This document shows positions 1 to 51,275 of a DNA stretch of 51,275 nucleotides, one piece after another. The stretch spans positions 1-51,275 of the IMG/VR virus record IMGVR_UViG_3300030107_006445; one strand, given 5' to 3'. Within the stretch, counting starts at the first letter, position 1; each line of letters begins with the position of its first letter. This DNA is from a virus. Under the pieces are notes generated by a model, which saw only the letters and a program-made list of their open reading frames with translations, was not told where the DNA came from and ran no database searches. Made by a program: the position numbers and the translations under genes.

Positions 1-894
1 GCCTCTTTCATAGAAAGAGTTAAGGGATGTGTCACCAGCCTCTATGCGAAATCCTTGAGTGAGATAAACATTGCCAGTAGAGTTAATTTGTACTGCGTCC
101 GTGTCACTAGCAGACCCGATATACCCACTGTTGGGAATCACAATGTTGCCGCCAGTGGTCATTGTGCCGCCGCCAGTGTAAGTTCCAGAAACGTCTAAGT
201 TAGCATTTATATCTGCCAATGTTGCATTTATCTCTACTTCGTCAGTAGCGTTTATATCTAAAACGGTAGCACTTGGAGCATTTATATATTGGCTTGCATC
301 GTTAAACTGTAATTGCATTGTGCTATTTAAAAGCAAACCAGTATCTGCAACGTGCGTAAGATTTACGTCGCTATCTGTGCCAAAGTTAAGAACAGCTGCA
401 TCACTCGTCATGCTTATATCATCACCAACAGACAAGTCATCCGCTATTGTTACGCTACCGCCCAAATTAAGATCAACCAATGCATCTGTTACGGCAGCAC
501 TAGAGCTTCCGCCATCGGTGTATACCATCTTTACATGACCATTTGGTATAGTGACCTCATTTCCTGAGCCTTGCTTTATTGAAAGGCTTTGTGATCCAGA
601 AGTGGCATTCTCTATAATCCAGAGCTTGTTCACCGTATTGGGCAAAAGAGACACAGTGCAAGTCGAATCAAGTGTGCCTGTATATTTTAAATAAAGAGAT
701 CTTCCTGCATCCGCAGACCCATCAGCGATAGTTGTTGAGTGAGTGTCAGCGTTTGTAGTTATGGCCTCTGTTCCGTAACCAAAAGCATCACAGATAAGAT
801 TCAAATTAACATTCGTGGCTGTGCCCCAAGTTCCCGAAGCATCGCCTGTGCCCATTTCGTTAAGTCTTAAGTCATTGTCATATGAACTAGCCAT
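1..894 (-). CDS. Tail fibre protein, N-terminal part (cut by left edge)
   Basis: An open frame of 298 codons starts at the ATG at 894 and runs off the window with no stop. The N-terminus (MASSYDNDLRLNEMGTGDAS, then GTWGT) matches a type often found at the start of tail fibres in marine podoviruses, where it would attach to the tail hub. The body is rich in Ser, Thr, Asp and Gly with short beta-type repeats such as DINATDEVEINATLADINA, typical of trimeric fibre shafts. The receptor-binding C-terminus is missing. It is the last gene of the leftward structural block and starts one base after the preceding gene ends. Fibre identity is inferred from composition and position. Confidence 0.7.
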   Translation of the reverse strand, partial: MASSYDNDLRLNEMGTGDASGTWGTATNVNLNLICDAFGYGTEAITTNADTHSTTIADGSADAGRSLYLKYTGTLDSTCTVSLLPNTVNKLWIIENATSGSQSLSIKQGSGNEVTIPNGHVKMVYTDGGSSSAAVTDALVDLNLGGSVTIADDLSVGDDISMTSDAAVLNFGTDSDVNLTHVADTGLLLNSTMQLQFNDASQYINAPSATVLDINATDEVEINATLADINANLDVSGTYTGGGTMTTGGNIVIPNSGYIGSASDTDAVQINSTGNVYLTQGFRIEAGDTSLNSFYERG

Positions 895-895
895 C

Positions 896-1318
896 TTAAT
901 CTATCCTAATTATTGCACTTGCACCAGCCGCAGGCATAACTATTGTAAAAGTCCCAGAGCTAACTGTAAAATCTCCGCCAAAATCTAAAACTGCTATTGC
1001 CTTATCACTGTTTGTGCTGTTGTATATTAAAGCCCCTCTAGCTGTAAAACTAGCAGAAGTCCAGCTAGGGTCTGCAAAATCAAAATAAGCTGTTGTTCCA
1101 CTCGTGCCAACTGTCCTGCTTGTCAATTCAACTCCGCCAGAACTATATCCAGTTCCAGAAACTTCACTCAATCCAGAGCTAGCATAAGCTGTTGTTGATG
1201 CTCCTAGGCTTGCGCTGCTGGTGTGTAAGGACATCTTAATTGTGTCTGCTACTAAGTCATGCTGTTCATCTAAAATTTCAGATTTAAACGAAGTGCACAT
1301 CGCTTGAGATATAGCCAT
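896..1318 (-). CDS. Small virion structural protein, possibly fibre-associated
   Basis: A 140-residue protein beginning MAISQAMCTSFKSEIL. The start resembles a small structural protein often found beside tail fibre genes in marine phages. After a helical N-terminus it is Ser/Thr/Gly-rich beta sequence, consistent with a jelly-roll or immunoglobulin-like virion subunit. No signal peptide or catalytic motif is visible. Its ATG overlaps the last base of the stop of the upstream adaptor gene, so the two are translationally coupled. A tail-tip or fibre-adaptor role is inferred from position only. Confidence 0.6.
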   Translation of the reverse strand: MAISQAMCTSFKSEILDEQHDLVADTIKMSLHTSSASLGASTTAYASSGLSEVSGTGYSSGGVELTSRTVGTSGTTAYFDFADPSWTSASFTARGALIYNSTNSDKAIAVLDFGGDFTVSSGTFTIVMPAAGASAIIRID

Positions 1319-1941
1319 TATATTCCTCCGTCATATTCAGCTGCGTAATCTCTGTTCATCTCTTGCATAAAAAGCTGTACAGATTCGTCAAATTGTGCTT
1401 TGTAAAATGTTAATGTTTCTGGAGCTTTAAGAAAAGCAGAAGCCTCCATCAAACAAGCCGAAAGTAATAAATTCTCAGCATTGTTTCCTATCCAACTTGT
1501 AGTATTGGAAGAAGAAAGACCTGTTGCTGGTGCAATAAAATCAGCTGAATATGCAAGAGTAGAGTCAGGTGTTGGTGCCAGAACAACCACAGTCCCAGAA
1601 GTAGAAGCACTTTTGGTGCTGTAAAATTTTGGAGTCCCTTGTGTACTAGAATTTGGCCAATAGTCTCTTAAATAAGAGTCTGTTCTGTGATTCAAGTAAA
1701 TAACATTGCTAGACGAGGTGACAGAAAACTGCCTTATCATTCTTGCGCTAGCAATTGTGTATTCGCTAGTTCCAGCAACTAAATTTGCACTTTGTGTACT
1801 TCGAAAGCAAGGAAGGTTGGGCAAACGCTGAAAAATAATTTCTTCTGCCTGATCTATTATAGCATCAATAGAGTCAGAAAACTCAGTAGAGTCGTCTTCT
1901 AAGAAATTCTTGATATTTGAAACTAAACTAGAATAATTCAT
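1318..1941 (-). CDS. Phage neck adaptor protein (SU10-adaptor-like)
   Basis: A 207-residue, mainly helical protein. The N-terminus (LVSNIKNFLEDDSTEF, then IDQAEEIIFQRLPNLPCFR) follows the pattern of the head-tail adaptor family typified by phage SU10: a helix, an AEE-x-IIFQRLP segment, then beta strands and a C-terminal helical pair. Such proteins form the ring that joins the portal to the tail in podoviruses. It lies with the other neck and tail-completion genes. There are no catalytic residues to check, so the call rests on the N-terminal pattern and context. Confidence 0.62.
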   Translation of the reverse strand: MNYSSLVSNIKNFLEDDSTEFSDSIDAIIDQAEEIIFQRLPNLPCFRSTQSANLVAGTSEYTIASARMIRQFSVTSSSNVIYLNHRTDSYLRDYWPNSSTQGTPKFYSTKSASTSGTVVVLAPTPDSTLAYSADFIAPATGLSSSNTTSWIGNNAENLLLSACLMEASAFLKAPETLTFYKAQFDESVQLFMQEMNRDYAAEYDGGI

Positions 1942-2453
1942 TAGTCATAATCACCATAATCGCCAGATCCATAATCGCCTTCCCCATAGCCCCAGTCTGT
2001 TCTTATTGTTACTGACCCTATTTCGCCAGTGCCAGCAACTCCAGTTTCTGAAACCAAGGCTGAAGGTGTTTCAGTTCCTATCGCACCAGTTCCTGCAACC
2101 CCAGACACTCCTGTAGAAGTTAATTCTATAGAAAATAAGCCTATTGCACCTTGACCTTTTGCACTAACATCTGGCTTTGTGTATTCAGTTGAATCTAAAG
2201 AAATTTTGTTCGCGCTAAAAAAATCAAAAGCCAACTCTAATCGGACACTATTCGGATCGTTATTTGGTCTTGGCTTAAATAATGCAGTTGCATCTACAAC
2301 ATTCCTTGGAGGATTTAACTGTGGGTGTTTTGGCTCCCACTCCTCTGGCTCAACCTGTAAGCCATCCCAAGTTTCTTTAAGCCTTCTATACTTAACTTTA
2401 AATCCAGAACGGTCGCTCATGGCGACTGACTTTTTACCTTTGGCATATCTCAT
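1941..2453 (-). CDS. Conserved structural protein with TWDGL-PEEW motif (paralogue 1)
   Basis: A 170-residue protein. Residues about 1-60 carry SDRSGFKVKYRRLKETWDGL, then PEEWEPKHPQL, which is nearly repeated in the next gene upstream in transcription order. The C-terminal half is a low-complexity Gly/Thr/Val beta-rich stretch with repeats around GVAGTGAIGTE and GVAGTGEIGS, ending in an acidic GDYGSGDYGDYD tail. The start overlaps the preceding stop by 4 bases (ATGA). The molecular role is unknown. The location within neck and fibre genes suggests a virion part. Confidence 0.55.
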   Translation of the reverse strand: MRYAKGKKSVAMSDRSGFKVKYRRLKETWDGLQVEPEEWEPKHPQLNPPRNVVDATALFKPRPNNDPNSVRLELAFDFFSANKISLDSTEYTKPDVSAKGQGAIGLFSIELTSTGVSGVAGTGAIGTETPSALVSETGVAGTGEIGSVTIRTDWGYGEGDYGSGDYGDYD

Positions 2454-2770
2454 GACACAACCACCGTAAAAGTTCCTATTGAGCCTGTAGCAGAGATGCC
2501 TATTTTTAATTGGTTTCTCGGTGTTGATATGTCGTAGTTATATCCTACGAAAAACGTAACAGGCTCTGCGTCATTATCAGAACGAGGATTCTTCAAAATA
2601 AAATAATCAGATATGTTTTTTGAAGGATCTAATTGTGGATGCTTTGGATCCCACTCTTCAGGCTCAACCCTTAATCCATCCCAAGTTGTTACAAGTTTGG
2701 TATAATCTACTTCAAAGCCAGACCTATCGCTTATTGCTTTTGCTCTTTTGCCACTTGCTAATTTAGCCAT
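2450..2770 (-). CDS. Conserved structural protein with TWDGL-PEEW motif (paralogue 2)
   Basis: A 106-residue protein sharing its first 60 or so residues with the adjacent 170-residue gene: SDRSGFEVDYTKLVTTWDGL, then PEEWDPKHPQLDP. The C-terminus differs and ends in a short beta-type ISATGSIGTFTVVVS that resembles the start of the neighbour's repeats. The pair probably arose by tandem duplication. It sits between a gp4-like neck protein and its paralogue, with one-base and 4-base overlaps. Function unknown; a structural role is inferred. Confidence 0.55.
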   Translation of the reverse strand: MAKLASGKRAKAISDRSGFEVDYTKLVTTWDGLRVEPEEWDPKHPQLDPSKNISDYFILKNPRSDNDAEPVTFFVGYNYDISTPRNQLKIGISATGSIGTFTVVVS

Positions 2771-3453
2771 TAATTCAAATTCAACGCTGTTGGTCGAACC
2801 CTCAGAGAAACGCCATCGTTGTCTGATGAAGCAGCAAAATCAAACGATCTTTCATAAAGTTGATCCAGCAACTGGAATTTTTCTGGTGCATATTTGACTG
2901 CCAGTTTGCTCGAAAGGCCAGCGCATATGCAATCAGACCACCTATAAGGAATGTCAGCATCCTCATTAGAAGCAGTTATATCATCAAGTTGATTCATTGC
3001 CCAATAAACTAGACTATATGTAGTTTCATCAGGGATCTGCCAAACATAAATGGTCGGCGTGTATTGTCTGTCTATAAAATACTGACTAGGTTTCCCTGAA
3101 GACGTTTTATTTGGTATTTGGTTATAATCCGAAATACTTAATCTTTGCAAAGGAACGTCATTGGCCGTTGAGTCTGCGCTATCTCTAACAACAACATCTA
3201 TCAAATCAATAGTACCAGCAGGCAATGTGTATGGAGTTGTTTGGTCTTTAACCAAAGTCACTGTAGAATTTGTGACTGTCCAATAATTTATGCCTCTGTT
3301 AGACCACTCTGAAAAAAGCAAATTCAAACTTCTTCTAGCAGCGACGGCATGATGACCTGTCCTTGTCTGAGTGTCTATTCCACAGCGTTCAAATGCTTCT
3401 GAAATAATCTCCTCTACATTGGGTCTAAAAGTGACTGTTCCTGATGTTGCCAT
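2770..3453 (-). CDS. P22 gp4-like tail accessory / neck protein
   Basis: A 227-residue protein with a helical start (EEIISEAFERCGIDTQ, then RRSLNLLFSEWSNRGIN). This is typical of P22 gp4-like tail accessory factors, which bind below the portal and recruit the tail hub. The middle is beta-rich and a C-terminal helical segment includes LSSKLAVKYAPEKFQLL. The P22 homologue was reported to have muralytic activity, but I see no clear lysozyme motif here. Context: immediately upstream in transcription are a small beta protein and the capsid cluster. Confidence 0.58.
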   Translation of the reverse strand: MATSGTVTFRPNVEEIISEAFERCGIDTQTRTGHHAVAARRSLNLLFSEWSNRGINYWTVTNSTVTLVKDQTTPYTLPAGTIDLIDVVVRDSADSTANDVPLQRLSISDYNQIPNKTSSGKPSQYFIDRQYTPTIYVWQIPDETTYSLVYWAMNQLDDITASNEDADIPYRWSDCICAGLSSKLAVKYAPEKFQLLDQLYERSFDFAASSDNDGVSLRVRPTALNLN

Positions 3454-3456
3454 TTA

Positions 3457-3867
3457 TCAATACTGCTTGATTCCTCTTATCACAACTTGATAAGCATCAC
3501 CTGCAGCTCCTGCTCCTGTTGTCGTAAATTTTATATCACCTGTCCCACTACTTCCATAGTCAGCACTATCAGGCAATCCACCAAAAGAGCTGAAGTCTTG
3601 ATAACCGTTGTTTTCATCCATGTGCATAATTATTACATCAGTATCAGCATCAGCAAGAATTTCGACTGTCATGTTTTTGACAACCCACCAAACCTCAATA
3701 ATCCTTAAACCAGAACACGTATCGCCATTTGCACTTTTTGAAAGTCCAGACACATCTATTTTCGCGGCAGCACTTTCATTACCAGTGTCTACATACTGGT
3801 ACTGGAATGCATAAACGACATCTCTCGTGCTCTCGCTAATCTTGGTTGAAGTCGTAATATCTGCCAT
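3457..3867 (-). CDS. Hypothetical beta-rich virion protein
   Basis: A 136-residue protein of beta strands with Gly/Ser turns and no membrane segment. It follows a strong hairpin (3886-3905) that separates it from the capsid-decoration gene, so it may need read-through or its own promoter. The neighbours are neck proteins. A head-completion or decoration role is possible, but nothing in the sequence decides it. Confidence 0.5.
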   Translation of the reverse strand: MADITTSTKISESTRDVVYAFQYQYVDTGNESAAAKIDVSGLSKSANGDTCSGLRIIEVWWVVKNMTVEILADADTDVIIMHMDENNGYQDFSSFGGLPDSADYGSSGTGDIKFTTTGAGAAGDAYQVVIRGIKQY

Positions 3868-3885
3868 AACTAACCCCCATTAAAT

Positions 3886-3905
3886 ATGGGAGCCGAAGCT
3901 CCCAT
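3886..3905 (-). terminator. GC-rich hairpin with UUCG loop, likely terminator
   Basis: A perfect 8-bp inverted repeat, ATGGGAGC/GCTCCCAT. On the minus strand the loop is TTCG, a very stable tetraloop. It starts 4 bases past the stop of the 3910-5025 gene and is followed by an AT-rich stretch rather than a clean U-tract. It would end or attenuate leftward transcription after the highly expressed capsid genes. Confidence 0.7.
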
Positions 3906-3909
3906 TATT

Positions 3910-5025
3910 CTATTCAAAGATTGTACGGCTGATCGTTGAATAGTGAACATCAAGTGCTTCTGCAGCAGCAGCACCAGCTTCAATACCAATTACTGGTATA
4001 AAGTCAACATCATCAGTTAAAGCAGCTGATTTTGTGGTTCCTGTCGTAACAGCAGTACCACCTGTTGAACCAGCTGTGCTGGTGACGTTATACTGGGTTC
4101 CGTCTACAAAAATTGAAGCCTTCCTTGAACTATCTATACTAATTCTCAAATGATAAATAGTATTTGCAGCCACAGTAATCGGCAAAGCACTTATGTAATC
4201 GGTGCCACCTATGCTGTGAACAAAATGCAATAAAGTATAGTCTGAAAATTCTTCGGAATTTGTATCGTCAGTTTGGAACTTAAAATAAGCCTGATTTGCG
4301 TCAGTTGCAATCAATTGGTCTGTGGTTAATTTCAAACCAGCCCACCACTTCTGATTGTCAATAGCGTTTGTGTTTATCGAACACTCCCACTCAACTTGAT
4401 TTTCTGTTCCCCAAACGGTATCAGCCCATGCTGCTTCAGTAGTAGCACTGTTGGGAGTCAATATTGCTTGGTCTTGATCAGCCCCAGCAGTTGTTATTGT
4501 TATCCCTGCTGCGGTAGCATTACGAGTGCAGAGTGCTGAAGTCATATTAGTTCCTTCAACCATCCAGCTCGGATTTGCCCCATTGTTAGGCATAATTGCA
4601 CGAGGAATCACTCGGACATAAAGAGTCCCAGATCCTAAGTCAATTGCGCCTCCTGTGTTATTCAGAACAACTACAGTGACGGTGTTGGCAGCAGTTACAG
4701 CAGCAGTTACAACTAAATCCGTAACATCGATGCTCATTGAGCCTACTGCAAAATCACCAAGCGCAGCACCTGTTACAGTCACCTCTTCTGTTGCTTCGTC
4801 TCCGTCGGAAATGCTTCCCCAGTCTTTGGTTTCAGAAGCTGCCATATAAGATGAAAGTTTTGGAAGACCTACATCAAACCACTCCGTCAGATAATATCTG
4901 CGAGTGTCCATGGCTGCACCGCCATTCAAAGTTCTGTCTTGAACAAGACCTGTTGTGGAATTTTTGCTCACTAAGTCAAAATTATTTTCTGAGCGAACTG
5001 GTCCACTAAAAGTTGTTGTACCCAT
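3910..5025 (-). CDS. Large beta-sandwich virion protein, possible capsid decoration protein
   Basis: A 371-residue protein, almost wholly beta in composition. Residues about 200-330 read like a concanavalin/LamG-type sandwich: a strand carrying WKKW-type aromatic residues, then YHLRISIDSSRKASIFVDG, a common lectin-like strand pair. It lies next to the major capsid gene and has a good ribosome site (AGGAGA, 6 bases before ATG). A decoration or head-fibre role fits sugar-binding-type folds on marine capsids, but this is inferred. Confidence 0.5.
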   Translation of the reverse strand: MGTTTFSGPVRSENNFDLVSKNSTTGLVQDRTLNGGAAMDTRRYYLTEWFDVGLPKLSSYMAASETKDWGSISDGDEATEEVTVTGAALGDFAVGSMSIDVTDLVVTAAVTAANTVTVVVLNNTGGAIDLGSGTLYVRVIPRAIMPNNGANPSWMVEGTNMTSALCTRNATAAGITITTAGADQDQAILTPNSATTEAAWADTVWGTENQVEWECSINTNAIDNQKWWAGLKLTTDQLIATDANQAYFKFQTDDTNSEEFSDYTLLHFVHSIGGTDYISALPITVAANTIYHLRISIDSSRKASIFVDGTQYNVTSTAGSTGGTAVTTGTTKSAALTDDVDFIPVIGIEAGAAAAEALDVHYSTISRTIFE

Positions 5026-5070
5026 AATTATCTCCTGTCTGGGCTAGTCAGCTTTCGCTGTCAGGATTAA

Positions 5071-5093
5071 GAGGGAGAGCAAAAGCCCTCCCC
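5071..5093 (-). terminator. Imperfect hairpin after the capsid gene
   Basis: On the minus strand, GGGAGGGC-TTTT-GCTCTCCC can fold with one mismatch or bulge around a TTTT loop. It lies just beyond the stop of the major capsid gene at 5102. It has no U-tract. It may act as a partial terminator or protect the 3' end of the capsid message. Confidence 0.45.
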
Positions 5094-5101
5094 CCAATTC
5101 A

Positions 5102-6007
5102 CTAGGCTCCTTCGGAACCGAAAACTCCTCGCCAATCAGTCCAACCGAACGAATATCGCTCGCGAACTTTATAACGAACATTCCCAGTTTCAAAATCACC
5201 TTCCATGCCTTTCTTCATAGCTGTCCGTTGAAACGTCTTGAGCCCATCAGGCACGTCCGTTTTAACAAACCAAGCATCAGAATCAGACAAACGACGCATT
5301 ACATGATATCCTTTGGGCAGATAACCACCTGATCGGATAGCATTGATGTCGTTGTCAGCGGTGCCTGTTCTCAATTGAGACTCAAGCAACCTTTCTGCTG
5401 TGAAAGAATAAGCGGTAGGAATTACCAGCATCGTTCCTTGAGCTGCTATTCTTAATCCACGATCATCTTTCATGTCCGCGATATTGATTAAGATAGACTC
5501 AAGTGAAGTCTCTGATAAGTCTGCTGCCGTCGCAAGCACATTACTCTGGTTCCCATTCCTTGTCGGGTGAGAAGCAGAACAGAGCAAAGCTCCGTCCCCG
5601 CCAGTGTAACCTGATGTGAAAGCATTACTTAAAATGTTTGCTCCTTTGATTTCTTTAGTCGAAGCCATGGAACGTGCAAGTGCTTTCGTATAACGAGAAG
5701 CGATAGAACCATACTGGCCATCTTCCTCGGCTTCTTCGGTGATCGAAAAAGCGAGAGCGATAGTCTCGTGTTGGTATCTTGCTGTCCATTGCTGACTTGC
5801 AGAATCATAAGAGATTGCTGCTCCTTCATTTTTTACTGGGGCAACATCGAATCCTTCCAACAGAACGTCTTCTTCAAACGCTCTGGTAGAACTATTAGAT
5901 TCAAATACTGGTTCCCACTCTGAAGGATATTGATCGTACTCTAAGCCAAAAAGGGTGTTCAATCCTGGCTCGAGCATTTTTGCGAATTGTGCTCTATTCA
6001 TCGCCAT
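5102..6007 (-). CDS. Major capsid protein (HK97 fold, Mu gpT-like)
   Basis: A 301-residue protein of the type annotated as a Mu gpT-like major head subunit. It has an N-terminal helix, EDVLLEGFDVAPVKNEG, a long helix SRYTKALARSMASTKEIKGA, an insertion with the LLCSASHPTRNG turn, and a C-terminal beta domain ending YSFGWTDWRGVFGS. The length is normal for this family. The ATG follows GGGAGAA at good spacing. It sits between the small beta decoration-like gene and the lectin-like gene, in the usual head order of scaffold, small protein, decoration, capsid. Part of the N-terminus may be removed in maturation, but no phage protease was identified. Confidence 0.82.
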   Translation of the reverse strand: MAMNRAQFAKMLEPGLNTLFGLEYDQYPSEWEPVFESNSSTRAFEEDVLLEGFDVAPVKNEGAAISYDSASQQWTARYQHETIALAFSITEEAEEDGQYGSIASRYTKALARSMASTKEIKGANILSNAFTSGYTGGDGALLCSASHPTRNGNQSNVLATAADLSETSLESILINIADMKDDRGLRIAAQGTMLVIPTAYSFTAERLLESQLRTGTADNDINAIRSGGYLPKGYHVMRRLSDSDAWFVKTDVPDGLKTFQRTAMKKGMEGDFETGNVRYKVRERYSFGWTDWRGVFGSEGA

Positions 6008-6019
6008 CGTTGTTCTCCC

Positions 6020-6571
6020 TTATATTCCAGCACCATCTTTGAGCAGATGCTCATTGATGATTACTTCCATTACGGCATTGGCGCCAAATGCATTACTTGG
6101 TGAGTCATAAAGTGCCAAGATCTTGCAAGTTGCTGTACCAGCGGCCATTGTGCCTGAAATTTCAAAACCAGACTGACCAGTGGTAGTTGAACCTGCACCT
6201 GCAACAACGTCAGCACAGTTGCCGATGTTAGTTTGGGCAGTTGTTCCTGCTGACTGAACCTTGTAAACAATATATGGATCGTCGTAGATATATGCTACGA
6301 TGTTAGTCGCAGACGTTCCAGACGGCCAATATTGGGAATAAACGTAAGAACCATCAGAAGCAGTGTATGACACTCCTGCGAAAACACCAATGTTGTTAGT
6401 TTCGGTAGCAGTATGAGGCGTTATATATCCTGTGCTTATTACTATGCACAGATCGCCTGTAAAAATGTTCTCTGCTAAACCACTAGCCAAGGTGTATTTA
6501 TTCGCACGAGGTGCGGCACCGCTCATGTGGCGAACTGGTACAAAACCAAAGGCTGCATCTACATTAGCCAT
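6020..6571 (-). CDS. Capsid decoration-like protein
   Basis: A 183-residue beta-rich protein starting MANVDAAFGFVPVRHMSG, a pattern commonly found just upstream of marine phage capsid genes. Composition is Gly, Ala, Thr and Ser with many short strands, and there are two cysteines. It lies 12 bases upstream of the capsid gene, so the two are probably made together in high amounts, as capsid and stabilising protein often are. The role is inferred from order and composition. Confidence 0.6.
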   Translation of the reverse strand: MANVDAAFGFVPVRHMSGAAPRANKYTLASGLAENIFTGDLCIVISTGYITPHTATETNNIGVFAGVSYTASDGSYVYSQYWPSGTSATNIVAYIYDDPYIVYKVQSAGTTAQTNIGNCADVVAGAGSTTTGQSGFEISGTMAAGTATCKILALYDSPSNAFGANAVMEVIINEHLLKDGAGI

Positions 6572-6593
6572 GTTCGTTCGCTCCTATATGAGT

Positions 6594-7079
6594 TTAATTA
6601 TCATCCATTACCGATAAATCTCGACCTGTGCTAGAAGCACTTTGGCGATCTTGATGAATCGATAACCCTGTGTTTCGTCCTAATGCCTCTAGGTCAGCAG
6701 AAACTGATTCATTTTGCTCTGCGTTTCTGCCGTGATAATAGTCCTTCATCTTGCGATGAGTTTCTACTGGCATCTCACAAAGCATCATGCCTTCGACCCC
6801 AATCATACCAGACCACTGTCCGTGGTTTATGGTAGGAAATCTTGGATCTTTAACAGTACTTGCTGGCCTTGGCTCCCAACCTGCACGCATACGTTTAAAA
6901 ACGTTGTCGGGTGTTTCTTTACCTTGAATCGAGGTAGCTATCCATCGTTGAACATACCCAGGACGAGCTTCGGGAGCGTCCAACAATGATGGTGGTTTCC
7001 ATGCAGTTTCTTCGCGAGCTTGTTGCTCACGTTTTGGTTGTCGTTGTTCTTCTGCTCGAACGTTTCTTTTGTTAACCAT
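6594..7079 (-). CDS. Conserved head-region protein of unknown function
   Basis: A 161-residue hydrophilic protein. The N-terminal 40 residues are Arg/Glu/Gln-rich and likely helical or disordered. The middle has a conserved-looking segment, RPGYVQRWIATSIQGKETPD, then KRMRAGWEPRP and GMIGVEGMMLCEMPVE. Proteins of this kind lie between scaffold and decoration genes in several marine phages. ATG at 7079 was chosen; a GTG at 7082 overlaps the scaffold stop (TAGTG) and has slightly better spacing from AGGAG. Function unknown. Confidence 0.55.
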   Translation of the reverse strand: MVNKRNVRAEEQRQPKREQQAREETAWKPPSLLDAPEARPGYVQRWIATSIQGKETPDNVFKRMRAGWEPRPASTVKDPRFPTINHGQWSGMIGVEGMMLCEMPVETHRKMKDYYHGRNAEQNESVSADLEALGRNTGLSIHQDRQSASSTGRDLSVMDDN

Positions 7080-7081
7080 CA

Positions 7082-7990
7082 CTATGATCTCCTGTTATTT
7101 TTATTCTGAGAACGAATTTCTTGGGCATACACCTTCAATGCATTCTCATCTGTTATACCAAGTTCTCTAGCCATGTTTAACTGGTCTCGAGTGATCTGAA
7201 CTCTGTTGCCCTTGTAAGGAGATCCGCCAGCAGTTGGGGCGACTGGATTCCTGCTTTTGACCTTCTTTTGTGGACTCTCATTTTTTGAGTATAACTCTGG
7301 ATGGACTTTTTGTAAACGAGTATCTAATTCTCTGTAATAGCTGTCGTCGTTTTTATCATATCCTTCCAGCTCCAACTGTACATCAATAGCCCTAGCAGAA
7401 GAACTCTGGCGTTCGTAACCAGAGGAATTGAACCACTGGTTTCTATCATGCCAGACATATGCTTTTGGCGGACTCTGAGGGACTTGCTCCTCTACCACTT
7501 GAGGAGGAGGTTGTTGTTGCTGTAAGTGACGGGTTGTTTCAGCCACTTTTATTGCTGCACGCATATCAGCAAGCTGTTCTGTAAATTGTAGTTGAGCTGC
7601 GGAGTCTCCCTCTTCTATGGATTTGGCCAATGCAGACTTAGTCTCATTGTATCTCTGCTCAAACTGTGTCCTAGCATTGTTTTCAGAGCCTTGCTCAAGA
7701 CGACTCAGCCTTTCTTCCAGCGATTTGTTAACATTTCGAAACTCTTCCGCCTCTGCTTCTGCTTCACGCCTCTGCTCTACCAGCTTATTGATTCGCCTCT
7801 GAACTCTTTGACCGTATTCTTCTTTGTCTGGCTTCTCAGCTTTCGCTTCAACAGGCTCTTCTTTCTCAACAGGCTCTTCTTTTTTCGATTGTTGTTCTTC
7901 TACTATTTCTATTTCAAAGCCACTTTCTGCTTTGGTCTTTTCTATTTCTTGCTCTATTTCAGCAAGCACTTCGTTTTCATTGGTTGACAT
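7082..7990 (-). CDS. Capsid scaffolding protein
   Basis: A 302-residue, highly charged protein. Residues 1-60 are acidic and Lys/Glu-rich; residues about 60-150 form a long predicted coiled coil (RRINKLVEQRREAEAEAEEF and on); then a QQQQPPP hinge; and the C-terminus is basic with KSRNPVAPTAGGSPYKGN. Acidic helical proteins ahead of the capsid gene, with a basic C-terminal capsid-binding end, are the usual form of phage scaffolds. No protease domain is fused. It would fill the procapsid and leave before or during DNA packaging. Confidence 0.75.
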   Translation of the reverse strand: MSTNENEVLAEIEQEIEKTKAESGFEIEIVEEQQSKKEEPVEKEEPVEAKAEKPDKEEYGQRVQRRINKLVEQRREAEAEAEEFRNVNKSLEERLSRLEQGSENNARTQFEQRYNETKSALAKSIEEGDSAAQLQFTEQLADMRAAIKVAETTRHLQQQQPPPQVVEEQVPQSPPKAYVWHDRNQWFNSSGYERQSSSARAIDVQLELEGYDKNDDSYYRELDTRLQKVHPELYSKNESPQKKVKSRNPVAPTAGGSPYKGNRVQITRDQLNMARELGITDENALKVYAQEIRSQNKNNRRS

Positions 7991-8016
7991 GGTTGCGATT
8001 CTCCATGGTTACGCTG

Positions 8017-8421
8017 TTATGGAACGTATGCGGCAACTTCTACACCTTCTGGGATGATAGAAGTTATCTCGTCATCATTCAAAAGTAAAAATTTCACACC
8101 ATTTACCACTAATTTCTGGCCTGCATATTTACCATATGTTACTTTCTGGCCAATAGATGGTGATGATGTGCGCCAACGAGCACCAGTGTCTCTGTCTCGG
8201 TAAGCCAAATCGCCCATGGCAGCCACAACACCACAAGCAGTCAGATATTCTTCGTTCTGAATTGTTTCAGTCGGAAGAAAAATGCCTCCTTCGGTCTTTT
8301 TTTTGGGCTCATGGGGCTGAATTAAGACTTTCCAATTCATAGGAACTGGGAGTTGGTGTGGACCAATTGTGGAATTGGTTTGTTCGTCTGTATAAATTTG
8401 CTCAACATGTGGATGAGTCAT
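8017..8421 (-). CDS. GroES-like co-chaperonin
   Basis: A 134-residue protein with the 10-kDa chaperonin fold. Residues about 28-120 show WKVLIQPHEPKKKTEGGIFL, in which KKKTEGGIFLP (residues 40-50) matches the GroES mobile loop that docks on GroEL. They continue with the roof region, GVVAAMGD, and end with the paired strands VTYGKYAGQKLVVNGVKFLL and DDEITSII. It is longer than GroES (about 97 residues) because of N- and C-terminal additions. It probably works with host GroEL to fold the capsid protein, as gp31 does in T4. It lies just upstream of the scaffold and capsid genes, which supports that role. Confidence 0.85.
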   Translation of the reverse strand: MTHPHVEQIYTDEQTNSTIGPHQLPVPMNWKVLIQPHEPKKKTEGGIFLPTETIQNEEYLTACGVVAAMGDLAYRDRDTGARWRTSSPSIGQKVTYGKYAGQKLVVNGVKFLLLNDDEITSIIPEGVEVAAYVP

Positions 8422-8624
8422 GTTTTTTCATCCTCTTCTTTATCTATTTGTTTAAAAATGTCGTCAATAACGCCACAAGCTCTTTCTAGACCTTCTGCGA
8501 TACCAACGTGTTTTTGGTACATGTGAAAATCGTTTAACCGACCTTCAACCATACCATTAGCAATCTCAGCTTTGTGTCTTTTGAGATGAGCTTTGATTGA
8601 ATTCAGTAAGTCAGTTACTGTCAT
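8418..8624 (-). CDS. Small helical protein of unknown function
   Basis: A 68-residue, mainly helical protein with the segment IAEGLERACGVIDDIFKQID. It overlaps the GroES-like start by 4 bases (ATGA). Its own start lies inside the end of the 55-codon frame at 8611-8778. A role in head assembly is possible from position; no motif decides it. Confidence 0.5.
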   Translation of the reverse strand: MTVTDLLNSIKAHLKRHKAEIANGMVEGRLNDFHMYQKHVGIAEGLERACGVIDDIFKQIDKEEDEKT

Positions 8625-8778
8625 TGGCCATTTCTACCTTTCCAGACATCGAAATTCCAGTCACATAGACTTTCACTTCTTGTCCTGTTTTAGTATCCTT
8701 TTTTAACTTTAGTTGTTCCTTTCTTCCGCTTCTTTGTTTGATTTTTTTGAGTAGCTCCTTTGTTTGATTTCTTTCCAC
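8611..8778 (-). CDS. Small 55-residue protein, GTG start, overlapping a basic frame
   Basis: The frame begins at GTG 8778, straight after an in-frame stop, about 11 bases past a strong GGAGGAGG. It reads a Lys-rich helix (TKELLKKIKQRSGRKEQLKL), then KDTKTGQEVKVYVTGISMSG, which looks like a real beta hairpin, and stops at 8611 inside the start of the next gene. The well-formed C-terminal half suggests it is genuine. It overlaps a second basic frame at 8690-8803 over 89 bases, and both cannot be judged by eye alone. Function unknown. Confidence 0.5.
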   Translation of the reverse strand: MERNQTKELLKKIKQRSGRKEQLKLKKDTKTGQEVKVYVTGISMSGKVEMANDSN

Positions 8779-8803
8779 GTTTCACAGATCCTCCTCCTTT
8801 CAT
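8690..8803 (-). CDS. Small, very basic 37-residue protein (alternative overlapping frame)
   Basis: ATG at 8803, or GTG at 8785, which lies 5-6 bases past GGAGGAGG and gives 31 residues. The product is almost all Lys, Arg, Gly, Asn and Thr (VKRGKKSNKGATQKNQTKKR and on) and ends GY. Small basic proteins of this kind are frequent next to head genes in marine phages. The Shine-Dalgarno spacing favours the GTG start. Because the A-rich DNA gives Lys-rich text in several frames, one of the two overlapping frames may be spurious. Confidence 0.35.
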   Translation of the reverse strand: MKGGGSVKRGKKSNKGATQKNQTKKRKKGTTKVKKGY

Positions 8804-8822
8804 TAAAGATTTAAAGTTTGTT

Positions 8823-9467
8823 CTATTCAATTCTCAACCTCTGTTCTTGAGTTGATTCGGAATCACTTTGTTTCAAAGCTGTTCCTGCTCCTCCTGCTGC
8901 CAATTTACCTTTAATTGACCAAAGGAATGCACCCAATGCTGGAGCATATGGAATAACTCCACCTATCGCTGTCATGCCTATAACTCCAGGATCTGTAGGT
9001 GTTTCCTCTAATGGTGCGTCTGAATAGCCTATCCCATAAAGTGCTCCGGCTGCTCCACCTAACAAAGATTGCAATAAACGGCTTTTCCTGACTTTTTCTA
9101 CAGCTTCTGGTAAATATCTTCCCGCAGTTCTCCAACCAGCTGTTGCGACATTTGCTGCTCCTGCTGAGTCTGCTATAAGATCCGTCACTGGATATAACTC
9201 AGCGAATTCCTTATACTTAGCACGCTCTGCATCTCTGGCACTTTCGTAATCGCCTCCTGATAATTGTGAAATTCTACCGACGATCTCGTCAGAATAGCCT
9301 CCTGTCAAACCATGACCAAGAGACCTTGCTGTTCCATATAAATACTCAGAAGGAGACAAAGAACGATCTGTCAAACCATATTCTGCTCCTGAAGCTGCAA
9401 CTGTCGCTGAAGCTAATGCATCTGCAAGTTTGCTGTTTTCCCTGTTTTTAATGTATTTCCTAACCAC
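8823..9467 (-). CDS. Possible internal virion protein with Gly/Ala hydrophobic segments
   Basis: A 214-residue protein from a GTG start that overlaps the preceding stop by one base. Residues about 48-95 hold the pattern ARSLGHGLTGGYSDEIVGRI, then a GGDYESARDAERAKYKEFAE stretch. This pattern occurs in large ejection or internal proteins of many alphaproteobacterial phages. Residues about 130-190 contain two Gly/Ala-rich hydrophobic stretches that could insert in a membrane. It begins MVRKYIK, similar to the leader of the 'tagged' proteins. An ejection role is inferred. Confidence 0.5.
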   Translation of the reverse strand: MVRKYIKNRENSKLADALASATVAASGAEYGLTDRSLSPSEYLYGTARSLGHGLTGGYSDEIVGRISQLSGGDYESARDAERAKYKEFAELYPVTDLIADSAGAANVATAGWRTAGRYLPEAVEKVRKSRLLQSLLGGAAGALYGIGYSDAPLEETPTDPGVIGMTAIGGVIPYAPALGAFLWSIKGKLAAGGAGTALKQSDSESTQEQRLRIE

Positions 9468-10669
9468 TATCTATACCTCTGGAATCTATTGGCAAACCTT
9501 CCTGCTGCTGGAGGGAGTCCGCCTATTGCTCCTTGCTGATTTCCTGTTACTTGCTGACCAACTGTTGTTGCTGGTGCTAAATCTGAAGTTTGACGTCCTG
9601 TTACTTGCTCACCAGTTTGCTGCGCTTCTTTCTGTTGTTTTTGCTGCTCCATATAATCCTTGTAAGCGTCATACGTCTCATATGTAGTTCCAGTAGTATA
9701 GAGAGCGTCTAAAACATTAATGTCCAATGGACCAAGTTTAACACTAGGAATTTTTGGAACCTTTGGGGTAGGTGCGTTGAGTTGTGCTTGCAATTGGCCT
9801 GTGCCAAACTGGCCACTAGCCCACCCAGCTGTATTCGCTGCTGTTTGGCCAGCATAATAACCTTCCATGCCAGCTTGAAATATCTCCCAAGGATCTTCTC
9901 CTGCTTCTGCTGATTGGGCAGCATTCCCTGCTGCGGCAAGATAGGCAGCATAAGGTTGTGCTCCAGGAACTGTCAATCCAATAGTCACTCCTATAATCGT
10001 TCCCAGATTACTTTTTAAAAAGTTTCCGACCTTGCCGAAAAAACTCGAATACTTTGTTTGTTGTTTCTGGCCTGTTCCTCTTAAACCATAGTCTGCTGCT
10101 CTAAGAACAGTGTCAATTTTTAAACCTTTGGGGATGTTGCCTGTTTCCAAATATGTTACAAGATCTGGGCTGCGTGTTGATGCCCAATCCAGCATTTTTT
10201 CATAAATTTCTTTCATTCCGCCACTTTTGTCGTCGGCAAGATATCGCTCTCTCCCCAAGTTTACATATTTCTCTATGTTTCGTTCGTTCCAGCCATAATT
10301 TTTTAGTGCCAAACCTTCTACATTAACCCTTTGCCCATCAATTGTGATGGCTGCTGAGTATGGTATATTCTTAGCATCAAATGTGTTCTTCTCGATGTGA
10401 TCCATCAACGGCACATTAGCCCAATTGTAAGTGGCCTTCCCAAAAGAACCAGAACCTTTGCCAGCTTTTTCCATTCTCATTGAAGCACTTAACTTATCGG
10501 CAACATCCTTCGAAAACATGCCTCTGCCGCTTTTCTGGCCGATTGGGTCTGGCCTTTTATATCCCTCGGGGACAAAGGTGGGATTTTGCGCAGCAATTTG
10601 AATGTTTCTTAGGAAAGGATTCTTTATAACTGTCCCGTCAGCTGCTCTTATCTCTCTGACTTTTGTCAA
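9467..10669 (-). CDS. Possible internal virion protein, unknown function
   Basis: A 400-residue protein. Residues 1-200 are mixed polar sequence; about 215-260 form a long hydrophobic Gly/Ala stretch (LGTIIGVTIGLTVPGAQPYA) that may insert in membranes. The last 70 residues are Gln/Thr/Gly-rich low complexity with repeats of TGxQVTG. No enzyme motif was recognised. It overlaps its neighbours by one and four bases. The composition is like ejection proteins of short-tailed phages, but this is weak evidence. Confidence 0.45.
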   Translation of the reverse strand: MTKVREIRAADGTVIKNPFLRNIQIAAQNPTFVPEGYKRPDPIGQKSGRGMFSKDVADKLSASMRMEKAGKGSGSFGKATYNWANVPLMDHIEKNTFDAKNIPYSAAITIDGQRVNVEGLALKNYGWNERNIEKYVNLGRERYLADDKSGGMKEIYEKMLDWASTRSPDLVTYLETGNIPKGLKIDTVLRAADYGLRGTGQKQQTKYSSFFGKVGNFLKSNLGTIIGVTIGLTVPGAQPYAAYLAAAGNAAQSAEAGEDPWEIFQAGMEGYYAGQTAANTAGWASGQFGTGQLQAQLNAPTPKVPKIPSVKLGPLDINVLDALYTTGTTYETYDAYKDYMEQQKQQKEAQQTGEQVTGRQTSDLAPATTVGQQVTGNQQGAIGGLPPAAGRFANRFQRYR

Positions 10670-10857
10670 ACTCTTCCTCCAGAAAGCTCTCTTGCTAGTA
10701 TTTGAAGAACTTCATTGAAACTTTTGTCAAGCTCCTTTGCTGCTCTGGCAAATTTTCTCGGACTTATTTCAGAGCTTTTTATGCCTCTGCGCTCTAAAAA
10801 ACTTTTTGCAGCTCTTATTTCTGCTGCTGCAACTTTTTTAATCGCTGCTCTGGCCAT
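10666..10857 (-). CDS. Small helical basic protein
   Basis: A 63-residue protein, almost entirely helical: an Ala/Lys/Arg-rich N-terminal helix (MARAAIKKVAAAEIRAAKSF) and a second helix, RKFARAAKELDKSFNEVLQI. An excellent ribosome site (AGGAGG, 5 bases before ATG) lies inside the end of the upstream gene, which it overlaps by 20 bases. Good translation signals support a real gene. Function unknown; it could be a minor packaged protein. Confidence 0.5.
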   Translation of the reverse strand: MARAAIKKVAAAEIRAAKSFLERRGIKSSEISPRKFARAAKELDKSFNEVLQILARELSGGRV

Positions 10858-11812
10858 TAATGCCTCCTAGTGCTCCGGCAACACCAACACCTCCAGTTAC
10901 ACTTGCCATTATGTTACCTGATTTTCTGTCTTCTGGGTTAAATTTTGCATAAACTGATCTAACATCGCCCTTATCTGGGTAAAAAAGAGCAGCCGTTCCT
11001 GCCTCATCAGTAAAATATCCTCTGAATCCTAGATTTTTCAAAGCAGTTTGTAACTCTGGGATCTCCAGCACCCTCCAAGAGCCTCTCTCGGCCCACTGCT
11101 CCAATGACCCACGTGGAAACTTTGGCATACTATGAATTATATTTTCTATTTGCGCTTTTTTCTCAGGATCAATGCTCCCCAATCTTTTTACATGCTCAGC
11201 ATTGTTAGGATCAAACAGCTTTTCCGTCTTTATTTTAACTGGGTAAATTGTTGTTCCTGGAATCATTGGGACATCATAGTCTGCTTCTAGCTCTCGCCCC
11301 ATTTTTGCCAGTTCGTAGGCTTCATCTTTGACCTTTTGCGTTGTGCTTTGTATTACTTCTGCGCTTCTAGAGGCAAAATTTGGGTTATTTTCAGCTTGTA
11401 TGATCCAACTAGCCAGTTCGTTCTCCATACGATCGAGGTCTTTGTTTGCTTGGATAAAATATTCCACTCTCTTCTTAGCTCGTGCACGATCCGACACAAT
11501 TTTGGCATAATCTTTTTGTCCTGGCTTGGGCATTGGTCCCTGCGTTTTCTCTAAAATTGCATCCGTCCATTCATCCATCATCCCTTTATTAATGTAATCC
11601 AAATAATAATCAGAGCTCGTAACGTAAGTCGCACCAAGGTGTGGGTGATATTGTTCAACACCTCCGAAAACAGAACGTGCTGTGGATGCTCTTGGATTAA
11701 ACACCTCTATTTCTGGGTTACGACTTACGTGATAATACGTTTTAGGATCGAACTCCTTTTTATATGCATCTCTTAATGAGCTTAATGCTCCTGAAATTAA
11801 TTTTCTCACCAT
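10838..11812 (-). CDS. ADP-ribosyltransferase-like protein with tagged N-terminus
   Basis: A 324-residue protein. Residues 1-24 (MVRKLISGALSSLRDAYKKE, then FDPK) match the leader shared by the 17,968-22,320 proteins. Residues 26-70 give KTYYHVSR with His28, then GATYVTSSDYYLDYI, like the first and second strands of ADP-ribosyltransferases, where a His and a Ser/Thr shape the NAD pocket. Residues about 261-295 (LGFRGYFTDEAG, then DVRSVYAKFNPED) match the last strands of phage 'polyvalent' ADP-ribosyltransferases. The catalytic Glu is not certain. A 30-residue Gly-rich hydrophobic tail follows. If active, it could modify host proteins after injection, as T4 Alt does; this is inference. Confidence 0.5.
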   Translation of the reverse strand: MVRKLISGALSSLRDAYKKEFDPKTYYHVSRNPEIEVFNPRASTARSVFGGVEQYHPHLGATYVTSSDYYLDYINKGMMDEWTDAILEKTQGPMPKPGQKDYAKIVSDRARAKKRVEYFIQANKDLDRMENELASWIIQAENNPNFASRSAEVIQSTTQKVKDEAYELAKMGRELEADYDVPMIPGTTIYPVKIKTEKLFDPNNAEHVKRLGSIDPEKKAQIENIIHSMPKFPRGSLEQWAERGSWRVLEIPELQTALKNLGFRGYFTDEAGTAALFYPDKGDVRSVYAKFNPEDRKSGNIMASVTGGVGVAGALGGINGQSSD

Positions 11813-11850
11813 GCTTTACACGACCAATATCTTGCTTTTGTGTGTGGCCA

Positions 11851-12003
11851 CTACTTGTGAACCTTCTGAACTTCAAAAGACGCTTTCTTGCTGGCACCTT
11901 TGTGTGGTTTGTAGCCAGTTGAAGGATTCTTCATTAGCTTATAACCCTTGCCAGACTTCATCCAGTGATAACCTTCAGGAGCTTGTACTGCTTTTTTGGC
12001 CAT
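11851..12003 (-). CDS. Small basic protein, 50 residues (GYHWMKSGKGYKLM type)
   Basis: ATG at 12003 overlaps the stop of the next small gene (TAATG), and the stop TAG is at 11851. The sequence MAKKAVQAPEGYHWMKSGKG, then YKLMKNPSTGYKPHKGASKK, is a recognisable small phage protein type: an aromatic-basic beta hairpin followed by a Lys-rich end. Its partner (12003-12134) has a similar WGKSGKVYKTR hairpin, so they may be distant paralogues. Both lie between the tagged ADP-ribosyltransferase-like gene and the portal cluster. Role unknown; a DNA- or capsid-binding accessory is plausible. Confidence 0.6.
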   Translation of the reverse strand: MAKKAVQAPEGYHWMKSGKGYKLMKNPSTGYKPHKGASKKASFEVQKVHK

Positions 12004-12134
12004 TATTTCTTCTTCCTTTTCTTGTAACCCGAAGCGTGAATGGCTCGACCTTGTCGCTCTGCTTCAGCTCTGGTTTTGTAAACCTTGCCCGACTTGCCCC
12101 AACGATAACCACCTTTGACTTTTTGTACTGGCAT
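12003..12134 (-). CDS. Small basic protein, 43 residues (GGYRWGKSGKVYKTR type)
   Basis: ATG at 12134 overlaps the preceding stop (TAATG), and TAA lies at 12003-12005. The product starts MPVQKVKGGYRWGKSGKVYK, continues TRAEAERQGRAIHASGYKKR and ends in lysines. Small proteins of this type occur in many phages near head genes. Tight stop-start coupling on both sides shows it belongs to the operon. Function unknown. Confidence 0.65.
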   Translation of the reverse strand: MPVQKVKGGYRWGKSGKVYKTRAEAERQGRAIHASGYKKRKKK

Positions 12135-12616
12135 TATCGTTGTTTTGTTACCATTTGCCCATGAAGCATTTGGGTGTGCGGGTCGCTCAAAAATCTACCA
12201 ATTTCTTGGATAGTAGGATCAGAAGAATCCAGCATATCTTGTCCGACTTCCCAAACTTCGTCTGGATCCATGTAATTTTTGATAACCTTTAAATTTTGAA
12301 GATCATCTAGAACTCTTAAAAGAAGATTTTCATTAATCGGTTCTTCTTCGATCAAGCTCAAAAGATATTTTTCAGTTTCATAATCATCAAAGTCTCCTTT
12401 CGGGACGCTCAATGTTACATCTTCCTCGGTGATTCTTGGACCCAAAGATTCAAAATCCGCATCAAGATAATCTTCGGGCATAACTTGATATTTTCCACTA
12501 TACCTATTGCCTGTTTCTCCGATTATTTGGGCCTTGTTTACATCTTGCATGTCTAAGTGGTAAGGCAACTTGCCAAGTGCACCTTCTACAATCTTCCCAA
12601 GCATTTTTCTGGCCAT
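12134..12616 (-). CDS. Hypothetical acidic protein with leader-like N-terminus
   Basis: A 160-residue protein. It starts MARKMLGKIVEGALGKLP, close to the MVRKVIKSALEGL leader of the 18-22 kb proteins, and then becomes acidic and helical (ETEKYLLSLIEEEPINENLL). No enzyme motif is visible. Because it lies beside the portal cluster and carries the leader-like start, it may be another packaged protein. That rests on a short similarity only. Confidence 0.5.
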   Translation of the reverse strand: MARKMLGKIVEGALGKLPYHLDMQDVNKAQIIGETGNRYSGKYQVMPEDYLDADFESLGPRITEEDVTLSVPKGDFDDYETEKYLLSLIEEEPINENLLLRVLDDLQNLKVIKNYMDPDEVWEVGQDMLDSSDPTIQEIGRFLSDPHTQMLHGQMVTKQR

Positions 12617-12617
12617 T

Positions 12618-12899
12618 TTATCTACCCATTGGATTTAAGATTTCGTCCATCATGCCCTGCATATCGCCGCCTTTTAATTTGACGACTTTGACTTTCATAT
12701 CATCATCATGCATCGGCATTTCTTCTTCCTCGTAATCTTCCTCTTCATCGTAACCATACTCAGCCTTGTGGCACAAAAGCATAAAGTTCACAAGTTGCTC
12801 TTCGGTCATCTCTAGTCCAGCTGAGTCTGCTGGGAAGCCCATCTTTTGTTCAAAAAGTTGTACCAGCTCATCAATATTCTCTACATTAACGTTGGCCAT
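12618..12899 (-). CDS. Small acidic protein of unknown function
   Basis: A 93-residue protein. The N-terminal half is helical; residues 50-68 form a strongly acidic run (YDEEEDYEEEEMPMHDDD) followed by a short basic strand (KVKVVKLKGGD). It overlaps the next gene by 14 bases. An acidic head-assembly or DNA-mimic role is possible but unsupported. Confidence 0.5.
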   Translation of the reverse strand: MANVNVENIDELVQLFEQKMGFPADSAGLEMTEEQLVNFMLLCHKAEYGYDEEEDYEEEEMPMHDDDMKVKVVKLKGGDMQGMMDEILNPMGR

Positions 12900-13092
12900 A
12901 ATTAGATCCTTTCATTGCTTGTATGACGTTGTTTGTTGCGCTGTTACCGTTGATTCTTCCTCTGATCTCTTCAACTTTGTTCATCAGATAAACATTCATC
13001 TGGTCAGCCGACATTGGTTGGTCAGGCGATTGTTGTTGCACGCCAGAAAATGCCTGAGGATTAACTGGGCCAAACATAAACTCGTTATACAT
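12886..13092 (-). CDS. Small protein next to portal, unknown function
   Basis: A 68-residue protein with a Pro/Gln-rich start (NPQAFSGVQQQSPDQP) and one helix, ADQMNVYLMNKVEEIRGRI. It overlaps the portal stop by 8 bases, so it is co-translated. Nothing else can be said from the sequence. Confidence 0.48.
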   Translation of the reverse strand: MYNEFMFGPVNPQAFSGVQQQSPDQPMSADQMNVYLMNKVEEIRGRINGNSATNNVIQAMKGSNYGQR

Positions 13093-15643
13093 CAGATTGT
13101 TCTCTGTCTAATTGTATTTCAGCAGCATTCTTTTCACGTTCCATCTGCAAGTCAGCAGCACTTTTCTCTCTGTCCATCTGCAAGTCAGCAGCATTCTTTT
13201 CACGTTCCATCTGCATTTGCATCGCGTTCTTCTCACGCTCTATTTGCAATTCTGCTTGCAGTTCTACGATTTTCGCCTCTAGGTCTTTGTTTGCTTTGAT
13301 TTGATCGATTTGTATATCTGACTGGGCTTTAGCTTGGTCGATTTGTATATCTGATTGAGCTTTTGCTTGGTCAGATGCAATTTCTGACTGAGTCCTTTGG
13401 ACAAGTGATTGAGCTTCAAGTTCAGCGAGTTGTTGCGCATATTGTAACGGATCCTGTTGTTGTTGCTGTTGTTGTTGTCCAGCGATTGCTTGTATGGGTT
13501 GCATTTGCGGAGCTTGCTGGACGACTTGTGCTGCGCGAGAGCTTATTATCATATCCAGCTCTGGGTCAATGTCTTGGAACTGGAATTTTGGATCCCTCAG
13601 GTTAGGCACATCAGGCAACGGAACACCGATGCTGGCCTGCATGCGAGTCCGATAAAGCAACGCAATATGTTCCGCAATATGGGACAAGAGTATCGGTGCC
13701 ACTTGGCTACCCATAGTAGGATTGCCAGCCAAAGACGGATCGTTCAGAAACTGCATATGAACCATTATGTGCGAATCGTGGTCTTGCTCGGGGAATGCCT
13801 TGATTGCTTTGCCATACATGACCGTCATATTTTCATCTATCGGGTCAAGTCTTGGTGCTTCCTCGGGTGGCTTTAGAACTTCGTCTATATTAGGTATCCG
13901 AATCGCTTCATACATTCGCTTGTATGCTTCGTACAAGTCATGAAGTTCTGGTGCTGAACGAGCCATTTCCATAACTGCTTGAGCTTGTGCGATGCGTTGG
14001 GCTGTGCTAAAGATATTCGGATCACTAACTGGTACCACATCAATACGGCCATCAAAGTCTGCCGCATAAATGATTGTGTCTTGGCCTGATGCTGAGAACT
14101 CTATCTGCTCTGGTAAATTGTCAGCATTCAATTTGGCCAGCATTCTGAACTCTTGGCCTTGAGAGTTGTGCAAACGTTTGTGAATTGCGGAGAATGACTT
14201 ACTGCCTTGCTCAATCAGTGCCACCGTTGACCCGACTGGTGCATTAGGATTAACGTCGCCAACATTAAGATCTGCCGTGGCAGCAAACCTTCTACCAGCG
14301 TCAACCATAAATCCCATCAGCTGAAACAATGTTCCGCTTGGTTCTTTGAATGGTAGCGGCATGATTGCTTTGCCAACATCGTCAACCGTTGCCTCTAAGT
14401 CAACAAACTCTCCTGGATTGACTTCTATATCGCCACCGCTCACTCTGCCTTTTAGCTTGAAGCCACCTTGCATATTTGAAAATGCAGCAGAGTCCAGCAA
14501 CGCTCTCAAAGCACCAGTGGCTGCTTTACCCAAACCGCCAATCATATGGTACAGGCCAAAACCATAAAATCCAGTTCCAGGAAGGAATTTATAAGACACA
14601 AACCAGTCTAGCCGTTGTTGAGTTTCGTCTTGCTCGTCCCAGTTGCGGCGAACACTCACAATACGATCTGAGTCATAGTCAATCGTCACAACATACGGCA
14701 ACGCAACCACTTCATCATCCTCTTCCGAAGACATTCCATCAACGCCATCAAAAGTTTCATAAACATGCATCTCGATCAGCGTTATAATCTCGTCTTCCGA
14801 ATCATCAGCAGAAGGATCAACACCCTCAATGTCTTTGGTTGTATTGCCTGCTGGATCTATGCTTGAGCCAGAATACTTGACCGAGAGATAATATCCAGCT
14901 TCAACATATCGGTTGTAATCGTTGCGAGGCATCCGTATCAGATGTGAGTATCTTGGCGACGTTTGCAAGTCCTTGCTTTCTGGCGCAACAACGAAGTCCT
15001 CAGCCTTAACAAACTGTGAACATTGTCTGTTTAAGTTCACATCCCACCAGACCTTTTTAAATGTGTTGCCGACCAGTGGTAATTGAAACAACATCTGGTC
15101 TAGGTCAGGGAAGTATTCGGGCATCTCTTCTGTGATTTGGTAATTCATAAAATCACGTACACGTCTTGCCTGCTCTTCAACTTCTTCAGTCGCTTCACCA
15201 ACGATGGTTGTTTTAACTGGCCCACCAGAAGGATAAAGCTCGGCCACTGCTCTGGCATTAAACTGTGTTGCAGCTTCCGCAATCAATGGATGAACAATAG
15301 TGCTCAACCCACGGCTCGCTCTAATTTCCTCAGACTCTTGCAACCCACCTTCTGGGTCTAATGTCTTCAGCCCACTCTCATAACGACGTTTCCATTCGCT
15401 ACGAGCAGACTCGTCAAGTTCGTAAAATCTTAACAGTGTGGATGATTTGCGTTTGAGTTCGTTTTCATCAATGACTTCTGCTAAGTTTTGGTCAAACTGT
15501 GTTTCCTGTTCTTCAAGTCCATCCAAGTCTGGATCACCAATCAGCACATCTTCGCCAAAATTCTCAACCATAAGATCATCAGCAGGTGCTCCTTCCGAGA
15601 ACAACGGCAACTGTCTTGGGATTCCTAACTGCTCTTCAGCCAT
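13085..15643 (-). CDS. Portal protein (P22-type) with long helical tail
   Basis: An 852-residue protein directly after the large terminase gene (8-base overlap), the normal place for a portal. The region to about residue 690 has portal features: an N-terminal helical hairpin, LDESARSEWKRRYESGLKTL, repeated beta strands in the wing and stem (KVWWDVNLNRQCSQFVKAED), and the DLNVGDVNPNAPVGSTVALI segment. This matches the large P22-type portals of podoviruses, which form the dodecameric DNA gate and carry a barrel. Residues about 720-740 are a poly-Gln linker, and the last 90 or so residues are an 11-residue periodic helix that could form the internal barrel. Confidence 0.8.
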   Translation of the reverse strand: MAEEQLGIPRQLPLFSEGAPADDLMVENFGEDVLIGDPDLDGLEEQETQFDQNLAEVIDENELKRKSSTLLRFYELDESARSEWKRRYESGLKTLDPEGGLQESEEIRASRGLSTIVHPLIAEAATQFNARAVAELYPSGGPVKTTIVGEATEEVEEQARRVRDFMNYQITEEMPEYFPDLDQMLFQLPLVGNTFKKVWWDVNLNRQCSQFVKAEDFVVAPESKDLQTSPRYSHLIRMPRNDYNRYVEAGYYLSVKYSGSSIDPAGNTTKDIEGVDPSADDSEDEIITLIEMHVYETFDGVDGMSSEEDDEVVALPYVVTIDYDSDRIVSVRRNWDEQDETQQRLDWFVSYKFLPGTGFYGFGLYHMIGGLGKAATGALRALLDSAAFSNMQGGFKLKGRVSGGDIEVNPGEFVDLEATVDDVGKAIMPLPFKEPSGTLFQLMGFMVDAGRRFAATADLNVGDVNPNAPVGSTVALIEQGSKSFSAIHKRLHNSQGQEFRMLAKLNADNLPEQIEFSASGQDTIIYAADFDGRIDVVPVSDPNIFSTAQRIAQAQAVMEMARSAPELHDLYEAYKRMYEAIRIPNIDEVLKPPEEAPRLDPIDENMTVMYGKAIKAFPEQDHDSHIMVHMQFLNDPSLAGNPTMGSQVAPILLSHIAEHIALLYRTRMQASIGVPLPDVPNLRDPKFQFQDIDPELDMIISSRAAQVVQQAPQMQPIQAIAGQQQQQQQQDPLQYAQQLAELEAQSLVQRTQSEIASDQAKAQSDIQIDQAKAQSDIQIDQIKANKDLEAKIVELQAELQIEREKNAMQMQMEREKNAADLQMDREKSAADLQMEREKNAAEIQLDREQSDV
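13100..13390 (-). repeat. 33-bp tandem repeats encoding 11-residue helical repeats in portal tail
   Basis: Related units such as ccatctgcaagtcagcagca recur at 13141 and 13174, exactly 33 bases apart, and the pattern continues with drift. A second set with 33-base spacing encodes AKAQSDIQIDQ units around 13,310-13,370. All are in frame with the portal gene, giving hendecad (11-residue) coiled-coil repeats like MEREKNAADLQ. Such repeats can change copy number by slippage. Confidence 0.75.
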
Positions 15644-17141
15644 ACATGCTCATCCTATCTTGTGGGATTATGTCGTCTTCTTCGTAGTCAGTTGAGTGGC
15701 TGACAGACCAACTCTTGCGCAACCTCAACCATGCCTGTGTGCAAGTGTCAACAATGTCGTCATTATCGCCAGCAGGGAATGCCGCACAAATACTGATTAA
15801 ATCTTTTGCCCAATTACGTTCTGCGGGATACCATATACGGCCATCTTCCAGCAACGCAGACGAAGCATGGGCACGAGCTTCTTTATCTCTGTCTGGTAAA
15901 TACTCAAGAACTGGAATGCCAGCCATGCGTAAATCTTGCAACAAACTCTGGCCACTGGCTTTCTTTTCAATCAGCACTGCATCAGGCTCATAATCTTGGT
16001 ACGCCTCTTGAGCAAGTTTCCTCAATTCTGGATAGCTTACTCTATCGTACCACATTTCTAAAACAATTGCATTCATTTGACCATGTTTGCGAAACACAGC
16101 CCACGTGGTTCGGGCTGAATAAGAACTCTTTTCTTTGGTGGAAAAAGCAGTGTCGTACGACTGTAGCACATACTCAATGTTTGGCAGTTCTTTCTTGTCC
16201 CATGGCTTCCACCAGTCTTCTCTTAATATGCCGCCACCTTTAGGCATCGGTCGTTGCTGTAGCTGTCCAGCAGAAGCATACACTCCAAGACTTCGTTCGA
16301 GATTTTGTAATGTTCTATCGTCTATCCTTTCTGGCCAAAGAAGCTCATCTTCTTTTGTTCTTTTGTCTTTAAATCCTAACGAGGACTTGGTTTGGTATGG
16401 GTGATCCTGTTCATACCTAGCAGGCAAACACAAGTGATCCCAGTCTTCATGCTCATTGGCTAACACGTGCCCAGTTAGATCATTCTCATGAACACGTTGC
16501 ATGATTATTATGAAGGCACCAGTCTTTGGGTCATTAAGCCGAGTTTGCATGGCTTGATCCCACCACTCTAAAACGCCAACTCTAACGGTCTCAGACTCAG
16601 CCTCCCGAACATTGTGCGGATCATCAATTATAATGATGTCGCCACCTTCACCAGTCAACGCACCATCAACAGAAGTCGCTATCCTGTATCCTGTCTTGTC
16701 GTTTTCAAATCTTTGCTTTTGGTTCTGGTCAGAAGTCAGCTTAAACTGTTCGCCAAAGTGAGCTTGATACCAAGGACTGTCAATCAGCCTTCGACACTTC
16801 AACGAATCCCTAATAGACAAAGACAGCGCATAAGATGCAAACAAGAAACGTTTGTCTGGCTGGATGGTCCAAGTCCAAGCAGGCAACGCCACAGCAACAC
16901 TGATAGACTTCATGTGCCTTGGTGGGATGTTGATGATCAGTCGCTTTATGTCACCTTCAACAACTGCCTGCAAATGTTCAGACACCGCATCAATGTGCCA
17001 GTTGTCGTAAAACTGCCGTCCTGACTCAATCGTCTGCCAAGACTTCTTGGTAAACTCCTTCAGCGACCTCTTCATCTTCTCCGCTCGAACTTCCGTCAAT
17101 GACAGCGTGTTCAAGAACTCGTTCAATTGTGGTGAGGTCAT
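15636..17141 (-). CDS. terL: Terminase large subunit
   Basis: A 501-residue packaging motor. It has an ATPase domain with a Walker A variant, NIPPRHMKS (residues 71-79), Walker B DIIIIDDPHN (about 168-177) and a coupling segment, IIIMQRVHENDLTG. The C-terminal nuclease domain shows QSYDTAFS, VLIEKKASGQS and the acidic DNDDIVD; these three acidic positions are the usual RNaseH-like metal site. The first 116 bases overlap the small-terminase gene. A later ATG at 17075 would shorten that overlap to 50 bases and cannot be excluded. It would cut concatemers and drive DNA into the procapsid through the portal. Confidence 0.9.
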   Translation of the reverse strand: MTSPQLNEFLNTLSLTEVRAEKMKRSLKEFTKKSWQTIESGRQFYDNWHIDAVSEHLQAVVEGDIKRLIINIPPRHMKSISVAVALPAWTWTIQPDKRFLFASYALSLSIRDSLKCRRLIDSPWYQAHFGEQFKLTSDQNQKQRFENDKTGYRIATSVDGALTGEGGDIIIIDDPHNVREAESETVRVGVLEWWDQAMQTRLNDPKTGAFIIIMQRVHENDLTGHVLANEHEDWDHLCLPARYEQDHPYQTKSSLGFKDKRTKEDELLWPERIDDRTLQNLERSLGVYASAGQLQQRPMPKGGGILREDWWKPWDKKELPNIEYVLQSYDTAFSTKEKSSYSARTTWAVFRKHGQMNAIVLEMWYDRVSYPELRKLAQEAYQDYEPDAVLIEKKASGQSLLQDLRMAGIPVLEYLPDRDKEARAHASSALLEDGRIWYPAERNWAKDLISICAAFPAGDNDDIVDTCTQAWLRLRKSWSVSHSTDYEEDDIIPQDRMSMYG

Positions 17142-17574
17142 TATCTGTTAATTGTGTTATGTCTACTACTTTTCTCTCTTCAACTTGTGCTGTGACTTCG
17201 ATTGCTTTTAAATCTGGGACACATTTGCCAAGCAATGTTTTCGCCGCAAGAACTCTTAAATCAGGGTCTGCGGATATTCGCCCCATCTGTTGGACATTGC
17301 CAGTGCTGTCTTGGCTGTAGACAGGGAACATTTCTTTACCATTCATCACCTGCGACAAAAAGCCAACAGGGTCTGCTTGACCCATGATCCAATTGATTGT
17401 TGTGTGATGGTTCCATTTGTAAGGCTTTTCACGCTTTTTCTTCTGGTTTTTCATAGGCTCAACAGACTTGAACCTTCCGTCCCATGCTTCTGGGTCAATC
17501 GGCGGCCCATCTTTAACAGGTCGTTGCACCTGTACTTTGGTCTCTGAAGCACCATTTTTTGGCTTTCTGCCCAT
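17026..17574 (-). CDS. Putative terminase small subunit
   Basis: A 182-residue protein directly upstream of the large terminase and overlapping it. The N-terminus is basic (MGRKPKNGASETKVQVQRPV). A helical middle holds DPDLRVLAAKTLLGKCVPDL, and the C-terminus is acidic (SSSGEDEEVAEGVYQEV). Position, size and the basic-to-acidic layout fit a DNA-recognition subunit, but no clear helix-turn-helix was seen. The ATG at 17574 was chosen; a GTG at 17580 adds two residues. Confidence 0.55.
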   Translation of the reverse strand: MGRKPKNGASETKVQVQRPVKDGPPIDPEAWDGRFKSVEPMKNQKKKREKPYKWNHHTTINWIMGQADPVGFLSQVMNGKEMFPVYSQDSTGNVQQMGRISADPDLRVLAAKTLLGKCVPDLKAIEVTAQVEERKVVDITQLTDNDLTTIERVLEHAVIDGSSSGEDEEVAEGVYQEVLADD

Positions 17575-17612
17575 GTCCACAAACCATCATAACAAAATAA
17601 GTGTAACAAATT

Positions 17613-17747
17613 TTATCCTGCTTTCTTTATTTCGTCAATCAAATTCCTCTTACAACTACAACAAATCACTTTGGTCTCCACAATCCAACCTCTGGTGCTC
17701 CACCCACACCAATCGCAAATTATATGCCGATCATAATAACATTTCAT
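17613..17747 (-). CDS. Small zinc-ribbon-like protein, 44 residues
   Basis: ATG at 17747 follows GGAGGGAGAGTCC at good spacing, and TAA is at 17613. The sequence MKCYYDRHIICDWCGWSTRG, then WIVETKVICCSCKRNLIDEI, has two Cys-x2-Cys knuckles (C11/C14 and C29/C32) about 15 residues apart, the spacing of a zinc ribbon. It could bind DNA, RNA or a protein partner. It lies between a small exported-like protein and the terminase pair. Confidence 0.6.
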   Translation of the reverse strand: MKCYYDRHIICDWCGWSTRGWIVETKVICCSCKRNLIDEIKKAG

Positions 17748-17761
17748 GGACTCTCCCTCCA

Positions 17762-17971
17762 TTAAAAAGTTGCTGTTGTTTGCCTCACCCACCTCGGCTC
17801 ACAATGAGCCTTAACCGGATGCCTGCTGCGAATGTCGTAGTTGCTTCTGCCCTGATAATTTAACCTTTTGGCTGTAATGGTACAGTGTTTTAGTTTTGAA
17901 AAATAAATCGGGTCTTGACCTCGGATGGGGTCACCATTAGATAACACAACCAGTAAGTAAACCAGCTTCAT
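17762..17971 (-). CDS. Small protein with hydrophobic N-terminus, possibly exported
   Basis: A 69-residue protein. It begins MKLVYLLVVLSNGDPIRGQD: a single Lys, then a short hydrophobic stretch, then a polar body with two cysteines (KHCTIT and KAHCEPRW). It resembles small phage proteins with weak signal peptides; the cysteines could form a disulphide outside the cytoplasm. The hydrophobic run is short, so export is uncertain. It overlaps the ADP-ribosyltransferase-like stop by 4 bases (ATGA). Confidence 0.5.
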   Translation of the reverse strand: MKLVYLLVVLSNGDPIRGQDPIYFSKLKHCTITAKRLNYQGRSNYDIRSRHPVKAHCEPRWVRQTTATF

Positions 17972-18525
17972 CTTAGTTTTACAGTTTTGAAAATACGAAT
18001 TTCTGAAGCATCCTCGACATCATCTGGGTTGAGGTGTTTATAAAAATATCTTATTTTTAATTCCTCATAATTTGGATGTCGAATGCCATCATACCCAGCA
18101 GCCAAAGCAGCTGTTTCATCCTGCCCTAACTCATTCCAAATTTTACGGCCTTGCTCTGTTTCAATATCTATTACTTTAAAAGGCCCAATGGCTTCATACA
18201 CTCGGCCTTCTGGTTTGTCTCCTAACTCTCCTCTGGTAAAAGATTTTGAAAGCACTGGGTCATCGCTTAAATGTACCGATGGATCATGAGCACCTTTTGT
18301 TCTTCCTATGCTTTTACTACTGGTGGTGCTTACTTCTGTGAGATCAGTTTGCGGAGATCCATGATATAGTCGATCAAATTCTACAACACCCTCAACGTCA
18401 GTTGTTTTAGCAGCCGACTTCCTTAACTGCTTAGCTCCTTTGGGCAATGCTCCAACTGCAGCTTTACGTTTTGGATCGAATCCAGCCAATCCTTCTAAGG
18501 CACTTTTAAGAACTTTCCTTACCAA
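17968..18525 (-). CDS. ADP-ribosyltransferase-like protein with tagged N-terminus
   Basis: A 185-residue protein from a TTG start at 18525. Residues 1-40 (MVRKVLKSALEGLAGFDPKR, then KAAVGALPKGAKQLRK) align with the leaders of its neighbours but lack the ILKGTA hydrophobic core. The body has ADP-ribosyltransferase-like marks: RLYHGSP with His55, VHLSDDPVLSKSFT (84-97), a strand GRVYEAIGPFKVIDIE, and AAGYDGIRHPNYEELKIRYF (about 142-160), as in phage polyvalent enzymes of this fold. Glu154 or Glu155 may be catalytic. If packaged and injected it could act early on host proteins. Activity is not proven by the sequence. Confidence 0.55.
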   Translation of the reverse strand: MVRKVLKSALEGLAGFDPKRKAAVGALPKGAKQLRKSAAKTTDVEGVVEFDRLYHGSPQTDLTEVSTTSSKSIGRTKGAHDPSVHLSDDPVLSKSFTRGELGDKPEGRVYEAIGPFKVIDIETEQGRKIWNELGQDETAALAAGYDGIRHPNYEELKIRYFYKHLNPDDVEDASEIRIFKTVKLR

Positions 18526-18541
18526 CTAACTTTCCTCTGCT

Positions 18542-19690
18542 TCATTTAGTATATTTTTTGACAAGCTCTGCTTTATACGCTTCAGGATCTTGCCGTGCTA
18601 ATTCTACTTTTCTAGCAGCCTCTTCAACTTGTGCTCTTAATCGAGGCACATTCTCTAGTGCTTCTACTGCTTTTGGCGTTGGGACGTCGTCAGGCAGGTC
18701 TTGGTAGATAACTTTGTTCTTCCTTAAATAATCAGCCAGTTCTTGTTTGCTCAGCCCATAGTCTCGCATCATAGATTCAAGAAAGCTCGCATAGTCTGCA
18801 TATTCTGGACTATCCCCATCAAGGTTCCAACCCTCAAGTCCATCATCCGCTGCTCCTCTGAGCGGGACTTTACCTTCAAACCAAGGCTCTAATTTTGCCC
18901 TTTCCCAAATATCATCCTTAGTAAATTGAATTTCATAAGAAGGATCGGCTTCTCTTGCTTTCTTCATTACATCTAGTGCTTTTGAAGCATCATCAGCATC
19001 CATCCACTTAGCAACTTCATCGCTTTCCAACAGCTCCCAACTCCAGTCTTTGAAATTTACCAGTCTTGTTGGCATCCTTTCCATGGCATCAAACTGATCT
19101 ATCATACTATCAAATTCTCTCGCAGGAGCATCTGTAGGGAGCTTCTGGTCTCTTGCTAATTCGTCCCACTCCTCCGGAGAAGACTTAAAAAAATCTTTCC
19201 ATCTTTGATTGTGTTCAGCCAAATCTTCAACCGTCAGCCCACTTGATGCATATTTTTCATCATAATCAGACTTTATCAAAGGAGTAGAATCTATGAATTC
19301 TTCAGCAACCTCGTCAAAACTTTTCCCAGTTGCTTCCATTTTATTTTGAATGGATTTGTTTAGTATTCTGTGGACGTCTTTTGTGGAGAAAATTCTCTGA
19401 AGATCATCATCATCATCATAGTATGCTGCAGCGTCATGAAAATCTCTCGAAAAAATGTTGGCTCTGAATGTTTTGCGGAAAAATTCTTCCTGCAAAGATT
19501 TGAATGCAGGCACGTCTTTTATGTTTTCCGGCAACTTTTTAGCAACCGACTTCATGAGCATCTTAGCCCCTTTGGGCAATGCAGCCAACGCTCCAACTGC
19601 AGCTGTACCTTTTAATATCTTCCTACGCTTCTCGTCAAATTTGCCGCCAGTCAATCCCTCTAAGGCACTTTTGATAACTTTCCTTACCAT
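18542..19690 (-). CDS. Tagged paralogue A: leader plus large acidic helical domain
   Basis: A 382-residue protein. It has the leader MVRKVIKSALEGLTGGKFDE, then KRRKILKGTAAVGALAALPK (about residues 21-40), followed by an acidic helical body. Two segments match paralogue C (20,603-21,703): NKMEATGKSFDEVAEEFI and MMRDYGLSKQELADYLRKNK. This shows duplication of the whole gene, not only of the leader. No catalytic motif is recognised. The RRxxLK-GTAAxGALAALP leader looks like a Tat export signal or a packaging tag. Confidence 0.55.
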   Translation of the reverse strand: MVRKVIKSALEGLTGGKFDEKRRKILKGTAAVGALAALPKGAKMLMKSVAKKLPENIKDVPAFKSLQEEFFRKTFRANIFSRDFHDAAAYYDDDDDLQRIFSTKDVHRILNKSIQNKMEATGKSFDEVAEEFIDSTPLIKSDYDEKYASSGLTVEDLAEHNQRWKDFFKSSPEEWDELARDQKLPTDAPAREFDSMIDQFDAMERMPTRLVNFKDWSWELLESDEVAKWMDADDASKALDVMKKAREADPSYEIQFTKDDIWERAKLEPWFEGKVPLRGAADDGLEGWNLDGDSPEYADYASFLESMMRDYGLSKQELADYLRKNKVIYQDLPDDVPTPKAVEALENVPRLRAQVEEAARKVELARQDPEAYKAELVKKYTK

Positions 19691-20602
19691 TTAATCAATG
19701 TTCTCTCTTAGGCCAAAAAATGGGCTTATTTCAGAATCTTTCTGTCTTTGAAAAGTTTCCTCCCAAGCCTTCTTCTCAGCTTCTCTGTCTACCAAGTGTA
19801 ATTCATTCCAATTTGCTGGACGAACTGTATCGACAAACGTTTTATCAAAATCGCCAGAAAGAAGACGTGACGTTTCTTCCATACTATCTACACTTGCCTC
19901 CATATAATCAAAAACATCAGCACGACTCATGTTGTAAGGTTCGAGAGATTTTATGTACTCGATCAAATCAGGATCATCAATTTCATTTAACGTTATTTTT
20001 CCATCAACCCAATCATCAAGCGATTTATTTTCATAAAACGAATGCAACTTAGACCTCATCCCTGCATCAACAAGCCTCCCTGCATCCATTGGATCGCCTG
20101 TCCCTGCATCAAAGAATCCAGAAACCTTCTCGCCTTCTAACTCACCCACCTCAGCAGTGACTCTGTCTTCCAGGAGACGCATTGCTTGTGGAGTGTTCAC
20201 GTCTTTTAAAATCTCTGGACGAAGCAGCTCCTGAGCAAGTTCGTTTTCATCAAGACCACTCAACCCAAGTTCTTCCAGACTTTTTCCTGTTCGTTTGCTA
20301 ACCTGTGCAGCAATGGCGTCCAGCTCCATTGGATCGAAGCCGATTCTCTTATCTATATTCCTAACAGCGTTATCAAACGCCTGATCATAAAGGTCTTTCT
20401 TAAAATTGATAAAATAAGGAGATTCATGAAATGGTCCAACAGGAATTTTCGTCAATTCATCAGCTGCAGGTTTCATAGCTATCTTAGCTGCTTTGGGCAA
20501 TGCTGCTAATGCCCCTGCTGCGGCTGTACCTTTTAATATCGCTCTGCGTTTTGGATCAAACGCACCACCGAGCGCACCAGCAATCTTCTGTCTGATTTTC
20601 AT
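19691..20602 (-). CDS. Tagged paralogue B: leader plus unrelated helical body
   Basis: A 303-residue protein. It has the same leader type (MKIRQKIAGALGGAFDPKRR, then AILKGTAAAGALAALPKAAK) but a body that does not obviously match paralogues A or C. The body is acidic and helical, for example LEELGLSGLDENELAQELL. It directly abuts paralogues A and C with no gap. Function unknown. Its value is as evidence that the leader is attached to different domains. Confidence 0.55.
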   Translation of the reverse strand: MKIRQKIAGALGGAFDPKRRAILKGTAAAGALAALPKAAKIAMKPAADELTKIPVGPFHESPYFINFKKDLYDQAFDNAVRNIDKRIGFDPMELDAIAAQVSKRTGKSLEELGLSGLDENELAQELLRPEILKDVNTPQAMRLLEDRVTAEVGELEGEKVSGFFDAGTGDPMDAGRLVDAGMRSKLHSFYENKSLDDWVDGKITLNEIDDPDLIEYIKSLEPYNMSRADVFDYMEASVDSMEETSRLLSGDFDKTFVDTVRPANWNELHLVDREAEKKAWEETFQRQKDSEISPFFGLRENID

Positions 20603-21703
20603 CTAATCCTCAAAAATATAATCGAACATTTGTTGGTCAACATTTGCATCTTTTGATCCTTGTGGTTTTGCGGTAGATATATTCGCTAAATCAAGCTCTT
20701 TTTTTATTGCTTCTGCATCTTCTGCAAGCTCAACAATTTTAGGCATTGGCGCATCTTCAGCCAGATGTGTATAAATGACGTTGTTTTCCCGTAAATACTC
20801 AGCCAGTTGCTGTTTGTTAAGTCCATAATCTTCCATCATGTTTGCAACAAATTTGTAAAGATCTACTCTGTTATTCAAATTATGATCTTGCCACTCACCC
20901 ATATCTGTAAAAGATCTTTCCCCTTCAAGCCACTCTTCTATTCTCGGTGTATCAATAAGTCCAGTGCCATCTTCAGTGTCACCAAAAAGATCTGTTTTCG
21001 GATCAGGAACCCAAGCATTACTCATATAATCAGGGTCAATTTCTTTTGCTTTGTGAACTTTTTCAAATGCATCCGTCCACTCATCACCGTCAGCCCACTT
21101 GATGACCTCATCATTCATCAGAAGTCTGTGATTCTGCCTCCAATGAGCAGACTTGTGAAGAGCACTGTCTAATAACTCTTCATAATCTTCCTCTGTCCCA
21201 CTTAGCAATTTGCGATAATATGGTTTGTTTTCTACCCACTCATTTTCTTTATTACGCATTTGATATTCAATGTCTTTCAATTCATCAGCGTTATAAAGAA
21301 AATCATCCAGAACTTCGTCAGAGCTTTGACCAGTTGCTTTCATTTTATTTTTCATTGCGTTCTGGTAAATCCTTCTAATATCTTCTGCTGAAAAAATTTC
21401 AAAATCAATCTCGCCATCTTCCCAGTAGACATTTCTAAATTCTTCACTGCCATGACGATAACGAGGATTCATCAAAAATTTAAACGTACCACGCAAAGCA
21501 TCTCTTTCTAAGACCTTGAATGGTTTTGCATTTTGTATGTTTTTCGGCAACTGTTTAGCAACCGTTCCCATTAACTTTTTAGCTCCTTTGGGTAATGCGG
21601 CCAATGCCCCTGCAGCTGCAGTCCCTTTCAGTATCGCTCTGCGTTTTGGATCAACCTCTCCACCTGTCAACTTATCTAATGCACCGCCAATAAGTTTTTT
21701 CAT
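20603..21703 (-). CDS. Tagged paralogue C: leader plus large acidic helical domain
   Basis: A 366-residue protein. Leader MKKLIGGALDKLTGGEVDPK, then RRAILKGTAAAGALAALPKG, and a body homologous to paralogue A: NKMKATGQSSDEVLDDFL matches its NKMEATGKSFDEVAEEFI, and MMEDYGLNKQQLAEYLRENN matches its MMRDYGLSKQELADYLRKNK. The C-terminus is variable. A 4-base ATGA overlap links it to the next gene upstream. Unknown role; most likely virion or early-injected, if the leader is a packaging tag. Confidence 0.55.
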   Translation of the reverse strand: MKKLIGGALDKLTGGEVDPKRRAILKGTAAAGALAALPKGAKKLMGTVAKQLPKNIQNAKPFKVLERDALRGTFKFLMNPRYRHGSEEFRNVYWEDGEIDFEIFSAEDIRRIYQNAMKNKMKATGQSSDEVLDDFLYNADELKDIEYQMRNKENEWVENKPYYRKLLSGTEEDYEELLDSALHKSAHWRQNHRLLMNDEVIKWADGDEWTDAFEKVHKAKEIDPDYMSNAWVPDPKTDLFGDTEDGTGLIDTPRIEEWLEGERSFTDMGEWQDHNLNNRVDLYKFVANMMEDYGLNKQQLAEYLRENNVIYTHLAEDAPMPKIVELAEDAEAIKKELDLANISTAKPQGSKDANVDQQMFDYIFED

Positions 21704-22320
21704 TTTGCAACGCCTTTTGACCCGTCGGGAAGTGTTACTTCAAGACCTTCATATCTTCCGAGCACATCTCGAAGATACATTGATATCTCTTTGTTGGAGT
21801 ATCCACTTTGTTTCATTTCATCTATAAAATTGTCAACAAAACTGAACTCGCTTACCTCTTTTGTTGGAACTGATTTAGCAACATAATCCTCAATAGGCAT
21901 TTCATCAAAAACCTGATCTAAAAATGGCAATAATTCCTGTTCTGCCTCAGCACTTCCTGGAGCGTTGAAATAGCTATCATAAATTTTATCTAGCTCTTTG
22001 GGATTAAGTTCTGAAACAGATTTTACTTCTCTGCCTATGTCTTCTGAAATCTCATCAAGGAATATTTGCTCCTCTAATATATTCTCATCCAAAAGAACTT
22101 TTTTCATTTGTGGGAGGTCTGTGATTTGTTTTGCTGCCATTTTTGACAAATCAATTTTTTTCGAAAAAGGTTCGCCAACTTCATCAATCACTTTCCGAGC
22201 AACTTTTGGTGTGACAGCAATCGCCCCCAATGCTCCTGCACCTTTTATAAGGTCACGTTTGCTTGGGTCAACTTCTCCACCCATCAGCTTGTCTAATGCT
22301 CCACTGATAAGTTTTTTCAT
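21700..22320 (-). CDS. Tagged paralogue D: leader plus short acidic domain
   Basis: A 206-residue protein. The ATG at 22320 overlaps the stop of the upstream gene (ATGA), which fixes the start. The leader is weaker: MKKLISGALDKLMGGEVDPS, then KRDLIKGAGALGAIAVTPKV. The twin Arg becomes KR and the hydrophobic core changes. The rest is acidic and helical, with GYSNKEISMYLRDVLG resembling the YGLSKQELADYLRKN element of paralogues A and C. This end element may mark a shared fold. Confidence 0.55.
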   Translation of the reverse strand: MKKLISGALDKLMGGEVDPSKRDLIKGAGALGAIAVTPKVARKVIDEVGEPFSKKIDLSKMAAKQITDLPQMKKVLLDENILEEQIFLDEISEDIGREVKSVSELNPKELDKIYDSYFNAPGSAEAEQELLPFLDQVFDEMPIEDYVAKSVPTKEVSEFSFVDNFIDEMKQSGYSNKEISMYLRDVLGRYEGLEVTLPDGSKGVAK

Positions 22321-22505
22321 TGCGCACCTCGTTCTGTTATCCATACTTTAGCTTGTTTCTCAGCGGATTTAAACTCTTCATGGAACTCCACATCAGGCAA
22401 ATACACCTCCTCATTCTCAGGTCCATACATGAGCACTTTGTAGTGTCCGCCTGACATCTCCACGGTCGCCTTGCGGCGACCATTCTCGTAAGTCTTCTTT
22501 TTCAT
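22317..22505 (-). CDS. Small protein of unknown function
   Basis: A 62-residue protein from ATG 22505, two bases after the preceding stop. It has a basic start (MKKKTYENGRRKATVEMSGG) and a hairpin-like YKVLMYGPENEEVYLPDVEF, and ends in a charged helix. Another in-frame upstream ATG exists inside the neighbour but would give a long overlap. Function unknown. Confidence 0.5.
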   Translation of the reverse strand: MKKKTYENGRRKATVEMSGGHYKVLMYGPENEEVYLPDVEFHEEFKSAEKQAKVWITERGAQ

Positions 22506-22506
22506 C

Positions 22507-22986
22507 TTACGATTCCTTAGCCGAAGATACAGCAACTGCACATCCCTCATACGCAGTACCACTTGAGGCTGCGACCTCTCCCTCTATATTAGCAACCAAA
22601 TTATCAACATCTTTCCATCCTTTGGCATAGTGTGTCGCAACAAAGTCAAACCCAATCATCCCAACACGATAAACAACCCAATGTAGCTCTGAAGATTCGT
22701 AGCTTGGGAACTGAACAATAATTAAGTCGCCCACCATCGTAGATCGTGCTCCGTACTCGAAACCTTCTTTGTCTACAAAGTATTTCCCGAGGAATGTCAC
22801 ATCAGGATTAGAGTCGCTGTTTCCATCTTTTGACCAAGAGCCTTCGATATTGTTAGTCCACCGAAACGCATATTCCAAAATCTCTTCATTATCCCATTTC
22901 TGGATTTCTGCCTCGGTAAGATCAATTCTCGCAACCGCCGGATTAATTTTAACTTCTGGTTCGATGTGTACTACAAATGCTTTCAT
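22507..22986 (-). CDS. Hypothetical protein under an early-type promoter
   Basis: A 159-residue acidic protein with no recognised domain. It has the strand MKAFVVHIEPEVKINPAVA and later DLIIVQFPSYESSELHWVVY. Its ATG follows AGAAAGGA by 8 bases, and a promoter of the shared family lies at 23,017-23,045. It is therefore the first gene of the leftward transcript that reads into the tagged genes and perhaps the whole structural block. Confidence 0.55.
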   Translation of the reverse strand: MKAFVVHIEPEVKINPAVARIDLTEAEIQKWDNEEILEYAFRWTNNIEGSWSKDGNSDSNPDVTFLGKYFVDKEGFEYGARSTMVGDLIIVQFPSYESSELHWVVYRVGMIGFDFVATHYAKGWKDVDNLVANIEGEVAASSGTAYEGCAVAVSSAKES

Positions 22987-23016
22987 AATTTTTTTCCTTT
23001 CTCAACTTAGGGATAT

Positions 23017-23045
23017 AGTATCTCTCTTTTGGCCAGAGAAGTAAA
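23017..23045 (-). promoter_or_regulatory. Sigma70-like promoter of the shared family, leftward
   Basis: Minus strand: TTTACT, a 17-base spacer (TCTCTGGCCAAAAGAGA), then GATACT. It shares the TCTCTGGCCA block of the rightward promoters at 36.9 and 37.8 kb. It drives the gene at 22,507-22,986 and probably genes beyond. Confidence 0.75.
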
Positions 23046-23228
23046 GTATTATTTCAACTTTATTTGCCAGAACCCATACTCTGGGTTACGTTTCTTCTTA
23101 CAAAAAAGTTTGGTTACTGAATTAAGCCTATGGTTCTTAAACATTTTCTTACAGGCCGAACCCAGTAACCACAATTTCTAGATTTTTTCAACAAGAATTT
23201 TTTCCTGAATTTTTTTCCTTATATACAA
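23046..23228 (-). other. Structured intergenic region with inverted repeats
   Basis: This 183-base gap lies between a gene stop at 23229 and the promoter above. It has a 6-bp hairpin AACCCA-TACTC-TGGGTT (23071-23087), and 8-bp perfect arms GGTTACTG (23112-23119) and CAGTAACC (23163-23170) that extend imperfectly to about 17 bases each. Nearer 23229 there are two direct copies of GAATTTTTTCC with nearby AT runs. No gene was found in it. It could be a terminator for the 23,229 gene, an origin, or a protein-binding site. Confidence 0.5.
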
Positions 23229-23456
23229 TCAGACTTCGTTCATCCTACAAGCTCGTCGCAGCACTCTGGCTCGTTGAGGCTTGGTAAGTTTGGCGACAAC
23301 GTTCAGCACCATAATCGCATAAGTGCGCTCGTCGTCTGCGTTGAACCGAGTTGCTTGACGTTGCTTCTTGTCAGCGTCTTTCAGCTCTTCAGCAACCATC
23401 GGGTTTTCTTTCAGAACCAAAGCTCTGGTTTTGTCATCAAGGTCTTTTAATTTCAT
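23229..23456 (-). CDS. Small basic protein, first leftward gene at the switch
   Basis: A 75-residue protein from ATG 23456. An ATG six bases earlier sits directly against AGAAAGGA with no spacing and is less likely. The sequence is highly charged, KLKDLDDKTRALVLKENPMV, with a basic C-terminal helix, KPQRARVLRRACRMNEV. This could bind nucleic acid. It is driven by the leftward half of the divergent promoter pair, so an early regulatory role is possible but unproven. Confidence 0.5.
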   Translation of the reverse strand: MKLKDLDDKTRALVLKENPMVAEELKDADKKQRQATRFNADDERTYAIMVLNVVAKLTKPQRARVLRRACRMNEV

Positions 23457-23484
23457 ATCCATTCCTTTCTCAATTTAAGTATAT

Positions 23485-23513
23485 AGCATATCTCTTTTGG
23501 CAATAAAAGTAAA
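23485..23513 (-). promoter_or_regulatory. Divergent promoter, leftward half
   Basis: Minus strand: TTTACT, 17 bases (TTTATTGCCAAAAGAGA), TATGCT. The ribosome site AGAAAGGA lies at 23463-23470. The facing promoter's -35 is 40 bases away. Confidence 0.75.
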
Positions 23514-23553
23514 CAACTATTTTCACCTTTAAAAACAAGAACTTAAAAAATTG

Positions 23554-23582
23554 TTTACTTCTGAAAAGAATTAAGATATACT
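23554..23582 (+). promoter_or_regulatory. Divergent promoter, rightward half
   Basis: TTTACT at 23554, a 17-base spacer, TATACT at 23577. This copy lacks GGCCA in the spacer. It drives the first rightward early gene, with AGAAAGGA at 23601-23608. Confidence 0.8.
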
Positions 23583-23614
23583 ATACCCTGTTGATAAGTA
23601 AGAAAGGAAAAACA

Positions 23615-23938
23615 ATGAACGAAATCAAAATCGGCACTTTTTTAAATAACCATCTTTTTACAGATGTCGCGCCTTTCCAGATAGTTCGCTTGACGAAGTC
23701 TGGAAAAACAGCCTACGTCCGAGCTGTGAAAGTCGAACGTCATCCCGATTGGAAGCCCGACACAATTGCAGGCGGTTTCTGCGGACACACCGTTAATAAT
23801 CAAGATCAATTCTGGAAATACGGCGAACTCGAAGGTCCAGAATATGCAGTGCGCTTGACCAAATCCGGCTGGAAATCAAAGCTGGGCAGACACATCCCAG
23901 CAGACAAACCGAAACGTTTTTACGACTACAACTTTTAA
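23615..23938 (+). CDS. Early protein of unknown function
   Basis: A 107-residue protein from ATG 23615, 6 bases after AGAAAGGA. It has beta-rich text such as FQIVRLTKSGKTAYVRAVKV and a repeat of the RLTKSG element near the end (AVRLTKSGWKSKLGRHIPAD). The two RLTKSG elements suggest a small barrel or duplicated hairpin. First gene of the rightward early region. Function unknown. Confidence 0.55.
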   Translation: MNEIKIGTFLNNHLFTDVAPFQIVRLTKSGKTAYVRAVKVERHPDWKPDTIAGGFCGHTVNNQDQFWKYGELEGPEYAVRLTKSGWKSKLGRHIPADKPKRFYDYNF

Positions 23939-23952
23939 ATCAAACTTAACAA

Positions 23953-23975
23953 TTGGGGGGAGCATAGCTCCCCAA
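23953..23975 (+). terminator. Strong hairpin, likely terminator
   Basis: GGGGAGC-ATA-GCTCCCC, a 7-bp GC-rich stem, starting 15 bases after the stop of the first early gene. AAAATTATT follows rather than a pure U-tract. It separates the first early gene from the next promoter at 23,995. Confidence 0.65.
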
Positions 23976-23994
23976 AATTATTGGCACAAGAAGG

Positions 23995-24023
23995 TTTACA
24001 AAAAAATGCAAAAGCATTAAAAT
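23995..24023 (+). promoter_or_regulatory. Sigma70-like promoter
   Basis: TTTACA, a 17-base A-rich spacer, TAAAAT. No GGCCA in the spacer. It reads into the 24,049 gene and perhaps the replication genes after it. Confidence 0.6.
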
Positions 24024-24048
24024 ATAGAAAATGAGAAAGGAGACAAAG

Positions 24049-24438
24049 GTGAACAGTAAAGTGTACGTGGTCAGCCGACCAAGAGAAAATAAATTCGGCT
24101 GGACTCCAGATTTAACTGATGCGACAAGATACGGAGCATTAGAGATTGTGTTTGAGTCGAATGACAAACCGCAATTCTTGCCCGCTCCTTGCATTGCTAA
24201 AGCAAGACGCATCATGAAAGGCTTCTCTCCGGAGGATTACATTCTCTGGCCAGGAGGTGGTGACCCAACAGCAGTTATGGTAGTTTGTATGATTGCTGCT
24301 GAAATGTCACCAGTGGTAAACGTTCTCAGGTGGGAACGTAATTTTGACGAAGGCGAACGTGACCGACGTAAAGGTTGGTACATGCCTGTAACATTAGAAA
24401 TGAGAAAGGAAACCAACGATGAGTATAGATCTGCTTGA
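24049..24438 (+). CDS. Early protein of unknown function
   Basis: A 129-residue protein. GTG at 24049 is the likely start because AGAAAGGAG (24034-24042) sits 6 bases before it, and the upstream ATG at 24031 lies before that site. The body has VYVVSRPRENKFGWTPDLTD, then EDYILWPGGGDPTAVMVVCM. Its last bases hold the ribosome site of the next gene. Function unknown; it stands first in the replication operon. Confidence 0.55.
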   Translation: MNSKVYVVSRPRENKFGWTPDLTDATRYGALEIVFESNDKPQFLPAPCIAKARRIMKGFSPEDYILWPGGGDPTAVMVVCMIAAEMSPVVNVLRWERNFDEGERDRRKGWYMPVTLEMRKETNDEYRSA

Positions 24439-25006
24439 GGATGTCGCACCTGCATCCAAAGACCTAGGTGCTGTAGCTGAGATTGCGGAAAAGATGGAGC
24501 AAAGCAAACAACGCATTGCCGATCTTGAACACACAATCAAAGCAGAAAAGCAGAACTTCAGAAAGCTGTCCGAAGAGGAATTGCCAAATTTAATGCAACA
24601 ACTCAACATCAAATCCTTCACTCTGAGCAACGGTGCTCATGTAGAGGTGACCGATGTGATCTCAGGTTCCATCCCATCACAAGGAGCTATAGAAAAAGCA
24701 AAAGATGATGACAAAGGAATGTTAGAGATGCGTCAGCAGGAATGTTTCGATTGGTTGCGCCACAATGGTGGTGGTGACATAATTAAAAACAATGTTGAGG
24801 TTCAGTTCAGTAAAGAAGAAGACCAAGAGTGTAACGCATTTGTTTCAAAACTGCGTAACGACGAAATGGCCTTCAAACGATCAACAGGCGTCCACCCAAA
24901 ACAATTGAACAAATTCTTAGGTGAAACAATTGAACAGGGCAAAGATGTGCCTCACGATCTATTCAAAATTTACTCAGGTCGCAAAGCGACCATAAGGAAT
25001 AAATAA
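24419..25006 (+). CDS. Replication-region protein with coiled-coil start, unknown function
   Basis: A 195-residue protein. Residues about 15-60 form a coiled coil (IAEKMEQSKQRIADLEHTIK), followed by a beta hairpin (SFTLSNGAHVEV), a WLRHNGGGDI turn and a basic C-terminus. It overlaps its neighbour at both ends. Proteins with this layout lie next to single-stranded DNA-binding proteins in several marine phages, so a role in recombination or replication is possible. Confidence 0.5.
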   Translation: MSIDLLEDVAPASKDLGAVAEIAEKMEQSKQRIADLEHTIKAEKQNFRKLSEEELPNLMQQLNIKSFTLSNGAHVEVTDVISGSIPSQGAIEKAKDDDKGMLEMRQQECFDWLRHNGGGDIIKNNVEVQFSKEEDQECNAFVSKLRNDEMAFKRSTGVHPKQLNKFLGETIEQGKDVPHDLFKIYSGRKATIRNK

Positions 25007-25791
25007 TGGCAAAACAGCTCGCTGAAAAAAAGCAACAACAAGTTGCAACCATAGACCCAAGCATGCTCTTAGAGGATGCAAATACTGCTTCGGATTCAAT
25101 GTCGTCTGACGATTTATTGATACCTCGAATCAGAATACTGCAAGCACTATCACCACAAGTCATAAAACAAAAAAGTGAATATGTGGAAGGTGCGGAAGCA
25201 GGAATGATATTCGACAATTCTTCTAACAGTTTGTTCGACGGAGAAAAGGGCATCAACGTTGTGCCTGTAAATTATCGTCGGTGTTATATTGAGTGGGACA
25301 AAAAACGAAACTTTGTCAAAGACCACGGCACTGATGCTTCTATCCTAGAGCAATGTGTGGTAGACGGATATCAACGCTTCCATGGTGACAACGAAATAGT
25401 CGCTACAGCAGAATACTTCGTCTTCATTGTACAAGACGACCAGCATTTCCCTGCGATGGTGAGTATGCAATCTTCTAATTGGAAAGTTGCAAAACGTTGG
25501 AACAGCATAATCAACAGACTCATGATACCAAATCCAAATGGTGGCAAAATGAATCCTGCCATGTTTTGGAACATGTACAATCTGTTTGTTGTTCCGCAAA
25601 CCAATGAGCAAGGTGCTTGGTTCGGTTGGGAAGTCAAACCTGTTTACACCGCAGACTCTGGCGGTATAATAGACAACCTAGAAAATGGCACAGACATTTA
25701 TTTGTCCGCAAGGACTTTTAAAGAACAAGTCATTTCAGGAGACGTTCAAGTTCAGCAAGACGAAAGTTCTGCTGACGAAGAACAGTTCTAA
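25006..25791 (+). CDS. Putative single-stranded DNA-binding protein
   Basis: A 261-residue protein. The N-terminus has SDDLLIPRIRILQALSPQVI, and a beta-rich core is interrupted by helices. The C-terminus is acidic and ends in phenylalanine (QQDESSADEEQF). This ending is the hallmark of T7 gp2.5 and bacterial SSB tails, which bind replication partners. It stands one gene before the primase. The core does not show an OB fold clearly by eye, so the call leans on the tail and the context. Confidence 0.55.
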   Translation: MAKQLAEKKQQQVATIDPSMLLEDANTASDSMSSDDLLIPRIRILQALSPQVIKQKSEYVEGAEAGMIFDNSSNSLFDGEKGINVVPVNYRRCYIEWDKKRNFVKDHGTDASILEQCVVDGYQRFHGDNEIVATAEYFVFIVQDDQHFPAMVSMQSSNWKVAKRWNSIINRLMIPNPNGGKMNPAMFWNMYNLFVVPQTNEQGAWFGWEVKPVYTADSGGIIDNLENGTDIYLSARTFKEQVISGDVQVQQDESSADEEQF

Positions 25792-25818
25792 TAAAAAATA
25801 GATAACGCAGCATAGACT

Positions 25819-25877
25819 TGCAGCTTGGTGGTGCTGCTCAGGAAGGTTCCCACTAACCATCTTGTCCACCAACTGCA
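25819..25877 (+). ncRNA. Structured RNA element ahead of the primase gene
   Basis: A 12-bp stem with one bulge: TGCAG-C-TTGGTGG (25819-25831) pairs with CCACCAACTGCA (25866-25877). Its 34-base loop carries GGAAGGTTCC, an inner hairpin. It fills the only gap of the replication operon and ends about 20 bases before the GTG of the primase. It may be a leader, an attenuator, a processing site or a replication-start structure. No known RNA family was recognised. Confidence 0.5.
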
Positions 25878-25897
25878 CCTATTAGAAAGGATACATT

Positions 25898-27427
25898 GTG
25901 TCAACAGTACAACGTTTTATGAAACTGTTTCGTGGCTATGAATCAGCTCATGGCCAGTACAGAGTAAAGAAAAAAGAAGCTGATGGAAAAATGAGTGGTC
26001 GGGCTGTAACTGTCAGCGAGCCACCAACAGAAATAAATTTCGAACAACACCTCAGTGGTAACGAGTATATACTTGGCATCATAATGCTAAAGGAGGATAA
26101 CAGCTGTAATTTTGGAGTGATTGATATTGATATTCGTGGACACGTTAAGTTAAGCGAAAGTCTAGAAAGTTTAGAGCAAAAAATTAGGAACACGCCACTG
26201 GTCTTATGCAGGAGCAAATCCGGTGGTGCACATCTTTATCTTTTTTGCGAGCCTGCTATTGCCGCCATCGACATGGTACAAAAGTTGAACGAGTTTGCAG
26301 CTTCGTTGGGCTATGGTGGTTCAGAGATATTCCCGAAACAAATATCAAGAGCCAACGAACGCGACAGAGGCAACTGGATAAATTTATGTTACTGGGACGG
26401 TGACAAAACAGAACGTCATGCCATCCACGAAGGCAAGCCACTAAACTTGGAAGAGTTTCTCGACCTAGCAGAAAAGAAAACGGTCACCTATGAAGAACTA
26501 GAAAACTACCAAGCCAAACTTGTAGACCTGTTCAGCGACGGCCCACCGTGCTTACAACACCTCATGACAATGGGCTTTCCTGAAGGTGGAAGAAACATAT
26601 CTTTGTTTAATGTTGGTGTTTATTATAGAAAGAAAAATCCAGACGACTGGCAAGAAGATTTAATGAAGTTCAATTATGAGCATGTGTCGTCTCCACTGCC
26701 TTCAAGCGAGGTCAATGGGCTAGTAAAAGCTGTCAGCAAAAAAGAATATGCTTACACTTGCAAACAAGCACCCATATTCAATTACTGCGAAAAGTCCAAA
26801 TGCATGAAACGTGAATATGGCATAGGTGGAATAGGCGGAGGCCAAACAATAGAGATAGACTCAATCACAAAATACGAAACAGAAAACAGAAGCTCCGTCA
26901 GATGGTACATCGAAATACAAGGAGAGCGAATAGAAGTCACAACACAACAACTGCTAGAGCAAAACAAGTTGCAGAAAATATGCGTCGAAAAGCTAAACAA
27001 GTGTCCAGCAAAAATGCCTATTCAAAAATGGGAGCAGAGAATAAATGATTTGCTTTCAACTGTTGAAGTCATACAAGACCCAGACGATGCTTCGCCACAA
27101 GGACAGTTTGAAAAAGTTTTGGATTCATTTTTAACAGGCAAAGTTCAAGCACGCCACAAAGACGAAATAATGAATGGCAAGCCATGGAACGACATCGAAG
27201 CTGAGAAAGTATTTTTCAGATCTGAAGACTTGTTTATCTATCTTGAGTCTAGAAGATTCCGCTACCCAAGTCAGCACCAAGTCTGGTCGTGGTTGAGGTC
27301 TATTGGTGGTGACAGAAAAACATTCCGTATAAAGGGAAAAGTTGTGAAGGTGTGGTCAGTCCCGACTCCAGAATTTTACGAAGAGGACGATCTTGAAATA
27401 CCTTCTGTTGTGGAGGAAGAATTTTGA
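25898..27427 (+). CDS. Archaeo-eukaryotic-type DNA primase (TOTE-like)
   Basis: A 509-residue protein from GTG 25898, 7 bases after AGAAAGGA. The catalytic domain shows the three marks of the AEP fold: NFGVIDIDIRG (the Asp-x-Asp pair at 76 and 78), the Ser-x-His type motif RSKSGGAHLYLF with His112, and SEIFPKQISRANERDRGNW, close to the third motif of TOTE-type primases. A Cys-rich patch, NYCEKSKCMKREYG, around residues 292-305 may bind metal. The C-terminal half is helical. It would make primers at the phage fork. Helicase and polymerase are separate genes nearby. Confidence 0.75.
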   Translation: MSTVQRFMKLFRGYESAHGQYRVKKKEADGKMSGRAVTVSEPPTEINFEQHLSGNEYILGIIMLKEDNSCNFGVIDIDIRGHVKLSESLESLEQKIRNTPLVLCRSKSGGAHLYLFCEPAIAAIDMVQKLNEFAASLGYGGSEIFPKQISRANERDRGNWINLCYWDGDKTERHAIHEGKPLNLEEFLDLAEKKTVTYEELENYQAKLVDLFSDGPPCLQHLMTMGFPEGGRNISLFNVGVYYRKKNPDDWQEDLMKFNYEHVSSPLPSSEVNGLVKAVSKKEYAYTCKQAPIFNYCEKSKCMKREYGIGGIGGGQTIEIDSITKYETENRSSVRWYIEIQGERIEVTTQQLLEQNKLQKICVEKLNKCPAKMPIQKWEQRINDLLSTVEVIQDPDDASPQGQFEKVLDSFLTGKVQARHKDEIMNGKPWNDIEAEKVFFRSEDLFIYLESRRFRYPSQHQVWSWLRSIGGDRKTFRIKGKVVKVWSVPTPEFYEEDDLEIPSVVEEEF

Positions 27428-28884
27428 GACACGTTCAAATAATACTTGGACCTCCAGGAACAGGCAAAACAACAACGTTGTTAAGACGAGTTGAAGATGC
27501 ACTCGCAAGAGGTGTGCCCCCAGAACGTATTGCCTATCTAGCATTCACACGCAAAGCAGCACACGAAGCTCAAGAACGTGCCATGGCACAATTTAATTTT
27601 AACGAGGACAGGTTTCCATATTTTAGAACGTTACACTCGTTGGCATTCAAAGAGCTTGGATTGCAACGTGACGAAGTGATGACTGACAAACATTACCGAC
27701 AACTTGGAAAAACGATCGGTGTAGAGTTTAGAGGAATTTATGATGACAACATAGGCATTCACACTGGTGATGGACTGGGTGACAAATGCTCAAGGATAGA
27801 TTCACTCGCAAGAGTTGGATTAAGAGACATCGAGCAACAATACCAAATGACAGACATTTCTGATTTAACACTGCACGCTGTCAAGCAATACAAATCGTCA
27901 CTACAACAGTACAAGCAACAAAATGGACTCTTTGACTTTACGGACATGTTAAAAAATTGCAACTCGCAATTACCAGTAGACATCTGCATCATAGACGAAG
28001 CCCAAGACCTATCTTCATTGCAATACAGAATGGCAATACAAGCAGCTTCATTGGCGAATGAAGTGTATATAGCAGGAGACGACGACCAAGCTATATTCGG
28101 TTGGGCAGGAGCAGACGTGCAAAAGTTTTTAAGTTTGAAAGGTGACAAGATGGTGTTGCCTCAGTCTTATCGTATACCAAGATCAGTTCACACCATAGCA
28201 CAAAACGTTGTGAGCAGGATAAAGAAAAGATATGAAAAGCCATGGGCACCAAGAACTGAAAAAGGAATTGTAGACTATGTTGTCAATGAGCAAGAAATAG
28301 ATTTTAGCAGGGAAGGTTCTTGGATGTTGTTGAGCAGAAGTAAGTATTTATTGTTCAGGTTAATTCGTGCTGTAAGACAGCAGGGATATGCTTATCTGTT
28401 CAATGGAACAAACTCTTTAGATTCAGAAGAAACAAAAGCAATCCTTTGTTGGGAGAAATTAAGGAAAGGCAAAGAAGCAGCTAGACACGAAATCAAAAAC
28501 ATGATACAATTCATTCCTGCCAAAATAAATTTAAGAAAAAAAGACTCTTACCAAATTAAAGATTTGGGATTGCCAGAAGATGTTAAACATTTAGACTGGA
28601 TGGAAATTTTAAAAAGCATCGCTCCTGATGAGCGCGAGTATGTTAGGTCTTGCTTGCGCAATGGAGAGAAAATGAACGAGAAACCTAGAATCACAATCTC
28701 GACAATTCACCAAAGCAAAGGTGGCGAAGCTGACAATCTTGTTTTGCTTACTGACATGAGTCGACAAAGTTGGGAGCACATTGCGGATGATGAAGAAAAC
28801 AGAGTCTGGTATGTGGCTGTCACAAGAGCCAAAGAGGCACTTTTTATAGTTAGACCAAGAGGTCTAAGGTATTTTTCTTTGTAA
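27424..28884 (+). CDS. Superfamily 1 DNA helicase (UvrD/Rep-like)
   Basis: A 486-residue protein from TTG 27424, overlapping the primase stop. Motifs: Walker A GPPGTGKTTT (residues 9-18), motif Ia YLAFTRKAAHEA, motif II ICIIDEAQDLSS, motif III GDDDQAIFGWAGAD, motif IV-like LPQSYRIPRS, motif V TISTIHQSKGGEADNL and motif VI RVWYVAVTRAKEAL. All are intact, so it should be an active 3'-to-5' helicase. It is smaller than UvrD (about 720 residues) because accessory domains are short. It probably unwinds at phage forks with the adjacent primase. Confidence 0.88.
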   Translation: MRHVQIILGPPGTGKTTTLLRRVEDALARGVPPERIAYLAFTRKAAHEAQERAMAQFNFNEDRFPYFRTLHSLAFKELGLQRDEVMTDKHYRQLGKTIGVEFRGIYDDNIGIHTGDGLGDKCSRIDSLARVGLRDIEQQYQMTDISDLTLHAVKQYKSSLQQYKQQNGLFDFTDMLKNCNSQLPVDICIIDEAQDLSSLQYRMAIQAASLANEVYIAGDDDQAIFGWAGADVQKFLSLKGDKMVLPQSYRIPRSVHTIAQNVVSRIKKRYEKPWAPRTEKGIVDYVVNEQEIDFSREGSWMLLSRSKYLLFRLIRAVRQQGYAYLFNGTNSLDSEETKAILCWEKLRKGKEAARHEIKNMIQFIPAKINLRKKDSYQIKDLGLPEDVKHLDWMEILKSIAPDEREYVRSCLRNGEKMNEKPRITISTIHQSKGGEADNLVLLTDMSRQSWEHIADDEENRVWYVAVTRAKEALFIVRPRGLRYFSL

Positions 28885-28913
28885 CTGGCTGTTTTTAAAG
28901 GTGAAAATAATAC

Positions 28914-28942
28914 TTTACTTCTTGTCAACGATAAGAGATAAT
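28914..28942 (+). promoter_or_regulatory. Sigma70-like promoter of the shared family
   Basis: TTTACT (28914), 17-base spacer, GATAAT (28937). It has GAAAATAATA upstream of -35, as at 36.4 kb, but TTGTCAAC instead of TGGCCA in the spacer. It serves the small genes that follow; AGAAAGGA is at 28962-28969. Confidence 0.78.
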
Positions 28943-28976
28943 ATACTCGTTGGTTAATTTTAGAAAGGAAAAGATT

Positions 28977-29267
28977 ATGATCAAAGTGTGCAACGACATA
29001 AAGATAGTTACGATACAAAGACAGACCCTAGAGATGTATCGAGTTTTTGGCACCATAAAAAATTTGCCTGACTCTATTGATGGCATCACGGTTGCTTATG
29101 ACAGCTATGGAAAAATTATAGATTGGGAAGCGTACGACTCTGAAGACAACGAGTTGGGATTTGCGTTTGCTTATTATGAAGATCTGAAATTTATTATGGA
29201 AGACGCTTACACCAAAGCAGTCGAAGAAAAGATCGTTGGTGGAATTGGTTCTTTGTATACCTATTAA
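28977..29267 (+). CDS. Small acidic protein, unknown function
   Basis: A 96-residue protein from ATG 28977, 7 bases after AGAAAGGA. Mixed alpha-beta: VTIQRQTLEMYRVFGTIKNL, then GITVAYDSYGKIIDWEAYDS. It is the first gene after a shared-family promoter, ahead of a row of small genes. Function unknown. Confidence 0.55.
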   Translation: MIKVCNDIKIVTIQRQTLEMYRVFGTIKNLPDSIDGITVAYDSYGKIIDWEAYDSEDNELGFAFAYYEDLKFIMEDAYTKAVEEKIVGGIGSLYTY

Positions 29268-29297
29268 CATTTTTCAAAACTGAGAAAGGAGAAAATT

Positions 29298-29645
29298 ATG
29301 AACCCAGAAGAACTTTACAACAAAGCTCACGCAGCAGGCATGGAAGCATTAACCAACGCAACCCCAGAGCCAATGCTTATAGTAGACTCAAGAAACAAAG
29401 AGCACATCGTGGTAAAAAGTGGTGTGTGCGGATTCGCTTATGTTCACATCCATCCAGCAAGAGGCAAATTTGTCAATTTCCTCAAGAAGCGAAAAATAGG
29501 ATATCGCTCTCATGAGGGTGGATACTCTGTCCCCTGTCACCAAGGCAATCAAAGCATGGAACTCAAACAAGCCTACTCCCAAGCATTCGCCAAAGTCTTG
29601 AAAGAGCAAGGTCTTACAGTTTACACAAGCAGCCGGATGGACTAA
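29298..29645 (+). CDS. Small protein, unknown function
   Basis: A 115-residue protein with its own AGAAAGGAG site. The text has HPARGKFVNFLKKRKIGYRS and GGYSVPCHQGNQSMELKQAY, with conserved-looking His, Cys and Tyr positions but no known motif. The C-terminus is helical. Function unknown. Confidence 0.55.
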   Translation: MNPEELYNKAHAAGMEALTNATPEPMLIVDSRNKEHIVVKSGVCGFAYVHIHPARGKFVNFLKKRKIGYRSHEGGYSVPCHQGNQSMELKQAYSQAFAKVLKEQGLTVYTSSRMD

Positions 29646-29663
29646 TAAAAGGAGTTGTATTAA

Positions 29664-29918
29664 ATGTTGTACAAAATATACTTGTATAGAACGACGCATC
29701 ACGAAACCGAAGTGTTCATCAAAGTAGACGGTGAACTTACTCAGTCGCAAATTGCAATTGCCGCCGACAAGATGGGGAATCTAGAAGACCTAGCAGAACG
29801 GCACAGCGAGCACGAAGAAGAGCGAACAACCAATTGGCAATGGTCTGGAAAGATTCACGACGCAGAAGAAGGAGAAAAGCCTCTCTGTCCTTTTGTTTTG
29901 TCCGCCGACGAAGAATAG
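29664..29918 (+). CDS. Small acidic protein, unknown function
   Basis: An 84-residue protein from ATG 29664 after AAAGGAG. It begins with a strand (MLYKIYLYRTTHHETEVFIK) and is Glu-rich later, ending LSADEE. It could be a DNA-mimic or partner-binding protein, but there is no direct evidence. Confidence 0.5.
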   Translation: MLYKIYLYRTTHHETEVFIKVDGELTQSQIAIAADKMGNLEDLAERHSEHEEERTTNWQWSGKIHDAEEGEKPLCPFVLSADEE

Positions 29919-29928
29919 GAGACCTGCT

Positions 29929-30147
29929 TTGACAAAAGCTAAAGAACAATTGATGCTGAATTATTTGTATCAGTCTTTGGACTCTATGTTACTGTTGACT
30001 AAAAAAATACCCAGATCCCAGTGCCCTGAAAAAGTCCAAGCTGCAATGATGGCGTTGCTCCAAGCAATAATTGAGCTTGAGCCGGAGGAGGACTTGGAGA
30101 ATGTAATTCAATTTCCCAACAAGAAAAATTTAAGGAAAAAGCATTGA
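29929..30147 (+). CDS. Small helical protein, unknown function
   Basis: A 72-residue protein. TTG at 29929 follows AGGAGA by 5-6 bases and is preferred over an upstream start that would overlap its neighbour more. It is mainly helical with a strong LNYLYQSLDSMLLLTKKI helix. The stop overlaps the TTG start of the oxidoreductase gene. Function unknown. Confidence 0.5.
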   Translation: MTKAKEQLMLNYLYQSLDSMLLLTKKIPRSQCPEKVQAAMMALLQAIIELEPEEDLENVIQFPNKKNLRKKH

Positions 30148-31082
30148 TCAAAATATATGGCGCAGGTCTTGCTGGCTTATTATCAGCAAACATTTTGCGA
30201 AAGCACAACCCAATAATATATGAAGTGCAGTCTAGCCTTCCAAACAATCACGCTGCACTCCTACGCTTTCGAACTGATAAGGTTGGTACATCTTGCGCCA
30301 TACCTTTTAAAAAAGTGAAGGTGTCCAAAGCAATAAAGTACGACCAAGAAATTTACACACAGCCAAATCTTTTCCTCAGCAATCTATATTCTCAAAAAGT
30401 AACCTCTGCTATCTTGTCTCGGTCTATAGACAATCTTGATTCTACAGAACGTTATATCGCACCAGAGAACTTAGTAAGCAGCATGGCCAATGGTTGCGAG
30501 ATTATCTACGAGCAAGGTCTTGCGGATTGGAACCTATTAGATGGGTCTCCTAAAATATCAACCATCCCAATGCCAACGCTGATGAAAATAGTTGGCTGGC
30601 AGGATGTGCCAGAATTTCCAAGCACTCCAATCTATACCCAAAAAGCAACCATACAAGATATTGAGTGCGACATTTACCAGACCATTTATTATCCCGACCC
30701 AATGGAAAGCTATTATAGAGTTTCAATAATAGGAAACGTCGTTATATCAGAACACATCCAAGAACCAGAAAATTATATTGGCGACCACATAATGTCTGTC
30801 CTAAGAGAGGACTTCGGCATCAAACCAACCAAGTTGGATAATCTGAAAAGCTCAGCTCAAAAATATGGAAAAATAAGGCCAATCAATGAAGAGCTGAGGA
30901 AAGAGTTTATCTATGAAATGACAAGCAAATACAGAATTTATTCTGTTGGGAGATTTGCTACTTGGAGGCAGTTGCTACTTGATGATGTTGTGGAAGACAT
31001 AGGCATTGTTGAAAAATTTATTTATAACCAAGACGACTACAAACGAAAAATGCACTCAGAAAGGAGTCAAGATGAAAGTTGA
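30144..31082 (+). CDS. FAD-binding oxidoreductase-like protein
   Basis: A 312-residue protein from TTG 30144, 7 bases after AAGGA. The N-terminus IKIYGAGLAGLLSANILRKH is a Rossmann FAD motif (GxGLxG with downstream E in IIYEVQ). A middle insertion follows, and the C-terminus has KYRIYSVGRFATWRQLLLDD, like the end of FAD oxidoreductases where a Gly-rich motif contacts the flavin. It overlaps the ThyX gene. ThyX uses reduced FAD, so this protein could supply or recycle reduced flavin; that is an inference. The exact substrate cannot be told. Confidence 0.65.
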   Translation: MIKIYGAGLAGLLSANILRKHNPIIYEVQSSLPNNHAALLRFRTDKVGTSCAIPFKKVKVSKAIKYDQEIYTQPNLFLSNLYSQKVTSAILSRSIDNLDSTERYIAPENLVSSMANGCEIIYEQGLADWNLLDGSPKISTIPMPTLMKIVGWQDVPEFPSTPIYTQKATIQDIECDIYQTIYYPDPMESYYRVSIIGNVVISEHIQEPENYIGDHIMSVLREDFGIKPTKLDNLKSSAQKYGKIRPINEELRKEFIYEMTSKYRIYSVGRFATWRQLLLDDVVEDIGIVEKFIYNQDDYKRKMHSERSQDES

Positions 31083-31725
31083 ACTAATATCCTACACACC
31101 AGACGCAGTTAATGTTTTGCTGTTTACAAAAAACACTCGTCTTATGGACGATGATGATGCGTATGAAAAAATCAAAAATTGGACTCAAGAAGAAAAGCAA
31201 GGAGAACTGGACTACATGCTGAACACCATCCGTTCTTCTTGGGAGTTTATTGATTATGTTTTCAACATCAGAGAGGTGACCAGAGGATTCACCCATCAAT
31301 TCGTTAGAACTCGGCAAGGCTCCTACGCTCAACAATCACAGCGTACAGTAGACATGACTGGGTTTGATTATTATGTCCCAGAGCGCATTTCCAAAGATCA
31401 AAGTGCGCTTGCAGTTTATGAAGATGGAATGGACATTATAAATGAGCATTACCAGCGTCTGAGGACTGAGTTTAATATTCCGGCTGAGGATGCTCGTGGA
31501 TTATTACCGACCAATATCCACACCAACATCGTCGCCAAATTCAATCTCAGAACGTTAAGTGAAATGGCAAAATCAAGACTAAGCCCAAGAGCCCAAGGGG
31601 AATACCAAGAAGTATTCAAGCTCATGAAAAAACGAGTTGAGGAAGTGCACCCATGGGCAGAGCCATTTTTAACACCAACCGAGTGGGCAGCACCTAGCAT
31701 GAGCAAACCATTAAACCCAAAATGA
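31072..31725 (+). CDS. thyX: Flavin-dependent thymidylate synthase
   Basis: A 217-residue protein. The ATG at 31072 lies 6 bases after AAGGAG. The ThyX signature RHRx7S appears as RTRQGSYAQQS (residues 79-89), with the His replaced by Thr, a variant seen in some viral members. Further signs are EVTRGFTHQFVRTRQGS and, near the C-terminus, NLRTLSEMAKSRLSPRAQGE, which matches the FAD- and dUMP-binding end. It makes dTMP from dUMP with methylene-tetrahydrofolate and NADPH through FAD. It overlaps the oxidoreductase-like gene. Confidence 0.88.
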   Translation: MKVELISYTPDAVNVLLFTKNTRLMDDDDAYEKIKNWTQEEKQGELDYMLNTIRSSWEFIDYVFNIREVTRGFTHQFVRTRQGSYAQQSQRTVDMTGFDYYVPERISKDQSALAVYEDGMDIINEHYQRLRTEFNIPAEDARGLLPTNIHTNIVAKFNLRTLSEMAKSRLSPRAQGEYQEVFKLMKKRVEEVHPWAEPFLTPTEWAAPSMSKPLNPK

Positions 31726-31754
31726 TTTAATTTCTGGGTAGAATAAGATATAAT
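31726..31754 (+). promoter_or_regulatory. Sigma70-like promoter
   Basis: TTTAAT, a 17-base spacer (with TTCTGGG and AATAAGA), TATAAT. It begins right after the ThyX stop. AGAAAGGA is at 31766-31773. Confidence 0.68.
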
Positions 31755-31779
31755 AAACACAATTGAGAAAGGATTTATT

Positions 31780-32253
31780 ATGAATATATTTGCATTACAA
31801 ACAGACCCATATTATGCGGCAATAGATCACCACGACAAGCATGTCGTCAAGATGATTCTGGAAACTGCCCAGATGCTATGTACCAACTGTCATCACTTAG
31901 ACATACAAGCTCCTTACAAGCCAGTCATGCTTAACCATCCTTGCACTGTTTGGGCTAGGAAAACGAGTACAAATTTCAAATGGCTCATAGACTTGGGCAT
32001 TGCTCTGTGCAGAGAATACGAGCACCGATACAAAAGAGTCCACAAGTCATTCGCAGTCATAAAACACGTCATGGCAAGCCCAGCAGCAATCTTATTGCCG
32101 GAAGGTGAGCTGACCAAATTTGCTGAAGCTATGCCAGACCATTACAAGCATCCTTCTGACCCTATACAGTCGTATCGGAATTATTACATAGGTGAAAAAG
32201 TCCAACAATCTAAGTGGACCAATCGCGAGGTGCCGTCTTGGATAGCCGAATAA
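31780..32253 (+). CDS. Conserved phage protein, possible pyrimidine-dimer-glycosylase-like
   Basis: A 157-residue protein. The text MNIFALQTDPYYAAIDHHDK, then HVVKMILETAQMLC, NHPCTVWARKTSTNFKWL and LCREYEHRYKRVHKS, has the layout of proteins sometimes called T4 endonuclease V-like glycosylases: a D-x-H-x-V-KxxLE helix, then NHPxxxW and a helix with CxEY. Such proteins cut DNA at ultraviolet-induced dimers, useful in surface seawater. I cannot verify the fold, and it may be an unrelated family with similar motifs. Confidence 0.45.
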   Translation: MNIFALQTDPYYAAIDHHDKHVVKMILETAQMLCTNCHHLDIQAPYKPVMLNHPCTVWARKTSTNFKWLIDLGIALCREYEHRYKRVHKSFAVIKHVMASPAAILLPEGELTKFAEAMPDHYKHPSDPIQSYRNYYIGEKVQQSKWTNREVPSWIAE

Positions 32254-32675
32254 TAATAACGGATCTTGATGGAACAATATCAGACTACACTCACAGGCAG
32301 TATTTTTACAGCCAGAAAATGTATGACAAATTCAACAGCATGGCAGCAGGGGATGTCGCCATAGAAGAAGTCTGTAACATATTGCGTAGGCTTAAAGATG
32401 ATGAGACTGATATTTATGTGTTAACTGCTCGGGAGGAAATTTACAGACAATTGACCAAAGACTGGCTTAACCTGTACGACGTGCCTTTTGACAAACTTCT
32501 GATGAGGAAAAAAGGTGATAACAGGTCTGATGCCAAAATAAAATTGGAACTGTACGAGGAAAACATACCAGAACCAGCCAACGTTTGGTTCGTTCTGGAA
32601 GACAGGAGCGTCTGTGTAAGCATGTGGAGAAAAATAGGGCTGAAATGCCTTCAAGTAGCAGACGGAGGATATTGA
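32238..32675 (+). CDS. HAD-family phosphatase, polynucleotide 3'-phosphatase-like
   Basis: A 145-residue protein. TTG 32238 is preferred because GAGGTG lies 5 bases upstream; a GTG at 32214 is possible. HAD motif I IITDLDGTISDYTHR (Asp nucleophile), motif II VLTAREE, and the C-terminal acid motif VWFVLEDRSVCVSMWRKIG are clear, with KKGDNRSDAKIKLELY between. The set resembles the phosphatase half of T4 polynucleotide kinase, which clears 3' phosphates. The kinase half is absent. It could repair DNA or RNA ends. Confidence 0.72.
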   Translation: MDSRIIITDLDGTISDYTHRQYFYSQKMYDKFNSMAAGDVAIEEVCNILRRLKDDETDIYVLTAREEIYRQLTKDWLNLYDVPFDKLLMRKKGDNRSDAKIKLELYEENIPEPANVWFVLEDRSVCVSMWRKIGLKCLQVADGGY

Positions 32676-32678
32676 TGC

Positions 32679-32888
32679 ATGAAATTTAAGATTATAGGCA
32701 ATGATTTGATTTTTGAAACTCGAAAAGTAGCAAGGATATTTGATTTAGACGATCGCACCATGCAAAGATTTAAATCAGCCATAGAAAGCACTTCTATTAC
32801 TGACGGCGAAATTTATTACAACGCATATAAGAAAGGATATGAAGATGGAACCAATCGAGCTAATGAAAGAGGCAATGAAGACCTTTGA
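32679..32888 (+). CDS. Small protein, unknown function
   Basis: A 69-residue protein with a strand-rich start (MKFKIIGNDLIFETRKVARI) and helices after. It overlaps the MazG-like gene by 44 bases in another frame, and its ribosome site is weak. Moderately likely to be real. Confidence 0.42.
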   Translation: MKFKIIGNDLIFETRKVARIFDLDDRTMQRFKSAIESTSITDGEIYYNAYKKGYEDGTNRANERGNEDL

Positions 32889-33150
32889 AGAAAGAGACCA
32901 GATGTATGGAAAAACTTATCTGGAATATGGGCTTTTCATGAAACAACTGTTTCCTTCTGGGATAGAGTTAAAGTCTGTTGACGATTTCTGCAGGATGGGA
33001 GTCCTGAACATGGTTATTAGCAAAATTTTACGCTATGCCAATAATTGGGACGAACCTCACAAAGATTCGATTCATGACTTGGGAGTTTATGCATTTATAT
33101 TGGAGTCAATCGATGATAATATTCGATCTAGAAACGACAGGACTTCCTAA
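32845..33150 (+). CDS. MazG-like nucleotide pyrophosphohydrolase-like protein
   Basis: A 101-residue protein. ATG 32845 lies 7 bases after AAGAAAGGA; an ATG six bases earlier is too close. It is all helical: TFEERDQMYGKTYLEYGLFM, VDDFCRMGVLNMVISKILRY and SIHDLGVYAFILESID. The last two helices echo the K..R..N......D...DL.AYA.. pattern of all-alpha NTP pyrophosphatases of the MazG/DUF6378 type, though the full acidic EExxD set is not clear. A role in nucleotide-pool cleaning is likely but unproven. Confidence 0.52.
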   Translation: MEPIELMKEAMKTFEERDQMYGKTYLEYGLFMKQLFPSGIELKSVDDFCRMGVLNMVISKILRYANNWDEPHKDSIHDLGVYAFILESIDDNIRSRNDRTS

Positions 33151-33649
33151 AGCAGAAGGCAGCGATCTAATTCTTCAGCCAAAGATAATAGAATTTGGAG
33201 CAATAAAGCTGGACGAGAATCTGGTGGAGAAAGACAAGCTGGAATTCTTTGTTAATCCTGGAGCAGATCTCGATCCCAAGATAATAAAAATAACAGGCAT
33301 AACAGACGACATGCTCAAAGACGAAAAGCCATTCATAGCATATTACAAAAAATTGGCTGGATGGTTCTGCGGAGAAAAAACTTTGGTGGCTCACAATTTA
33401 CCATTTGACCGCAAAATTTTAAGATTTGAATTAGAACGTCATGACAAGCTGACAAAGTTCCCATGGCCATATGAGCATCTGTGCACTGTGGAGATAGGAG
33501 AGTCGGTTTGGGGTAAGAAAAGAAAGCTCGGTGAAATATATTCAGAAGTCACAGGCAAAGAGCACAAAGGTGCGCATCGCTCCATAGCCGACGTCAGAGC
33601 AACCGCAGAAATTCTAAGATGGTACAAATCCGAAGGACATTATGCTTAA
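33113..33649 (+). CDS. DnaQ-like 3'-5' exonuclease (proofreading subunit)
   Basis: A 178-residue protein from ATG 33113 after GGAG. The DEDDh exonuclease set is complete: D5 and E7 in IIFDLETTG, D99 in AHNLPFDRKI, and H155 and D160 in KGAHRSIADVRAT. It overlaps the polymerase gene by 8 bases, so the two are made together, like an alpha and epsilon pair of the bacterial replicase. The N-terminal overlap with the MazG-like gene is 38 bases. Very likely the proofreader for the next gene's product. Confidence 0.85.
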   Translation: MIIFDLETTGLPKAEGSDLILQPKIIEFGAIKLDENLVEKDKLEFFVNPGADLDPKIIKITGITDDMLKDEKPFIAYYKKLAGWFCGEKTLVAHNLPFDRKILRFELERHDKLTKFPWPYEHLCTVEIGESVWGKKRKLGEIYSEVTGKEHKGAHRSIADVRATAEILRWYKSEGHYA

Positions 33650-36449
33650 CATAAAACTCAGAACAGAATATTCATTCCGGAAAGCATACGGTGCAATAGA
33701 CGCTGTGGTAAAAACTTCTGGTGATTCGTTGGGGATCTGTGATGCTGGGACTTGGGGGCACGTGGCATTTAACAAGGTCTGTAGGCAAAACGGGAAAAAG
33801 CCACTCTTCGGGACAGAAATTGCTGTTGTTCAGGATCCAACTGATCGGTCTAAGCAACCAGTTAATATGATGAGCTTTATTGCTAGAAATAATGAAGGTC
33901 TGAAAGAAATTTACGAGCTAGTCACAACCTCAACCTCTAAAGAGCACTTTTATTATTTCCCTAGGCTCGGGTATGAGAATCTTTTTGACCTAAGTGGGAA
34001 CATTATAATCCTCAGCGGATCAACTCCTGATTGGGGGATGCTTCCTTTAGCCAGAAAAGACAACTTGTATATAGAGATGAATCCAACCAGCACAAGAAAA
34101 GCATTAGAGTTTTGTGAACGAAAGGGATTTCAGCCAGTCGCCACATCAGACAATTATTATCCTTGTGTGGGCGACAAAAAAGCATACGAGGTTCTAATAG
34201 GCAGGAACCGAACAGAACGTTCTTCTTCAATGCACATATTAAATGAGTGGGAATATAAAGAACAAGTCCCTTGGGCACCAGAAGAAGCAATTCAAAACAC
34301 CTACAAAATAGCAGAACAATGCGAGGTGGATTTGCCACAGGCACAAATGGTCTCTTTTCAATCTGACGAAAGTTTAGAAGAGATGTGTATAAGAGGAGCA
34401 AAGGACAAAAGCATAGACTTAACTGACCCAGTCTACAAAAACCGCTTAAAACGTGAATTAGACATGATAGAGCACAAAAATTTTGAGGACTACTTCTATG
34501 TCATAACTGATATGGTAAAATATGCCAAAAAACACATGCTCGTCGGACCAGCAAGAGGATCTTCGGCAGGATCGTTGGTTTGTTATTTGCTAGACATAAC
34601 AGATATTGATCCGATGCCGTATGACTTATTGTTTGAACGGTTTATCGACATCACTCGTGCAGACTTACCAGATATTGATATTGACTTCCCAGACGACAGG
34701 CGAGAAATGGTCTTTGATTATTTAAGAGAGAAATACGGTTCTGAGAAAGTTGCGCACCTAGGAACCGTTTCACGCTACAAAGCCAAAAGCGCAATCACAG
34801 AAGTTGCCAAAGAACTGGCAATACCAATGTGGGAAGTAAACGATCTCAAAGGAGCGATCATAGAACGGTCTTCTGGGGATGCTCGTGCAGCCATGTGCAT
34901 CATGGACACCTTTAATGATCTGGAAATAGGGAAAAAAGTTCTGGAAAAATATCCCCAGATGAAAGTTGCAGCAGACATGGAGAATCACGCTCGCCACAAT
35001 GGCGTTCATGCAGCAGGCATAATTGTGACCGAAGAGCCTGTTCACAAATACTGCTCCGTCAGCCATCAAAGTGGTGCAGCACAAATCGACAAAAAGGACG
35101 CAGAAGACCTTAACCTGTTAAAGATTGATGCGTTGGGGCTGAGGACGCTTTCTGTTTTGCAAGACGTTCTAGACCAAGTAGGATGGGAAAGAAAGCAGTT
35201 GGTCAATTACCCACTAGACGACGAAGAAGCATTTAAAATACTGAATGATGAAAAGTATGCAGGCATTTTTCAGTTTGAAGGTTATGCGTTGCAGTCTTTG
35301 ACTAGGCAGATGAAAATAAACAATTTCGAAGACATTGCTTCCATAACTGCTTTAGCTCGTCCCGGACCACTCAACTCCGGAGGCACAACCCAGTACATAA
35401 AAAGAAGAACAGGGGAGGCTCCTGTTGAGTATATGCATCCCATGACTGAAAAGCTAACGGAAATAACCAAAGGTGTTGTAGTCTACCAAGAGCAAGTTAT
35501 GACCATCGGTAGAGAGGTTGGGAATCTGAGTTGGGAAGACGTTTCTTCATTGCGGAAAGCAATGAGTAAGTCTCTTGGGCAAGAATTTTTCGACCAATAT
35601 TGGGAGAAGTTTAAAGTTGGAGCGAAGCAAAACAACATTGCCGAAGATGAAGCAAAACTAATCTGGGACAACATCAACACAATGGGCTCATGGGCATTTA
35701 ACCGCAGCCACGCTGTTTCTTATGGACTGGTTAGTTATTGGTGCTGTGTTTTAAAATCTAAGTTCCCATTAGAGTTTGCTGCTGCTTGTTTGCGCAACGT
35801 CAGAGACGACGAGCAAGGTGTGAGGCTGTTAAGAGAAGTTGTTAACGAGGGTCTTGGCTACAAACCATACGACAAACATAAGTCGCAAAAAAATTGGTCT
35901 GTTCAAGACGGCGAGTTGATTGGTGGGCTGATGGGAATAAAAGGAATCGGACCAAAGATGTCAGACGACATACTTCAACGCAGAGAATTCAAGCAACCAT
36001 TAACCCCAAGACAAGAAAAATTATTGGATCACGGCGAGACTCCGTATGATGATATTTTTGAGTGTAGAAGAAGATTCGGGCACATAAAAGAAAATCCTGC
36101 TGAGCACAAAATCGGTTCCCCAATAATAGATATTGTTGAACTGGAAGCTGATAATGCAGGGACGTTTGTGTTCTTTGGGAAGCTGAAAGAGAAAAATTTA
36201 CGTGACATGAATGAAACGGTGAACTTGGCCAAGCGTGGTGGCAGGAAAGTGACGAGCAATAATCTTTGGCTGAACTTAACTTTTGAAGACGACACTGGCC
36301 CAATCATATCAACAATAGACCGATTCAAATACAACAAGCTCGGTAAACCCATTGTAGAAGAGAGCAAAATTGGTGATTGGTATTTGGTAAAAGGACAAAT
36401 CAAAAAAGGTTTCCGGAAAATATATGTGGAAAAGTTAAGAAAATTGTAA
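33642..36449 (+). CDS. dnaE: DnaE-type (family C) DNA polymerase alpha subunit
   Basis: A 935-residue polymerase, shorter than E. coli alpha (1160). The palm has GPARGSSAGSLVCYLLDITD (302-321) and LPDIDIDFPDD with D346 and D348; the third acid lies in KIDALGLRTLSVL (D496). Other family marks are GIFQFEGYALQS, LARPGPLNSGG, VVYQEQVMTIGREVG and FNRSHAVSYGLVSYW. The N-terminal PHP region is degenerate: the usual HxHSEYS becomes KLRTEYSFRKA, so PHP proofreading is probably lost and the DnaQ-like partner needed. A helix-hairpin-helix (GLMGIKGIGPKM) and a C-terminal OB-like domain follow. It is the phage replicase. Confidence 0.9.
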   Translation: MLNIKLRTEYSFRKAYGAIDAVVKTSGDSLGICDAGTWGHVAFNKVCRQNGKKPLFGTEIAVVQDPTDRSKQPVNMMSFIARNNEGLKEIYELVTTSTSKEHFYYFPRLGYENLFDLSGNIIILSGSTPDWGMLPLARKDNLYIEMNPTSTRKALEFCERKGFQPVATSDNYYPCVGDKKAYEVLIGRNRTERSSSMHILNEWEYKEQVPWAPEEAIQNTYKIAEQCEVDLPQAQMVSFQSDESLEEMCIRGAKDKSIDLTDPVYKNRLKRELDMIEHKNFEDYFYVITDMVKYAKKHMLVGPARGSSAGSLVCYLLDITDIDPMPYDLLFERFIDITRADLPDIDIDFPDDRREMVFDYLREKYGSEKVAHLGTVSRYKAKSAITEVAKELAIPMWEVNDLKGAIIERSSGDARAAMCIMDTFNDLEIGKKVLEKYPQMKVAADMENHARHNGVHAAGIIVTEEPVHKYCSVSHQSGAAQIDKKDAEDLNLLKIDALGLRTLSVLQDVLDQVGWERKQLVNYPLDDEEAFKILNDEKYAGIFQFEGYALQSLTRQMKINNFEDIASITALARPGPLNSGGTTQYIKRRTGEAPVEYMHPMTEKLTEITKGVVVYQEQVMTIGREVGNLSWEDVSSLRKAMSKSLGQEFFDQYWEKFKVGAKQNNIAEDEAKLIWDNINTMGSWAFNRSHAVSYGLVSYWCCVLKSKFPLEFAAACLRNVRDDEQGVRLLREVVNEGLGYKPYDKHKSQKNWSVQDGELIGGLMGIKGIGPKMSDDILQRREFKQPLTPRQEKLLDHGETPYDDIFECRRRFGHIKENPAEHKIGSPIIDIVELEADNAGTFVFFGKLKEKNLRDMNETVNLAKRGGRKVTSNNLWLNLTFEDDTGPIISTIDRFKYNKLGKPIVEESKIGDWYLVKGQIKKGFRKIYVEKLRKL

Positions 36450-36457
36450 AATAATAC

Positions 36458-36486
36458 TTTACTTTTTTGGCCAGAAAGGAGATAAT
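36458..36486 (+). promoter_or_regulatory. Sigma70-like promoter of the shared family
   Basis: TTTACT, 17-base spacer (TTTTTGGCCAGAAAGGA), GATAAT, starting 9 bases after the polymerase stop. AAAATAATA lies upstream of -35, as in the 28.9-kb copy. Confidence 0.8.
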
Positions 36487-36520
36487 ATACTCGTTATCGG
36501 AATTAAGAAAGGAAATTGAA

Positions 36521-36904
36521 ATGAGAAACTTACAGAAGAAGAAATGGGCGAAAGAATATAAAGAGCAAAAAACTACAGATGTTTACACTCCGACCGATCC
36601 AGAAGATGGCGATGCAGTTTGTCTCGGTAAACACTCACAATTGGAGGCTGATTTACAAAACCTGCACGAATTTATTTCAGAGCTTCAATGGACGTTAAAC
36701 AATAGCAAAAAAAGCAAATACGAGGTCGCGGAAGATCTAGAACACGCCCTAGCCGAGATAGAACAAATTAACTGGCTCAGCGGCGGCAACGTCAAAATGT
36801 TTCGCGAGCGGTGCGATTATACACGGAAATTCAAAGAAAATTGTGACTGTTGCAAATTAACCGAATTGTTTGAGGTCGGAGTCGGAATTGAGAAAGGAAG
36901 TTGA
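36521..36904 (+). CDS. Small protein, unknown function
   Basis: A 127-residue protein from ATG 36521, 7 bases after AGAAAGGA. Charged helical text: NLQKKKWAKEYKEQKTTDVY, then DLQNLHEFISELQWTLNNSK. Near the C-terminus, ENCDCCKLTE holds three cysteines. It has its own promoter of the shared family. Function unknown. Confidence 0.55.
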   Translation: MRNLQKKKWAKEYKEQKTTDVYTPTDPEDGDAVCLGKHSQLEADLQNLHEFISELQWTLNNSKKSKYEVAEDLEHALAEIEQINWLSGGNVKMFRERCDYTRKFKENCDCCKLTELFEVGVGIEKGS

Positions 36905-36912
36905 AATAACAC

Positions 36913-36941
36913 TTTACTTCTCTGGCCAAATAAGAGATAAT
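36913..36941 (+). promoter_or_regulatory. Sigma70-like promoter of the shared family
   Basis: TTTACT, TCTCTGGCCAAATAAGA (17), GATAAT. Close match to the consensus, including the TGGCCA block. AGAAAGGA at 36961-36968. Confidence 0.82.
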
Positions 36942-36975
36942 ATAATAGTAGTCAAAATTAAGAAAGGAAAAAATT

Positions 36976-37773
36976 ATGGAATTAAGTTGGGCAGACGAAA
37001 CAAAAGAAGCATATATCTCTCTTAAAGCAATCATGAACAATGGTGGGTATTTTAAGTCTTATAAGCAAGGCCAGTTCTTGCTAAAGAAAGCCAAGAAAAC
37101 TTTCAAACAAGCAGATGGCATTTGGTCCCTCTCACCAATCAAGATCGTTACCAGTGATGATCCCTCTATTCTAGGTATGGAGATTAAAAAGGGACAGACT
37201 GGGATTTGGTTACAAGCCATAATTGGTGAAGGAAGCTGGGAAAATGGCGGATGGGGAAGACGAGCAAGGACAATAGGTTGGATGTTTGTGATGGACGAGT
37301 TTGGTGTAGAAAGAATGTACAAAGTGAAATTTAACCACAAATTGGAAGGCAACCTCAATCCCACAGCGAGAGAATCTGTCCTTCAATTCACCAGAGAAGA
37401 TTCCGACACCAGCCGTTTAGAAGCTGAAAAAGAAATATACAATAACGGAGCTGATCTTTCAGAAAACAGAGCCGTTTCCAAGTATGTTGGATCCGTTGGC
37501 GACCGAGTCGAGTTGGAAGGTGATTTGGAGTACGTCACTTCTGTGGAAACAAAATTTGGTACGAGCAATTTGTTCTTAATCACAGACAGCCAAGGCAATG
37601 TCTACAAGTATTTTGGAAAAAACTTATTGGATGTGGCAATAAGCTCTTGCTCGAAAGAATACAAAATCGAAGCTCGGTTCACAATTAAGAAGCACGAAGA
37701 ATACAGAGGGCAAAAACAAACCATTATCAATCGGCCAGCAAAAATAAAAGTGTTTACTTCTCTGGCCAGATAA
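36976..37773 (+). CDS. Protein with C-terminal OB-fold-like domain, possible DNA-binding
   Basis: A 265-residue protein. The N-terminal half is unassigned; the C-terminal half (about 170-262) reads like an OB fold: GDRVELEGDLEYVTSVETKF, then GTSNLFLITDSQGNVYKYFG and KIEARFTIKKHEEYRGQKQT. This is a layout seen in phage single-strand-binding-like domains. It has its own promoter and ends in FTSLAR, which lies within the next promoter. It may bind nucleic acid in replication. Confidence 0.55.
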   Translation: MELSWADETKEAYISLKAIMNNGGYFKSYKQGQFLLKKAKKTFKQADGIWSLSPIKIVTSDDPSILGMEIKKGQTGIWLQAIIGEGSWENGGWGRRARTIGWMFVMDEFGVERMYKVKFNHKLEGNLNPTARESVLQFTREDSDTSRLEAEKEIYNNGADLSENRAVSKYVGSVGDRVELEGDLEYVTSVETKFGTSNLFLITDSQGNVYKYFGKNLLDVAISSCSKEYKIEARFTIKKHEEYRGQKQTIINRPAKIKVFTSLAR

Positions 37774-37781
37774 GATATACT
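37753..37781 (+). promoter_or_regulatory. Sigma70-like promoter overlapping the end of a gene
   Basis: TTTACT, TCTCTGGCCAGATAAGA (17), TATACT. The -35 and most of the spacer lie inside the last codons and stop of the preceding gene. AGAAAGGA at 37793-37800 precedes the next gene. Confidence 0.82.
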
Positions 37782-37807
37782 ATATGAAATTGAGAAAGGA
37801 ACATAAA

Positions 37808-38005
37808 ATGGTATATTGTGATTTCATAGCGTTCAAAATCCTTGAGAATTTGAAAACTGCAAAACTAAATTTTCAGCCATTGCAAGTCAGCAAAATTTAT
37901 TTTGATCTGAACACAGATGGCTCTTTTAGATCAACAACCAAAACAATATTCGTAAAAGACAGCAATGGAACAGCGTATAAAATTCAAGTCGAGGAGCTGA
38001 GATAA
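37808..38005 (+). CDS. Small protein, unknown function
   Basis: A 65-residue protein from ATG 37808, 7 bases after AGAAAGGA. Helix then strands: MVYCDFIAFKILENLKTAKL, then GSFRSTTKTIFVKDSNGTAY. The stop overlaps the next ATG (TAATG). Function unknown. Confidence 0.52.
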   Translation: MVYCDFIAFKILENLKTAKLNFQPLQVSKIYFDLNTDGSFRSTTKTIFVKDSNGTAYKIQVEELR

Positions 38006-38517
38006 TGTTAGAACAAAAACACACCCCAGAAGGAAGAGCGATCACCGATTGGCACGGAAAGCAAAGAATAACATGGTGTGGTCCGTATGCCATCGCCACC
38101 GTTTCCGGAACAGCTTACGAACCTGCATACCAAGCAGCAAAAAGAGCACGAGGCAAACGGCATGCCAAAGGAATCACTTGCAGAAATTTGAAAGACGCAT
38201 GTGCTAGTCTTGGAGTTAATGGAACATGGAAGATGCTTTCCAAGAAAAGGGCATTGCGCAAGTTCATCGAAGAATCTTTAATGCCTAATGAGGTCTATGT
38301 GGTCAACATCACAAAACACTTCATCGTCATAGACACTCGCGACTGGACAACAATAGACAACCAGTCACTAGGTTGGTGCGCTGTAGAAAACAGCAAGCAC
38401 AAAAACAAGATGGTTCATGGATATTTCAAAGTTGAAAATCCGAATTTCGAGCCAAGTCACCAAAACAGAGATTTCAGAGACCAACAAGCTGAAATGAACT
38501 TCAAAGGAGGAGAGTAA
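38005..38517 (+). CDS. Papain-like cysteine peptidase fold protein (putative)
   Basis: A 170-residue protein. ITWCGPYAIATVSGTAYEPA places Cys25 at the start of a helix, as in papain-like and C39-type peptidases. NITKHFIVIDTRDWTTIDNQ supplies His105 and an Asp or Asn (118 or 119) on the following strands, giving a plausible Cys-His-Asp set. The length fits a minimal domain. A role in cleaving a host or phage protein is possible, or it may be inactive. It is tightly coupled to both neighbours, with GAGGAG ahead of the start. Confidence 0.5.
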   Translation: MLEQKHTPEGRAITDWHGKQRITWCGPYAIATVSGTAYEPAYQAAKRARGKRHAKGITCRNLKDACASLGVNGTWKMLSKKRALRKFIEESLMPNEVYVVNITKHFIVIDTRDWTTIDNQSLGWCAVENSKHKNKMVHGYFKVENPNFEPSHQNRDFRDQQAEMNFKGGE

Positions 38518-38756
38518 TGTTGTTAGGCAGATACACCCCATACAAAGGATACGTCTATTCCCCACAAGACGAAGACGAGGAAGATGTACGGAAAATTTTC
38601 CATCTCTTTTATAAAGAGGAGGAGATGCAAAAAGCTCGTGATGAAAGCAGATTCCCCACGGTTGAGTTTGAACTAGACTACACCCCATATCAATATCTTT
38701 CAATGGAGCAATTCAAGAAAGCAGTTGACAGCTATGAAGATAAGCAAAGCAAATAA
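38517..38756 (+). CDS. Small acidic protein, unknown function
   Basis: A 79-residue protein with GGAGGAG ahead of its start. Tyr-rich N-terminus (MLLGRYTPYKGYVYSPQDED), then an acidic helix. It overlaps the SNF2-like gene start. Function unknown. Confidence 0.5.
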   Translation: MLLGRYTPYKGYVYSPQDEDEEDVRKIFHLFYKEEEMQKARDESRFPTVEFELDYTPYQYLSMEQFKKAVDSYEDKQSK

Positions 38757-40437
38757 AAGATATTGTTTGGCTGAGTTTGAGTTTATCAACAGCGACATAA
38801 CAGCAAAAGTTCAGTCTCTCCCTTCATTTAAAAAATGGAAGGGGAGGCAACTTATTTTCGACCCCACTGGTGCAAACATAAACAGAATATGTCGCTACTG
38901 GCCGGATGCTGAGTGGGATGACGAGTCTGCCGAGATTCTTAACAGATACATAAAGTCTCTCAACGAGGCAGAAAAAGTCCGTAAAGAGAAAAAAGAAGAA
39001 CCTCCTCAAAAAGACGATTTCAACTTCAAAACAAAACCTTTCGAACACCAACGCAAAGCATTCTATCTATCCAGAGACAGGAAAAACTTTGCTTTGCTGA
39101 TGGAGCAGGGAACAGGTAAGACAAAAGTTATCATAGACAACGCTGCTTATCTTTACGGCAAAGGCGACATAACAGCTCTTGTCGTTATAGCTCCAAATGG
39201 CGTACATCGTAACTGGCTAGACAGAGAGCTACCTGCTCATATGCCTGATTGGTGTGAGTATAAATCTATTCATTATTATTCGGGCATGGACAAAAAACAC
39301 AAAGAACGATTTAATGACCTGCTGGGAGAAACGCAAGTCCTAAAAGTTTTCGCTTTTAACGTAGAAGCATTTGTGAGCAAGGTTGCTTTATCATACATGA
39401 CCAAGATTCTAATAAGCAACAAACCATTCTTAATAGTTGACGAAAGTTCAAGAATAAAATCTCCATCAGCCAAACGAACAAAAGAGATAACTAAGTTTGC
39501 AAGATACGCACCTTACAAAAGAATCTTAACAGGTACACCAATCACAAAAGGACCACAAGACGTCTACAGCCAGTTCAAGTTTCTAGACCCAAACATATTA
39601 GGATACGACTCGTTCTATTCTTTCCGTTCAAGATATTGCATCATGGGTGGTTACGAAAACAGGCAGATTGTGTCATATAGAAACATGCCAGAATTGACCA
39701 GAAACATAGAAGGGCACTCATTCAGAGTTCTTAAATCAGAGTGCCTAGACTTGCCCAAGAAAATATATCAAAGGCATTATGTAGAGATGAGCAAAAAACA
39801 AGCCGCACTCTACAAGCAAATGAAAAAGCAATGCATAGCCGAACTGAATGGAGAAACAATCAGCGCACCAGAAACCATAACTAGGATGCTACGCATGCAA
39901 CAAATACTTTGCGGTTGGTTTCCTGCTGAGTCGAAGGCTGTACCAATCGACCCAAAAAACCCAAGAATCGAGGCTCTAAAAGAAATACTCTCCAGTATAT
40001 CTTCTAAGGTCATCATATGGGCACGTTTTAAGGCAGATATTAGAGCCATAGGAGCTGTTTTAGGAGACGAGGCTGTAAGTTATTACGGTGATGTGAAAAC
40101 GGATGATAGAACACAAGCGGTGGACCTTTTCCAGAACGATCCGAGTGTTAGATTTTTCATCGGACAGCCTCAATCCGGAGGAATTGGGTTGACGTTGACT
40201 GCGGCTGAATATGCTATTTATTATTCCAACTCGTTCGACCTTGAGTCCAGATTACAGTCTGAAGACAGGTGCCACAGAATTGGAACCAAAACGAATGTTA
40301 CTTACATAGACATAGAAACCCCAAAAACAATAGACACTCAAATAATCAAAGCTCTGCGCAACAAGAAAAACCTAGCAGACGTTGTGACCAGAGACCCTAT
40401 GTCTATATTTATGGAGGAAGAGGGGAGTGCAAAATAG
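38734..40437 (+). CDS. SNF2-like superfamily 2 helicase
   Basis: A 567-residue protein from ATG 38734. Motifs: Walker A LLMEQGTGKTKVII (about 121-134), VIAPNGVHRNW (Ia), motif II FLIVDESSRIKSP (the DEAD-like box is DESS), motif III RILTGTPITKGP, and the C-terminal domain with SGGIGLTLTAAEYAIYYSNS, then SRLQSEDRCHRIGT (V and VI). All are intact, so ATPase activity is expected. Phage SNF2-like proteins may move or remodel DNA at forks or clear bound proteins. It starts inside the end of the previous gene. Confidence 0.82.
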   Translation: MKISKANKRYCLAEFEFINSDITAKVQSLPSFKKWKGRQLIFDPTGANINRICRYWPDAEWDDESAEILNRYIKSLNEAEKVRKEKKEEPPQKDDFNFKTKPFEHQRKAFYLSRDRKNFALLMEQGTGKTKVIIDNAAYLYGKGDITALVVIAPNGVHRNWLDRELPAHMPDWCEYKSIHYYSGMDKKHKERFNDLLGETQVLKVFAFNVEAFVSKVALSYMTKILISNKPFLIVDESSRIKSPSAKRTKEITKFARYAPYKRILTGTPITKGPQDVYSQFKFLDPNILGYDSFYSFRSRYCIMGGYENRQIVSYRNMPELTRNIEGHSFRVLKSECLDLPKKIYQRHYVEMSKKQAALYKQMKKQCIAELNGETISAPETITRMLRMQQILCGWFPAESKAVPIDPKNPRIEALKEILSSISSKVIIWARFKADIRAIGAVLGDEAVSYYGDVKTDDRTQAVDLFQNDPSVRFFIGQPQSGGIGLTLTAAEYAIYYSNSFDLESRLQSEDRCHRIGTKTNVTYIDIETPKTIDTQIIKALRNKKNLADVVTRDPMSIFMEEEGSAK

Positions 40438-40765
40438 TTTAAAGATAAAAGTGACTCCTCGGTTTTTGCAGAATCTTCTAGCAAGGCAGTATGAGCGTTG
40501 CCAAAACATAGCGTATTGGCGAGAGCTTAATATGGAAACAGGGCCAGTGTTCACAGAGTTCGGAGATCGCTATGAAACGCAAATAGAAATACGAGATGAA
40601 GACGAGCTTTGGGAAATGTATCAAGTCTGCAAAATAACTTCAACGAATTGCAGGCTAGACACATGGAACGCAGCTCAAAGAGTCATGGCAGAGATTGAGG
40701 AGTTTGCATTCTGTGAAGGGATTGCACCAGATATGTTTGTACGAATTAGAGAGGAGGGAAAATGA
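40427..40765 (+). CDS. Small protein, unknown function
   Basis: A 112-residue protein from GTG 40427 after GAGG, overlapping the helicase stop. Mainly helical, with VTPRFLQNLLARQYERCQNI at the start and DTWNAAQRVMAEIEEFAFCE later. It is coupled to the nuclease gene by a 4-base overlap. Function unknown. Confidence 0.52.
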   Translation: MQNSLKIKVTPRFLQNLLARQYERCQNIAYWRELNMETGPVFTEFGDRYETQIEIRDEDELWEMYQVCKITSTNCRLDTWNAAQRVMAEIEEFAFCEGIAPDMFVRIREEGK

Positions 40766-41172
40766 CAGAACACAATTTTTGGAGATACATAAGATCAAAC
40801 CTAAACATAACAACTTACCGAGTAGAGAATAAGGTTATGGTTGGTATGCCGGACGTTCACTATTTACACGAAGGAACCTCTGGCTGGATAGAATTAAAGT
40901 TCATCAGCGACTGGCCTAAAAAAAGAATGACAACAGGCTTAATGCTTACACAAGCAATGTGGTTAGAAGAATATTCTTTAAATGGTGGGAATAGCTGGAT
41001 TATGTTCAGGATTGCCAGAGACTTTGCAGGACTTATAAACGGCAGAGATGCAATGAAAGTTTATGAAAGACCGTCTAGGTCTGCTTTTATGGGAATGTTG
41101 CATTGGCAAGCATCAGGTAATTTACAAGAAGAAGACTGGGAAAATCTAAAAAGAACGCTTTGCAACTTATGA
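40762..41172 (+). CDS. VRR-NUC-like PD-(D/E)xK nuclease
   Basis: A 136-residue protein. VGMPDVHYLHEGTSGWIELK gives the PD...ELK catalytic pattern (D31, E44, K46), followed by TGLMLTQAMWLEEYSLNGGN with a Gln-containing helix, as in virus-type replication-repair and Holliday-junction resolvase-like nucleases. It is a minimal single domain. It may trim or resolve branched DNA ahead of packaging. It stands at the end of the replication block behind the SNF2-like gene. Confidence 0.75.
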   Translation: MTEHNFWRYIRSNLNITTYRVENKVMVGMPDVHYLHEGTSGWIELKFISDWPKKRMTTGLMLTQAMWLEEYSLNGGNSWIMFRIARDFAGLINGRDAMKVYERPSRSAFMGMLHWQASGNLQEEDWENLKRTLCNL

Positions 41173-41342
41173 AGAAAAAACCGCCACTATATTATGTTGT
41201 CTTGCACGCCATCAAGGCTTATGAACAAGCCAACTTCACCGAATACAGAAAAGCAAAAGAAGCAAAAGACCAAAAACTAAGGAGAGAAAAAGGACTGGGA
41301 GTTACCTCCCAGCCAAACCCTAAAGAAAGCTCAGGAGGTTAA
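41169..41342 (+). CDS. Small basic protein at end of replication block
   Basis: A 57-residue protein from ATG 41169. Helical basic text, KKKPPLYYVVLHAIKAYEQA, then RKAKEAKDQKLRREKG. Its last third runs through a strong hairpin (41,295-41,312), so the end may be shaped by RNA structure. Short but well coupled to the nuclease. Function unknown. Confidence 0.45.
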   Translation: MKKKPPLYYVVLHAIKAYEQANFTEYRKAKEAKDQKLRREKGLGVTSQPNPKESSGG

Positions 41343-41348
41343 GCTCCT
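41295..41348. terminator. Two hairpins between converging operons
   Basis: CTGGGAG-TTAC-CTCCCAG (41295-41312, 7 bp) and AGGAG-GTTAAG-CTCCT (41333-41348, 5 bp). They lie where rightward transcription from the replication block meets leftward transcription ending at 41389. Neither has a clean U-tract, but the paired stems suit a two-way terminator. Confidence 0.6.
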
Positions 41349-41388
41349 CTAGGAAAAAGATTTAAAAGTTTGCAAGACTTGGCGTCTG

Positions 41389-41850
41389 TCATTTTATTAG
41401 TAACGACATTCCGCCAGCAATCAGTGCTATGCCAACAGCAAGAACTGCCGCGCCGATCATCATCTCCTGCATCTGCCTTTTCGCTCTGCGTCGCCTGAAC
41501 TCCTCCTGTTCCCTAGCCTGTATAATCTTCTTCTCTGTCGCCACAAACTCAAGGTAGACGGATCTACCGTGGGTGAGCATGAGCATTGTACGAATCTCGG
41601 TACGCATCCGTTTTTCGGCTTGTCGTGCGGCAACGGCTTTTAATGCTAACTGGGCTGGATCGCCTGTTGCTTTAGCGTACCAAGGTGGATTTTCTGCTTC
41701 CCTACACCCTTCTTTAAGATCCGCAATGCTGGAGTACCACTTTCCCATCTGAAGTGCGATACCCTCTACATCTTGCCCCATCTCAACCGCTTTCTTTATT
41801 CCTTTGAAAGCTACGTTGGCGGCAGATAGAGCGGCAGCGATCTCAAGCAT
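41389..41850 (-). CDS. Conserved phage protein with C-terminal membrane helix
   Basis: A 153-residue protein. The N-terminal half is helical (LEIAAALSAANVAFKGIKKA), then QAEKRMRTEIRTMLMLTHGR; the C-terminus has a basic stretch, FRRRRAKRQM, followed by one transmembrane helix (MIGAAVLAVGIALIAGGMSL). It ends the leftward virion block. It may be a membrane-bound virion or lysis-related protein. The charge layout predicts the C-terminus crossing the membrane. Function unknown. Confidence 0.55.
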   Translation of the reverse strand: MLEIAAALSAANVAFKGIKKAVEMGQDVEGIALQMGKWYSSIADLKEGCREAENPPWYAKATGDPAQLALKAVAARQAEKRMRTEIRTMLMLTHGRSVYLEFVATEKKIIQAREQEEFRRRRAKRQMQEMMIGAAVLAVGIALIAGGMSLLIK

Positions 41851-41887
41851 TTTGGCTTCTCAGGGCAGCCTGTTTGAAAGGACTACG

Positions 41888-44224
41888 TCAAGGAAGCCCA
41901 ACAACTTCAATTATTTTATTAGCAGTGTTTTCGTCAATCGAGTTTATAAGAATGTTCATAGATTCAACATTAGGCATCCCAGACCCATCCTCCAAATACT
42001 CTTCTTGAAGAGGTGGTCTTAAAGCCGCAGTCACTGCTTGGCCAAAAAGTGGGGAGGCATTATCATAAAGCAAATGCTGGCTCACTGCTTCTTCAGCGAC
42101 CTGCTTGGCAGTAGTTTTTACTGTTGCATCTTCTATGGTGCTGGCAATAACTTTTACTCCAGGAATTCTTTTGCCTATTGGCAGTGTTATAAACCCCATA
42201 GCTCCTAATGCAGAAAGAGTGCTGTATCCTGTTCCAGAGGGATTTAACTTTATCTCTGCCCATAGAGTTTTTGCAACTTTTGCTCTAAAGTCGGATAACA
42301 ATTTAAGCTCGTCATCGCTGAAAAATTCTCTTATGATATATCTTTGTTTGAAAAAAACTTCGTTGAAGTTCCTTACAACTTGACTTCTTGTTATGTCGTT
42401 TTTCGTTCCAACGAATGCCTTATGTAAAATAGCATTCCTCATCAATCCCATAACCCGATTATAATCTTCGGGAGGAAGGTTGTTTTTTAATTTTTTGATC
42501 GCTAATTTAATTCCCGAATTTGGAGCAAATTTTGCAGCACCGAAAAGTTTATTAACAACATCAACTGGATTCGCATTTCCGTCTGTCAAAAGTTTAAGAA
42601 CGGCATTGGCGTTTGTTTCGGTTGTTAGTTTTGTTTTGGATCCAGCTTTGCCTGACAGCTCCACATAACTTTTCCAGAAGCCAGAAGCCTTCTGTAAATC
42701 TTTTATTACTTCTTGATCTCCACTGGCAAGCCCTCTTTCAACCGAATTGTAAAAGTTTTCTTTGAATGATCGCTCTAATCTTTCTAATATCCTGCGCTCT
42801 GAAGAACCTGCTTCAGCATTTCTCGCGATATTGCCCAAAGACTTCTGTCTATTGAAAATCTCGTTAAAATTGGTGGGACCAATCTCTCCCTCCTCGACTC
42901 TTTTTAAGATGTTTTGAACTTCTTTTAAATATCGCTGCAAAGAAGGCATTTGCTCTATCGCCGAATCAAATTCTTTGCCTGTTAGTTGGCTTGCAGGAAA
43001 TTCCTGACGAAGGAGGTCTTCTTGTTTTCGGTAAAGGTCTTGTATCCCATCTGCATCAAAAGTCGGGGAGTTTGGGGCTGCTTTAACACCTTCGTAAAGG
43101 TCATCGGCTTGCTGCTTTAATCGAGATACTGCTGTACCAACCGTTTGTTGCATCAAATAGGCGTCTTCTACAGCATCCTCAGTTCTTTCACCAGAGATAT
43201 TTTCCTGTAGCTTTCTTCCGGAAGTTCTCACCTGTTCAAGCTGACGCTCATCAAAATCTCTTATCTTAGAGACTGCTGGGCCAAAAAGATTTTCATCTCC
43301 ATAACGCAACCGATCTTCTTCCTGCAACTGCGAAGACATTTTTGAAGCATCCCAAGGAACGCCATCTGTTTCCGGAGCAGGAGAGGTTCGTTGTCCTTTT
43401 GTGAGTTGAATATCTTTATCAGTAACAGACTCTCTTCCTAGCTCCTCAAACTTCTCCGAAACTTTTCGCTTGGCAGTCTCTGCAGCTTCCCCAAAGCCTC
43501 TGAAGGTTTCGCTTGTTATCTCAGGAATTTCTTTAATAATGTTGGAAAGGTCTTGCCAATATGGTCTTACAGCAGCACTGACGAATTTGCCAACAATAGG
43601 CAACGTCGCTTCAATAGAAGCACTCGCTAAACCTGTAGATCCAGCTCCAGCAGCTTTATCAAAAAGCCATTTTTGATCTTTGACTTCGGCAGTCTCCGGA
43701 GCCAAAAGTTCTTCTACGAACTTCATGGATGCTTCGGTCGCGCTGTAAATTGCAGTGCCTCCGAGGACTTTCGATGTGAAAGTCGGCAACTTAGTAACAA
43801 CTGTTCCTGGAAGAGCATAAGCACCAAGCTCTCCGGTAAACGTCATAACGTCTTGCTCTGAAAATCCTGGCTTGTTAACATAATAGGGCTGCTTTTCCCA
43901 AATTATCATAGGATGGTTGTGCTTGTCCTTAAAAAGGCCACCCCATCTTTCGTCTCCTGCGTAATTGTTTTTTAGTATTTCAGCTTTCGACCAAGAATCG
44001 TGAGCAACAATAGTTTTCAAGTCAGCTATGTTGCTGACCTTGTCCCATAAAGGACGCTCGATTTCAGTCACTTCACCAATAGAAGGAAACTCTGCTTCAT
44101 CCCCATATGGTTGTTTGGCAGATTCGTAATCAGCTGGAGTTATTCCTTTGAGCACGTCTTCAAGCGGAGTGTCTAGTCCATCTACCGGCAGCACGTCTTC
44201 AAGCGGAGTGTCTAGTTCACTCAT
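41888..44224 (-). CDS. Large internal virion / ejection protein (putative)
   Basis: A 778-residue, mainly helical protein in the ejection-protein position of the right arm. The N-terminus holds two copies of DTPLEDVLPVDGL-like text, encoded by a 27-bp repeat. The centre is charged coiled-coil (YLKEVQNILKRVEEGEIGPT). Near the C-terminus a stretch, YSTLSALGAMGFITLPIGKR, is hydrophobic. No lysozyme motif was seen. It probably leaves the head with the DNA and helps make a channel in the host envelope, as P22 gp16 and gp20 or T7 gp15 and gp16 do. Confidence 0.55.
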   Translation of the reverse strand: MSELDTPLEDVLPVDGLDTPLEDVLKGITPADYESAKQPYGDEAEFPSIGEVTEIERPLWDKVSNIADLKTIVAHDSWSKAEILKNNYAGDERWGGLFKDKHNHPMIIWEKQPYYVNKPGFSEQDVMTFTGELGAYALPGTVVTKLPTFTSKVLGGTAIYSATEASMKFVEELLAPETAEVKDQKWLFDKAAGAGSTGLASASIEATLPIVGKFVSAAVRPYWQDLSNIIKEIPEITSETFRGFGEAAETAKRKVSEKFEELGRESVTDKDIQLTKGQRTSPAPETDGVPWDASKMSSQLQEEDRLRYGDENLFGPAVSKIRDFDERQLEQVRTSGRKLQENISGERTEDAVEDAYLMQQTVGTAVSRLKQQADDLYEGVKAAPNSPTFDADGIQDLYRKQEDLLRQEFPASQLTGKEFDSAIEQMPSLQRYLKEVQNILKRVEEGEIGPTNFNEIFNRQKSLGNIARNAEAGSSERRILERLERSFKENFYNSVERGLASGDQEVIKDLQKASGFWKSYVELSGKAGSKTKLTTETNANAVLKLLTDGNANPVDVVNKLFGAAKFAPNSGIKLAIKKLKNNLPPEDYNRVMGLMRNAILHKAFVGTKNDITRSQVVRNFNEVFFKQRYIIREFFSDDELKLLSDFRAKVAKTLWAEIKLNPSGTGYSTLSALGAMGFITLPIGKRIPGVKVIASTIEDATVKTTAKQVAEEAVSQHLLYDNASPLFGQAVTAALRPPLQEEYLEDGSGMPNVESMNILINSIDENTANKIIEVVGLP
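44151..44216 (-). repeat. Two 27-bp direct repeats in the N-terminus of the ejection-like gene
   Basis: Identical 27-base copies at 44151-44177 and 44190-44216, 39 bases (13 codons) apart, in frame. They encode the duplicated LDTPLEDVL element. Recent duplication is likely. Confidence 0.8.
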
Positions 44225-45407
44225 CTTTCAAATACCATTTGTCCAGAGCTCTTACCTGATATTTTGTGTCAAGTTCAGCACCTCTTTGCCTCAGGAGGGC
44301 TTGTCTGCCAGCAGGATCTAATCTATTGTACTTTGCTATAAACTCAGGATCGCGCTTTATTTGCTCAAACTCTTCGCTCGCTTTGTTTCTTATGTAGTCT
44401 CTGAACTGAGTATTAAACTCAGGTGTTTTCCTCCATTCCCGCTGCAGATTTTGAGAAGACTCTATAGAGTCGTACCATGCTTCGCCTTTTGCATCCCTAT
44501 ATTCTCGAGCAAAATCTCCAAAAGCACTCTGTCTTTCAGCAGCAAAAGTCATCATTTGTATAAGCAGTCTGTTTCCGTCTGTGGTTCGCGATAGCTGAGG
44601 TGCTATGGATTCCAAAAAATTCAATTCTTTCTCAGATATAGCACCAGTCATTTTTTTAACTGAAGCAAGAACTATCTCATTAGCTTTTGATCGGAATACG
44701 TCTCTGTCGCGCAGATCTGCTTTGTCTACATTTATTCCAAGCTCCCCTCCTATTCTCCGGAAAGGCTCGAAAAATTCGCTGACTGGGCCAGTTTCTCCTA
44801 TTCTTTCTAAGAGAGTAGCCATGTCTTTCAAAGATTGAAGTGTTTCGCCAGCTTGTCTTGCGTTACCGATCTGTTCTGCGATGTCATCTGCCAGAACAGT
44901 ACCAACTCTTTGTTTGTAACTTTTGTCTCCTCCCAAATCTATAGAAGTTGAAGCTGAGGAAGGACCAGTAAATGTTTTTAGTACTGTCCCGTCCGGTCTA
45001 TAAACCGTCCACTCAAACATTGGTTTACCGTCCGGACCAAGTATAGGTTCCCCTGCATCGTCTGTCGCCATTCCTGTTTTTACAGTTTTGGGAGTCCCTT
45101 CTTTGGGCTTCATTAGTGAAGCAATCTGTAAGCCAATCAGAGGCTCCTGTTGTTTCCTCTGTTTTTCTTTAAGAGCGTGTTTTTCTAGATATTTAGCTGG
45201 GGCTGAGAGTGCGCTTGTCGCCGACCCAAAAGCTGTTGCTCCTGGTCTTGAGGCTTCTTCGCCCATTTTCGAGAAATATTGAAGAGCCAGCAACGGAAGA
45301 TCCGGAGGAGCTTCTGGTCTTGATATAACCTTTGCCAACTTCATAGCCTGTTCAAAGTCTGTCTTACCGAGATTGGCTAGTGCTCCTGTTGTTGTTGGTA
45401 ATGCCAT
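44217..45407 (-). CDS. Internal virion protein-like, unknown function
   Basis: A 396-residue, largely helical protein. Segments: DFEQAMKLAKVISRPEAPPD, DDIAEQIGNARQAGETLQSL, KMTGAISEKELNFLESIAPQ and a long C-terminal charged helix. This resembles an internal or ejection-type protein of short-tailed marine phages. The stop overlaps the next start by 8 bases. Catalytic activity is not indicated. Confidence 0.52.
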   Translation of the reverse strand: MALPTTTGALANLGKTDFEQAMKLAKVISRPEAPPDLPLLALQYFSKMGEEASRPGATAFGSATSALSAPAKYLEKHALKEKQRKQQEPLIGLQIASLMKPKEGTPKTVKTGMATDDAGEPILGPDGKPMFEWTVYRPDGTVLKTFTGPSSASTSIDLGGDKSYKQRVGTVLADDIAEQIGNARQAGETLQSLKDMATLLERIGETGPVSEFFEPFRRIGGELGINVDKADLRDRDVFRSKANEIVLASVKKMTGAISEKELNFLESIAPQLSRTTDGNRLLIQMMTFAAERQSAFGDFAREYRDAKGEAWYDSIESSQNLQREWRKTPEFNTQFRDYIRNKASEEFEQIKRDPEFIAKYNRLDPAGRQALLRQRGAELDTKYQVRALDKWYLKDE

Positions 45408-45420
45408 TTATAAAGCTCCT

Positions 45421-46287
45421 CTATGCTTTAGCAAGTGCATATGCACTACCCAAAGTCCCCAGTGCACCGATCGTTTGCCCATAGATGCTAGGCTGTGGCA
45501 TAAATTGATTGGCCAGCTGCATACCATATTGCGAAGTGTCGTACGGCAATCCCTCTAGTGCACCCATAGCAAAGTTCAACTGCTGGTAAGGATATTGGCG
45601 TTGATCTGTGTAATCGGAATACGCCATGTCTAAAGCTCTTTGATCCAGAACTCTTCGGGCTTCACCTGCCGTTATTAAACCTGCTGCTGCTTGCTGTTGT
45701 AAATCTTGCACCAACGGAGCAAAAGTTTGCATCTGAGCAGCTCGTTGCTGAGCAAGTCCTAATCCTTGCATTGCTGCTCGGCTACGAACGTCTCCCATTG
45801 CCTGCATTGCCTGCCCAGTGGTTTCTCCTTCTCTTAGCCCTAATCTGCTCCCGCCAAACGCACCCGCTCTAGCTGCTGCTGCACGATTTGTGACTTGATC
45901 TCGCTCTAGTTGTTCTCGGATTTCTCTTATCGCTGGATCTGCTGCTGCCTGAGCAATGTCTATATAAGGCTGAGACTCGGTTATGTTGGAGGTTGCATCC
46001 CATGCTGCATCTAAATAGGGCTGATAGCCAGTGCTGGCGTCTCGCAATATGCTGTGTGCTTCTCGCTCGTCCGCAGTTAATTTTAATGGATTTCCACTAG
46101 CATCAGTTCCATAAGTCGCTATCCGTGGGCCAGTATAAGCCGGATATGGGGAACTGGCTAACTCTGCAGCCTCTCCATAAAGTTGCTGGCCAGCTGCAGA
46201 AACCCAACTAGGGATTTGAGTCCCTGCAATCGTTTCTGTAGGATCTGGAAGAACATCAACTCCGCTTTCAAACAGTCCGCTTCCCAT
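45421..46287 (-). CDS. Ejection / internal virion-like protein with AAARAGAFGG motif
   Basis: A 288-residue, Ala/Gln-rich helical protein. Residues about 125-160 read REQLERDQVTNRAAAARAGA, then FGGSRLGLREGETTGQAMQA, a pattern common in phage DNA-ejection or tail-associated proteins. Later, RVLDQRALDMAYSDYTDQRQ leads to a YPYQQLNFAMGALEGLPYDT end. It is likely a component released with DNA. Function is inferred from the pattern and position. Confidence 0.58.
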   Translation of the reverse strand: MGSGLFESGVDVLPDPTETIAGTQIPSWVSAAGQQLYGEAAELASSPYPAYTGPRIATYGTDASGNPLKLTADEREAHSILRDASTGYQPYLDAAWDATSNITESQPYIDIAQAAADPAIREIREQLERDQVTNRAAAARAGAFGGSRLGLREGETTGQAMQAMGDVRSRAAMQGLGLAQQRAAQMQTFAPLVQDLQQQAAAGLITAGEARRVLDQRALDMAYSDYTDQRQYPYQQLNFAMGALEGLPYDTSQYGMQLANQFMPQPSIYGQTIGALGTLGSAYALAKA

Positions 46288-46676
46288 TAAACTATCCCGC
46301 CTAATGCGCCCATTTCATCTGCCGGCATTCCTTCATCACCAATCATGTCTATAATAGACTGGAGTTCCGGAAGTAGTTTCACCAGAGCTTTAGCAACATC
46401 AGGAGTTATAGCAGCATCCAAAAGCTCTAAATCTTCTGGAGCCATCGCTGATAACCTAGTGGCAATAATAGCTGTCACATCAGGATCTGGAGCCATCATA
46501 GCTTCTGTTGCAATAGATTCTGGAGCCAGCTCTGGCGGCATCGCTTGTGGCGGTAACGCACCTTGCATCTCTGGCGGCATCGCCTCGGGTGGCATCGCTT
46601 GTGGCGGCATCGCACCTTGCATCTCTGGCGGCATCGCCTCGGGTGGCATTGGAGCCATCATATCTTGTTCTGCCAT
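46287..46676 (-). CDS. Acidic protein with Met-Pro-rich repeats
   Basis: A 129-residue protein. ATG 46676 follows GGAGG by 6 bases; an ATG 12 bases earlier is less likely. The N-terminus repeats MPPEAMPPEMQGAMPPQ units from a 54-bp DNA duplication, then an acidic helical domain (PEDLELLDAAITPDVAKALV) and an acid tail. The repeats are probably extended and flexible. It may act as a virion linker or chaperone for ejection proteins. Unknown family. Confidence 0.5.
   Translation of the reverse strand: MAEQDMMAPMPPEAMPPEMQGAMPPQAMPPEAMPPEMQGALPPQAMPPELAPESIATEAMMAPDPDVTAIIATRLSAMAPEDLELLDAAITPDVAKALVKLLPELQSIIDMIGDEGMPADEMGALGGIV
46537..46649 (-). repeat. 54-bp direct duplication encoding Met-Pro-rich repeat
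   Basis: Two copies of a unit beginning ggcatcgcttgtgg, starting at 46537 and 46591, differ by a few bases. The 54-base period is 18 codons, in frame. Confidence 0.75.
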
Positions 46677-46715
46677 TTCAACCTCCATTAAAAAACATTA
46701 TACCTTATTTACAAA

Positions 46716-47669
46716 TTAGAAGAACAGCTTGGAAGCAAAATTGCCAATCCAAGAAAGTTCTGCGGGCAAAAACGAATTTATAGCATGTCTTGTTAGGGCT
46801 GACGATCCTGCATTTTTAACTGCTTTCTTCACATTGTCTCCCGCAGCCAATCTAGAAATAACATCCACTCCTGCACCAGCAGCAGTAGCCATCACTCTGT
46901 TCCTGTTTACGAATTTCTCACCGACCCTTCTTGCTCGCTCCATCGTCGATGGAGCTTGTGTTATGGCACTGTCAAAATCTTCTTGGCCAACTTTAGAAAA
47001 AGTTGGATACGAAAGAGATGTTCCTGGAATATTCAAAGTTGGATCTGAGCCCAAAGTTGTCCCACTAGTAACAACACCATCTTCTAAAAGCCCAGCCTTG
47101 CTAAGCTGATCAAAATCTTGCTCCATTCCAAAACTTGTTGCCAATTCTCTATTGGCTAATTCAGGAACGTAAAATTGCCCAGCAGCAAGACCGTCGTCAG
47201 CAAGTTTATAGCCAGCCGACTTAGATGCCTCAAGAGCTTGTGATGGTAGTTGGCCAAAAGTTTCTTTCGCTCCTGCTAACAACCTTTGTCCTGCTGACCT
47301 GTCTTGAAGTGCAGGATCTAAATAACCAGTGACCATTTGCTCTACTGCCTGAATGGCTACCATAGGGATTACACCTTTGGTTATGATTTCAGACACAGAC
47401 GGCAAATTAGGATTTGATCCCTCTTGCGCTTCTAATTCTTGCTTTGCTTGTTCATAACTTTCCAGAAACGCTTGGTCTCTAGGGTCAGCTGGATTATATT
47501 TCCTGTCACCTGTTTGTACACGGTCAACGAACTGGAATTGCGGCATAGCACCAGTGCCATAAACGTTCTGCAGTTGTGCCGGATCAATATTCGGAGTAAA
47601 AGTACTCGTTTGATAAACAGGATATCTGTCCTCTCCTGTCAGTCCTGTCAATGCACCAGCCTCAGCCAT
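46716..47669 (-). CDS. Internal virion protein-like, unknown function
   Basis: A 317-residue protein. The N-terminus is polar with aromatic residues (DRYPVYQTSTFTPNIDPAQL). The middle includes LPSVSEIITKGVIPMVAIQA, a hydrophobic stretch, and the C-terminus is helical with RRVGEKFVNRNRVMATAAGA. It could be membrane-active during ejection. Its start overlaps the next gene by 8 bases. Function unknown. Confidence 0.5.
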   Translation of the reverse strand: MAEAGALTGLTGEDRYPVYQTSTFTPNIDPAQLQNVYGTGAMPQFQFVDRVQTGDRKYNPADPRDQAFLESYEQAKQELEAQEGSNPNLPSVSEIITKGVIPMVAIQAVEQMVTGYLDPALQDRSAGQRLLAGAKETFGQLPSQALEASKSAGYKLADDGLAAGQFYVPELANRELATSFGMEQDFDQLSKAGLLEDGVVTSGTTLGSDPTLNIPGTSLSYPTFSKVGQEDFDSAITQAPSTMERARRVGEKFVNRNRVMATAAGAGVDVISRLAAGDNVKKAVKNAGSSALTRHAINSFLPAELSWIGNFASKLFF

Positions 47670-47991
47670 TTTTCACCTCCAAAAAACTCGCCACAACGTG
47701 CAATCGGTTTGCGTTGCCTGCGGTGACTTTTAATATCTCTGATTCTTCAACAACCAAAGGTTGCGTCAGCAATTCAGCCGTTCCATTTGCAACAGTTGCT
47801 TTTGTTGTATAAATAGCAAAAACAGCATCCGAAGCATTCGTTATTGTCAATGTGATGGTTGAAGTAGATCCACTATCATCAGCCACCAAAATAGATTTAA
47901 AAACAGCAGACGTAGCAGATGGCGCAGTGTAAAGCGTCGTTACATCTGTTGATGTTAAATCTAGTTTCGCATTTTTGTAATAATTAGCCAA
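47662..47991 (-). CDS. Small beta-sandwich virion protein
   Basis: A 109-residue protein from TTG 47991. Thr/Ser/Ala-rich strands: KLDLTSTDVTTLYTAPSATS, AVFKSILVADDSGSTSTITL and ANGTAELLTQPLVVEESEIL. This reads like an immunoglobulin-like or jelly-roll virion subunit common in marine podoviruses. It could be a tail-hub or decoration protein. Role inferred. Confidence 0.55.
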   Translation of the reverse strand: MANYYKNAKLDLTSTDVTTLYTAPSATSAVFKSILVADDSGSTSTITLTITNASDAVFAIYTTKATVANGTAELLTQPLVVEESEILKVTAGNANRLHVVASFLEVKNG

Positions 47992-48145
47992 AGAACCAAC
48001 CTATTGCTTCTGCGTTCTGTTGAGCGACAAATGTAGAAGCGTCCTGAGAAAAGCTGTCTCGGCCGAACTTGTCTCGCAATACTTGATTAATCGTGTTTGC
48101 CCAAAATTTTTGATAATTTTCTGGTGCGTCTGGTAAATTTATCAT
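47984..48145 (-). CDS. Small protein of 53 residues between tail genes
   Basis: ATG 48145 overlaps the stop of the tail hub gene (ATGA), and TAA is at 47984. Sequence MINLPDAPENYQKFWANTIN, then QVLRDKFGRDSFSQDASTFV and a tryptophan end, GWFFG. It reads as a compact amphipathic helix pair. The tight coupling on both sides supports it as real. Function unknown. Confidence 0.55.
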   Translation of the reverse strand: MINLPDAPENYQKFWANTINQVLRDKFGRDSFSQDASTFVAQQNAEAIGWFFG

Positions 48146-50037
48146 CTGCCACCGTCCTGTTTAGCATTGATTCTTATTTCACCTAGTTCCCAACTGTCTG
48201 AAGATCCGGAGCTAGAAACTTTAAATTTCATCTGGCGACCTTTAGCTCTCACACTCACTTTTCCTGTCGAACTTGTGAAGTCAAATGGCCCTTTAACAAC
48301 AGCGGTTGAAGAAGGATACTTTTTAGAAGTTGCTGTTATGTTTAGAGTTGTGTCTGCTGACATTGTTGCATCCGGGACTATTTTATCAACAAGAAAAATA
48401 GAATCTCCTCCCTGAGATAACTCTAAATAGCTGCTTTCTATATATGAACTCATCGCATCTCCCGCAGCATCTGTACCAGATTCCTGATTATATAATACGC
48501 CAGAGCTGTTAAAAGAGAAAGGAACCTGTCTTGGGCCAAAAGAGTCTGACCAGCAAGTCCTGTCCATAGCCCCAACAGACCATAAATTCTCTGCATAATT
48601 AAACATAACATAGCTGTCTGGTTCAGGATCTGAAGTGTCGGAATTGTCTGTGCTTACATAAAACCACATAACTTCATTGAATTCCTTGTTGTGAGCTGCA
48701 AAACTTTTATCTATATAGTCTCTCTGTATCCTGTCAAAAACATAATGCCTAACAGGACAAGATATTTCTTGCACTCCGCCAGAAAAAGCAAAAAAGTTAG
48801 ATTTGCCCATCCAATAAACTATCCCATCAACATCAATAGCTGTATTTTTGCCGCCAACTCCGCAGTTTGTCGCTAAAAGTTGAAAACTAAAAACGAAAGG
48901 TGGGCCGACAAAAGCCATTCCATAAACACCTTCGTCAGTGCCTATGAATGTCTGGTTACGAGTTGGAAGAGCACAGACAATTTTGGTGCCAACTTCTAAT
49001 CTTTGATCACCTGATGTGTTGGTTGTTGTTGGAGTCCAATCTACAAAGTCTTCCTGATCTGACCACCTCACAAGCATCGGATCCATGACCGAAGTCCCTA
49101 ATGTATTGACGCCAGCGCATATAAAATGTCGGTCTGGGAAAGAAACTGATGTCACTCTGGCAGCAACTGGGACGTTAGAGGCTCCAGATTCTGCGGAAAC
49201 AAGTGTTGCTCTATTACCAATTCCACCTGACGTGTCCCAATAATAAAGATCGTGTCCCCTTACTGTTGCAAGAAGATCTTCTCCCCAAAGATTAAGGCTC
49301 CATTGGCTATTCTCTGCTTTCACGTCTGATTCGTCAGTAGACCGAGCTGTGCCCCATGTAGAGCCTCCCCATCCGCCAACACCCCAACCAAGAGCAGCAA
49401 CAGCAGTCTGGACTCCTAATCCGTCTGAGTTGCCAATCAGATATTTTATAGACGTTGTGCCTCCGCCTGATGCAGTGCTTGTCGCGGCAGACTCTAGCGT
49501 TATTTCATAACTGTTTGCATTAACAACTTTCGTTATCTGATGCCCTTTGTATTGATTAAGAGTGTCTGTGGTTACACCACCAACTGCCGAAGCAGCACTG
49601 ATAACCACCCAATCGCCAACCGAAGCTCCGTGCGACGTGTCTGCTATGGTAACAGTTGTTGAGCTTGCTGTTGTTATTGGGTTACTGAGTCCGGCTTGCG
49701 TTGCTCTTAAAGGAGTTATGTCATACAAATAACCGTTCTTGAGTATATATAAATGGTCAGAAGTTCCTATAGCCATATAATCTTCTGAATCACTTACCGC
49801 TCTCCAGAAAACTAAATTTCTGGCTGGATCCTGCAGCGTCATCTCAGTTGTTGAAACTGCACCAGCCGTAGTCAGACCATAAATTATTTCTTTCGTCCAG
49901 CCGCCCAGCTTCTGTGGATATCCATTAACAAACCTTATCAAGTCACTATCTGTCCAATATGGACCAATAAGACCCGAAGAATATTCAGTGGTGTCTTTTA
50001 CAACACCACCTTTTATTTTCAATGGTACCAGAGGCAT
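48142..50037 (-). CDS. P22 gp10-like tail hub / DNA-stabilisation protein
   Basis: A 631-residue protein. The N-terminus MPLVPLKIKGGVVKDTTEYS, then SDLIRFVNGYPQKLGGWTKE, matches the gp10 family of podoviral stabilisation proteins, which close the tail tube after packaging. The body is beta-rich with a propeller-like run of strands (DHLYILKNGYLYDITPL; GTDEGVYGMAFVGPPFVFSF), and the C-terminal half holds DSYVMFNYAENLWSVGAMDR. The length fits gp10-like hubs of marine phages. It follows the lysis genes in transcription order. The fibre at the left edge would attach near it. Confidence 0.72.
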   Translation of the reverse strand: MPLVPLKIKGGVVKDTTEYSSGLIGPYWTDSDLIRFVNGYPQKLGGWTKEIIYGLTTAGAVSTTEMTLQDPARNLVFWRAVSDSEDYMAIGTSDHLYILKNGYLYDITPLRATQAGLSNPITTASSTTVTIADTSHGASVGDWVVISAASAVGGVTTDTLNQYKGHQITKVVNANSYEITLESAATSTASGGGTTSIKYLIGNSDGLGVQTAVAALGWGVGGWGGSTWGTARSTDESDVKAENSQWSLNLWGEDLLATVRGHDLYYWDTSGGIGNRATLVSAESGASNVPVAARVTSVSFPDRHFICAGVNTLGTSVMDPMLVRWSDQEDFVDWTPTTTNTSGDQRLEVGTKIVCALPTRNQTFIGTDEGVYGMAFVGPPFVFSFQLLATNCGVGGKNTAIDVDGIVYWMGKSNFFAFSGGVQEISCPVRHYVFDRIQRDYIDKSFAAHNKEFNEVMWFYVSTDNSDTSDPEPDSYVMFNYAENLWSVGAMDRTCWSDSFGPRQVPFSFNSSGVLYNQESGTDAAGDAMSSYIESSYLELSQGGDSIFLVDKIVPDATMSADTTLNITATSKKYPSSTAVVKGPFDFTSSTGKVSVRAKGRQMKFKVSSSGSSDSWELGEIRINAKQDGGR

Positions 50038-50561
50038 TAAACATACTCTCCTGACTGTAATCCTAATCCAAAACTACAAGTCTCGTCATTCCTTCTTAAC
50101 CAGCCTTTGCCAAAAGTATCAAAAGTTGATAGTCTTTGGTAAAAGCTCTTTCTTTCTTCTGAAAGATTCAGTATAACATTTTCCGGATCACAATCGTGTG
50201 TTTTCTTTACAGTGATTGGTCCAATGACACCATCGTCTGTCACTCCTACGATTCTTTGCAATGCCTTGCTCGCCCTAGAAACACCTGAGTTCACCGACCA
50301 ATCAAAAACTGAAAAATCAACTCCATTGGGCAAATCGTCACCTTTCACCTTGTCCCAGTAATTTTCCTTGTAGATGTTTCGGACATCCCCAATTTCCATG
50401 TCCTTCATTTCTTGTTCTGTTGCTGGTCTGCCTAGATATTTCTCGTAAACTTTTTGAGTGATGCCCATGTTTGTACGACCTCCTGGATCGTCAGGATGAT
50501 TTACATAGCCACCTTCGTGCTCCAAAACTTTGTCCAAGCTCTTTGCGAAATTTTCTTTCAT
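50037..50561 (-). CDS. Endolysin, glycoside hydrolase 108 type lysozyme
   Basis: A 174-residue protein. The first domain shows the GH108 mark VLEHEGGYVNHPDDPGGRTN with Glu16 as the catalytic acid, then MGITQKVYEKYLGRPATEQE and NIYKENYWDKVKGDDLPNGV. The C-terminal part (RIVGVTDDGVIGPITVKKTH) resembles the second half of the fold, including a DG-x-IGP-type turn of peptidoglycan-binding modules. No signal peptide is present, so release depends on the holin next to it. It would cut the glycan backbone at lysis. Confidence 0.85.
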   Translation of the reverse strand: MKENFAKSLDKVLEHEGGYVNHPDDPGGRTNMGITQKVYEKYLGRPATEQEMKDMEIGDVRNIYKENYWDKVKGDDLPNGVDFSVFDWSVNSGVSRASKALQRIVGVTDDGVIGPITVKKTHDCDPENVILNLSEERKSFYQRLSTFDTFGKGWLRRNDETCSFGLGLQSGEYV

Positions 50562-50935
50562 TATTTTTTGAACCCTTTTATGCCGCGAATCCCAAACGAT
50601 GCCGCAATGCTAGCATACATAGCATATGTAAACCAATCAGGAGCAACCTCTAACGCTGCAAAACCTTCCGCAATATATGGCCTACACCAAGGAACGAACG
50701 ATAACGCTATTATTGCAATAAATAAAATAGTCCATGCTTCGTCTTTCCAACTGTCTTGGCTTGCTTCAGCCATAATCTTTTCCCAGCCAGCCTCATGCGT
50801 AGCAGCAACTTTCATCACTTCTGCTTCTGCTTCTGCCCTAGCTATGGTTGCTTTTGCTTTGGCCTTTGTTTTTTCAACACGACCCTCTACAAAAGTATTT
50901 GCTAGGTTTGCTATCGGTCCAAGAAAATTTAACAT
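50561..50935 (-). CDS. Holin, GTA-type three-membrane-span family
   Basis: A 124-residue protein. Residues 15-60 form an Ala/Lys/Glu helix (KTKAKAKATIARAEAEAEVM); then WKDEAWTILFIAIIALSFVP forms a clear membrane helix, and YAMYASIAASFGIRGIKGF a second. This matches the holin family found in gene transfer agents and marine phages (Pfam GTA_holin type). It lies directly upstream of the lysozyme and would let it out at the set time. I count two clear and one possible membrane segments. Confidence 0.75.
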   Translation of the reverse strand: MLNFLGPIANLANTFVEGRVEKTKAKAKATIARAEAEAEVMKVAATHEAGWEKIMAEASQDSWKDEAWTILFIAIIALSFVPWCRPYIAEGFAALEVAPDWFTYAMYASIAASFGIRGIKGFKK

Positions 50936-50943
50936 TTTATCTC

Positions 50944-51084
50944 CTAAACAAGTCTGTCGATGCGATTGCCCTTACAGGGTCGTTCAACTTCCTTTTTCTG
51001 CTCCATCTGCTCAGGTGGTCGGACAGGCTCCTGTCTTTGCACAGGAACAATTGGCTTATTGGTTACACCACTCACTTCGCTCAT
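50944..51084 (-). CDS. Small proline-rich protein in lysis cluster, 46 residues
   Basis: ATG 51084 overlaps the stop of the preceding membrane gene (ATGA), and TAG is at 50944. Sequence MSEVSGVTNKPIVPVQRQEP, then VRPPEQMEQKKEVERPCKGN and a short end. It is Pro- and Glu-rich, like the outer spanin or a linker, but it has no signal peptide or lipobox. The position between a membrane protein and the holin suggests a lysis role; function is otherwise unknown. Confidence 0.48.
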   Translation of the reverse strand: MSEVSGVTNKPIVPVQRQEPVRPPEQMEQKKEVERPCKGNRIDRLV

Positions 51085-51275
51085 TTTTTACTCATCCAAG
51101 CAGTTACACCCATATAAGCTCCAACAACACCAGCTAGGGCAATATAAAATAACCCTAACAAATCAGATAATGCGCTAACACGGGAGTCTGGTATGACCGG
51201 AGTAAATAACAGAATAGTCCCCATAATCATAGCAGCCATTGCTACCCAAGCCATTTGCTTCTGGGCTTCACTTTT
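51081..51275 (-). CDS. Small membrane protein, two helices (5' end cut by right edge)
   Basis: A frame of 64 codons plus stop, open at the right edge, so the start lies outside. The visible text has AWVAMAAMIMGTILLFTPVI as a membrane helix, then LLGLFYIALAGVVGAYMGVT as a second and a KK end. It is coupled to the next gene by ATGA. It may be a second holin-like or pinholin protein of the lysis cluster. Size beyond the edge is unknown. Confidence 0.6.
   Translation of the reverse strand, partial: KSEAQKQMAWVAMAAMIMGTILLFTPVIPDSRVSALSDLLGLFYIALAGVVGAYMGVTAWMSKK

What the first reader, a model, noticed from the sequence alone, without database searches (positions are those of the whole stretch)
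17968..22320. A shared N-terminal leader joins unrelated phage proteins
Five consecutive genes (starts at 18525, 19690, 20602, 21703 and 22320) begin with a basic amphipathic helix, most followed by DPKRR-x-ILKGTAAxGALAALPKGAK, but carry different bodies. Three more genes in the structural block (10838-11812, 12134-12616 and weakly 8823-9467) start MVRK or MARK with similar helices. A leader attached to different domains in one operon is what a sorting signal looks like. The place among head genes suggests packaging into the capsid; a Tat-type export signal is the main alternative. I know of no described phage system with this exact set.
Basis: partly seen in the sequence, partly recalled or inferred. 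Interest (0 to 1): 0.8.

Follow-up and report, generated by a model that had tools for sequence, protein, structure and literature searches.

The report
Shared terminal tag on phage cargo proteins
A marine phage related to the Roseobacter phages CRP-901/902 puts one short N-terminal tag on several neighbouring proteins, and a tiny 'GAL' motif inside that tag recurs near the ends of many unrelated structural-block proteins across its relatives, which looks like an address label for loading effector proteins into the virus head.

Summary
The leader is real, but the reading changes. Genes 18542, 19691, 20603 and 21700 mostly belong to one diverged family; in its relatives the 'RRxILKGTAAAGALAALPK' part is an internal segment (residues 141-191), so a Tat export peptide is unlikely. 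Gene 17968 carries a shortened copy of the leader (81% nt identity to 18542's) on an unrelated body. About 160 IMG/VR relatives and the cultured Roseobacter phages CRP-901/902 show the general rule: structural-block proteins carry a short GAL(xx[LIM]P) motif near either terminus, in 34 of 78 families versus 3 of 91 others (p=7e-11), falling from 8.1 per 1000 residues at the ends to about 1 inside. Carriers include ART-PolyVal and PBECR5 effectors, a GNAT acetyltransferase and the window's DNA ejection protein homologue; head protein, portal, terminase and tail adaptor have no terminal copy. CRP-902 puts its own leader, MANP[VI]KGA[IL], on a nuclease and an acetyltransferase. Best explanation: a capsid-cargo tag that works like the T4 capsid-targeting sequence, without claim of membership. 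No virion proteomics was available, so packaging is inferred; the held-out replication was weak. New variant of a known kind.

The parts
18403..18525 (-). leader (41 aa, TTG start) of gene 17968-18525, shortened version with GALPKGAK; body ART-like by sequence motif only
   Evidence: hhalign to the ART family alignment is weak
19532..19690 (-). leader (53 aa) of gene 18542-19690; RR-GAL module from residue 22
20453..20602 (-). leader (50 aa) of gene 19691-20602; GAL at residues 9 and 30
21548..21703 (-). leader (52 aa) of gene 20603-21703; GAL at residues 7 and 32
22165..22320 (-). leader (52 aa) of gene 21700-22320 (the ORF finder starts at 22344); KR instead of RR
18542..19690 (-). paralogue of 20603-21703; member of the RR-module family
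20603..21703 (-). paralogue of 18542-19690; member of the RR-module family
11753..11812 (-). N-terminal helix MVRKLISGALSSLRDAYKKE of gene 10838-11812 (ART-PolyVal family)
10838..10945 (-). C-terminal tail of the same protein with GALGGINGQSSD; a tail GAL or GSL is present in 8 of 10 family members
12563..12616 (-). N-terminal helix MARKMLGKIVEGALGKLP of gene 12134-12616
45366..45407 (-). N-terminal GALANL (residue 8) of gene 44217-45407, next to the ejection protein homologue
45451..45468 (-). C-terminal GALGTL (residue 274 of 288) of the DNA ejection protein homologue 45421-46287
   Evidence: phrog_4287, E=1.5e-9
46293..46310 (-). C-terminal GALGGI (residue 127 of 133) of gene 46287-46688
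47640..47657 (-). N-terminal GALTGL (residue 5) of gene 46716-47669

Best explanation
The leader is the local form of a cargo-loading tag used by this phage family. Shown: a short GAL(xx[LIM]P) motif lies near the N- or C-terminus of many otherwise unrelated proteins of the structural gene block, often on an N-terminal amphipathic helix or after a short Ala-rich stretch, and it is found on predicted effector domains and on a DNA ejection protein homologue. Inferred: the motif is bound by the scaffold, portal or inner capsid face during head assembly, so that tagged proteins are enclosed with the DNA and later ejected into the host, where the ART, nuclease or acetyltransferase bodies act early in infection. 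The twin-arginine stretch is a conserved, usually internal segment of one cargo family that became N-terminal in the window's copies, and is probably not an export signal.
For: Terminal GAL in 34/78 block families vs 3/91 other families (p=6.6e-11); density 8.1/1000 within 15 residues of an end, 0.7-1.8/1000 beyond 60 residues, 0.58 in other proteins; AGL, GLA, LAG, LGA and GSL not enriched. In window, CRP-901 and CRP-902 GALs lie in late genes (22, 21, 14) and hardly in early ones (1, 1, 1). Carriers: ART-PolyVal family (PF18760 in 6 of 10 members, best 2.5e-18); PBECR5 nucleases of L074 and L078 with N-terminal GALs and CRP-902 gp65 with a C-terminal one; GNAT protein CRP-902 gp68; DNA ejection protein homologue. 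In CRP-902 one leader, MANP[VI]KGA[IL]xx[LI]G, sits on the PBECR5 nuclease and the GNAT protein. Same body with another leader: L137 versus CRP-902 gp65/gp66. Leaders of 17968 and 18542: 81% nt identity, 25 of 32 shared residues with the same codon. RR module internal at residues 141-191 in relatives. ARTs encoded near head genes are predicted to be head-packaged (PMC9503650).
Against: No proteomics, no binding partner, no structure of the tag in complex. The motif was found in the data used to test it; the held-out test is small (4/19 families, p=0.016), and there the anagrams ALG and LGA reach 3/19 each. ALG is also raised in the main test (15/78 vs 5/91, p=0.006), perhaps through overlap with GALG. 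Fewer than half of block families carry the motif. Within-genome leader similarity is a tail effect driven by a few genomes (whole-distribution p=0.22). Some block genes in relatives have Sec-type N-termini (L033, L134), so the block is not purely interior proteins.
Confidence: 0.58

Rival explanations
1. The RRxILKG leader is a Tat export signal that sends the proteins to the host periplasm or inner membrane, for example to block superinfection.
For: RRx[FI]LK followed by an uncharged stretch matches the Tat consensus; Pfam TAT_signal scores 20.6 bits; SRREFLK-type versions occur in L099, L082, L101 and L161, all in the block (9/255 block vs 0/1191 other proteins).
Against: Below Pfam's cut-off of 22.7. 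In more than ten relatives the same segment lies 141-191 residues inside the protein, and in HTVC027P gp42 at about residue 730. 17968 lost RRxIL and 21700 has KR. No consistent AxA cleavage site by eye.
Confidence: 0.13
2. The leader is a membrane-active helix of ejected proteins that helps them or the DNA cross the cell envelope, with no role in loading.
For: Amphipathic N-terminal helices (hydrophobic moment up to 0.63); Ala/Gly-rich segment flanked by basic residues; presence on an ejection protein homologue.
Against: Maximum 19-residue hydropathy is only -0.1 to 1.1 in the window leaders. General membrane affinity does not explain a specific tripeptide at N- or C-terminal tails of enzymes.
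Confidence: 0.15
3. The leaders only reflect tandem duplication of one gene family with a slowly evolving N-terminus, and the GAL enrichment reflects undetected common ancestry or composition of block proteins.
For: 18542 and 20603 are paralogues, and 19691 and 21700 are linked to the same family. Leaders are better conserved than bodies.
Against: GAL enrichment counts families once, is concentrated at termini, and is weaker or absent for anagrams of the same composition. It is found on ART, PBECR5, GNAT and ejection protein families. In CRP-902 one leader is on two different enzyme folds.
Confidence: 0.14

Closest known systems
T4 capsid-targeting sequence (CTS) of internal proteins and Alt
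   Same: Short N-terminal targeting stretch shared by otherwise highly diverse internal proteins, including an ADP-ribosyltransferase; ensures incorporation into the prohead (PMC3012670; PMC5694885).
   Different: No Peptidase_S78 prohead protease found in the window, CRP-901, CRP-902 or HTVC027P; motif GAL; often C-terminal; smaller phages with a Mu gpT-like head protein.
Polyvalent and MuF-linked effectors (ART-PolyVal, PBECR)
   Same: Same effector domains near terminase and portal genes, predicted to be head-packaged and injected (PMC5512222, PMC9503650).
   Different: Here each effector is a separate small protein with a short tag; no MuF fusion.
Encapsulin targeting peptides
   Same: Short terminal peptide with small residues and Leu/Ile that loads cargo into an encapsulin shell (GSLxIGSLK, TVGSL; PMC10960027).
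   Different: GAL instead of GSL (terminal GSL not enriched), frequent N-terminal location, no evidence of binding to the capsid protein. A resemblance only.
SPN3US gp53/gp54
   Same: Diverged head proteins with 15 identical N-terminal residues in a giant phage (PMC5694885).
   Different: Two paralogues cleaved by a prohead protease, not a set of unrelated folds.

Membership tests
T4-type capsid-targeting sequence | short N-terminal stretch shared by otherwise unrelated proteins | tested here: met
   CRP-902 leader on PBECR5 and GNAT proteins; window leader on 17968 and the RR family
T4-type capsid-targeting sequence | removed by a prohead protease | tested here: inconclusive
   no Peptidase_S78 in four genomes; other protease families not searched with their own models
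T4-type capsid-targeting sequence | required for entry into the prohead | not testable with these tools
   needs virion proteomics and mutants
Tat signal peptide | twin-arginine motif | tested here: inconclusive
   RR in three window genes, KR in 21700, RK in 17968
Tat signal peptide | located at the N-terminus | tested here: not met
   internal at residues 141-191 in relatives and about 730 in HTVC027P gp42; N-terminal only in the window copies and some relatives
Tat signal peptide | reaches the Pfam PF10518 cut-off | tested here: not met
   best 20.6 vs 22.7 bits
Encapsulin targeting peptide | GSL-type C-terminal motif | tested here: not met
   terminal GSL not enriched; GAL instead
Encapsulin targeting peptide | binds the luminal face of the shell | not testable with these tools
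   no complex prediction or binding assay available
MuF-fused effector | MuF domain in the same polypeptide | tested here: not met
   no such Pfam match in ten block proteins
ART-PolyVal (gene 10838) | match to PF18760 | tested here: inconclusive
   6 of 10 members of its family match, best 2.5e-18; 10838 itself is linked only through these homologues

The most novel reading that the evidence does not exclude
A whole marine phage family marks its interior proteins with a transferable GAL-type terminal tag read by the head itself, analogous to encapsulin targeting peptides, so that the motif alone predicts which unknown genes are injected effectors.
Probability: 0.3. Interest if true: 0.85.

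Novelty: new variant of a known kind. Interest (0 to 1): 0.62.

Why it matters
If right, a very short tag lets one predict from sequence which anonymous genes of an abundant ocean phage group are packaged and injected into the host, which is unknown for most phage genes, and it offers a short tag for loading other proteins into phage heads. [quoted passage not shown]

Tried and rejected
Searches for the full 20603 protein, the leader alone and the 17968 protein in INPHARED, and for 20603, the leader and the 17968 body in IMG/VR, found no relatives. NCBIfam and PHROGs gave nothing useful for the leader genes. AlphaFold2 models of 10838 (pLDDT 68) and 17968 (pLDDT 55) were too weak; Foldseek and VIA-align returned helical matches to the insert of 10838 or chance hits, so no ART fold was shown by structure. 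GSL as the motif was tested and rejected. A whole-distribution test of within-genome leader similarity was not significant, although high-scoring pairs (score 30 or more) were commoner within genomes (6.3% vs 0.8%).

Full report
Context. The window is a virus record of 51,275 bases. Its large terminase is about 75% identical to those of Roseobacter phages CRP-901 and CRP-902, its head protein 84-85%, and the gene order around terminase, portal, GroES and head protein is shared. Two scans of IMG/VR, with terminase and head protein, gave 160 related loci, some from the same contigs.

The leader. Five adjacent genes begin with related leaders. Leaders are 32-78% identical, bodies 19-33% in forced global alignment. 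The closest leader pair is 17968 and 18542: 78% amino acid and 81% nucleotide identity, 25 of 32 shared residues with the same codon, on bodies without BLAST similarity. This looks like transfer of a leader onto another body. The other four are mostly one family: 18542 and 20603 are paralogues (E=2e-30 for bodies), 21700 matches the L107 protein that also has an RR segment, and 19691 is linked mainly through the leader with weak body similarity.

The RR segment. In relatives of this family a segment of the form RRxFxxGxAAxPxxAGALSxLPxxK lies at residues 141-191 (L013, L023, L027, L029, L049, L052, L064, L070, L112, L153, L154). The window copies, and L161, L099, L082 and L101, have an RR segment near the N-terminus. 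A similar segment is internal in HTVC027P gp42, encoded between terminase and portal, and in proteins of other contigs (L090-L094, L096). It looks like a Tat motif, but its position argues against a signal peptide, and the Pfam score stays below the cut-off.

The motif that is really shared. Reading N-termini across relatives suggested a GAL tripeptide. Counted by family, terminal GAL (first 60 or last 40 residues) occurs in 34 of 78 block families and 3 of 91 others (p=6.6e-11). AGL, GLA, LAG, LGA, GAV, GAI and GSL show no enrichment; ALG shows a lesser one (15/78 vs 5/91), perhaps because GALG contains it. Density falls from 8.1 per 1000 in the outer 15 residues to about 1 per 1000 inside. 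GAL is the most enriched tripeptide in the N-terminal 60 residues. In the window, CRP-901 and CRP-902 the motif is in late genes (22, 21 and 14 occurrences) and nearly absent from early ones (one each). In the core family next to GroES, 14 of 22 distinct members carry GAL or GSL in the last 35 residues (11% expected), and 8 of 10 members of the ART family do (10% expected). The motif was chosen on these data. A held-out set of 19 families without homologues in the first set gave 4 with terminal GAL (p=0.016 against the non-block families), including two neighbouring L206 proteins that end GALPKGVQ and GALPKGAQ; anagrams ALG and LGA reached 3 each there, so this replication is weak.

What is tagged. 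The family of 10838 matches ART-PolyVal. PBECR5 nucleases of L074 and L078 have GAL leaders close before the catalytic domain, and CRP-902 gp65, also PBECR5, has a C-terminal GAL. CRP-902 gp68 is a GNAT acetyltransferase. CRP-902 gp65, gp66, gp68 and gp72 share MANP[VI]K, while L137 has homologues of gp65 and gp66 with other leaders. The window's DNA ejection protein homologue has GAL 15 residues from its end. Head protein, portal, terminase and tail adaptor have none near their ends.

Mechanism. Shown: distribution, positions and carriers. Inferred: the tag is bound inside the growing head, and the cargo is enclosed and ejected with the DNA. T4 is the functional model: diverse internal proteins with only the capsid-targeting sequence in common (PMC3012670). 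Membership in that family is not claimed: no Peptidase_S78 was found, and if the reading is right the motif also works at the C-terminus. Encapsulin targeting peptides (PMC10960027) are a second functional parallel, a lead only. Predicted packaging of ART and PBECR effectors encoded near head genes is established in the literature as a prediction (PMC5512222, PMC9503650), but no passage read there describes a short shared tag.

Noticed in passing
L180 (HTVC027P) 11953-16084 and 39165-40184: Pelagibacter phage HTVC027P proteins gp41, gp42 and gp82 carry GGR[VI][GN]-type short motifs, possibly that phage group's own short tag.
   Followed up: partly
L090, L091, L092, L093, L094, L096: DPxRRxFxKG-type segments with an Ala-rich stretch occur inside proteins of other viral contigs (residues 37 to 552).
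   Followed up: partly
window 11273-11614 (residues about 67-180 of gene 10838): The window's ART-family protein has a long helical insert that its relatives lack.
   Followed up: no
L033 15123-15695, L134 1110-1727: Block genes of some relatives encode proteins with Sec-type hydrophobic N-termini, so exported proteins also occur there.
   Followed up: no
window 8823-9467: Gene starting MVRK without a terminal GAL, in about the same position as CRP-902 gp63; not analysed further.
   Followed up: no
L206 14362-17581: Two neighbouring proteins without detected homology end in GALPKGVQ and GALPKGAQ, matching the window leader's GALPKGAK.
   Followed up: partly
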